Virus record (IMG/VR): IMGVR_UViG_3300012920_000204 | Coordinates: 1 to 27,490 of that record | Reading direction: 5' to 3' (one strand) | DNA: 27,490 nt | DNA from: a virus | The notes under the pieces: model-generated | Databases searched by the model: none | What the model saw: only the letters and a program-made list of their open reading frames with translations | What the model was told of the DNA's origin: nothing | Translations under genes and position numbers: made by a program | Shown here: piece by piece, positions 1 to 27,490 of the stretch | Position numbering within the stretch: the first letter of the stretch is position 1 | How the letters are laid out: each line of letters opens with the position of its first letter

Positions 1-167
1 ACCGTAAGTCCAGAAGCAAGTCCACCGTCAATGCTACCGCTTAAAGCTACATTAACCATTCCCACTGGTGTTGAAGTAAGATCCTTTTCAGAAAAGAACT
101 TTGAATCAGCGAGAATATCCGCACCCTTAACACGGGTGGTTTTCATTAGTTTATCAAGTAATGCCAT
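1..167 (-). CDS. uvsX: UvsX RecA-like recombinase, N-terminal fragment (3' part beyond window)
   Basis: About 55 N-terminal codons are present; the gene runs off the left edge. The translation contains DSKFFSEKD, then a GMVNVALSGSIDGGL stretch. This matches the region of T4 UvsX (ASKFFNEKD, MMNIALSGEITGG) just before its Walker A loop. UvsX is the phage RecA-type strand-exchange protein, which forms filaments on single-stranded DNA coated by gp32 and loaded by UvsY and drives recombination-dependent replication and repair. The start ATG at 165-167 is the only one in frame that gives this N-terminus. It lies about 26 bp downstream of a strong TTTACA/TATAAT promoter, so it has a short leader of roughly 20 nt, without an SD. 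Gene 42 lying upstream, towards uvsX, matches T4 order. Confidence 0.9.
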   Translation of the reverse strand, partial: MALLDKLMKTTRVKGADILADSKFFSEKDLTSTPVGMVNVALSGSIDGGLASGLT

Positions 168-193
168 ATGTTTTGTTGTATTTGTTCTTCTAT

Positions 194-233
194 ATTATAA
201 ACTATATTCCTATGAATGTAAATTAAAAAATGC
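194..233 (-). promoter_or_regulatory. sigma70-type phage promoter of uvsX
   Basis: On the minus strand: GCATTTT (227-233), 4 nt, TTTACA (217-222), 17 bp, TATAAT (194-199). It fires leftward into uvsX, giving that gene its own promoter separate from the modification operon. Confidence 0.8.
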
Positions 234-1460
234 GTCCAATTCTAAAGTATTTGATATCTCACTTCCGTCTTCAGTTTCAACATCTTGCTTTTTATTATTC
301 TGTCTTATGCGTGTAGTTGGAGCAAAGTCGGTCCTTCCTTCCAAGTAATCCAAGACACCCTTCATCATATCTTCAGCTGTTGAAACAGGAACGTTTTGGC
401 AAATGTGATTTACTTTAGAACGAAAGTTTTCACCAACCAATTTAAAATCATCAGGCATCTTCATGATACGAAGGCAATCACGAATACTAATCCAATTATC
501 GGTATAAGGATTTAGTAGAGCTGAAGGCATTGCTCCAATTAAAGATGGTATTTCATTTCCCTTAGGGATGGTAATACCGTGAGCCCAATACCCCTTTCCT
601 TGATCGAGTTTCGTCTGCATGGCACGAGCCCTAGCCCCAACCTTAGAATGGCCGTTGGCTTCCATCCAATCAGCTACATCTGTCAAGCCTTTATCATATC
701 CTCCGTCCGAGTGAACAATAAGATTTTGGGTTTTGGTAAAAGTCTTTTGAAGTTCAGCGATTGTTTTTGTTCCTGTAGCGGCAAGCTGATATTGAAGCCA
801 CGAATTATCGTATGGCGAGTTTTGATTCGCTGTGATATTCATCGGGTCATCCTTAATTGGATCTTGACTAAGAATATCTTCAATGCTTTCCTGAGTCTTG
901 CGATGCCATGGAAAGATTGGCGCCGTTTTGGAATCGGTAAAGAAGTAAAAGGTACGAGGACGCTTTTGCGATAAACCATGAAGGCGGCTTTCGGTATAAT
1001 ACAAGTTAAGGCTATAACCATGCTTTTTACCAATCTCCGCCAACTTATCAGCAACAGGTGACCCTGCTTTAGTAAATAGTCGAGGCGCATTCTCACCCCA
1101 GAATACTCGAGGCTTAACCTTTCCAAGAACGTAATTTGCAGTTAAGTACATCCAGTCGTTTGCTCCAGCATCAACACTGCTATTTACATTTAAGCTTGAA
1201 AGACCGGCACAAGGGCAAACTGTATTAACAACATCAACCTTTTCGGGAACGTAGTTTTCTTTAGCTTCTTCATCTAGGTAAGTATATTCACCGGTGTATC
1301 CTTTTCCGCGAATGTAATCAATAAAGTGTTCATCATTTGCTGCAAAGGGTTTATAGGAAAGAACCCATTCTGGAAGTTGGCCATCCAGCGCATTCATTAT
1401 GCCAATGTTCTCTCCGCCGATTAAAGGAACAATAGTTCCGTATGTAGTTTTCTTTTTCAT
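210..1460 (-). CDS. C5-cytosine DNA methyltransferase family protein
   Basis: A 416-residue protein with the C5-methyltransferase motifs in order. There is a degenerate motif I (PLIGGENIG, 12-20), motif IV with the catalytic Cys (CPCAGLSS, Cys84), motif VI GEN (Glu123-Asn124) and motif VIII Q-K-R-P-R (165-169). A C-terminal RDCLRIMKMPDDF and QNVPVS correspond to motifs IX/X. The family transfers methyl from S-adenosylmethionine to cytosine C5 through a Cys-C6 adduct. The gene is last in the operon starting at 5403 and begins 12 bp after the stop of the kinase-nucleotidyltransferase. It is odd beside a dCMP hydroxymethylase, because hydroxymethylated C5 cannot accept a methyl group normally. 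The extreme C-terminus reads LDAFF, resembling a sliding-clamp-binding tail. Family membership is clear; the target and actual chemistry are not. Confidence 0.85.
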   Translation of the reverse strand: MKKKTTYGTIVPLIGGENIGIMNALDGQLPEWVLSYKPFAANDEHFIDYIRGKGYTGEYTYLDEEAKENYVPEKVDVVNTVCPCAGLSSLNVNSSVDAGANDWMYLTANYVLGKVKPRVFWGENAPRLFTKAGSPVADKLAEIGKKHGYSLNLYYTESRLHGLSQKRPRTFYFFTDSKTAPIFPWHRKTQESIEDILSQDPIKDDPMNITANQNSPYDNSWLQYQLAATGTKTIAELQKTFTKTQNLIVHSDGGYDKGLTDVADWMEANGHSKVGARARAMQTKLDQGKGYWAHGITIPKGNEIPSLIGAMPSALLNPYTDNWISIRDCLRIMKMPDDFKLVGENFRSKVNHICQNVPVSTAEDMMKGVLDYLEGRTDFAPTTRIRQNNKKQDVETEDGSEISNTLELDAFFNLHS

Positions 1461-1471
1461 GGTTATCTGAT

Positions 1472-2962
1472 TTAATTATTCAATTCATTTTTAACAACCC
1501 TTAACATTCTCCACTGTCTTTCAGGGTCGTCGTAGTGCAAAGGAATACAAGTTGCCAAGAGAATTAGACCTCCGTCCAATATATGTTTTACAGGTAAGTT
1601 AAACTCATTTAGTTTCTCTAAGAACACCTTCTTAACAGTTTCGTTTTGCCGTGTGTTGGAAACAATAGAACTATACCCATGATAAAGATCGTGCGCAAGT
1701 TTACACCAATCATAAAAGTTATCTCCGATGGTACCAATCAATCCCCCATAGTTTCCTCTTGGGTCAATAAATTTAAACTGATTTGTATAATGATTGTAAA
1801 GTATGTTACCAAAGTGAAGATCGCCGTGATGAACATCCACAGGTGTAACGTTGTTCCAAACATCATATGCAATATCAATAAGTTTAGACTGTTCTTCAGG
1901 AGTCAAAGGTACATCAGCAAGTCGTGTTTTTGTTTTATTAACCCAGATGTTTTTTGAAAGGCCTTCAAACCCATCACAGTGTTCAAGCGGAGTCGAGAAG
2001 TAATTAGATTTAATCCTAAACAGCTTGTCCATAATAAATGACCAGTTGGCTTCTGAAAGGTTTTCATATTGCATGAGATCTGAAAGCAGTGAACCAGATT
2101 CGTATGACATTATCAAATCGGTTTTATGCGGAAGGATCCTAGGGACAAACATACTCTGTTCGGCCGTGATTGAATTATACCAAGAGCTCTCAGCGTGTAA
2201 TGTATCTACGCTGTGCTTTGACGTATAGTCAGCAGTCTTGGTAACGGTACCAAGATCATCGTTAAATGCAATGTTATTAAACGCTCGACTTTTAAGACGT
2301 AAAAGCTTGGCGCACGTTTCGTGATAAACACTTAGTGTACCAATGTCGTACCATTCGGTTGTTCGCTGATCAACAAATACCAAATCATCGTTAAGTTTTT
2401 CGTATCCCTGCAACGCAGATGAGATATCATAATCAGAAGATTCGTCAAAGGCCTGCTTTGCCAATTCACCGTTCTTAAAAGAATACAAACCTACCAATGC
2501 AACGCCTTCTTTGATGTTTTTCTCAGGCTTGTCAAAGTAATTGGTTCCGTCCCACATACACCAAGAAGAATGGTTGTCAACCTCCTTACACAGTAAGAAG
2601 TCACTTCCAAGATCCATGTTTTCGGTTAAGATGATTGCATCACCAAGCCATACAACAGTGGGGCGAGGAACTTTAATCTCTCCAAAGCCAAGGGCGATTG
2701 CCGGACGTGGACCGTTAAGTGTCTTTTGTTTTACAAATTTAATCTCTGGATATTTCTTAGAGCAATACTCACGAACATCATCAAACTTACCGTCAACAAT
2801 AACAATCTCTTGAATGTCTGCAAGCTTTTTCGCTTGTTCTATAATGTAATCAAGGCAGGGTTTACCGTTAACCCTTACCATGATTTTAGACATGTTATTT
2901 GAAAGCGGCTTTAAGCGTGTTGCCTCTCCAGCCGCAGGAATAATTAAATTAATCTTTTTCAT
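1472..2962 (-). CDS. fused sugar-type nucleotidyltransferase / APH-choline-kinase-like kinase
   Basis: A 496-residue two-domain protein. Residues 1-220 form a nucleotidyltransferase: an AAGEATRLKPLSNNMSK signature near residues 10-26, LGDA at 106-109 (metal-binding Asp) and WYDIGT at 204-209. Residues about 230-496 form a phosphotransferase of the aminoglycoside/choline kinase fold, with HHGDLHFGN (catalytic Asp381) and FIDPRG (Asp400). The domain pair recalls LicC/LicA (CTP-phosphocholine) and MurU/AmgK (UDP-sugar), i.e. phosphorylation and nucleotide activation of one small substrate by one polypeptide. I chose the ATG at 2960-2962, which places the signature at the N-terminus; it overlaps the HAD gene by 14 bp. 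An upstream in-frame ATG at 2989 would add nine unneeded residues. The substrate cannot be read from sequence. Confidence 0.85.
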   Translation of the reverse strand: MKKINLIIPAAGEATRLKPLSNNMSKIMVRVNGKPCLDYIIEQAKKLADIQEIVIVDGKFDDVREYCSKKYPEIKFVKQKTLNGPRPAIALGFGEIKVPRPTVVWLGDAIILTENMDLGSDFLLCKEVDNHSSWCMWDGTNYFDKPEKNIKEGVALVGLYSFKNGELAKQAFDESSDYDISSALQGYEKLNDDLVFVDQRTTEWYDIGTLSVYHETCAKLLRLKSRAFNNIAFNDDLGTVTKTADYTSKHSVDTLHAESSWYNSITAEQSMFVPRILPHKTDLIMSYESGSLLSDLMQYENLSEANWSFIMDKLFRIKSNYFSTPLEHCDGFEGLSKNIWVNKTKTRLADVPLTPEEQSKLIDIAYDVWNNVTPVDVHHGDLHFGNILYNHYTNQFKFIDPRGNYGGLIGTIGDNFYDWCKLAHDLYHGYSSIVSNTRQNETVKKVFLEKLNEFNLPVKHILDGGLILLATCIPLHYDDPERQWRMLRVVKNELNN

Positions 2963-3320
2963 TATAATTCCAATCTTTAAATTGGTCAAGCGTCATGGCT
3001 TTGTCATCAACATAATATGTACTAGCATAAGGTTTACCAAAATGAATTTCATTATAAGGAACACCGTGACGGGATAACCAAGAAGTAGTTATAATGCCAA
3101 TATCCGCGATGATCTTTTCAACATCTCCGTTGTGTGTCAGCATCCTTCTAGCAGAAGAAAGAGTAATGTACCAACCATCATCGGCCATCTTCTGCATCTT
3201 TTCAATAAGAGGAAGGTTGGGTTTGGCTAACCCATACTTTTCATAGCTATCTTTTTTAGAATGATCTGGAAAACAAATCGTGTCGTCAATATCAAAAACA
3301 ATTGATTTTTCTTTTATCAT
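2949..3320 (-). CDS. EcbF/BcbF-type HAD phosphatase (capsule-biosynthesis-like)
   Basis: A 123-residue HAD-superfamily protein. The nucleophile motif is FDIDDT (Asp10, Asp12, Thr14). It is followed by KPNLPLIEKM, a TLSSARRM region (motif II position), a SRHGVPYNEIHFGKPY stretch (motif III Lys) and YVDDKA (motif IV). The series KPN...AR...HGVPY.EI..GKP....YVDD is that of the small cap-less EcbF/BcbF phosphatases from bacterial capsule loci. The start at 3318-3320 follows the glycosyltransferase stop by 1 bp; a longer in-frame start inside that gene would add 11 residues with no family match. It probably removes a phosphate from an intermediate made by its neighbour. Its partners suggest a transferred capsule cassette reused on phage DNA (inference). 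Confidence 0.82.
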   Translation of the reverse strand: MIKEKSIVFDIDDTICFPDHSKKDSYEKYGLAKPNLPLIEKMQKMADDGWYITLSSARRMLTHNGDVEKIIADIGIITTSWLSRHGVPYNEIHFGKPYASTYYVDDKAMTLDQFKDWNYNEKD

Positions 3321-3321
3321 A

Positions 3322-4602
3322 TTACTTGGTTGCAATTTCTTTAAGGCCTTCAAGCAGAGTAGTATTCATGTATGTACCGTCGTAATACTCATCTTTAAGA
3401 GCTTTATCAATAGAGTCCTTTAGTTGATTATATGCATCTGGGTTTTCTTCAAGAAACTTAATCTTATCAAAAAGATCTTTTGAATCTTTTACACGAATAA
3501 AGGCTGGAACATTCAAGTGCTTTTGCTCATCATAAGTTGGATGCAAGAATGGAATTATTCCATAATGAGCCATCTCCCAAAACTTAGCCGTAACCCATCC
3601 TTTTTTAATAGGAATGCAAAAGGTATACTTAACACGAGGAAGCATACTTTGCAATTCATTAAACTTCTTAGGTCCTTTAAATCTGCTATCATCTCCAATG
3701 GTATCGGGATTCCACTTACCATAGATATCAACATCTTGTACATGGTCAAGTATGTACTTTTTTAAATCAGGGTAACGGGACTTTGGAAGGCCTTCGTTAC
3801 ATACAACCATAAAGTTAATATCCTTTACGTTATCTTCAACCTCCTGAGGCGCATCAGAGAAAAACGAATCAAGCGAACCTTCTTGCTGTTCAATAGACTC
3901 GCCTCGCTTTTTACCAATAAGGAATATTGTTTCCATTGCCTTGTATTCTTGGGGAATCTTTGTTGTGATATCCGTTACTGCATCGTATTCTTCTGGAGCG
4001 GTGTGTTCACAAATCTGATCGTATTGCGAATAAATCTTTTTAGGAGGATTCATCAAGTCACGCATCTTCCCAGGGTAAAGACGAGGATCATTTAAAACCA
4101 TAATCCACGGAAGGTCTTTATAGGTATTTAAATAGTGAATGACTGGACCTGCATACAGTTTCTGAGCGTCAAGAGGAGTTGCAAGCTGAGCACGATTCTT
4201 TCGCTGCCTAGCCCATCCTGTAACATTAGAAGTTGCAACCAATCCCTGCAGCATGATAGCAGCATCAACTTTTAAGTCAGGGTTGGTAAGAATAAATTCC
4301 TCCATGAATGCTTGGTTACCGTCAGGGCGAATCACGCCGTCCCTTGCCATAAAAACATTAGACTTCCAATCTGAGAGTCCAGACCATGCATCAATAAAGT
4401 TACGATGTTCGTTTATGCGTTCTTTATCTGCAAGAGGTAAGCGAGAATAATCGCTTTGTCCCAGCATGATAAAAGTGTGCTGAGGGTTATTACGAATAAG
4501 ATTTTCGTATAAGATAGGAGCTTCATTATCTCCGCCTACTGCACCCCAGCTTTCGCTGTCAAATAAAACAGACCTTCCAATTTTTCCAATACCGATTTTC
4601 AT
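3322..4602 (-). CDS. putative GT-B glycosyltransferase, candidate DNA-base glycosyltransferase
   Basis: A 426-residue protein of apparent two-lobe (GT-B) layout. The C-terminal part has FKGPKKFNELQSMLPRVKY, then a KFWEMAHYGIIPFLHP-type segment, then a run of helices (SKDLFDKIKFLEENPDAY...). This resembles the donor-binding half of retaining glycosyltransferases, including T4 alpha-glucosyltransferase, where a conserved Glu lies in E-x-x-x-x-G-x-I-P. Overall similarity to known DNA glycosyltransferases is weak, so the sugar and linkage are unknown. Position argues for modification of hydroxymethylcytosine: it lies 4 bp into the dCMP deaminase gene (start/stop overlap), just downstream of gene 42, and upstream of nucleotide-activation genes. 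Residues 243-248 (SLDSFF) sit in an acidic, probably disordered loop and look like a sliding-clamp-binding motif. Alternative: a non-DNA glycosyltransferase. Confidence 0.68.
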   Translation of the reverse strand: MKIGIGKIGRSVLFDSESWGAVGGDNEAPILYENLIRNNPQHTFIMLGQSDYSRLPLADKERINEHRNFIDAWSGLSDWKSNVFMARDGVIRPDGNQAFMEEFILTNPDLKVDAAIMLQGLVATSNVTGWARQRKNRAQLATPLDAQKLYAGPVIHYLNTYKDLPWIMVLNDPRLYPGKMRDLMNPPKKIYSQYDQICEHTAPEEYDAVTDITTKIPQEYKAMETIFLIGKKRGESIEQQEGSLDSFFSDAPQEVEDNVKDINFMVVCNEGLPKSRYPDLKKYILDHVQDVDIYGKWNPDTIGDDSRFKGPKKFNELQSMLPRVKYTFCIPIKKGWVTAKFWEMAHYGIIPFLHPTYDEQKHLNVPAFIRVKDSKDLFDKIKFLEENPDAYNQLKDSIDKALKDEYYDGTYMNTTLLEGLKEIATK

Positions 4603-5042
4603 TGATCTATATATGTGGTTTCAACACCTGCTTCCCGAAAGAAGGTTTGAGCAAAATCGCACGATTCATTCCAGCGATCTTTCTTTGTATTCTTTTGCAT
4701 TACCACCCTCTTAATACCAACTTGAATTATTGCTTTAGCGCATTCGTGGCAAACGGGTAGTCCATAAACATAAATGGTAGATCCATATAAGGAAACACCC
4801 GTGCGGGATGCGTTATAAATCGCATTCATTTCCGCATGGCAAATCCTTTTGTATTTCAAATCGCGATCATGATAAAGCTCTGGTAAGTCGCTCATTCCAC
4901 GAGGGAATCCATTATATCCTTGTGAAAGAACTTGCCCGCTTTCTCCGACGACAACCGCACCGCATCGAGTTGAGGGATCCTTTGACCAAAAAGAAATTTG
5001 TTTTGCTAAAGCTATATAGCGTTTATCCCAATTGGTAAACAT
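4599..5042 (-). CDS. cd: dCMP deaminase
   Basis: A 147-residue zinc deaminase with CHAEMNAI (His69, Glu71 catalytic) and PVCHEC (Cys98, Cys101). An upstream STRCGAVVV and a NGFPRG segment are typical of deoxycytidylate deaminases. The reaction is dCMP to dUMP, feeding thymidylate synthesis and balancing dCMP use by the neighbouring dCMP hydroxymethylase. It is shorter than T4 Cd (about 193 residues). It is the second gene of the operon starting at 5403; the preceding stop is 4 bp away. A weak AGAGGA lies about 9 nt upstream of the start, one of the few SD-like sites in the window. The next gene overlaps it by 4 bp, suggesting translational coupling. Confidence 0.93.
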   Translation of the reverse strand: MFTNWDKRYIALAKQISFWSKDPSTRCGAVVVGESGQVLSQGYNGFPRGMSDLPELYHDRDLKYKRICHAEMNAIYNASRTGVSLYGSTIYVYGLPVCHECAKAIIQVGIKRVVMQKNTKKDRWNESCDFAQTFFREAGVETTYIDQ

Positions 5043-5046
5043 AAAC

Positions 5047-5403
5047 TTAGTCCTCTGTATCTGAAGGCTTAACTCGATTTAAAAAATCACGATCACGGTC
5101 TTGACCATCGACACCGCCTCGCATAAATGATACTGCAAAGCTTGCATAATTAATCATGTCTTTAAACGAATCTTCAACTGACTCAAAGTTCGGCTCATAG
5201 TTAGGATCGAGTTCCATTGCTTCAACAACACTTTGAGCACGAAGCACTTTAGCGTAAATGATTTCAAGAATTGTCTTTACTCCGCTTGGATAGTAATCGG
5301 ATTGACGAATTCTTGACTGAGGGTTCTGATAGTCGTTTGACTTTTTAATCTGAAGTTCAGCGCATTCTTTTAAAACACGAAGGCTTTCTTTATCGTTATT
5401 CAT
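5047..5403 (-). CDS. DUF1599-like protein (nucleotide modification associated domain 1)
   Basis: A 118-residue, mostly helical protein. KKSNDYQNP, then a Lys-Arg helix (IYAKVLRAQSVVEAM) and ESVEDSFKDMINYASFA fit the DUF1599 pattern (K..DY...K..R...ES..D...DL.NY). This family is all-alpha and related to MazG-type nucleotide pyrophosphohydrolases; it recurs in phage loci for modified nucleotides. The start at 5401-5403 is fixed by the promoter: TATAAT ends exactly 6 nt upstream, so a longer reading frame to 5496 would begin upstream of the transcription start. It is the first gene of the operon containing the deaminase, glycosyltransferase, phosphatase, nucleotidyltransferase-kinase and methyltransferase. 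It may remove an unwanted nucleotide or bind a modified one (inference). Confidence 0.7.
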   Translation of the reverse strand: MNNDKESLRVLKECAELQIKKSNDYQNPQSRIRQSDYYPSGVKTILEIIYAKVLRAQSVVEAMELDPNYEPNFESVEDSFKDMINYASFAVSFMRGGVDGQDRDRDFLNRVKPSDTED

Positions 5404-5409
5404 ATTGCT

Positions 5410-5438
5410 ATTATACACTATATAAGGGTGAATGTAAA
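5410..5438 (-). promoter_or_regulatory. leaderless-type promoter of the modification operon
   Basis: TTTACA (5433-5438), 17 bp, TATAAT (5410-5415), then 6 nt and the ATG at 5403. The expected transcription start coincides with the A of the ATG. It is the only promoter I see for the six genes between 5403 and 210. Confidence 0.8.
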
Positions 5439-5441
5439 TAA

Positions 5442-6107
5442 TTATTTGACAAACTTGAAGTGACGTTCGTACACGTGAAGTGAGCCAACCTGCCAAGTGA
5501 TATCACCAACTTTATAATTGGCTTCACCGTGAAGGTTAATATGAGCAACAAGAGTTTGCAGAACATACAGTTGCCAAGCATAGTCATTGCGATAGCCAAA
5601 GATAACGTCATTGCTTCGCATTTGAACAACTGCGTTTACTTGGTTTCCTCGGATAAGATATTGAACTGCGTTAGTGCAGATAAAGTCAGACATGCCGTTA
5701 ACACAAAAGTCTTCGTGCATTGTCGGCCGTTGGTAAATCATTACCGCTCTGCGGCTTTGGCGATCAACAAGAAGCTGTCTTAAAACCTTTTGGTATTGAT
5801 TGAAGTTTTCTTCGCTGTTGATAAGATACCCATAGTTGGAGTTGATCTTACCATCATCAGAGGAAATGCTTTTCCAGATAGCAGGAGTTTCACCAGGGAT
5901 ATCTTCAACGTTTAAGCTTTGGCTTTCGTACCAATCAATTTCACGAGAGATGTATTCTTCATTAGGTGTACCAAAGATTGCTGGAGCATCAGCAAGAAAG
6001 CTTGCACCAACAAGATCGAGTGTTTTGACTCCAGTTTTGTCTTCTACATATTCTTCATTCTCAAGTGCAGAAATGAAGTAAGAGCGTATGTCTTTTATTG
6101 TTTGCAT
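5442..6107 (-). CDS. 42: dCMP hydroxymethylase
   Basis: A 221-residue protein matching T4 gp42 along most of its length: DKTGVKT, a LVGASFLAD segment, DIPGETP.IW, INSNYG, GMSDFICTN (catalytic Cys144), MRSNDVIFGYRNDYAWQ and VGSLHVY.RHF. It makes 5-hydroxymethyl-dCMP from dCMP and methylene-tetrahydrofolate. The Asp in RNDYAW (Asp175) replaces the Asn of thymidylate synthases and selects cytosine over uracil, so this is a hydroxymethylase rather than ThyA. It ends about 25 residues earlier than T4 gp42 (246), losing only the C-terminal tail. It has its own leaderless-type promoter and directly precedes the modification operon, as in T4-like genomes where gene 42 lies near uvsX. It implies that phage DNA contains hydroxymethylcytosine. 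Confidence 0.95.
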   Translation of the reverse strand: MQTIKDIRSYFISALENEEYVEDKTGVKTLDLVGASFLADAPAIFGTPNEEYISREIDWYESQSLNVEDIPGETPAIWKSISSDDGKINSNYGYLINSEENFNQYQKVLRQLLVDRQSRRAVMIYQRPTMHEDFCVNGMSDFICTNAVQYLIRGNQVNAVVQMRSNDVIFGYRNDYAWQLYVLQTLVAHINLHGEANYKVGDITWQVGSLHVYERHFKFVK

Positions 6108-6113
6108 GTGTTA

Positions 6114-6142
6114 ATTATACAAAAAATTTCGTAAAATGTAAA
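6114..6142 (-). promoter_or_regulatory. leaderless-type promoter of gene 42
   Basis: TTTACA (6137-6142), 17 bp, TATAAT (6114-6119), 6 nt, ATG. The -35 box begins a few bases after the stop codon of the preceding small gene. Confidence 0.82.
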
Positions 6143-6147
6143 TACAA

Positions 6148-6303
6148 TTATTCACAACACATCTCGTGTAAAAGCCAACTTAAGGATCGTCTTACATCCT
6201 CAATGGAATACCCTTCTTCAATCAGGTTTAAGATTTGTTTGTCTATCTGACTTAAACAAACTTCCCAGTGCTCTAGTTCTCTATCGGGTTCGTAGTCGCT
6301 CAT
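6148..6303 (-). CDS. small unknown protein (51 aa)
   Basis: I do not recognise it. ATG at 6301-6303, stop TAA at 6148-6150. The product is a hydrophilic, probably helical peptide starting MSDYEPDRELEHWEVC, with a middle IEEGYSIEDVRRSL and ending WLLHEMCCE. It begins 1 bp after the stop of the preceding small gene and ends just before the gene 42 -35 box, so it closes the cluster of six small genes driven from 7534-7562. The tight packing on the coding strand supports it being real. Confidence 0.6.
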   Translation of the reverse strand: MSDYEPDRELEHWEVCLSQIDKQILNLIEEGYSIEDVRRSLSWLLHEMCCE

Positions 6304-6304
6304 A

Positions 6305-6457
6305 TTATTTTGTCACGGCCATCCAAAGGCCTACATTGCTAAGTGCATACGCGGCATAGGTAATACCCATTGGCACGTTGTGTCTCCAAAACTGATCCAC
6401 ACTAACAATGGTGTAGATGGTTCCAGTTATTACAATAAGCCAACCGCTGTTGATCAT
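6305..6457 (-). CDS. small membrane protein (50 aa)
   Basis: Unrecognised. It starts at 6455-6457, overlapping the previous gene's stop as ATGA, and ends at 6305. Two hydrophobic stretches are visible: WLIVITGTIYTIVSV near the N-terminus and MGITYAAYALSNVGLWMAV at the C-terminus, separated by DQFWRHNVP. That predicts a two-pass inner-membrane hairpin. The four-base stop/start overlap suggests coupled translation with the 55-residue protein upstream. It has no SD. Function unknown; small membrane proteins in early phage operons often act on the host envelope or on superinfection, but nothing here shows that. Confidence 0.6.
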   Translation of the reverse strand: MINSGWLIVITGTIYTIVSVDQFWRHNVPMGITYAAYALSNVGLWMAVTK

Positions 6458-6621
6458 GGGTTAATAAGATCAAGTCTTTCAGGGTTAACATCGTGTTCTC
6501 CGCCAATGCGGTCAATACAAAAGTAATCACCGGTGTCGGGATCACGCTCTTCAACAATGGCCCAGACAATTCCGTCAATAAGAACTTCTGAACCGCGTTC
6601 GATTTCTTCTTTGTTTTTCAT
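6454..6621 (-). CDS. small unknown protein (55 aa)
   Basis: Unrecognised, hydrophilic. It begins MKNKEEIERGSEVLIDG and continues with WAIVEERDPDTGDYFCIDR and GGEHDVNPERLDLI. The alternating pattern suggests a small beta-barrel like those of phage proteins with an SH3-like or KOW-like fold, but this is a guess from pattern only. The stop TGA overlaps the next ATG. It begins 10 bp after the stop of the 78-residue gene, without an SD. Confidence 0.6.
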   Translation of the reverse strand: MKNKEEIERGSEVLIDGIVWAIVEERDPDTGDYFCIDRIGGEHDVNPERLDLINP

Positions 6622-6631
6622 AATTTAAATT

Positions 6632-6868
6632 CTATTTAAGTGACCTAACTATAAAGTCAACTGATTTGTCCAACTGATCAGCTTCGCGGAGGGTTAGTAC
6701 ATCTTCCCATGCGTGGGTTGTGTGATTGGTTACTCGTTCCTTAACCATGCCGTCTTGGATAAAGTAATCATCACTCCAGCCGAACTCTTTGCAGAGATAT
6801 TCCAAAGCGATTTGTTTTTCATCTTCAGGTGAGATGGTGATGCTGACTTGTCCTGTTACTGTTTTCAT
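6632..6868 (-). CDS. small unknown protein (78 aa)
   Basis: Unrecognised. The N-terminus (MKTVTGQVSITISPEDEKQI) is beta-like and is followed by helices (ALEYLCKEFGW, TLREADQLDKSVDFIVRSLK). The 27-nt gap upstream carries a C-rich leader stretch, CCCCCAACCAC (complement of 6883-6893), also seen before two other small genes (7228 and 22232). Third gene of the cluster transcribed from 7534-7562. Confidence 0.65.
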   Translation of the reverse strand: MKTVTGQVSITISPEDEKQIALEYLCKEFGWSDDYFIQDGMVKERVTNHTTHAWEDVLTLREADQLDKSVDFIVRSLK

Positions 6869-6895
6869 AGGGTAGTGAATTTGTGGTTGGGGGTT

Positions 6896-7228
6896 TTACA
6901 TTGACCAGTAGGTCTCGGAAGAAGGGCTGGAGCAAAGCGGTGTGTTAGCGGGCTCCATGTACTTCTTTCCAGTCATGAGGTTGGTCCGCTCGACCATTTT
7001 GATTTCACCGTTTTCGTAATCGGGGCAAATACCGTTTGTGTATTCCTCGATTGTGCAAACTGATGCGATGTCGTGTTCGCATTCAGAAAGCTCGTTGAGC
7101 TGCTTGGCCAACCGCCATGCTGCGCCATTGGTTTCGTAAAGGGCAAGATCGTAACCGGTCGGATTTTTGTAAAAAGCGTAACCTGTGTCAATGCGATAAA
7201 CGACGTATTTTGTTTTGTGTGGGATCAT
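6896..7228 (-). CDS. unknown protein (110 aa)
   Basis: Function not recognised. It starts MIPHKTKYVVYRIDTGYAFY; a central helix reads AAWRLAKQLNEL, and the C-terminal tail reads VERTNLMTGKKYMEP, then CSSPSSETYWSM. The tail style (NLMTGK.Y.E...P..CSP..ETYWSM) resembles small proteins I associate with marine T4-like phages, from memory only. The middle region could bind a nucleotide or protein partner; nothing catalytic is visible. The leader has the C-rich motif CCAACCCCCAA (complement of 7255-7265) and ends TATATT-ATG, with no SD. Confidence 0.7.
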   Translation of the reverse strand: MIPHKTKYVVYRIDTGYAFYKNPTGYDLALYETNGAAWRLAKQLNELSECEHDIASVCTIEEYTNGICPDYENGEIKMVERTNLMTGKKYMEPANTPLCSSPSSETYWSM

Positions 7229-7266
7229 AATATAAAAAAAGTCAAAGTGAAAAATTGGGGGTTGGA

Positions 7267-7527
7267 TTAAAGCTTGTTCTGTGAGAAGAGCTCTTCTGCT
7301 GTTGGCAGAGTGTCAGCATATTGCTGAAGATCGTAAATGATATCGTCAAGGATTTCACGATAGTGCTGATGGGTATCCCATTCACAGTTATTAGCGACCG
7401 TGGTAACAATCATGTCCTTGATTGTCTGATGAAGGTTTGGGTCCTCCATGGCCTTGTCTTTGGCCTGTTGAATATAGGATTCGTAATTACGAGTGCGGAT
7501 CATTGGTGTTGTGGTAGTATTGCTCAT
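7267..7527 (-). CDS. unknown helical protein (86 aa)
   Basis: Unrecognised. A Thr-rich N-terminus (MSNTTTTPMIRTRNYESYI) is followed by acidic helices, including a HQTIKDMIVTTVANNCEW segment and YREILDDIIYDLQQYADTL. The start is fixed by a promoter whose -10 box (TAGAAT) ends 6 nt upstream of the ATG at 7525-7527. It is the first gene of the cluster of small genes ending at 6148, so it should be expressed early and strongly. Confidence 0.75.
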   Translation of the reverse strand: MSNTTTTPMIRTRNYESYIQQAKDKAMEDPNLHQTIKDMIVTTVANNCEWDTHQHYREILDDIIYDLQQYADTLPTAEELFSQNKL

Positions 7528-7533
7528 GAGTAT

Positions 7534-7600
7534 ATTCTACCACATTTTAAGAAAAATGTAAATACTAAAATGCTAAAAAAATGCACTTTTTTCACTTTTT
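7534..7600 (-). promoter_or_regulatory. leaderless-type promoter with duplicated upstream cassette
   Basis: GCATTTT (7567-7573), 4 nt, TTTACA (7557-7562), 17 bp, TAGAAT (7534-7539), 6 nt, ATG. Upstream runs TTTTTTTAGCATTTT preceded by GTGAAAAAAGTGCA. The block is closely repeated at 22274-22335. The A/T tracts may also act as a weak terminator for the halogenase gene, whose stop is at 7632. Confidence 0.78.
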
Positions 7601-7631
7601 GCCGAATTTGACACAAAAATGCTCGATTTGG

Positions 7632-8888
7632 CTATTTTACGGTATGGCCGTAAGGGAGATTTTCTGGCAATGGAAATAGGGAATCCATGGCCGAAAACAG
7701 ATCGGAGAATTTGTCCTCAAAAACATCACCGATGAGCAAATCGGTTAGGGTGCCTTTCAACTCGCCATTTGCCTTTATCAAATCAGCGAAGTTAAAGGTA
7801 GGATGGTAAAAGGCATAAACGATTTTTCTCATTCGTTCAATGGCATCGCACAATGACTTTCCGTATTCGGTAAAGCATTCCGTTTCTGACTTTGATGTGG
7901 TGAGATGGGCGTGAATGGAATCGGCAGCGAGCTCGGCTGATTTAAGAGCAAGAAAAACTCCTGATGAAAAGACAGGATCAAGAAAGGCAAAGGCATCTCC
8001 TACAAGAACCATGCCAGGTGTTGCGCAGTGAGTAGCACGATAACTGTAATCCCCAGTAGCCCAAGTTTGACCAACCTGCTCAGCTGTGGACAAGGAGTCC
8101 TTTACCCATAAGTTATTTTCAATCTCTCGTTCGAGTATCTTCTTGGGATCTTGTGTATCAGAAAAAAGATAATCCCGCTCAGCAACAATGCCCACCGAAA
8201 CACGGTCGCCTTGTTGAGGAATATGCCAGAACCAACCTTTATTGGGTAGTGCGGCAATGGTCGTTGAACCTTCGTCAATACCGCAGTTTCTTTTACCGCC
8301 TTTATAGTAAGTCCAGATGGCCACCTTGTTTAAGTTTGGATCGCGCTGTCTCCACTTTGACTTACCCGAATAAAAACAGTCACGACCCGATGCATCAACT
8401 ATTTGTTTGCAATGGAAAGAGCGTAAAGTGCCTTTGTGTTTGGCAACAAGTCCTGTGACTCTCGCCCGATCTTCGTCGTAAGTGGTAGAAAGAACCTTAC
8501 TTTCGTCAACAAATGTGGCTCCGTTACTCACTGCCTTTTCAATCAGCATTTGATCAAAGTCAGCACGTTCAACTTGCCATGTAATTGAAGAAGGATGATC
8601 CTTGTGCTCAAAGAAGTAAAACGGACTGCTTACCTTTCCTTCTTCAGACGCAAACTGAACACTGTGCTTTTTCTGAAAACCAATTTCATCCATTCGGGAA
8701 ACCAGTCCAAGTCGATCAAGTGTGTACCAACAAAAGGGCATTAAGCTTTCGCCGACGTGATACCTTGGAAACTTTTCCTTTTCCAATACAAGAACACTAT
8801 GGCCTTGTTCGGCAAGAAGCGCTGCAGTAGTACTTCCAGCAGGGCCCGCGCCAATCACAATAACATCCCATGTATCTTTAATGGTCAA
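7632..8888 (-). CDS. FAD-dependent halogenase-like oxidoreductase
   Basis: A 418-residue flavoprotein. The FAD-binding GAGPAGS sits at 13-19 and VLEKEKFPRYHVGES at 34-48. WFWHIP at 219-224 fits the WxWxIP signature of flavin-dependent halogenases. GDAFAFLDPVFSSGVFLA at 297-314 is the second FAD/halide-site segment typical of that family. Lys73/Lys74 in GFQKKHSVQF lie where CmlS-type halogenases have their catalytic Lys. The class uses FADH2, O2 and halide to make HOCl, which is relayed to the Lys. Related non-halogenating reductases and monooxygenases share much of this. It is the last gene of the DNA polymerase operon; its ATG overlaps the stop of the small membrane protein gene. The length is somewhat short for tryptophan halogenases (about 530) and closer to the CmlS core. 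Substrate unknown. Confidence 0.78.
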   Translation of the reverse strand: MTIKDTWDVIVIGAGPAGSTTAALLAEQGHSVLVLEKEKFPRYHVGESLMPFCWYTLDRLGLVSRMDEIGFQKKHSVQFASEEGKVSSPFYFFEHKDHPSSITWQVERADFDQMLIEKAVSNGATFVDESKVLSTTYDEDRARVTGLVAKHKGTLRSFHCKQIVDASGRDCFYSGKSKWRQRDPNLNKVAIWTYYKGGKRNCGIDEGSTTIAALPNKGWFWHIPQQGDRVSVGIVAERDYLFSDTQDPKKILEREIENNLWVKDSLSTAEQVGQTWATGDYSYRATHCATPGMVLVGDAFAFLDPVFSSGVFLALKSAELAADSIHAHLTTSKSETECFTEYGKSLCDAIERMRKIVYAFYHPTFNFADLIKANGELKGTLTDLLIGDVFEDKFSDLFSAMDSLFPLPENLPYGHTVK

Positions 8889-9091
8889 AGCAAAAACTTT
8901 CCTATAATGCCAACGGCAGTCATTGCACCATTGGTAAAGATGATCGGTTTGTCTTTCATTCTAATACCTGCAGCAAGCCAAAGAAGACCGCCGAGGATTT
9001 GCAGATACCAGCCTGTAGAAACACCAGCGCTGAATAAGCCAAAGCCACAAATAAGAATGGCTGTTGCCGCCCATTTCAAAACACTGGTCAT
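8885..9091 (-). CDS. small multi-pass membrane protein (68 aa)
   Basis: Unrecognised. Three hydrophobic stretches are evident: WAATAILICGFGLFSAGV, WYLQILGGLLWLAAGI and, after RMKDKP, FTNGAMTAVGIIGKFLL. The spacing (about 20 residues each) suggests three short membrane passes or a hairpin plus an amphipathic helix. The stop overlaps the halogenase start as ATGA, so the two proteins are probably translationally coupled and may act at the same membrane site. There is no SD upstream; 5 bp separate it from the preceding gene. Confidence 0.7.
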   Translation of the reverse strand: MTSVLKWAATAILICGFGLFSAGVSTGWYLQILGGLLWLAAGIRMKDKPIIFTNGAMTAVGIIGKFLL

Positions 9092-9096
9092 TAGAT

Positions 9097-9396
9097 TTAC
9101 TTGATAATACCAAGAGCTTTCAGCTTACCTTTACCCCAGTCTTGTCCCAGCTTTTTAATATCAGCAGGAGTAAGGTCTTCAACGATATATGTTTTACGAC
9201 CAAGTTTTACTTCTGTTTTTGTAGGGGTTTCTTCAACAGCTTCAAGTCGATCTTCACGTATCTCCGAGGAAGCAAGAATATCTTCTTCCTCTTCTTGTAC
9301 TTCTTCCTCGCTTGTAAATTGAGGTGCGATTGGCTTTTGATTTATAAGAGCAGATTGTCCGCTGTTCCATCCAAAGATTCTTTTAAGTAGTCTCAT
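9097..9396 (-). CDS. unknown acidic protein (99 aa)
   Basis: Unrecognised. A basic N-terminus (MRLLKRIFGWNSG) leads into a low-complexity acidic middle (EEEVQEEEEDIL, residues about 30-41, then EDRLEAVEETP). A C-terminal module follows (KLGRKTYIVEDLTPADIKKLGQDWGKGKLKALGI) and looks like a small folded helical domain. The layout, an amphipathic N-terminal anchor, an acidic linker and a C-terminal domain, suggests an adaptor or scaffold, without further evidence. It lies in the polymerase operon, 16 bp after the primase-like gene. Confidence 0.65.
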   Translation of the reverse strand: MRLLKRIFGWNSGQSALINQKPIAPQFTSEEEVQEEEEDILASSEIREDRLEAVEETPTKTEVKLGRKTYIVEDLTPADIKKLGQDWGKGKLKALGIIK

Positions 9397-9412
9397 AGCT
9401 TTTATTTATTAA

Positions 9413-10351
9413 TCATATGTTTTGTAGTGCCCACTCAATAGCACGGGCTGCTTCTTTTTTAAACGGGCGGTTCTTATACCATTCACCCGTTTCATTATCA
9501 ATCTCTTTTGATAAAGCTTCAATTTGTTGAGGTGTAATTGGGTATCCTTTCTTAATTGCGCTTACGGCAATAGAGCTCATGATAGCATACATCTTGGCAT
9601 ACCAACCTGTTTCTGAAATGCACCGATACTCACTTACTAATTTTTGATTAACAAAAGGACAGTCGTGATAAGAAGACCAATGATAGTTTGTATTATTAAG
9701 CTGATCCCTTTTATATGCCATTAGCTTTTCTTGCATTTCAGCGCTTAATCGAGATCTAAAATCAGAAGAGTTGGGTTCTGCAAAGGCGTGCTTTTCCAGC
9801 AGTTCTTCTGTATTTAATAACGGAGCATCACGATGAAACTCAATGAACTGATAAGAATTAGGATACTGCGCAGGTACATAATACATACGAGAAAGATCCT
9901 TTGTTTGTGGATCACCTAGTTCGTTGTATTCATTATTAAGAGCAAACCAAAAGTGCTTTATCTTATCTGCAGCAATTAACTTATCGCAAGGAATAACAAT
10001 ACGAAACTTTGGATTCTCTTTTGTGCTGCTTGCCGATGAATAACATATATGACGAATACCTTTAAAACTTTCCAGTGCTTCTTCAAAGGTACATTCATAA
10101 TCATCAATGTCAAGAGCAGCCCATCCGCCCCAGCCCAATACATTTACATTACGACGCTTTTCACCAGGCTTATACACAGCTGGGCTAATAAGAGGAGAGC
10201 TTTTTCCGCGCTCGCCTTTCTTAGGCTTATACCCAGGCTGTGTTGATAGTCCCTGCAATAAAGACTCAAATTGATCCCATGTTTTAAACGACATTCTACG
10301 ATGTGTAGAATTATCAAAGATGGAATTAAATATGGTCAGTGAATACTCCAT
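9413..10351 (-). CDS. primase-polymerase (AEP)-like protein
   Basis: A 312-residue protein. WAALDIDDYE (Asp81, Asp83) looks like motif I (hhDhD) of archaeo-eukaryotic primases. It is followed by ICYSSASSTKENPKFRIVIP (103-121), like the S-x-S/T...KFR.V.P segment of VirE-N/BT4734-type and phage/plasmid primase-polymerases. LSRMYYVPAQYPNSY comes later, as in the motif III neighbourhood. T4 itself uses the DnaG/TOPRIM-type primase gp61, which is not in this window. If active, it would add primers or translesion synthesis; it could also be a catalytically degenerate DNA-binding relative. It is third in the polymerase operon, 2 bp after the MazG-like gene, which supports a replication role. The assignment rests on motif pattern alone. 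Confidence 0.55.
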   Translation of the reverse strand: MEYSLTIFNSIFDNSTHRRMSFKTWDQFESLLQGLSTQPGYKPKKGERGKSSPLISPAVYKPGEKRRNVNVLGWGGWAALDIDDYECTFEEALESFKGIRHICYSSASSTKENPKFRIVIPCDKLIAADKIKHFWFALNNEYNELGDPQTKDLSRMYYVPAQYPNSYQFIEFHRDAPLLNTEELLEKHAFAEPNSSDFRSRLSAEMQEKLMAYKRDQLNNTNYHWSSYHDCPFVNQKLVSEYRCISETGWYAKMYAIMSSIAVSAIKKGYPITPQQIEALSKEIDNETGEWYKNRPFKKEAARAIEWALQNI

Positions 10352-10353
10352 TC

Positions 10354-10758
10354 TTACATATCAGTAAGCGTACCGTGGTTACCTTCGTGGCTAGGGTTTT
10401 CCCATTCTTCAGGCTTTACAAGATCAGGCAAATTAAAGTCATTCTTTCGGGAAGTATTAATTCCAACTTCCTTTGCCATGTTTGCTTTATGAACAGCATC
10501 CCAAGCTTTATATGCGTCAATACCAAATGCATCCATAGTTCCAATCGCTACGACACATAGGTCAATCAACCCATCAACTACTTCTTCAGGATCACGCAAT
10601 AAAGCAGCTGACTTTGTTTCGTTTAGTTCCTCATCAAGAAACCTTAGCCTAAACTCAAGATACTCTTTTAGTTTTAATTTGTCAAAATCAGCTAATGCTT
10701 CATGTACACCGAACTTGCGGTGCATATCGTTTATGTCTTTTACCCAGTCTTTACTCAT
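10354..10758 (-). CDS. MazG-like nucleoside triphosphate pyrophosphohydrolase
   Basis: A 134-residue all-helical protein with the MazG/PRA-PH metal-binding pattern: LDEELNET (EExxE at 43-47) and PEEVVDGLIDLCVVAIGT (ExxD at 59-62). A third helix (AYKAWDAVHKANMAK) is typical of the phage subfamily. These enzymes hydrolyse (d)NTPs to NMP and pyrophosphate. In phages they are proposed to clean noncanonical nucleotides or adjust host alarmones. The neighbours are DNA polymerase (11 bp upstream) and the primase-like gene, suggesting dNTP-pool duty. No SD; AAAAGACT precedes the ATG. Confidence 0.82.
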   Translation of the reverse strand: MSKDWVKDINDMHRKFGVHEALADFDKLKLKEYLEFRLRFLDEELNETKSAALLRDPEEVVDGLIDLCVVAIGTMDAFGIDAYKAWDAVHKANMAKEVGINTSRKNDFNLPDLVKPEEWENPSHEGNHGTLTDM

Positions 10759-10769
10759 AGTCTTTTTAG

Positions 10770-13247
10770 TTATCCAAAAAATTGTTCAAGATCGGCCACA
10801 GGTTCTACGTGCCAACCAATTGCATCAAGTATCATCTTGATCGGATCAACGAATGTTTTACTAAACTGCAGATCGTAATCAATGTATCTATCAAGTTCAA
10901 GTTCAGTTGGAAGATGATCCGGAAATGAAATAATGTTTTGCTGTAGCGTGTTAGGCTTTTTAAGATATACAAACTTAATCTTATCACCACTTTGAATCAG
11001 CGGAAACTTTTTATCCAAGCCGCGATCTTTAATAGCTTTATTGTATAGCAAGGAACCTCGCACATGAATAGGTGTACCTTTTTCAAACACTGTGCTGGAG
11101 TTAGCCCACTTACGAAGAGCATTAACTCCACGAGGAAAGGCAACCTTATCAGCGGATAATACGCTGAAGTGCTTTTTGAAAAGTTGAATGGCTTCTTGAG
11201 TTTTACCTTCATCACCAGTCATGATAATCTTGAACATTGCGTTCATGGCTTCACGACAGACTTGAGGAGTTGAACTCTTAATAGCCTCAATACCCATGAT
11301 CTTAATCTTTGGTTCTGCATACTGAACACCTTCGTTATTATGAACATTGAGAATGTATCGTTTCTTTGCAGTCCAGATTCCACGATCAGCAATGGCTTCT
11401 CGTTTCATCACCATGCGATTACAATAAGCAGAGGAATCTTCAGCAAATTTATCAAACGCTTTGGCCAACATTGGCTCAATCGCTTTACTGCCAAACTCAT
11501 CAAGAAAGGCAACAGGATCTTTCGGCTTAAACTTATCAATCACATCCTTCACACCAATGTATAAAGAGTCGGTATCAATCGCAATAACACGATCCTTCTT
11601 TTCTTTGAGAAAGTCATCCAGAAAGTCGTTAACTTTTTCTTCAGCATACTTGATAACCGCCTGTCCAGTAAGAGTGATTCCAGACGCAATGCGAAGATCA
11701 AAGTAGCGAAAGTACTTGTTACCACACGCACCGTAAAGTGAGTTAAGAAGAATCTTTACCGCCGTTTGAGAAGTATCAAGTCTTGCCACATTACTTTCAG
11801 CAACCTTCCTTGCGCCTTTATCCGACTTGCTAACCTTTTCCAAACTCTGCTTGGCAAGAATCATTTCATCTTTAATGCCAACCCTTTTAGCATAAAGCTC
11901 TTCAACAATCTCTGGAATAATACCTTTCTTAGCTGTGCTGAATACCGCACCGTTAGCTGCCTTTGCACCAATAGGGTCCTTCATTGGCAACAGTGTTTCA
12001 GGCGACATATTGTATTGAACAATAAGATTAGGATACAGAGAGTTAAGGTCAAACGACATAACCCAGTCATGCATACCAACATGAGGTTCCTTTACAAAAC
12101 CACCTGGGAATGTTTCGGAATAGTTTTCTTTACTTGGTGGGATTGCAATCTTTTTCTTAGCCAACCGCCGAAAGATAATGCTGTCCCATATCGCTGTTGT
12201 TCCAAGTGTGTCGGTATAATTCACACCACCCAGATAAGCCATGGTTAAGACCAATGTAATAAGGCCTAGCTTTTCTTCCATTCGCTCGATCAGCTCAACG
12301 TCCTTGATATTATAATCAACAAACATTTGATAGTCAGCATCATAAAGATCACGAAGAGTACCAATCTCTGAATAGTCGAGTTTCTTCTCGCCAAGAACCA
12401 CACTTGCAATATGATTAAGTGAATAAGACTCTTGGTTACCATAAGTGTAAGCAAACTTTTTGAACAGCTCCATGTAGTCAAGAGACTGAACTCCGCTTAT
12501 ATCAAAAGTAACTTGAGTCTTACCCATGATAGTAATTTCTCGTCTGTCAATCTTGCCCCAAGGGGAGAAGCTTTTAGCAATGTCTTCCCCAAGCAAAACC
12601 GCGGATCGAGAAACAAGATAAGGAATATCAAAGAAACGTGTATTCCAACCTGTGATAACATCAGGTGTGTATTCAGGTTGCGCCCAGTGATCAATAAAGT
12701 CGTGAAGCATTTCAGCCTCTGATTCAAACTGACGATACTCGATTTGCAGGTGAGTTAGTTTGGACACGGAAGCATCATAAGGCTTGATACCCCATACACG
12801 ATACCGATCTTCACGACTTGACTTATAAGCAATTGTAAGGATTTCGTTTGTAGGATTATCCACATTAGGAAAGCCATCTCCGTAAGAAGTCTCAATGTCA
12901 AGAGAAGCAACATCAATGTTTGCTCGAGAATACTTTATCTCGTCGGGAAACTGACTTTGAATAAAAGCAGGAATGTGACGTGTATTACCGTAAAGCTTAA
13001 AGTCAGGTACGCCGTCGTAAGTCTTTTCAAACTGCCGAACTTCAGCCATCGACTCGAATCGCATGGGCTCAACTGGAGTACCGTCAAGGGCCTTCCATTC
13101 AGTGTCCTCGTTTTTAGACTGAAGAAAAAGCTGAGGACGATACTTAATCTTATGTCTTACTTTGTTGCCGTCGTCATCATAACCTCGATAAAGAAGTTGG
13201 TTACCAAAGCGGTCAACACAAGTATAAAAACCTTCTATTGTAAGCAT
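10770..13247 (-). CDS. 43: T4-type family B DNA polymerase
   Basis: An 825-residue family B polymerase, complete and uninterrupted (T4 gp43 is 898). 3'-5' exonuclease motifs: DIE at 117-119, N202-TRFF-D207, and Y312-NIK-D316. Polymerase motifs: A, FDLNSLYP (Asp400); B, KILLNSLYG (498-506); C, DTDS (558-561). The C-terminus LEQFFG is a sliding-clamp-binding peptide like those of T4-type polymerases. It is the replicative polymerase acting with gp45 and gp44/62. First gene of an operon that also holds MazG-like, primase-like, two unknown proteins and the halogenase. The -10 box ends 6 nt before the ATG, so the mRNA is predicted leaderless. A leaderless message would have no untranslated site for RegA repression, which in T4 acts on the gene 43 region. 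Confidence 0.97.
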   Translation of the reverse strand: MLTIEGFYTCVDRFGNQLLYRGYDDDGNKVRHKIKYRPQLFLQSKNEDTEWKALDGTPVEPMRFESMAEVRQFEKTYDGVPDFKLYGNTRHIPAFIQSQFPDEIKYSRANIDVASLDIETSYGDGFPNVDNPTNEILTIAYKSSREDRYRVWGIKPYDASVSKLTHLQIEYRQFESEAEMLHDFIDHWAQPEYTPDVITGWNTRFFDIPYLVSRSAVLLGEDIAKSFSPWGKIDRREITIMGKTQVTFDISGVQSLDYMELFKKFAYTYGNQESYSLNHIASVVLGEKKLDYSEIGTLRDLYDADYQMFVDYNIKDVELIERMEEKLGLITLVLTMAYLGGVNYTDTLGTTAIWDSIIFRRLAKKKIAIPPSKENYSETFPGGFVKEPHVGMHDWVMSFDLNSLYPNLIVQYNMSPETLLPMKDPIGAKAANGAVFSTAKKGIIPEIVEELYAKRVGIKDEMILAKQSLEKVSKSDKGARKVAESNVARLDTSQTAVKILLNSLYGACGNKYFRYFDLRIASGITLTGQAVIKYAEEKVNDFLDDFLKEKKDRVIAIDTDSLYIGVKDVIDKFKPKDPVAFLDEFGSKAIEPMLAKAFDKFAEDSSAYCNRMVMKREAIADRGIWTAKKRYILNVHNNEGVQYAEPKIKIMGIEAIKSSTPQVCREAMNAMFKIIMTGDEGKTQEAIQLFKKHFSVLSADKVAFPRGVNALRKWANSSTVFEKGTPIHVRGSLLYNKAIKDRGLDKKFPLIQSGDKIKFVYLKKPNTLQQNIISFPDHLPTELELDRYIDYDLQFSKTFVDPIKMILDAIGWHVEPVADLEQFFG

Positions 13248-13253
13248 GATATA

Positions 13254-13293
13254 ATTATATCAAAATTCTAGGAAAATGTAAATCCTAAAATGC
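13254..13293 (-). promoter_or_regulatory. leaderless-type promoter of gene 43
   Basis: GCATTTT (13287-13293), 4 nt, TTTACA (13277-13282), 17 bp, TATAAT (13254-13259), 6 nt, ATG at 13245-13247. It lies in the 55-bp gap after the small CPMC membrane protein gene. Confidence 0.83.
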
Positions 13294-13302
13294 GTATAAA
13301 TG

Positions 13303-13497
13303 TTACTGATCTATTTCTACTGCAAATCGTTTGGCTCGTTTTGCCAAGTATACTATAAAGCCAAAGAACGACATCAAGACTCCTGTTAAAACAAGCAGCA
13401 GTAGAAAGATAGCAGAGTTTGATGCAATAAGCTCTTGACCTGATGCCCCGCTTAAACACATGGGACAAGCTAAAAATGTATTACTGTAAATTACCAT
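13303..13497 (-). CDS. small single-pass membrane protein with CPMC motif (64 aa)
   Basis: It starts MVIYSNTFLACPMCLSGASG. A long hydrophobic span (AIFLLLLVLTGVLMSFFGFIVYLA) and a basic tail (KRAKRFAVEIDQ) follow. The Ala-Cys-Pro-x-Cys after a short hydrophobic lead resembles small exported CPxC proteins found beside bacterial respiratory oxidase genes. That suggests host origin, but the match is from memory and short. A longer start at 13518 lies inside the hairpin that follows hsp20, so I prefer 13497. No SD. Metal or heme binding by CPMC is possible but untested. Confidence 0.55.
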   Translation of the reverse strand: MVIYSNTFLACPMCLSGASGQELIASNSAIFLLLLVLTGVLMSFFGFIVYLAKRAKRFAVEIDQ

Positions 13498-13506
13498 ATA
13501 AACAAT

Positions 13507-13538
13507 GCGGCCCGACAAACAAAAGTCTGCCGAGCCGC
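13507..13538 (-). terminator. hairpin after hsp20, probable terminator
   Basis: GCGGCCCGAC and GCCGAGCCGC can pair as a GC-rich imperfect stem around an A-rich loop, 12 bp after the hsp20 stop. On the minus strand it is followed by ATTGTTTATA, a weak T tract, so termination may be partial. Confidence 0.5.
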
Positions 13539-13550
13539 TCGCTTCTTATT

Positions 13551-13979
13551 CTATTCAGAAAGAAATTCTTTTTTCGATTTACCGTTAATGGTAAACACCT
13601 TTGGTTGAAGTTCCTCAGGGATTTCTCTCTCAAGTTTAATTGAAAGAACACCGTGTGCCAGTGTTACACCTTTGATTTGAACGTGCTCGGCAAGATCAAA
13701 AGATTTCTCAAACTTTCGAGTTCCAATGCCTTTATGCAAATACTCAACATCTTTGGATGAAGAATCATTGCCTTCAACTGTAAGCTGACTTTTATCAAGA
13801 GTAACCTTAAGGTCTTCTTCTTTAAAGCCTGCTACTGCAATCGCAATTTCAAATGAGTTATCCGAATGTTTAATAACATTATGCGGAGGATAAGTTTGAT
13901 TGTTTTGCGATGATTCAATTCGATCAAAGAATTGATCGAACCCTACTGTCCACGAACGTGGGATACTATATGTTGTCAT
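13551..13979 (-). CDS. hsp20: Hsp20/alpha-crystallin small heat shock protein (IbpA-like)
   Basis: A 142-residue protein. The N-terminus (SWTVGFDQFFDRIES...YPPHNVIK) matches IbpA-type class A sHSPs. An alpha-crystallin domain follows at about 40-125 (FEIAIAVAGFKEEDLKVTLD, LTVEGN, HGVLSIKLER), then a VFTI-type I-x-I tail. It is an ATP-independent holdase that keeps proteins from aggregating; T4-like cyanophages also carry hsp20. Unlike most genes here it has a good SD: AAGGAG seven bases before the ATG. It lies downstream of the late-promoter gene pair, so late expression during virion assembly is plausible. A GGAAU-GCC-UUCG-GG-GUUCC hairpin lies between it and the preceding stop, followed later by the GC hairpin at 13507-13538. 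Confidence 0.93.
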   Translation of the reverse strand: MTTYSIPRSWTVGFDQFFDRIESSQNNQTYPPHNVIKHSDNSFEIAIAVAGFKEEDLKVTLDKSQLTVEGNDSSSKDVEYLHKGIGTRKFEKSFDLAEHVQIKGVTLAHGVLSIKLEREIPEELQPKVFTINGKSKKEFLSE

Positions 13980-14077
13980 TTGTTTTCTCCTTGTATTAAG
14001 CGAGTTTATGTTAGTCGGAACCCCGAAGGCATTCCTATTGACTGACCTTCTTGGCCAATCAAAATTGTGTTACGCCG

Positions 14078-14377
14078 TTAAGCGTAAAATCCAGTCTTTG
14101 TAAAGAATACGTCGTTTGATCCTGTCTCTCCGTCAAGATCCTCGGTTGCGTATATCTCTTCATCATAGTCCTTGCGAACCAAAACACTTTTATTACCTTG
14201 TATGGCAAATACAAAATCCACAGAAGAATCATATCCTGAAGAACCGTTAGGTTGAATATGAATGTACCTTACTGACGACTGGGTATTTTGAACAAGTACT
14301 TGCTGGGCATCTTCAAGCGTTGTAGCAGAGCCTTGCCCTTCAGCAACGGTGATTAAACCAAGTGGCTGAATCTTCAT
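14078..14377 (-). CDS. unknown beta-rich protein, tandem paralogue B (99 aa)
   Basis: Unrecognised function. It is clearly homologous to the next upstream gene: both share DAQQVLVQNT/DSQQVLVQNT, RYIHI/RYIHV, SVLVRKDYDEEI/SVLVRKDYDDEI and an identical C-terminus FTKTGFYA. Strands with small-residue loops suggest a compact beta sandwich. It starts 5 bp after its paralogue's stop. The pair is fed by TATAAATA late elements at 14693-14717, so I suspect virion components (decoration or fibre-associated), as inference. Paralogue B has a longer middle loop (SSGYDSSVDFVFAIQGN). Confidence 0.72.
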   Translation of the reverse strand: MKIQPLGLITVAEGQGSATTLEDAQQVLVQNTQSSVRYIHIQPNGSSGYDSSVDFVFAIQGNKSVLVRKDYDEEIYATEDLDGETGSNDVFFTKTGFYA

Positions 14378-14382
14378 TTGCG

Positions 14383-14670
14383 TTATGCGTAAAAACCAGT
14401 TTTTGTAAAGAGCACGTCAGTTGCTGCACCTGTTCCATTGTCAGAGGTTGAAGCAAAGATTTCATCATCGTAATCTTTACGAACCAAAACACTTTGATTT
14501 GGCTGCAAGTAAAATGATGCAATACGAGTTCCCGTACTACCTTGTTCAACATGAATGTAACGACCACTTGAAGATGTGTTTTGAACAAGCACCTGTTGCG
14601 AGTCGTCAACAGTGGAAGCATTTGCTGTGAGAGATGCAGAAGCTGCAATGTTTAATGGATTAACTTTCAT
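14383..14670 (-). CDS. unknown beta-rich protein, tandem paralogue A (95 aa)
   Basis: Starts MKVNPLNIAASASLTANAST and ends VLFTKTGFYA; paralogue of the following gene (see 14078-14377). It has no signal peptide and no Cys. SD-like bases are absent; the leader after the TATAAATA elements is ACAATAGTATTTTACTT. An identical C-terminal octapeptide and very similar central block, with diverged N-termini, point to an old tandem duplication under constraint on the C-terminal half. Confidence 0.72.
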   Translation of the reverse strand: MKVNPLNIAASASLTANASTVDDSQQVLVQNTSSSGRYIHVEQGSTGTRIASFYLQPNQSVLVRKDYDDEIFASTSDNGTGAATDVLFTKTGFYA

Positions 14671-14692
14671 AAGTAAAATACTATTGTTATTC

Positions 14693-14717
14693 TATTTATA
14701 TTTATAGACTATTTATA
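14693..14717 (-). promoter_or_regulatory. triple T4-type late promoter (TATAAATA x3)
   Basis: Minus-strand TATAAATA occurs at 14710-14717, 14699-14706 and 14693-14700, the last two overlapping. The first lies in the last codons and stop of regA. TATAAATA is the -10 element recognised by gp55-RNA polymerase in T4; gene 55 is in this window. No -35 is needed by that system. Confidence 0.7.
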
Positions 14718-15146
14718 CTGTTTCTTAACATTACCAATTGTATATTTTTCTTTAAGTACCCAATTGGACTTTTCTTTAAACGAAATAATCTTAATCTTTT
14801 TAAGATCGGTTGTTTCGGTTATTGAATCGCGCTTTGCTAATCTAATCAGCCCCCAGTCGGAAAGTAAAATCGAAATGGTATTCCTTCGTCTAAGGTCATC
14901 GAGAGTAAAGTCAGCAGGCTTCCCATCGAGCATAAAAAGCTCTTTAAAGTGTAGGATGAAATACCTTCCTTGCTTGTGCAGAATATGACAGCTTTGAAAA
15001 AGAGTGTTTCCGTCTCGTTTTGAAGCAACGCCAATCCGTGAAAGGGTTTCCTTTACCTTTAAAAAATCATCAGGCTCGTTTAAGTAGACCTCGAGCATAT
15101 CCTCGGGTTTCCAGTCAACGTAATCGTTTTGAAAATCTTCATTCAT
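14709..15146 (-). CDS. regA: RegA translational repressor
   Basis: A 145-residue protein. From residue 17 it matches T4 RegA: MLEVYLNEPDDFLKVKETLSRIG (T4 has EPEDFLKVKETLTRMG-like text), FQSCHILHKQGRYFILHFKELF.LDG, DWGLI, ISFKEKSNW and KYTIGN. RegA binds AU-rich sequence around start codons of early mRNAs and blocks ribosomes. The window's start gives a 16-residue N-terminal extension (MNEDFQNDYVDWKPED); an internal ATG at 15096-15098 preceded by GGAAACCCGAGGAT would give the T4 length, and neither choice has a well-spaced SD. It lies between 62 and 43, as in T4, 21 bp after gene 62. The C-terminus extends past KYTIGN by six residues and encodes a late-promoter element. Confidence 0.93.
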   Translation of the reverse strand: MNEDFQNDYVDWKPEDMLEVYLNEPDDFLKVKETLSRIGVASKRDGNTLFQSCHILHKQGRYFILHFKELFMLDGKPADFTLDDLRRRNTISILLSDWGLIRLAKRDSITETTDLKKIKIISFKEKSNWVLKEKYTIGNVKKQYK

Positions 15147-15167
15147 GGTTTTATATATTTGAAATGT

Positions 15168-15605
15168 TTATCGTCCACCTTTATCCCTTAGCTTGTGAAG
15201 ATCGGCGAGGGCTGATTCGGTAAACAAAGGAAGTACTTCTCGAGCCTTTTCAGAACTATAACCATAATGTTCTTTAATAACTTCAACATCTTTTGTGTCA
15301 GGCACAGCCTTAAACCATTTACTAAACCGACGACGAGGACGAACTGTATTTCTTAAAAAGTCATACTGCATACGAGGAGGCAAGCTTGCATACCGATTCA
15401 TTTCATTGGCAAACAAAATGCTATCTTGAAAATATGAAAGAGACCGATTAATCATAAAAGGAATGTACGCCTTTTCAGGTGAGTCGGCATCCACAGCTTC
15501 TTCACTATAAGCGGTTGCATCTTCAAGAATATCCTTTGCGGTTGGGCCACTATTGATGTTTGATACAACATCAAAGAACGAAAGTTTCTTTTCTTTTTTA
15601 GCCAT
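15168..15605 (-). CDS. 62: clamp loader small subunit gp62
   Basis: A 145-residue, mostly helical protein directly after gene 44 (1-bp gap), where T4 has gene 62; T4 gp62 is longer (187). Visible features: a basic N-terminus (MAKKEKKLSFFDVVSNI), the segment YIPFMINRSLSYFQDSILFANEMNRY, and RPRRRFSKWFK. NRSLSYF.D...ANEMN is typical of phage gp62. With four gp44 subunits it forms the ATPase that opens and loads the gp45 ring. A GGAAGAAG just upstream is within the end of gene 44, so translation is probably coupled. Confidence 0.88.
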   Translation of the reverse strand: MAKKEKKLSFFDVVSNINSGPTAKDILEDATAYSEEAVDADSPEKAYIPFMINRSLSYFQDSILFANEMNRYASLPPRMQYDFLRNTVRPRRRFSKWFKAVPDTKDVEVIKEHYGYSSEKAREVLPLFTESALADLHKLRDKGGR

Positions 15606-15606
15606 C

Positions 15607-16551
15607 TTACTTCTTCCACGCCACGTTCGCCATCAACTCGGTAAGGCACGCAACCATATTAAGTTCTTTATCAGCTACAAAAGCTGCTTTATATTGATAG
15701 TCTGCAAGAACAAGAACCGCAGAAGGAACACCTGCAGGCTCAGCATAATCGCTTAGTACATCGTATACTTTACGGAAAATAGAAGAGCTATCAAGTGTTG
15801 CGTTATTTGCTACCCAGGCTCGCATACTCTTAAAGTCCTTTGACTTGAGATGCGCGATAACTTCAGCAATACTTTCATCACTGTTACCAATAAGAATGGC
15901 TGCAGGAATCTCACCAGTGCTGCTATAACGCTGACACTCACCAATAACCCTACGCCAGTCTGGTGCATGACGAATAATAAGTTCAGCAATAACCTTTTCG
16001 TTATAAGTGACGCCTTCTTTATCAAGGATGTCCTTAAGACGACCCATGAACTTGCTGGCAAGACCGGCAAGTTGCTTTTTGTTTGTATTGAACTCGACAA
16101 CTGCGCACCGACTGTGAAGAGGCTCGATAAGACGATTCTTAAAGTTGCACGTAAGAATAAATCGACAGTTGTTGCTAAACTCTTCAATGAATCCACGAAG
16201 TGCGGGCTGTGTACTTTGTGCGTTAAGGTAATCAGCCTCATCAAGAATGATAACCTTGATACCTCCGCTAAGACTAACAGTACTTGCGAATTGTTTAATC
16301 TTATTACGAAGAACGTCGATGCCGCTTTCTTCCGAGCCGTTGATTAGCATCCAATCTAATCCAAGCTCGTTACATAACGCTTTGGCTACGGTTGTTTTAC
16401 CAGTGCCAGCGGTTCCAGAAAGAAGCATGTTATGCAGCTCTCCGCTTTTAACGATTCCATTGAACGTGTCTTTAAGATCTTTAGTAAGAACACATTCATC
16501 AATAGTCTTGGGTCTATATTTTTCGACCCATAAGAATTCACTTTTACTCAT
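15607..16551 (-). CDS. 44: clamp loader large subunit gp44 (AAA+)
   Basis: A 314-residue RFC-type AAA+ ATPase (T4 gp44 319). WVEKYRPKTIDECV opens the domain; Walker A is GTAGTGKT (46-53), Walker B VIILDEAD (100-107), sensor 1 LTCNF, and the SRC arginine-finger motif lies at 147-149. The C-terminal collar helices follow. It loads gp45 on primer-template junctions with gp62. Its own promoter ends 6 nt before the ATG, predicting a leaderless mRNA covering 44-62-regA. RegA follows in the same transcript, as in T4. Confidence 0.97.
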   Translation of the reverse strand: MSKSEFLWVEKYRPKTIDECVLTKDLKDTFNGIVKSGELHNMLLSGTAGTGKTTVAKALCNELGLDWMLINGSEESGIDVLRNKIKQFASTVSLSGGIKVIILDEADYLNAQSTQPALRGFIEEFSNNCRFILTCNFKNRLIEPLHSRCAVVEFNTNKKQLAGLASKFMGRLKDILDKEGVTYNEKVIAELIIRHAPDWRRVIGECQRYSSTGEIPAAILIGNSDESIAEVIAHLKSKDFKSMRAWVANNATLDSSSIFRKVYDVLSDYAEPAGVPSAVLVLADYQYKAAFVADKELNMVACLTELMANVAWKK

Positions 16552-16557
16552 GATATT

Positions 16558-16597
16558 ATTATAACAAATTTAATGCTTTGTGTAAATCACAAAGTTA
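16558..16597 (-). promoter_or_regulatory. leaderless-type promoter of gene 44
   Basis: TAACTTT (16591-16597), 4 nt, TTTACA (16581-16586), 17 bp, TATAAT (16558-16563), 6 nt, ATG at 16549-16551. Confidence 0.82.
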
Positions 16598-16598
16598 G

Positions 16599-16682
16599 CT
16601 ACGGTGTTTTAAAATCTTCGATTGCGAAGACTAGTAGCAATACGATCGCTGCAACAACAACGAAGAATGTAAGAGGCGTCAT
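16599..16682 (-). CDS. 27-residue membrane peptide
   Basis: Starts MTPLTFFVVVAAIVLLLVFA and ends IEDFKTP; a single hydrophobic span with a short acidic/basic tail. The ATG at 16680-16682 has one of the two best SDs in the window (GGAGG, 7 nt upstream, formed by the end of the preceding gene). The stop TAG at 16599-16601 touches the gene 44 promoter. Such short one-span peptides are seen in other T4-like genomes; function unknown. The strong SD is the main support for a real gene. Confidence 0.6.
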   Translation of the reverse strand: MTPLTFFVVVAAIVLLLVFAIEDFKTP

Positions 16683-16685
16683 TTA

Positions 16686-16967
16686 TTAACCTCCGAGAGT
16701 TTTTAATCCACTGAACAACTTTGCGAAAAGGCCTTTAGCAGGGACTTCAATAATCCTTGGCTCTGGATCAACAAAGTTAACTGGAATAATATCTTCAGGG
16801 TTTTTGTCAGCCCGCTTTGCTGCACTGGTAAGTTCGTTTGCGGTAAACAAATAAGAGCATCCATCTTCAACAAACACTTGAAAGTATTCACTTGAAGCTG
16901 ATGTTCGAGCTTTACGATTTGGTACCTTACAAACGTAGGCACGGGATTGGGTAGGTAGTTCTTTCAT
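16686..16967 (-). CDS. unknown basic protein (93 aa)
   Basis: Unrecognised. It begins MKELPTQSRAYVCKVPNRKA. A beta-like centre (EYFQVFVEDGCSYLFTANEL) is followed by a helix (SAAKRADKNPEDI) and a tail IIEVPAKGLFAKLFSGLKTLGG, which may be amphipathic. It lies just downstream of tRNA-Ala (18 bp from the tRNA 3' end) and may be on the same transcript as the tRNA and gene 45. Its 3' end supplies the GGAGG SD for the 27-residue peptide. Confidence 0.65.
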   Translation of the reverse strand: MKELPTQSRAYVCKVPNRKARTSASSEYFQVFVEDGCSYLFTANELTSAAKRADKNPEDIIPVNFVDPEPRIIEVPAKGLFAKLFSGLKTLGG

Positions 16968-16985
16968 AATAAAATCTTATTTATG

Positions 16986-17058
16986 TGGAGGCAAGGAGAT
17001 TCGAACTCCTGACCCACGGCTTGCAAAGCCGTTGCTCTACCAACTGAGCTATGCCCCC
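16986..17058 (-). tRNA. tRNA-Ala (anticodon UGC)
   Basis: A full 73-nt cloverleaf on the minus strand. Acceptor GGGGGCA pairs with TGCCTCC and includes the G3-U70 wobble that marks alanine tRNAs. D arm GCTC..GAGC, anticodon stem ACGGC/GCCGT with loop TTTGCAA (anticodon TGC), variable GGGTC-like, T arm AGGAG-TTCGAAT-CTCCT. Discriminator is A; the following CAT means the CCA end is not encoded and must be added. It sits alone between two small genes, 6 bp from the acidic 78-residue gene. Confidence 0.96.
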
Positions 17059-17064
17059 TTAATG

Positions 17065-17301
17065 TTATTCGGCAAAGTTAAACTCAAGCTGAGTTTGTTC
17101 AATTTCCTCTTCTTCATCTTCTGCATTTTCGGCTGGAGGAATAGGAAGATGCGCAACAAGTCGTGTAAAAAGATCGCCGACAACGCTTAGCTCTTCAGCT
17201 TTAAACGCACCTCGCTTTGAGCAGATGTCAATAAGCTGAGCTGTGGTTGCAACGTCGGCAAGCAATACGGGAACTGTTGATGTGGATTGTTCTTCTGTCA
17301 T
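17065..17301 (-). CDS. unknown acidic protein (78 aa)
   Basis: Unrecognised. Residues 10-50 look helical (VLLADVATTAQLIDICSK, AFKAEELSVVGDLFTRLVAHL). The C-terminus is acidic (ENAEDEEEEIEQ) and ends QLEFNFAE, which could be a clamp-binding-type tail given its place directly after gene 45 (10-bp gap). The leader AATATATAAACC-ATG is nearly the same as that of regA (AATATATAAAACC-ATG). Confidence 0.68.
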   Translation of the reverse strand: MTEEQSTSTVPVLLADVATTAQLIDICSKRGAFKAEELSVVGDLFTRLVAHLPIPPAENAEDEEEEIEQTQLEFNFAE

Positions 17302-17311
17302 GGTTTATATA

Positions 17312-17986
17312 TTAAGCTGTAAATGTTGAAGATTTTTCAAGAGCGATGTAGTACTCAATAGGAGATGCAGTGTTTTCCCAGCGAGAGATAAACTTAGAGC
17401 TTACGTCAACCTTATAGTCTCCGCTAATTACACGAATGTTCGAGATAAGAAACTGAAAGTCAAACTCGGACTTACAATCATTGTCTTCATCAACCACCAT
17501 GTCAAATGTATTGGCCGAAGAGTTTTTGTTATCGGTAACACTAAGGCTAACAGCACCGTCTTTACCGGCGATTGAAACAACCGAATGGCCAAGAACAGCA
17601 GCAGCTTTACGAACTTGAGAAAGTTGATCGGCAGTAACCGTTACGCTTACATCAGCATCGGGCATGTTGATTTGACTTGTTGGAGCAGTAAGAATATTGG
17701 TATCAGCAAAACGATAAGAAGCTTTACTGCGGCCGTTCTTAAGCAAAACAGATTCATCGCTAAACTCAAGAGTAGGATCGCCAACAAGGTTCACTACGTT
17801 AATGAATTCGTTTAAATCGTAAATGCCAAAGTCACTTTTAAATGTCTCAGGAATTGTTGCCTTGGCAAAAACATTCTTAGCTTCAGCGATAGTTGAAAGA
17901 GGCTCACCGGCCTTCACAACCAAGTTAGGATTAATACTTGCAAAGTTCTTAAGAACTTCGAGTGTTTCAGTTGATAGGTTTGTCAT
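17312..17986 (-). CDS. 45: sliding clamp gp45
   Basis: A 224-residue protein (T4 gp45 228) at the position of gene 45, ahead of 44 and 62. Typical features: MTNLSTETLEVLKNFASINPNL, FGIYDLNEFINVV, ADTNILTAPTSQI, and a C-terminal YKVDVSSKFISRWEN with SPIEYYIALEKSSTF. It forms the trimeric ring that tethers gp43 and, in T4, also carries gp55/gp33 to late promoters and contacts alpha-glucosyltransferase. The -10 box ends 6 nt before the ATG (AGAACC between), so the mRNA is predicted leaderless. Confidence 0.95.
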   Translation of the reverse strand: MTNLSTETLEVLKNFASINPNLVVKAGEPLSTIAEAKNVFAKATIPETFKSDFGIYDLNEFINVVNLVGDPTLEFSDESVLLKNGRSKASYRFADTNILTAPTSQINMPDADVSVTVTADQLSQVRKAAAVLGHSVVSIAGKDGAVSLSVTDNKNSSANTFDMVVDEDNDCKSEFDFQFLISNIRVISGDYKVDVSSKFISRWENTASPIEYYIALEKSSTFTA

Positions 17987-17992
17987 GGTTCT

Positions 17993-18021
17993 ATTATATA
18001 CTAATTTAATTCAAATGTAAA
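17993..18021 (-). promoter_or_regulatory. leaderless-type promoter of gene 45
   Basis: TTTACA (18016-18021), 17 bp, TATAAT (17993-17998), 6 nt, ATG. It starts 11 bp after the terminator stem of the upstream gene. Confidence 0.83.
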
Positions 18022-18032
18022 TAAAAATAAAT

Positions 18033-18065
18033 GGTGGCTGGGCACCACCACAATACCCAGCCACC
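18033..18065 (-). terminator. rho-independent terminator
   Basis: A perfect 10-bp stem GGTGGCTGGG/CCCAGCCACC with a 13-nt loop. On the minus strand it is followed by ATTTATTTTTATTT. It lies 13 bp after the stop of the winged-helix-like gene and insulates gene 45. Confidence 0.88.
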
Positions 18066-18078
18066 CTTCTAACCAGCA

Positions 18079-18336
18079 TTAGGAATGCTGCTTAGGCGTA
18101 CCCAAACGGTAGCGGCTAACACGTGTGCCGCAAGAGTCGTATCGGTTGTTAAGATAAATTGGAGCACCTTGCTCATAGCGAAGTGTGTTCACAACACGGT
18201 AAGGATCGGTTACACCAGCTTCTTTAAGCTCAGCTGGTGAAGGTTCGTATCCTGCTTCAAGGGCAGTCATTACTGCTTCCTTTTGAGTCTTAACAAGGAC
18301 GAGTTTAGTCAATCGGTTGATTTGTCTTTTAGTCAT
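18079..18336 (-). CDS. small HTH/winged-helix-like protein (85 aa)
   Basis: Likely a DNA- or RNA-binding protein, from pattern only. A basic N-terminus (MTKRQINRLTKLVLVKTQKEAVM) leads into a helical segment ALEAGYEPSPAELKEAGV, a recognition-helix-like DPYRVVNTLRYEQ and a possible wing (GAPIYLNNRYDSCGTRVSRYRLG). The order helix-turn-helix-wing resembles small winged-helix proteins of T4-like marine phages. Eleven Arg and eight Lys make it basic. It lies between the CobS-like ATPase and a strong terminator. The target is unknown; it could be a transcription factor for the conserved phage promoters. Confidence 0.6.
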   Translation of the reverse strand: MTKRQINRLTKLVLVKTQKEAVMTALEAGYEPSPAELKEAGVTDPYRVVNTLRYEQGAPIYLNNRYDSCGTRVSRYRLGTPKQHS

Positions 18337-18379
18337 AGTATGTTTATTACTTTTTAATTGTGACCTGCAATATTAACAA

Positions 18380-18399
18380 TTGGCTCAGGCCGTAGCCAA
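18380..18399 (-). terminator. weak hairpin after CobS-like gene
   Basis: TTGGCT/AGCCAA stem (6 bp) with an 8-nt loop, followed on the minus strand by TTGTTAATATT. It may attenuate read-through into the winged-helix-like gene. Confidence 0.35.
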
Positions 18400-18403
18400 A
18401 GTA

Positions 18404-19588
18404 TTAAAATGGAATTGGGCCGGGGTCTTCGTCGGCATTCACTTCTTCAGTTTCCTCAGCATCAGGATTAATCTCTCCTGCGTCAATCTTAGTGTAAAGA
18501 TCCAAGAAGGCGTCTCGGGTTTCTGTTTCAAACCGAGAGATACACATCTTAATTGCAGTAAGACGATTGGCAAAGATGGAATAAGCCTTGGCAATATGGC
18601 AAAGTCGGCGAGTGGAAACCACTTCATCGACACCATCGTCATCAAAGGTCTTGCGAATAATCTTACTCCATGCACACAGTAAAGTGATAAAGTCGGAATC
18701 ATCAACATCATAAGCGCGCATGTGCTTTTCAACAATCTTGGATTCAATTGCTGAAGAAGGGAAAGGCTGATTAATATTCGCCACAAAGCGCTCAAGGAAA
18801 GCTTCATCAATAACCTGTGCGGAGACGAACCTACCGTCATCGCTACCTTGTCCTTTTGTATTTGCAGTGGCAATGATATTAAATCCTCTAGCAGGAGAAA
18901 CCGTTTCACCAGTCTTTTTAATCAAAACAGGATTGCCTTCAAGGACCCCTTGCAGACACATGATCTTGTTAGAGCCTCGGTCAATTTCATCAATAAGAAG
19001 AACAGCTCCGGCTTCCATGGCCTTAATCACAGGTCCTTTTTGGAAAACCGTTTCCCCGTCGATAAGACGGAAACCACCAATCAAATCATCTTCATCGGTC
19101 TCAGGCGAGATTTGAACTCGCACATATTCACGCTTGGCCTTAGCACAAGCCTGCTCGACCATCATTGTTTTACCGTTACCGCTCATGCCAGAAATGTAAA
19201 CTGGAAAGAACATTTGCGAGTCGATGATCTTCTTAATGTTTTTATATTCACCCCACTGGACAAAGTTTTTATTCACAGTAGGAACATAAACCTCTTCACT
19301 GTTAACACTGCGAACGGAACCACTGGACATTTGAAATGCCGTGTTTGCGGTTGGTGCAGAAGCAGGAACAGGAGCAGGGGTCGGAATCATTCCGTCCTCA
19401 AAGGATTCGAGATTCCAAACCCCACGTTTGCCTGCAGAGGCTGAAGGAATAAGGAAAGTTGCTTTAGCTGTGTTATAGCTATACCCGTTGTTTCGAGCAG
19501 CGGTATATACATCAGCAGTCTTTGCAACAGGAAATTTACCCATTGCTTTTAGTTCATTTATGGTGTTAATCACGTTATCGTTTTTCAT
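18404..19588 (-). CDS. cobS-like: CobS/MoxR-like AAA+ ATPase
   Basis: A 394-residue protein. Residues 1-65 form a helical N-terminal module (NNGYSYNTAKATFLI), then a Pro/Ala-rich linker (70-84), then the AAA+ core. Walker A is GMSGNGKT (134-141), followed by SPETDEDDLIGGFR, Walker B VLLIDEID (196-203), sensor 1 NIIATANTKG, and a VIDEAFLERF arginine-finger region. The arrangement is that of CobS, the ATPase partner of CobT in aerobic cobaltochelatase, and of MoxR proteins that act with VWA partners. Similar genes in marine T4-like phages are annotated cobS. The partner is the VWA protein encoded immediately upstream. No cobalt-chelatase large subunit (CobN) is present in the window, so another remodelling target is as likely. 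Confidence 0.87.
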   Translation of the reverse strand: MKNDNVINTINELKAMGKFPVAKTADVYTAARNNGYSYNTAKATFLIPSASAGKRGVWNLESFEDGMIPTPAPVPASAPTANTAFQMSSGSVRSVNSEEVYVPTVNKNFVQWGEYKNIKKIIDSQMFFPVYISGMSGNGKTMMVEQACAKAKREYVRVQISPETDEDDLIGGFRLIDGETVFQKGPVIKAMEAGAVLLIDEIDRGSNKIMCLQGVLEGNPVLIKKTGETVSPARGFNIIATANTKGQGSDDGRFVSAQVIDEAFLERFVANINQPFPSSAIESKIVEKHMRAYDVDDSDFITLLCAWSKIIRKTFDDDGVDEVVSTRRLCHIAKAYSIFANRLTAIKMCISRFETETRDAFLDLYTKIDAGEINPDAEETEEVNADEDPGPIPF

Positions 19589-19620
19589 ATTGTAGTGGAG
19601 TGTAGTTTGGTTACTGGTAT

Positions 19621-19660
19621 ATTATACCATAATTTTGGGAAACTGTAAATAATAAAGTTA
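19621..19660 (-). promoter_or_regulatory. promoter of the CobS-like gene
   Basis: TAACTTT (19654-19660), 4 nt, TTTACA (19644-19649), 17 bp, TATAAT (19621-19626). Here the ATG is 32 nt past the -10, leaving a leader of about 25 nt rich in CCA/CTAC and lacking an SD. Confidence 0.8.
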
Positions 19661-19664
19661 CCCT

Positions 19665-21971
19665 TTATGATATAAGATCGCTAAATTTGGATAAAAATAC
19701 GCGGGAAGACCGCTTGTCTCTGTTCTGATTAGAAAACTTTTTAGCAAGTTTGTTGACATCAGCCGCTTTACTGTAATCAAGATCTTCTTCTATTTCGAGC
19801 TCGGAATCATCAATCCTTACTTTATTTGATTCAATAACAAAGTACCCGTCATACCCTAAGCCATCTTCTATGAACAGCGTTCTACTTTTCTGTTTCACAG
19901 TCTTCTTTCGCAGTTCCCTGAATTCTTCTGTGCCTTCATACCAATTTGTTGCTTTAGGAAATTTAGAGGAATGAACTATTGCAGCAACACTCGCCGCCTT
20001 GGCACTTCGGTTATCTCCAAGAAAGAAGCAAATCGCGGAAGAACCCGTAAGCTTTTTGAAGTTAATGATAAGCTGCCTGTAAGTTGACTGCCGGTGACGA
20101 GATCGAAAGGCATCAGGTCCAATCAATTCATTACCCCAACGAAGGTATTCCTTCCTAGAATAAAAACCATTCTCTAGAGTTGAGGGATCAAATTCTTTTT
20201 CCTTAGTGACATTATCATCATCTGTAATATAATTTAAAGCGCTTGACTCTCCATCGGTAAGAAACATGGTATGAAGCTTTTGGACTTTGTGCCGAGCTCG
20301 GAAGGTCTTTACAATTTGTTCGGCACAAATAATAGTATCAAAGAGCGGGGTTCCACCCATAGTCTCCATATCACTTTGAAATTGATTACCCCACCCATTG
20401 CTATTATTTCCGACAAACAACTCTTTACACGTATCTTCAAATTCTCTTTTTCCAATAGTTGAATTTAATAGTTCAAAGATGTGCGTTCCTGTTATGTCCG
20501 TTATTGCTCCAACTTGATCTTCTGGGGCTTCACTTTGACCTCGCCATTTCCGCCCAGTTGTAAAACCGTAAACCGTAAAGGGTATACCAACCGCTTTACA
20601 AAAGAAAGCCAATTGAAGGGTTTGCTCAATCACATCGTGAAGTACTCTGGCCATACTCCCACTCCAGTCAATAAAGAATACCATTCCATGATCTTTTGAA
20701 GTGGCCAACCTTGTAACCGACTTGAAGATTTGATCATCGTATTTGTAAGAGTGAAGCTTGTTTGGATCGATAGATCCTGTTGCCGATGTCTGTGCTCGGG
20801 AATATTCGTATGCCGATTTTTTACGCTCGAATTCTCTGACAAGAAGAGCAACGTTCTTTTTGGATACTTTCTTAAAATTGGTCCAAACCGCATCTTCGGT
20901 GGGATCGGTCATTAAACTATTGTATAGTGAAAGCCTTTGTTTCCTTGCGGCTCGAACCTTGTCAAGAGAAGAAATGCACTTATCTATCTGCTCAAGACTG
21001 GGTGCATCGGCATAAAGTGTTCCGTCCGACTTTTCCTGAGAGTTTTCCAGTTCTTCGTCAAGAGCACGTTGGGTTTCTGAGATGGCCTCGGAATAGTCAT
21101 AGTCATCCTTACCTTCAGTGCCAACAGATTTTTCTGCCAATGATTCTTCAGCTTCTTCGTCTTTATTAAGAGTGTCGGCTGTTTGATCAGATTCATCTTT
21201 ACCATTTTCGTTTTGATCTTGGTCAGAAACAGAATCATTTTTATCACCGTCTTCTTCATTCATTGAAGGGTCAGGTGTGTTTCCACGAATGTCAGTGTCT
21301 AGACTATCATCATCTCCGCCATCCTCTCCGGAATCTTTCCCAGGGTTGAACGGTTCTTCGGGTTCTTCCTGTGTCGAAGGCTTCTCCTTTGGAAGCTTGG
21401 AAATAATCTCTCCGCAAATATCAAGTACCTCTTCGTAGGTTTCAGCCTTTAAGCACTTGTTATAAATCTCGGTTTCCCATTCGTCAAACTGAACATTAAT
21501 AAGATGTCGCAGTTTACCTTTAAGGTTAAGACGATCAATAAAGTTAAGTTCATTGATATCTCGGTCCCTTATTTTAAAAAAGTCGTTATTAAGAAGATAG
21601 GTATAGCCATTTGTAAATGCTCTTACCAAGCCAGGGAATGAAGCAAGGATCTTACGTTCAATGCGAATGTCTTCAACAATATTGGCAATGTCAAAGGGAG
21701 CTTCTTTTCCAAAGCGGTCGTGGTATTGGGCAATCCCGTCTTCTGGTGTCCAATGTGCGTGGCCTACTTCGTGTCCAACAAGAAGGTCGGAAACAGACTT
21801 ATCATCAAGATTCCAAGTAGGAAGGCCAAGGACTCGTTTCTTAACATCAAAGAAAGCGGTTTTATAATTACCTTGGCGAACTCGAATGTTCTCTTTAGCA
21901 AGAAGCTTGGCGAGTTGCCGCTGGTGCTCAAAGCTAACGTTATGCTGTGGCTGATTAAGTGTATCTAACAT
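19665..21971 (-). CDS. cobT-like: HExxH metallopeptidase-like / VWA (CobT-like) protein
   Basis: A 768-residue three-part protein. Residues 1-190: a peptidase-like domain with HEVGH (67-71) and a downstream VEDIRIER (Glu100), which could complete a zinc site. Residues about 200-315: a very acidic linker (EEPEEP, GEDGGDDDS, DEEAEES). Residues about 425-640: a VWA domain with the MIDAS start DWSGSM (435-440) and FLTDGES. The combination matches CobT-like VWA proteins that pair with a CobS/MoxR ATPase, here the next gene, under a separate promoter. CobT itself lacks a zincin active site as far as I recall, so the HExxH is notable. Possible roles are chelatase assistance, remodelling or proteolysis of a host complex. 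Start without SD (TTTTTATATT-ATG). Confidence 0.8.
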   Translation of the reverse strand: MLDTLNQPQHNVSFEHQRQLAKLLAKENIRVRQGNYKTAFFDVKKRVLGLPTWNLDDKSVSDLLVGHEVGHAHWTPEDGIAQYHDRFGKEAPFDIANIVEDIRIERKILASFPGLVRAFTNGYTYLLNNDFFKIRDRDINELNFIDRLNLKGKLRHLINVQFDEWETEIYNKCLKAETYEEVLDICGEIISKLPKEKPSTQEEPEEPFNPGKDSGEDGGDDDSLDTDIRGNTPDPSMNEEDGDKNDSVSDQDQNENGKDESDQTADTLNKDEEAEESLAEKSVGTEGKDDYDYSEAISETQRALDEELENSQEKSDGTLYADAPSLEQIDKCISSLDKVRAARKQRLSLYNSLMTDPTEDAVWTNFKKVSKKNVALLVREFERKKSAYEYSRAQTSATGSIDPNKLHSYKYDDQIFKSVTRLATSKDHGMVFFIDWSGSMARVLHDVIEQTLQLAFFCKAVGIPFTVYGFTTGRKWRGQSEAPEDQVGAITDITGTHIFELLNSTIGKREFEDTCKELFVGNNSNGWGNQFQSDMETMGGTPLFDTIICAEQIVKTFRARHKVQKLHTMFLTDGESSALNYITDDDNVTKEKEFDPSTLENGFYSRKEYLRWGNELIGPDAFRSRHRQSTYRQLIINFKKLTGSSAICFFLGDNRSAKAASVAAIVHSSKFPKATNWYEGTEEFRELRKKTVKQKSRTLFIEDGLGYDGYFVIESNKVRIDDSELEIEEDLDYSKAADVNKLAKKFSNQNRDKRSSRVFLSKFSDLIS

Positions 21972-21989
21972 AATATAAAAAGTTGGATA

Positions 21990-22232
21990 TTAGCAATAAA
22001 GCATATTGTAGGACTTGGAATTTTTCCTCGCCACCTTTATGCAGTCGGCAGCGTCCTCGGTTCCAGCCTCGAATCGCTCCGAGTAAACCAATACGGAAAC
22101 TGGTCTCTCCTTTCGGAATTCCTCGAGCAATGCCGAGCCGTCAGGCAATTCAGAATACCTAGTAAATGTCCCATGAAGGATATTATCATAAATGGCGGAA
22201 TTCACAAATCGTGTTGGGTTTACTGGTGTCAT
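21990..22232 (-). CDS. small unknown protein (80 aa)
   Basis: Unrecognised. It starts MTPVNPTRFVNSAIYDNIL and ends KNSKSYNMLYC. A beta strand VSVLVYSERF and an acidic GTEDAADCIKVARK stretch are visible, suggesting a small alpha/beta fold. I start it at 22230-22232: the longer frame to 22283 would begin inside the promoter's -10/spacer region. The leader of about 35 nt has the C-rich motif CCCAACCACCC (complement of 22241-22251) shared with the 6868 and 7228 genes. Confidence 0.62.
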   Translation of the reverse strand: MTPVNPTRFVNSAIYDNILHGTFTRYSELPDGSALLEEFRKERPVSVLVYSERFEAGTEDAADCIKVARKNSKSYNMLYC

Positions 22233-22273
22233 AATATAGTGGGTGGTTGGGATTGTAGTACCGTTACAGATAT

Positions 22274-22313
22274 ATTCTACCACATTTCCGCAAAAATGTA
22301 CAGGGAAAAATGC
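22274..22313 (-). promoter_or_regulatory. promoter of the 80-aa gene and VWA gene
   Basis: GCATTTT (22307-22313), 4 nt, TGTACA (22297-22302), 17 bp, TAGAAT (22274-22279). The core AAATGTGGTAGAATATA is identical to the promoter at 7534-7562. Confidence 0.75.
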
Positions 22314-22355
22314 TAAAAAAGTGAATTTTTTTCACATTCCCCCAGAATACGGGGG
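22314..22355 (-). terminator. double-hairpin terminator region after gene 46
   Basis: On the minus strand, CCCCC-GTATTCT-GGGGG (22339-22355) is followed by the GTGAAAAAAATTCAC hairpin (22321-22335) and then TTTTTTA (22314-22320). It lies between gene 46 and the next promoter. The 140 bp from here to the gene 46 stop at 22500 show no gene. Confidence 0.5.
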
Positions 22356-22499
22356 TTTCAGGCCCAATTTTCCAGTAAATCACGAGAAATGGGTAGTTAA
22401 TATCCAAAAGCAGTATAATTTACCTACTAATCCAAAACGAGCCAATTTTCACAGATTTCACAATTGTAACTCATTAATAGCAATGGAGTTATAATCTTA

Positions 22500-24221
22500 C
22501 TAGGTGATGGATTTCACGTTTGTAAAGTTCTGTCGGCGTTCAAACTCAATCTTTCGCTCGAACTTTCCTTCAAGTAGATCCTGCTTATGGCTGATAACAA
22601 ATACACGGGTTTCTTCATCAAGGGTATTCATAATCTTCAGGAGATTGTCAATACCATCAATATCAAGACTTGCATCAAATACTTCGTCAAGCATGAGAAG
22701 GTTGGTATTCGCAGAGTTCTTCATCTTGGCAATCTGTCTCCAAGCGAATAGCAGTGCAAGGTCGATTCGCTGCTTTTCTCCTTCAGAAAAAGAAGAATAG
22801 GAAAAGGCATCGCGGTGGCGAGACTTGATTGTTTCAGCAAAGTTTTCGTCAAGCTCAAAGCTAACAAAGAAGTCAAGTACTTGAAGGTAGTTATTAATCA
22901 GCTTGTTCATTACTGGAAGATACTGCTGAATAATCTTTGTCTTAATCCCAGTGTCTTTCAGCAGTTCAGAAAGAACTTCATTGTAATGTCTTTCTTCAAT
23001 CAAGGCTGACTTGTTATTACCAATCGTTTCGCGTGATTCTCTTAAATCCTCAAGCTCTGCCCTGGCCTTTGTCAAATCTTTATCAGAAGATGTTGAACCT
23101 TTTTGCTTTTTAAGTTCATCAGCTCTTTTATTAAATTGAGCAATCAAACTTTGATTGGTAGTCAAGGTATGGTTAAGCTGGAGAATACGATTAAGTTCTT
23201 CTTGGCTTTCTTTAAGATCGGCGGTTGCCTTAGTAAGATGCTGTTGAAGAGCGGCTTTACCGTCCACGAGTTTACCTCTCCACTTTTTACTTTTCTCGAT
23301 CTTCTCTTCGCAAAAAGCTTCACTTAACCGCTGGGAGCAAGTCGGGCAGAAACGATTATCAGTATAAAACTTGATGTCCTTATCAACTGTAGCAATATTT
23401 GCTCCAATTCCTTTGTCACTATCGCTGATGCTTGCAATTGATTCATTAAGCTTGTCAACCTTTGCTTTAGCAACAGGATACTTTTCCTGATATTCTTCAA
23501 GCAGCTGCTGATTACTTTTAATGTATACGTCAATCTGCTCTTCAACTTCTTTCAATTCCTCTTCGTATTTTGCATCATTACTTTCACCAATCTTTATCAA
23601 TTTATCAATGTGTTTATTTTGCATTGATACCTTAGACTTGACCAGCTCCAGTTCATGTTCAGCTTCAGTTAACTTATCCTTAAGTTTACCACTCGATTCT
23701 TTTAGGACCTGATTCATCTTTGAAAAGATACTAATATCAAGTAGATCTTCAATCACCGCTCGTCTTTGGTAAGTAGGCAGCTGCATAAACGGAATAAAGT
23801 TTGAGCTACCAAGAACAACAACTTGGTGAAAGCTTTTGTGATTAAGCTTCAAGATATTTGTTTCAAGTAGCTTTTGATAATCCCGTGAATGAGATTCTTG
23901 GTTAATCATTTCACCGTCAACCCAGATCTCAAAGATGTTAGGTTTAATACCACGAACAATCTTGTATTCTTTTGTACCGATACTAAACTCAACTGTTACC
24001 TCACACTTCTTTCCGTTGATGCTATTAACAAGTTGAGGCTTGTTGATAGCTCGGTGGGGTTTACCAAAAAGAGCAAAGCTTAGTGCATCAAGCATGAGAC
24101 TTTTACCACTTCCGTTGTGTCCAACAATCAAGGTTGAACGTGAAGACGCAAAGTCAATCTTAATTGGGTTTGATCCCACACTAAGAAAGTTCTTATATTC
24201 CACTGTCTTAAAATTAATCAT
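22500..24221 (-). CDS. 46: recombination nuclease subunit gp46 (Rad50/SbcC-like)
   Basis: A 573-residue SMC-type ATPase (T4 gp46 560). Walker A is GHNGSGKS (34-41). A coiled coil spans roughly 165-285 and 305-420 and is broken by the zinc hook FCPTC (Cys292, Cys295). The signature region SFSEGEKQRIDLAL and Walker B NLLMLDEVFD lie near the C-terminus, followed by a SHKQD H-loop. With gp47 it resects double-strand ends for UvsX-dependent recombination and host DNA degradation. The start overlaps the gp47 stop by 4 bp; the promoter is that of gene 55. Confidence 0.96.
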   Translation of the reverse strand: MINFKTVEYKNFLSVGSNPIKIDFASSRSTLIVGHNGSGKSLMLDALSFALFGKPHRAINKPQLVNSINGKKCEVTVEFSIGTKEYKIVRGIKPNIFEIWVDGEMINQESHSRDYQKLLETNILKLNHKSFHQVVVLGSSNFIPFMQLPTYQRRAVIEDLLDISIFSKMNQVLKESSGKLKDKLTEAEHELELVKSKVSMQNKHIDKLIKIGESNDAKYEEELKEVEEQIDVYIKSNQQLLEEYQEKYPVAKAKVDKLNESIASISDSDKGIGANIATVDKDIKFYTDNRFCPTCSQRLSEAFCEEKIEKSKKWRGKLVDGKAALQQHLTKATADLKESQEELNRILQLNHTLTTNQSLIAQFNKRADELKKQKGSTSSDKDLTKARAELEDLRESRETIGNNKSALIEERHYNEVLSELLKDTGIKTKIIQQYLPVMNKLINNYLQVLDFFVSFELDENFAETIKSRHRDAFSYSSFSEGEKQRIDLALLFAWRQIAKMKNSANTNLLMLDEVFDASLDIDGIDNLLKIMNTLDEETRVFVISHKQDLLEGKFERKIEFERRQNFTNVKSIT

Positions 24222-25303
24222 AGTGCATCCAGAGTTTGAGCTTCAATGTAAAGCTCTTGAAGTTTGTTTTTAATGCGATCGCGATTCAAGTCAGTTTGAA
24301 CAGAATCCACATACGTATTTAAAAGGGTGATTGTGTCAGTTAATTCAAGCGCGGTTTCATCTACATTTTCAGAAAGGTATTCGTCAAAGTTTTCAACGAT
24401 CTTCAAATCAAATGGATTCCTAGCAATAATTTCATCAATGTATTTGTCAAAAAGAAATGGGTTCTTCTTGTTAACCACAACCACTTTGATATATGATCCA
24501 CTTACTGCATCAAAGTCGATCTTATCCAGCTCTGCTTCAACATCATCGCTTGAGTTGATATCATCATACCGCATACGGTTATAAATCGTAATCTTATTTC
24601 GGACTGGAGTAAGCTCACGTGTTTCGGTATTAATTACGTGGAAGTATTTAGGATCATCGCAGTCGGCCCATGTAAGCTCATAAGGAGTACCAAGATAATG
24701 GATATTTCCCTTTGCGCTTTTCGTATGATAGTGACCACTCATTACCAACTCGAATCTGGAAAAGATATCCGATGCCATTCCATGGCTAGAAGACTGAACG
24801 CCTTTCATCATATCAAATCCTGCAAGCTCAAGGTGGCCGCCAAGGAACGGTGCCTTTACTGTTTTGATAAAGTCAATACACTCTTCATAATTTTCTTCAT
24901 TGATCCAAGGTAGTAAACCAATATCCAAGCCATCATAACTGACTACCGTTGGATCCATGTGAAGGTTAATTACGTCATCGTAATGACTAAGAATTTCTGT
25001 TAAGCTATTTAAATCATTTGTGTTTTTGTAGAAAACATCGTGGTTCCCTGGGATCAAATCCATGGTCATACCTTCTTCTCTAAGGCGATCAATGAACATA
25101 CTTCTGTTGCGGGCAAGTACCTTGATATTGGCAAACCGCCGATGATCAAAGTAATCACCAAGGTGAAGGATCTGAGTGATACCATTCTCCTTGCAATAAG
25201 GAAAGAATACTTCATCGTAAAACCTTTCCGCGTAATCCAAGAAGATCCCACTACCGTTCTTGACACCGGTATGGGTGTCAGTAATTACAGCTATTTTACT
25301 CAT
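24218..25303 (-). CDS. 47: recombination nuclease subunit gp47 (Mre11/SbcD-like)
   Basis: A 361-residue calcineurin-type phosphoesterase (T4 gp47 339). Motifs: DTH (9-11), GDYFDHR (Asp50, Asp53), GNHD (86-89), GHLE and GHYHTKS. It is the nuclease partner of gp46. The start ATG lies within the last codons of gene 55 (8-bp overlap) and the end overlaps the gene 46 start, so 55-47-46 form a coupled unit. Confidence 0.96.
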   Translation of the reverse strand: MSKIAVITDTHTGVKNGSGIFLDYAERFYDEVFFPYCKENGITQILHLGDYFDHRRFANIKVLARNRSMFIDRLREEGMTMDLIPGNHDVFYKNTNDLNSLTEILSHYDDVINLHMDPTVVSYDGLDIGLLPWINEENYEECIDFIKTVKAPFLGGHLELAGFDMMKGVQSSSHGMASDIFSRFELVMSGHYHTKSAKGNIHYLGTPYELTWADCDDPKYFHVINTETRELTPVRNKITIYNRMRYDDINSSDDVEAELDKIDFDAVSGSYIKVVVVNKKNPFLFDKYIDEIIARNPFDLKIVENFDEYLSENVDETALELTDTITLLNTYVDSVQTDLNRDRIKNKLQELYIEAQTLDAL

Positions 25304-25931
25304 CTTCTTTAAAGAATTCGTTTAAAGGACCATGGGTAACGGCCTTCTTTGCTGGACGACCCCGCTTCTTTTTCTTCGGTAGGGGTTTATCTTCATCTTG
25401 ATCAATCCAGTGTTCTTCATCCCACATTCCATTGCGGTGACGCATTCTTTCAACAATTGATTCGCCAATAGCATTAATATCATCAGTACCAAACTCAGCA
25501 AAGGCATCAATCGAAGTGTTGTCGATAATCCTTTGCTTGATTTCAGTTTGGCGCTTTTCTTTTGCAATTCGGCGAAGGAAACAAAAGTAACTGATTTGAG
25601 TAAAGTAACTAAAGGCGTTTGGTACTCCGGTTCTTGTTGGTTTGTTAATATCAAAGTTATTAATAACCTTAACGCAGTTTTCTACCGCGTCCATAACCAT
25701 ATCCTCTCTGTAGGTATAGTTAATAAAGTTGGGACTACGGGATAAACCGTTTGCGATTTTATAAAGACACAGACCAACATAATCGGTAATTGGCCGAGGC
25801 TCTTTGCCTTTGGCTTCGTCTTCTTTTACTCCTCGGACGTGCTCCGCCACGGCTTCTCCGAATTCTTTGTTATTAACGTAGTCAACGGAGTCCTTTCTCC
25901 GTCGTGTACGCTTCTTACTTGGCTCTGGCAT
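25296..25931 (-). CDS. 55: late sigma factor gp55
   Basis: A 211-residue protein (T4 gp55 185). VDYVNNKEF matches the T4 N-terminus (YNYVNNKEL). DYVGLCLYKIANGLSRSPNFINYTYREDMVMDAVENCVKVINNFD and PNAFSYFTQISYFCFLRRIAKEKRQ-type text (given here in part) correspond to the sigma region 2-like core. The tail is longer and basic (PKKKKRGRPAKK, like an AT-hook), then ends LNEFFKEDE, comparable to T4's C-terminal clamp-binding LDFLYE. It directs RNA polymerase to TATAAATA late promoters, with gp45 as activator. It has a leaderless-type promoter, and heads the 55-47-46 operon. Confidence 0.95.
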   Translation of the reverse strand: MPEPSKKRTRRRKDSVDYVNNKEFGEAVAEHVRGVKEDEAKGKEPRPITDYVGLCLYKIANGLSRSPNFINYTYREDMVMDAVENCVKVINNFDINKPTRTGVPNAFSYFTQISYFCFLRRIAKEKRQTEIKQRIIDNTSIDAFAEFGTDDINAIGESIVERMRHRNGMWDEEHWIDQDEDKPLPKKKKRGRPAKKAVTHGPLNEFFKEDE

Positions 25932-25937
25932 ACTACT

Positions 25938-25977
25938 ATTATACTATAAAAATTGAATAAAGTAAATAAAAAAGTTA
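25938..25977 (-). promoter_or_regulatory. leaderless-type promoter of gene 55
   Basis: TAACTTT (25971-25977), 4 nt, TTTACT (25961-25966), 17 bp, TATAAT (25938-25943), 6 nt, ATG at 25929-25931. Confidence 0.82.
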
Positions 25978-26000
25978 CATATAATTGTTTTATAACTTTT

Positions 26001-26040
26001 TCATTTTATCCTTTACAGGCATAAACGAATTTGATATAAT
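26001..26040 (+). promoter_or_regulatory. plus-strand phage promoter, antisense to uvsW region
   Basis: TCATTTT (26001-26007), 4 nt, TTTACA (26012-26017), 17 bp, TATAAT (26035-26040), then 6 nt and an ATG (26047-26049) that opens only Met-Trp-Ile-stop. All spacings equal those of the minus-strand promoters. It faces rightward, opposite to every convincing gene. A GTGG...CCAC weak hairpin follows at once. Confidence 0.65.
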
Positions 26041-26072
26041 AATCCTATGTGGATTTAAAAAACCACTAAAGT

Positions 26073-26384
26073 TCAATTAAGGGTATCATCCTCGAACATC
26101 TTGATCCTATAGTCAGTATACTGATCATAATACTGTTTCTTCAAGGCAATTCCGGCAACCATCTCTGATTCAATTCGTTCGTCAAGAATCAGGAAAGGAA
26201 CATTAAAGCTGAAAGGATAAAGTGGTTCAATACCAAAGGGTTCAAATACAAATCCATTAAGCAGGAACAAACCATGTTCGTCACTGCCGTGATACTCGCC
26301 GACAATACAGCGACCAGCGGTTGTCGTGATGGCACGAATGTCAACGCTGTTAAGATAGTCAAGATAATCGTCACTTGGTGTCAT
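26073..26384 (-). CDS. unknown protein (103 aa), possibly Sm-like fold
   Basis: Function not recognised. VDIRAITTTAGRCIVGEYHGSD followed by GLFLLNGFVFEPF has the strand-turn-strand look of Sm/LSM-type beta barrels, and LDERIESEMVAGIALKKQYYDQY is a C-terminal helix; this is weak evidence. It starts inside the end of uvsW (14-bp overlap), so it is translated from the uvsW transcript. The plus-strand promoter just downstream could produce RNA complementary to it. Confidence 0.68.
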   Translation of the reverse strand: MTPSDDYLDYLNSVDIRAITTTAGRCIVGEYHGSDEHGLFLLNGFVFEPFGIEPLYPFSFNVPFLILDERIESEMVAGIALKKQYYDQYTDYRIKMFEDDTLN

Positions 26385-27490
26385 CAGGCATATTCATTGT
26401 GATTTCAAAAACTTTGTAATTAAACCCTTCTCTAGTATATATCTCAATTCTTTCTTGCGCGTGTTTCATGGTATAGTTCTTTCTTTTACGCCAAGAAAGG
26501 TTATCGGATATATCGTAAATGGTAGTACCTTGGCCGTCATCTGACTTTCGTAGTCCCCGCCCAATACTTTGCAGCACTCTGATTTGACTTTTTGTTGGAG
26601 CTGCAAATACAATGTTGTGAAGGTTCTTAATATTAATGCCTGTGCTGAAAGTTCCGGCAGAAGCAACAATGATTGCATCTTTTTCAGACTCGGTAATTTC
26701 ACGAATGGTTTCTCTTTCAGTGGCATTCACTTCTCCACTAACATAAAAGATTTTTCTGTCATCGTCAGCCATTTCTTTTATCATATTATAAAGTGGCTTA
26801 CCGTGTTTCTTAACAAGATTAAATATCACAAGAGTATTTCCCTTTTGTGTTAATGCTAACTTTGATATAAATTCGTTACGCAGCGGATGTTCAACAATGG
26901 TCGCAATCTCCGCCTGATAATTCATCTTGGCCACGGCCTTTCTCAATACATCGTCGTGCTTTAAAACAATACACTGAATCTTAAGATTTGCAAGTGTGTC
27001 ATTATCAATAAGGTTCTTGGTAGTAATTACTTTGTGTATAGGACCAAAGTTTCCGATAAGAACAAGTTCATTACACTGGCTTCCATCCAGCGTTCCTGTT
27101 GTACCAATTCTATATCCAGCACCTGACAAATTATTCATTATAGTATTAAGGCTTTTGGCTTTAAACAAATGAGCCTCATCCCCTACCACCATACCATACT
27201 GACTGAACCAACCTTTCCCACACTTAATAGCACTTTGCCAAGTGGTAATAACAACGTTAGCTTCAAAGTTGTGCTTTTCTTTACCTGAATAAATCTGGTG
27301 ACATAATACGTCTGCGTCAAACTCTGGATCGTTAGAACTATAATCAGCAAAGTCCTTTTTCATTTGCTCTACCAACGAAGTGGTTGGAACAATAATCAGC
27401 GCTCTGTTCTTGTAGTTTTCCAAGAAGTATCGAATCATTAAATAAATGATAAGACTTTTTCCTGAGCCTGTTGGACTAATGATAAGTGAC
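26371..27490 (-). CDS. uvsW: UvsW DNA/RNA helicase, C-terminal part (5' end beyond window)
   Basis: The frame stays open to the right edge, beyond the first ATG at 27438; the translated edge reads SLIISPTGSGKS, which contains Walker A, so the N-terminal DNA-binding domain is outside the window. Further motifs: IIVPTTSLVEQM (Ia), VVGDEAHLF (DEAH, II), GTTGTL (III), FYVSGEVNATERE, VASAGTFSTGINIKNLHN (V) and QSIGRGLRKS (VI). These match T4 UvsW (IVPTTALTTQM, VSGEVDTETR, STGISVKNLHH, QTIGRVLRK). UvsW is a superfamily 2 helicase that unwinds R-loops and branched DNA and helps shift replication from origin-dependent to recombination-dependent initiation. Confidence 0.95.
   Translation of the reverse strand, partial: SLIISPTGSGKSLIIYLMIRYFLENYKNRALIIVPTTSLVEQMKKDFADYSSNDPEFDADVLCHQIYSGKEKHNFEANVVITTWQSAIKCGKGWFSQYGMVVGDEAHLFKAKSLNTIMNNLSGAGYRIGTTGTLDGSQCNELVLIGNFGPIHKVITTKNLIDNDTLANLKIQCIVLKHDDVLRKAVAKMNYQAEIATIVEHPLRNEFISKLALTQKGNTLVIFNLVKKHGKPLYNMIKEMADDDRKIFYVSGEVNATERETIREITESEKDAIIVASAGTFSTGINIKNLHNIVFAAPTKSQIRVLQSIGRGLRKSDDGQGTTIYDISDNLSWRKRKNYTMKHAQERIEIYTREGFNYKVFEITMNMPDDTK

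Follow-up and report, generated by a model that had tools for sequence, protein, structure and literature searches.

A T4-like phage locus predicted to glycosylate 5-hydroxymethylcytosine DNA with a phage-activated sugar

We analyzed a 27,490-nt viral genome fragment (~27 kb; IMG/VR record IMGVR_UViG_3300012920_000204, positions 1 to 27,490), referred to here as the window, which comes from a marine T4-like virus of bacteria. Seven genes at positions 210-6107 probably make glycosylated 5-hydroxymethylcytosine (hmC) DNA using a sugar that the phage itself activates as an NDP-sugar, a reading to which we assign a probability of about three in four. The known routes identified in this analysis combine hmC with host UDP-glucose, as in T4, or 5-hydroxycytosine with phage-made arabinose, as in the RB69 type. 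In this marine lineage, a T4-type hmC enzyme is paired with a donor that the phage probably makes itself.

Gene content of the locus

All seven ORFs listed in the initial annotation exist on the minus strand (Table 1). The gp43 polymerase shares 45-49% identity with polymerases of marine T4-like phages and, by sequence comparison, is nearest to those of cyanophage-type phages. Likely start codons are the ATGs at 5403 (DUF1599-like gene), 3320 (HAD phosphatase) and 2962 (fusion). The deaminase, glycosyltransferase (GT), HAD, fusion and methyltransferase genes form a nearly overlapping run of five, with overlaps of 4 bases (deaminase/GT) and 14 bases (HAD/fusion) and gaps of 1 base (GT/HAD) and 11 bases (fusion/methyltransferase).

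Table 1. Predicted features of the locus and its flanks in the window
Feature	Position	Strand	Basis
gp42 dCMP hydroxymethylase	5442..6107	-	57% identity to T4 gp42; PDB 1b49; Cys144/Asp175
DUF1599-like ("nucleotide modification associated domain 1") protein	5047..5403	-	PF07659 20.2 bits, below cut-off
dCMP deaminase	4599..5042	-	PF00383 73 bits; phrog_174 150 bits
GT-B-like glycosyltransferase, proposed DNA-hmC GT	3322..4602	-	AlphaFold model, fold matches
HAD phosphatase	2949..3320	-	TIGR01689 75 bits; phrog_1238 77 bits; motifs
Sugar-1-phosphate nucleotidyltransferase and APH-type kinase fusion	1472..2962	-	PF00483; fold of N half; kinase motif; RB69-type homologues
C5-cytosine methyltransferase	210..1460	-	PF00145 53 bits; motifs
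uvsX (recA-like) start, module flank	1..162	-	Sequence; relatives continue into a complete uvsX
DNA polymerase gp43, bounding the module-bearing interval on its other side	10770..13247	-	Identity to marine T4-like phage polymerases

The base enzyme aligns with T4 gp42 over 219 aa, and its best PDB match is T4 dCMP hydroxymethylase (1b49, 282 bits), with thymidylate synthases (TS) scoring at most 38 bits. Both residues named in the initial annotation, Cys144 and Asp175, the latter replacing the TS Asn, are conserved in the aligned homologues. These features identify a predicted T4-type dCMP hydroxymethylase, nearer to gp42 than to TS. Identity to the base enzymes of LC53, JS98 and Thanatos, which are of the 5-hodCMP synthase type, is 25-28%, and a motif that reads NDYAWQ in the enzyme encoded here reads LDFYLQ in that group. 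By sequence, the enzyme is thus not of the 5-hodCMP synthase type.

The dCMP deaminase assignment held (PF00383 cut-off, 25 bits). The DUF1599-like ORF is also real, and it adjoins gp42 in most relatives; its family membership did not stand, as the PF07659 score lies below the cut-off of 25. We considered it as a gp56- or MazG-type dCTPase and rejected this, since hhalign gave no support against T4 gp56 or the MazG protein of the window. No T4-type gp56 was found in a 170-kb relative; unless dCTP is removed by some other enzyme, replacement of cytosine by hmC may therefore be incomplete. Pseudoalteromonas phage XG4 has a T4-type gp56 dCTPase beside its cluster.

The C5-methyltransferase, also as annotated, exceeds the PF00145 cut-off of 22, and its PC, ENA, QxRxR and NVP motifs are conserved (positions 82, 122, 165 and 356). 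On score, catalytic Cys, and ENV and QxRxR motifs, it is assigned to the C5-cytosine methyltransferase family. It lies between the GT and uvsX in all 46 loci that could be assessed. In a phage lacking plain cytosine, such an enzyme would be unexpected. A TET dioxygenase was considered as the explanation: PF12851 (TET/JBP) matched in none of 12 related records, in a search in which no positive control matched.

The activation trio and its exchange among relatives

The HAD phosphatase had been described as EcbF/BcbF-like. The relationship held and membership did not: the enzyme scores 75.4 bits against the EcbF-BcbF model TIGR01689, which has a curated cut-off of 162, and is by sequence a relative rather than a member, with intact DxD and DDK motifs. 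It is related to RB69 orf051c and to an LC53 "capsule biosynthesis protein". The fusion was borne out. Its nucleotidyltransferase (NTase) half scores 51.5 bits for PF00483 (cut-off 21.2) and has a fold like those of GalU, RmlA, HddC and LicC. The kinase half is without a Pfam match of its own, and its HGDLHxxN...DPR motif varies little or not at all across 11 homologues. Relatives of the HAD and NTase genes also occur in cyanophage sugar-gene clusters, so these two genes alone are not diagnostic.

We then examined 54 related loci (contigs) representing 26 GT clusters, with counts taken over assessable loci. Gp42 accompanies the GT in 34 of 35, and the set of phosphatase, kinase and NTase does so in 28 of 28; the predicted heptose-type activation set (kinase, HAD phosphatase and NTase) is therefore complete in each of these. 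This linkage, recurring across the 54 contigs, is far beyond chance. The possibility that the trio never occurs with gene 42, which would have spoken against the initial annotation, is contradicted by these relatives, in which gp42, the activation trio and the DNA-type GT are found together. The GT family, the trio and a TS homologue with the dCMP-type Asp also occur together in the unrelated phages Pseudoalteromonas XG4, Enterococcus 9183 and Agathobaculum AB434P2.

The activation cassette has been exchanged repeatedly among relatives. It exists in two architectures that replace each other, and the three functions appear in varied fusions: HAD plus NTase-kinase, or HAD-kinase plus an HldE/TagD-type NTase. 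In one locus (L070), HAD, kinase and NTase are separate genes immediately before the GT. The NTase of the alternative cassette scores best for the HldE NTase domain (68-77 bits, below all curated cut-offs). Two near-identical phage genomes (L006 and L009; flanks 97% and 94% identical) differ exactly at the trio cassette, and the C-terminal half of their GTs diverges with cassette type. The donor cassette is thus naturally exchangeable, and the DNA sugar coat may change through gene swapping. This near-isogenic pair, differing only in the cassette region, offers a comparison for asking if the range of defences evaded depends on the sugar.

It is possible, at odds we place somewhat below even, that this marine T4-like lineage rotates its hmC sugar by swapping whole cassettes along with that half of the GT which faces the donor. 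Near-identical phages would then carry chemically different DNA coats, including several undescribed glycosyl-hmC types, and the ever-present C5-methyltransferase would have been recruited to act on or around hmC.

The glycosyltransferase and the proposed pathway

The GT matched no family above threshold, the best being a sub-threshold GT10 hit (21.8 vs. 23.9), and a PDB sequence search gave nothing credible. Its AlphaFold model (pLDDT 77, pTM 0.79) matches GT-B enzymes, in agreement with the earlier assignment. The top PDB fold matches were T4 beta-glucosyltransferase (BGT; E 1.6e-7, TM 0.45-0.54), and a phage "DNA beta-glucosyltransferase" ranked second in a viral fold library (E 4.8e-25). 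K340 and E343 align with R269 and E272 of T4 BGT, while profile similarity between the two is weak (hhalign E 0.0064, probability 6%) and sequence similarity is not significant. A search with PF11440 (alpha-GT) found nothing in the window or in related records, and its control likewise matched nowhere. Based on the model, we propose the protein as a candidate DNA-hmC glycosyltransferase of a separate GT family.

In the proposed pathway, gp42 would convert dCMP to hydroxymethyl-dCMP, which would be incorporated instead of cytosine. The kinase half of the fusion would phosphorylate a host sugar phosphate at C1, the HAD enzyme would strip the other phosphate, and the NTase half would join the sugar-1-phosphate to an NTP, in the manner of the HddA/GmhB/HddC or HldE/GmhB heptose pathways. 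Finally, the GT-B enzyme would move the sugar onto hmC, as T4 BGT does, and the coat may protect the DNA from cleaving defences.

An RB69-type scheme, in which the phage would activate a pentose (arabinose) and form arabinosyl-hmC or arabinosyl-hydroxycytosine, is the alternative that survives best, and we consider it unlikely. The fusion and HAD genes are homologous to ORF53_52c and orf051c, located in the same gp43-uvsX interval (PMC6024577). However, the fusion is only 21-26% identical to RB69-type fusions, the GT profile found no match in LC53 or JS98, and the TS homologue is a true gp42, about 27% identical to the 5-hodCMP synthase group. Arabinose supply through a SIS (KdsD-type arabinose-5-phosphate isomerase) enzyme gained no support: no SIS domain was found in nine related records, namely XG4 (158 kb, deposited complete), the 170-kb relative and seven others, and the window itself covers part of a genome.

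We regard as quite improbable a LicA/LicC-like route, in which the kinase and NTase produce a CDP-alcohol such as CDP-choline and hmC receives a phospho-alcohol or a similar group from the GT-B enzyme. In a sequence-profile comparison with the PDB, the NTase half matches LicC best (46 bits), APH-type kinases include choline kinases, and glycerol-3-phosphate cytidylyltransferase is a further match of the NTase in the alternative cassette (55-57 bits). Yet CDP-alcohol routes need no phosphatase, and a HAD phosphatase is present in every assessable locus. The NTase-half fold matches mostly sugar-1-phosphate nucleotidyltransferases, and an extra enzyme in related cassettes, resembling either a GalE/HldD epimerase or a GDP-mannose 4,6-dehydratase, points to sugars.

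Use of host UDP-glucose by the GT to form plain glucosyl-hmC, with the trio serving another purpose, would suit the BGT-like fold; the constant adjacency of trio and GT, and the variation of the GT C-terminal half with cassette type in the near-identical pair, make it slightly less probable still. Least probable is that the cassette modifies host surface polysaccharide for superinfection exclusion and lies next to gp42 by chance: despite HAD relatives annotated as capsule enzymes and the related genes in cyanophage sugar clusters, linkage to gp42 and the methyltransferase is near-absolute across 26 GT clusters and unrelated phages, the GT fold is nearest a DNA-modifying enzyme, and 84,980 bacterial and archaeal genomes yielded one GT match, on a contig also listed in IMG/VR.

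Comparison with known systems

Phages of the RB69, JS98, Serratia LC53 and Shewanella Thanatos group, with arabinosyl or pentosyl cytosine DNA, carry, in the gp43-uvsX interval, a homologous NTase-kinase fusion next to a TS-family base enzyme (PMC6024577, PMC12838424, PMC13390438), and JS98 and LC53 share the HAD phosphatase with the window. Contrary to what had been proposed, the trio was therefore not newly brought to gene 42 from capsule loci: homologues of the fusion and HAD genes already adjoin a gp42 homologue in these phages, and some of the loci have been linked to DNA arabinosylation or pentosylation in the same papers. The window differs in its true gp42, its GT family and its added C5-methyltransferase. 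A SIS-type isomerase is present in RB69 and LC53, whereas none was found in the nine records related to the window, and a U32 protein is encoded nearby in LC53 and Thanatos. Moreover, the RB69 modification, previously taken as arabinosyl-hmC, is now reported as arabinosyl-5-hydroxycytosine made by a different base enzyme (PMC13390438), and the combination of gp42 and trio is the more distinctive for it.

T4 itself, a glucosyl-hmC phage, has the same gp42 family in the same interval and a GT of similar predicted fold; unlike the window, it has no activation trio there. T4 uses host UDP-glucose. ADP- and GDP-heptose activation (HldE/GmhB and HddA/GmhB/HddC) likewise employs a kinase, HAD phosphatase and NTase in series, whereas the kinase of the window is of the APH type and fused differently, with no score reaching a curated cut-off. 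Bacillus phage G clusters a C5-methyltransferase, AGT-like GTs, an NTase and a HAD gene (gp301-gp313), as separate genes and with a different GT family (PF11440, 41 bits).

The nearest isolate is Pseudoalteromonas phage vB_Psh_XG4 (PP712099, unannotated), which holds gp42, HAD, NTase-kinase, GT and C5-methyltransferase in one cluster at 29-44% identity to the window, plus gp56 and an extra second GT-like protein. Our literature search found nothing on its DNA chemistry. T4-type hmC with an exchangeable phage-made donor predicts new DNA bases, the locus may offer new DNA glycosyltransferases, and XG4 provides a cultured entry point.

The locus within its T4-like core

The window, a viral contig of 27,490 bases, carries a T4-like core, entirely on the minus strand, and the locus occupies its gp43-uvsX interval. 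All seven genes of the initial annotation were found: a gp42-like enzyme, a DUF1599-like protein, a dCMP deaminase, a GT-B-like glycosyltransferase (GT), a HAD phosphatase, a nucleotidyltransferase (NTase)-kinase fusion and a C5-methyltransferase (MTase). The genes from deaminase to MTase are likely transcribed as a single unit, because deaminase and GT overlap by 4 bases, HAD and fusion overlap by 14 bases, and gaps of 1 and 11 bases form the remaining junctions in the window sequence.

Features of the window and of related phage records
Feature	Record	Position	Strand	Remarks
uvsW-like helicase	window		-	T4-like core gene
gp55-like protein	window		-	identified by position
gp47, gp46, gp45, gp44, gp62	window		-	T4-like core genes
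regA	window		-	PF01818
gp43	window		-	T4-like core gene
uvsX	window	low end	-	T4-like core gene
Locus	window	210-6107	-
Flavin-dependent halogenase-like protein	window	7632-8888	-	just upstream of gp42; PF04820 109 bits; CmlS-like 199 bits, under cut-off 900; motif WFWHIP; observed only in L003-L005, the nearest relatives
Tandem paralogous small proteins	window	14078-14670	-	99 and 95 aa; 95-aa member without Pfam match
MoxR-like AAA ATPase, then (upstream gene) 768-aa protein	window	18404-21971	-	gp45-gp46 interval; 768-aa protein judged VWA/CobT-like by eye, no Pfam match
Peptidase U32 family protein	LC53 (L041)	11660-13167
Peptidase U32 family protein	Thanatos-2 (L043)	13407-14540
ThyA	cyanophage S-TIM54 (L046)	6117-6959		Asp at TS Asn position
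TS homologue with Asp	Agathobaculum AB434P2 (L047)	3838-4500		annotated dUMP hydroxymethyltransferase
TS homologue with Asp	Enterococcus 9183 (L040)	6403-7236

Base enzyme and glycosyltransferase

The window gp42, a thymidylate synthase (TS) homologue, shares 57% identity with T4 gp42 across 219 aa and scores 282 bits against PDB 1b49, with thymidylate synthases at 38 bits or less. Its Cys144 and Asp175 lie where previously placed and are kept in aligned homologues. The TS homologues of phages JS98, LC53 (Serratia) and Thanatos-2 (Shewanella) form a separate group, with 25-28% identity to the window gp42 and the motif LDFYLQ (NDYAWQ in the window). Mosigvirus (RB69-type) phages are reported to make arabinosyl-5-hydroxycytosine with a homologue of the hmC enzyme, a 5-hydroxy-dCMP synthase; the same work declares wrong the older assignment of arabinosyl-hmC to RB69 (PMC6024577), which the initial annotation repeated (PMC13390438). 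We infer from sequence that JS98, LC53 and Thanatos share this synthase type. Since the window gp42 groups with T4, apart from JS98, LC53 and Thanatos-2, hmC is its predicted product, unlike that of the RB69/JS98/LC53/Thanatos group. The arabinosyl/pentosyl-cytosine clusters of LC53 and Thanatos-2 hold a peptidase U32 family protein, and that of LC53 also a chorismate mutase domain protein. These proteins resemble enzymes of prephenate-dependent RNA hydroxylation and are possibly relevant to 5-hydroxycytosine.

The GT reached no curated family in profile searches. A fold search of its predicted model (mean pLDDT 77, pTM 0.79) against all PDB chains placed T4 beta-glucosyltransferase (BGT) first (E 1.6e-7, TM 0.45-0.54), with other GT-B enzymes at E 3e-6 or worse; in a viral fold library, its second match was named DNA beta-glucosyltransferase (E 4.8e-25). 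In a weak profile alignment with BGT (E 0.0064), K340 and E343, both invariant in the GT family, lie opposite BGT R269 and E272, which contact the donor nucleotide.

Activation trio and exchangeable cassettes

The fusion combines NTP_transferase (PF00483), its N half resembling sugar-1-phosphate nucleotidyltransferases in fold, with a kinase half bearing conserved HGDLHxxN...DPR, and the HAD enzyme has DxD and DDK intact. The initial annotation linked the trio of phosphatase, kinase and NTase to capsule loci. In both JS98 and LC53, homologues of fusion and HAD adjoin the base enzyme, as the fusion homologue does in Thanatos. Some of these homologues carry the label 'capsule biosynthesis protein' or 'phosphoheptose isomerase', so that the proposed tie to capsules echoes the annotation of an already known DNA-modification neighbourhood. 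Inactivation of the Thanatos homologue, TH1_060, nearly blocks phage propagation (PMC12838424).

The window has a type A cassette (HAD plus NTase-kinase). Type B cassettes (related loci L009, L025, L030 and others) consist of a HAD-kinase fusion and a cytidylyltransferase-like NTase scoring best against the HldE NTase domain, with extras that vary by lineage. L025 adds a GalE/HldD-like epimerase, L067 an enzyme resembling GDP-mannose 4,6-dehydratase (387 bits against a cut-off of 415), L065 an additional glycosyltransferase and L009 an unassigned 305-aa protein. In L070, HAD, kinase and NTase are three separate genes preceding the GT. The three architectures fit a scheme in which a host sugar phosphate would be activated in series by phosphatase, kinase and NTase, because, unlike as they are, they always supply the same three functions. 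No SIS isomerase was found in the relatives; the dehydratase and epimerase extras suggest hexose-like sugars in some of them.

L006 (type A) and L009 (type B) are near-isogenic contigs in which the activation cassette is replaced: 9.0 kb on the upstream side are 97.2% identical, and 5.6 kb on the downstream side 93.8%. In gp42 their DNA is 100% identical; across the GT, identity drops to 81-97%, and amino-acid-changing base differences number 4 in residues 1-185 and 53 in residues 186-425. Because synonymous change is also higher in the latter, the pattern is a recombination gradient and no proof of selection. By parsimony on quick MTase and GT trees, cassette type switches at least 4-5 times, 3-4 of these being forced by well-supported branches.

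Linkage across relatives and known systems

Two IMG/VR scans yielded 54 GT loci, one duplicate contig having been removed, in 26 clusters at 95% identity. The proposed association of the trio with gene 42 was borne out by neighbourhood search: gp42 was present in 34 of 35 GT loci having at least 5 kb upstream, and the trio in all 28 full-span loci. The C5-MTase lay between GT and uvsX in 46/46 loci containing both. Across relatives the gene set is constant and the order shuffled. A short-peptide-pattern scan of 84,980 species genomes, which would miss distant relatives, gave a single GT match, a Flavobacteriaceae MAG contig whose length and coordinates match those of a contig in IMG/VR.

More distant members occur in unrelated phages: Pseudoalteromonas phage vB_Psh_XG4 (XG4; gp42-HAD-fusion-GT-second GT-MTase, then gp56 dCTPase), Enterococcus 9183 and Agathobaculum AB434P2. 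The Asp in the TS homologues of the latter two phages predicts hydroxymethylation of cytosine, not uracil. In S-TIM54, a few genes separate ThyA from a C5-MTase homologous to that of the window, and the Asp of ThyA suggests a dCMP-type enzyme in such cyanophages. In Bacillus phage G, gp301-gp313 (L045) cluster a C5-MTase, AGT-like GTs, an NTase and a HAD; within a few kb lies a second TS-family gene (record 233.5 kb).

The C5-MTase keeps every catalytic motif and is present in all loci where visible. In a genome fully substituted with hmC, few targets would be expected for it; residual C, host DNA and hmC are possible substrates. A search for T4-type gp56 in a 170-kb relative found none, and a gp1-like dNMP kinase matched weakly in two relatives. 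Because T4-type gp56 is present in XG4, that phage may plausibly replace all of its C; for the window, full replacement is tentative.

The locus is real, and its predicted function in phage cytosine glycosylation is well supported by context. T4 keeps gp42 and b-gt in the same gp43-uvsX interval. The locus, initially proposed as a new modification, would be a variant within phage cytosine glycosylation and no separate category.

Follow-up and report, generated by a model that had tools for sequence, protein, structure and literature searches.

Operators laid over start sites are common, and the repressor operators of lambdoid phages overlap the promoter start site. To our knowledge, late-gene timing in the T4-like phages considered here proceeds without the MotA/AsiA logic of T4, and we know of no palindrome at the start site, nor of any element conserved throughout a clade, connected with the antisense transcription of T4 gene 32. 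Host-like sigma70 promoters of T4-like cyanophages, together with a novel element at early genes, were reportedly described by Doron et al. in 2016. Antisense transcription to gene 32 of T4 is itself known from 1987 work cited in the available part of PMC3014915, and the available part of PMC3016281 describes T4 oriF as needing a middle promoter and UvsW as destroying origin R-loops.

The window analysed here, the whole stretch of 27,490 nucleotides, is part of a T4-like phage genome; at the DNA level its closest named relative is C48C1 (Kyanoviridae). On its plus strand it carries a promoter that the first-pass annotation had singled out as a lone element followed by a three-codon frame. The -35 element TTTACA (26012-26017) is invariant across eight aligned sequences and conserved in relatives, with TTGACA at this place in cyanophages, and is followed after a 17-nt spacer by the -10 element TATAAT (26035-26040), identified by a promoter scan and in the eight-sequence alignment; with both hexamers and a spacing inside the 16-18 nt criterion, the antisense promoter fits the sigma70 type. 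Upstream lies an A/T-rich stretch (26001-26011, plus strand) composed of TCATTTT (26001-26007) and four further nucleotides, and ATTTT-like stretches are found at the same place in the relatives L020-L086. An ATG at 26047-26049, 6 nt after TATAAT, opens the frame ATG-TGG-ATT-TAA (M-W-I-stop; 26047-26058). The promoter parts, their spacings and this frame are exactly as described previously, while an inverted repeat directly after the -10 element, AATCC-TATGT-GGATT (26041-26055, plus strand), is a feature absent from the earlier description and, on comparative statistics, a putative operator. The conserved TGT in its centre (26048-26050) would place the transcription start at G 26049, from which a predicted antisense transcript would read into the neighbouring gene ORF103 and uvsW (26049-27490, plus strand); a terminator scan listed no plus-strand terminator-like site after 26049 within the window.

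The complete pattern TTTACA-17-TATAAT-6-ATG occurs six times in the window, the antisense element being the one plus-strand instance beside five on the minus strand, versus 0.00 expected from 100 dinucleotide shuffles of the window. The element had been said to match the minus-strand promoters in every spacing, which holds for five of the seven exact TTTACA-17-TATAAT sites on that strand (their genes include gp43, gp44, gp45 and thymidylate synthase) but not for those at 19626 and 199, where the ATG at 6 nt is missing, and the gp55 promoter (25943) has TTTACT; the claimed upstream match, TCATTTT, is present in the window but shared loosely. Six minus-strand genes, gp43, gp44, gp45, thymidylate synthase and gp55 among them, have an ATG 6 nt after TATAAT and are probably expressed from leaderless mRNAs; the sites lie at 5401-5438, 6105-6142, 13245-13282, 16549-16586, 17984-18021 and, for gp55, 25931-25966 (all minus strand). 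At gp55 the 6-nt distance is found in 4/4 window-type clusters, 11/23 of L020-L086 and 23/55 Mosig-like loci, and is 20-26 nt in Syn9-like cyanophages. Strong terminator-like hairpins were also observed on the minus strand at 18033-18065, upstream of the gp45 promoter, and at 13507-13538, before gp43 (stems of 15 and 14 bp).

Conservation of the element was assessed from gp55 scans of viral contigs that kept, for each query, its 80 best loci and yielded at least 319 loci in total. The plus-strand promoter is present in 13/13 close gp55 relatives. Of 67 loci at greater distance (gp55 identity 48-64%), 66 also have it opposite gp55, the one exception having 44 nt of upstream sequence. Among the matches listed, 315 of 319 loci had at least 200 nt upstream and were reduced by k-mer de-replication to 183 clusters; 134 of these 183 gp55-upstream regions contain an antisense promoter agreeing at 11 or more of 12 positions and 170 one agreeing at 10 or more, compared with 1.5% and 15%, respectively, of 3660 same-size antisense windows taken elsewhere in the same loci. 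AT-rich DNA does give many weak matches (49 versus 41.4 expected in a general scan), but with no exact pattern in the shuffles and 134/183 of the regions listed against 1.5% of controls, we give next to no credence to a chance promoter-like sequence.

Of 17 records of named phages, picked by hand from the hit lists, 15 have a gp55-opposed promoter within the gap, or 16 of 18 when Stenotrophomonas phage DLP6 is counted. The others are Syn1, ACG-2014b, P-RSM1, P-HM2, S-SSM7, ACG-2014e, Syn33, S-RIM44, S-ShM2, S-RIM2, Syn9, Mosig, S-SKS1, C48C1 and Sinorhizobium phage phiN3, so that the hosts comprise Synechococcus, Prochlorococcus, Pelagibacter, Sinorhizobium and Stenotrophomonas. The promoter was not found in P-TIM40 and Caulobacter phage Cr30, in the latter of which another gene adjoins gp55, and no clear element was found in P-TIM40, L316, L332 or L350 (566 nt searchable in L350), indicating that the element is not indispensable everywhere. 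Lack of conservation had been named in advance as grounds for abandoning the antisense interpretation and is excluded by these counts, and the proposal of a promoter antisense to the gene at 26073 and to uvsW gains the backing of conservation, position and strand, as a prediction from sequence comparison. Taken together, these comparisons identify a conserved element and not a relic, and it is almost certain that the antisense promoter is functional.

The first-pass annotation had also offered the remains of a lost leaderless gene as an explanation, to which may be added a promoter serving some small ORF that escaped annotation. Such a gene would account for an ATG distance equal to that of five minus-strand leaderless genes and for a short ORF in L015-L018, but no relative shows an ORF signal: among the 172 elements scoring 10 or more as promoters, the sample also used for the palindrome statistics below, three have an ATG at the 6-nt distance, ORFs of at least 30 aa follow 44/172 elements versus 47/172 shuffled sequences (median 13.5 versus 18 aa), and frames are broken by indels between L015 and L019. 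ATG-TGG is kept by the same-species contig L007 alone among the 13 close gp55 relatives, and L007 was the sole match when the whole viral collection was scanned for the promoter followed by ATGTGG. A lost or overlooked gene is thus barely more credible than chance. A third suggestion, a short RNA ended by a GTGG/CCAC hairpin, is not supported, as this hairpin is found in the window and L007 only of eight aligned sequences.

The element occupies a defined place in a conserved gene order, which runs major head, tail tube, uvsY, uvsW, small gene, element, gp55, gp47, gp46 and is interrupted by insertions that differ between lineages. In the window, gp55, encoding the late sigma factor and first of the replication (middle) cluster, lies at 25296-25931 on the minus strand behind a sigma70-type promoter, TTTACT-17-TATAAT (25938-25966, minus strand), with its ATG 6 nt further on. 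Rightward of the element all genes are on the minus strand, as described before: ORF103, the small gene and last of the late operon (26073-26384), and the 3' part of the uvsW helicase gene (26371-27490), which runs off the window and is a full ORF in L095, a longer contig of the same species. The predicted antisense start lies 24 nt from the end of the ORF103 stop codon in the window; among the matches listed, 139 of 147 loci have it 0-42 nt beyond the stop of this Sm/LSm-like (LSm) gene, with a median of 21 nt. At ten loci that had seemed to lack the element, 281-859 nt containing ORFs of 46-268 aa separate the element from gp55, and the LSm stop is still 25-51 nt away; since the element stays beside the LSm gene despite an insertion before gp55, it belongs to the end of the late operon. 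A role as divergent partner of the gp55 promoter is ruled out by the same behaviour. Some Mosig-like phages with an extra gene between element and gp55 are L315, L318, L319, L327, L328, L331, L333, L339 and L347, the inserted gene often being an ORF of ~81 aa.

In L095 the tail-tube gene has a late-type TATAAATA immediately ahead of it and is followed by uvsY-uvsW-LSm; from this late TATAAATA to the start of uvsW no sigma70-type promoter was found, and the contig has no plus-strand site with both hexamers exact apart from the element. By this promoter layout the element lies where the late cluster borders on the replication cluster headed by gp55, and is directed into the late one. Late-type TATAAATA sites in L095 lie at 6515, 11031 and 13252 (minus strand), and at 6515 an ATG follows after 5 nt, which suggests a leaderless mRNA for the late tail-tube gene as well. 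The element thus lies opposite a convergent gene, reads into it and is conserved in that arrangement, as a cis-antisense promoter would be.

The inverted repeat of the window has counterparts in most of the related elements. Among the matches listed, 121 of 172 elements have a Watson-Crick palindrome score of at least 4, and 99 of the 121 palindromes begin exactly after the -10 element; the gp55 gene's own promoters reach this score in 34 of 173 cases (four at that offset) and shuffled sequences in 25-31 of 172. The arms vary by lineage while their complementarity is kept, with 26 different perfect arm pairs. Repeats seen outside the window include AATCTT-ATC-AAGATT, AACTCT-GTC-AGAGTT, AGGTGC-CAT-GCACCT, GGTCT-ATGT-AGACC, CCGG-TATGT-CCGG and TCAGG-TGTCG-CCTGA. 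When right halves were re-dealt among loci, the number of contiguous palindromes spanning 4 bp or more fell from the observed 63/172 to a mean of 19.9 (maximum 33), and outside the Syn9-like and P-HM2-like sets from 31/75 to 4.1 (maximum 11). TGT is present in the centre region of 152/172 elements versus 3/173 of the gp55 promoters, consistent with an initiator in which G is +1; the ATG of the window, being part of the TATGT centre, is accidental, and its frame is a chance one and not a gene. The palindrome score is below 4 in 51/172 elements, no convincing repeat was found in several of them (L072, L074, L076, L083) and that of C48C1 is weak. Read on the plus strand, most of the pairs that depart from Watson-Crick are A.G or T.G and none is A.C, a bias that a DNA operator does not predict and that would suit a plus-strand hairpin, although stronger constraint on the transcribed arm would also explain it; in cyanophages the right arm, which is the transcribed one (AGGGTT), varies less than the left arm. 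With the palindrome at a fixed place relative to the promoter, as befits the operator of a dimeric regulator, we consider an operator its likely identity.

Further copies of the element point in the same direction. Syn9 has a second copy before gp88, and of 14 cyanophage records searched with a cyanophage-specific pattern, which makes the counts in other lineages lower bounds, 13 match and 11 have 2-3 copies, whereas the reversed pattern gave 0. Single copies were found in Mosig, C48C1, P-HM2, S-SSM7 and the window-type contigs, and extra copies in cyanophages only. Within a genome the spacers differ between copies and the palindromes are alike: for 25 copies from 10 genomes, leaving out the two near-duplicate genomes G004 and W14, the mean within-genome palindrome distance is 1.4 versus 3.39 expected, a value reached in 0 of 20000 permutations. 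The same sequence is therefore found at other promoters of the genome in 11/14 cyanophage records, and a lineage-specific palindrome shared in this way is most likely bound by a dimeric, fast-evolving, trans-acting phage regulator. The copies precede phrog_718 genes (eight genomes), cpeT and other small genes; since these are ordinary genes, the operator may be a general switch and not one built for antisense control. The phrog_718 gene (67 aa) lies directly downstream of the second copy in L354 (3295-3507), L403 (2345-2548) and L406 (2100-2318), and a copy before the cpeT antenna gene (L402, 1545-1613; ACG-2014b, 12546-12589) would bring an auxiliary metabolic gene into the putative regulon. 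As a universal regulator phrog_718 was rejected, for it is present in 12 of 23 records only, Mosig, C48C1 and S-SSM7 not among them; it has no Pfam match.

The position at the operon end could also be read as that of a boundary insulator, in which polymerase at or leaving the antisense promoter would collide with late polymerase and end late transcripts after LSm, sparing the gp55/replication cluster read-through, with a small hairpin forming on the sense strand at the LSm end. The 0-42 nt distance from the last late gene's stop in 139/147 of the loci listed, the retention of this place when a gene is inserted before gp55, and a lack of synonymous constraint, in view of which what counts may be transcription itself and not its product, are all compatible with this. 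However, the promoter and palindrome drive ordinary cyanophage genes where no operon end needs closing, the sense-strand wobble (A.C on the plus strand) is the one never seen among the non-Watson-Crick pairs, and the window scan listed no GC-rich hairpin with U-tract at the element on the sense strand. The sequence after the hairpin is ATTATA-like and has no U-tract, making a sense-strand terminator hairpin a weak fit, which we rejected. An insulator is accordingly unlikely, if still the strongest of the competing explanations.

The gene next to the element invites another explanation. ORF103 has no Pfam match itself, but its AlphaFold model (pLDDT 91.1) superposes on PDB 3by7_B over 76 residues with a Z of 10.5 and an rmsd of 2.2 A, a profile built from 16 homologues matches 3by7 (E=3.1e-12), and the Syn1 homologue matches Pfam Sm_like above cut-off; relatives are labelled "methylamine utilization protein" or "hypothetical" in the records. 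On this modelling ORF103 is an Sm/LSm-like (Hfq-fold) protein, conserved beside uvsW across these phages. ORF103 and its homologues share the fold of PDB 3by7 (Pfam PF16243), a likeness of the neighbouring gene only and not of the promoter. A trans-acting small RNA chaperoned by this protein would make sense of the adjacent gene and of the more uniform right arm (AGGGTT) in cyanophages. The loci of ten relatives gave 0 Rfam matches above the gathering score, no obvious conserved sequence extends past ~20 nt from the start, and where the RNA would overlap LSm, synonymous conservation of the last 20 codons versus the rest is 0.544/0.541, 0.469/0.493 and 0.559/0.517 in three groups, all of which argue against such an RNA and leave it improbable. 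Without raised synonymous conservation the RNA sequence is not visibly selected, which fits cis-antisense control or the act of transcription.

A transcription-primed origin resembling T4 oriF/ori(uvsY) is doubtful to a similar degree. Here an R-loop near uvsY-uvsW would prime DNA synthesis and UvsW would later unwind it, in keeping with a conserved promoter that lacks an ORF and with the middle promoter of oriF and the R-loop removal by UvsW described in the accessible part of PMC3016281. No GC-skew extremum lies at the element in five complete genomes (which is not direct replication evidence), the region from +10 to +110 is not an A+T-rich unwinding region (AT 0.666 versus a locus mean of 0.656, higher in 94/164), and the extra copies drive ordinary genes, all of which speak against an origin.

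Our preferred reading is an early/middle, operator-controlled antisense promoter that would restrain the late uvsW-LSm operon, a mechanism to which, as a whole, we assign a probability of about 0.5. It builds on the conservation, strand, position, palindrome, concerted multiple copies and absent coding signal established by comparison. A sigma70-type promoter for host RNA polymerase would be kept by selection, in antisense orientation, at the 3' end of tail tube-uvsY-uvsW-LSm, and the palindrome around its predicted start site would be bound by a dimeric, fast-evolving, trans-acting phage regulator. During early and middle infection host polymerase would fire into the LSm-uvsW end, and convergent transcription and/or antisense pairing would limit leaky expression from the late genes for recombination. 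As infection proceeds, the putative regulator over the start site would alter promoter output, and operator and polymerase change together would shift the balance, ending the restraint on the uvsW-LSm operon. Cis-antisense control needs neither coding nor conserved sequence, so the predicted RNA need have neither. A delay of the recombination phase by antisense RNA, as first proposed for this site, would be plausible.

A regulated, conserved antisense switch of this kind is apparently undescribed within the limited literature searched; no report of the antisense element was found in the limited open-access literature, and a prior description is possible. The phages that carry it belong to the most numerous T4 relatives of marine waters, and their late-gene timing is poorly known. 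The element supplies exact predicted start sites for RNA-seq, such as ~123,698 (minus strand, antisense) and ~52,776 (plus strand) in Syn9 (DQ149023), and a palindrome with which to fish out the regulator. It is also a direct test case for whether antisense transcription keeps UvsW late, UvsW being, in the available part of PMC3016281, the destroyer of origin R-loops in T4. More generally, apparently empty phage promoters can be conserved control elements.

Compared with the described systems, the element shares with the antisense transcription of T4 gene 32 that a T4-type phage would be transcribing antisense to its own gene, although locus and gene differ. With T4 oriF/ori(uvsY), as covered by the available part of PMC3016281, it shares a promoter near uvsY, a transcript (here a predicted one) that needs no coding function and a late-expressed counter-actor in UvsW, but differs in lacking both a skew signal and an A+T-rich region for unwinding. 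The host-like sigma70 promoters of cyanophages have the same TTGACA/TTTACA-17-TATAAT form, also at gp55, whereas the element is antisense, gene-less and provided with a start-site palindrome that the gp55 promoter lacks. Tentatively, and with somewhat less assurance than for the antisense mechanism, T4-like phages infecting marine and freshwater bacteria may possess a small regulon in which a regulator and its start-site palindrome co-evolve by lineage and the one position kept across lineages, an antisense promoter, gates the late operon for recombination and RNA binding (uvsY-uvsW-LSm), a temporal switch unknown in T4. Like lambdoid operators, its palindromes lie over the start site, are lineage-specific and occur in several copies per genome; unlike them, their arms are very variable between lineages, the regulator is putative, and one copy would drive antisense transcription.
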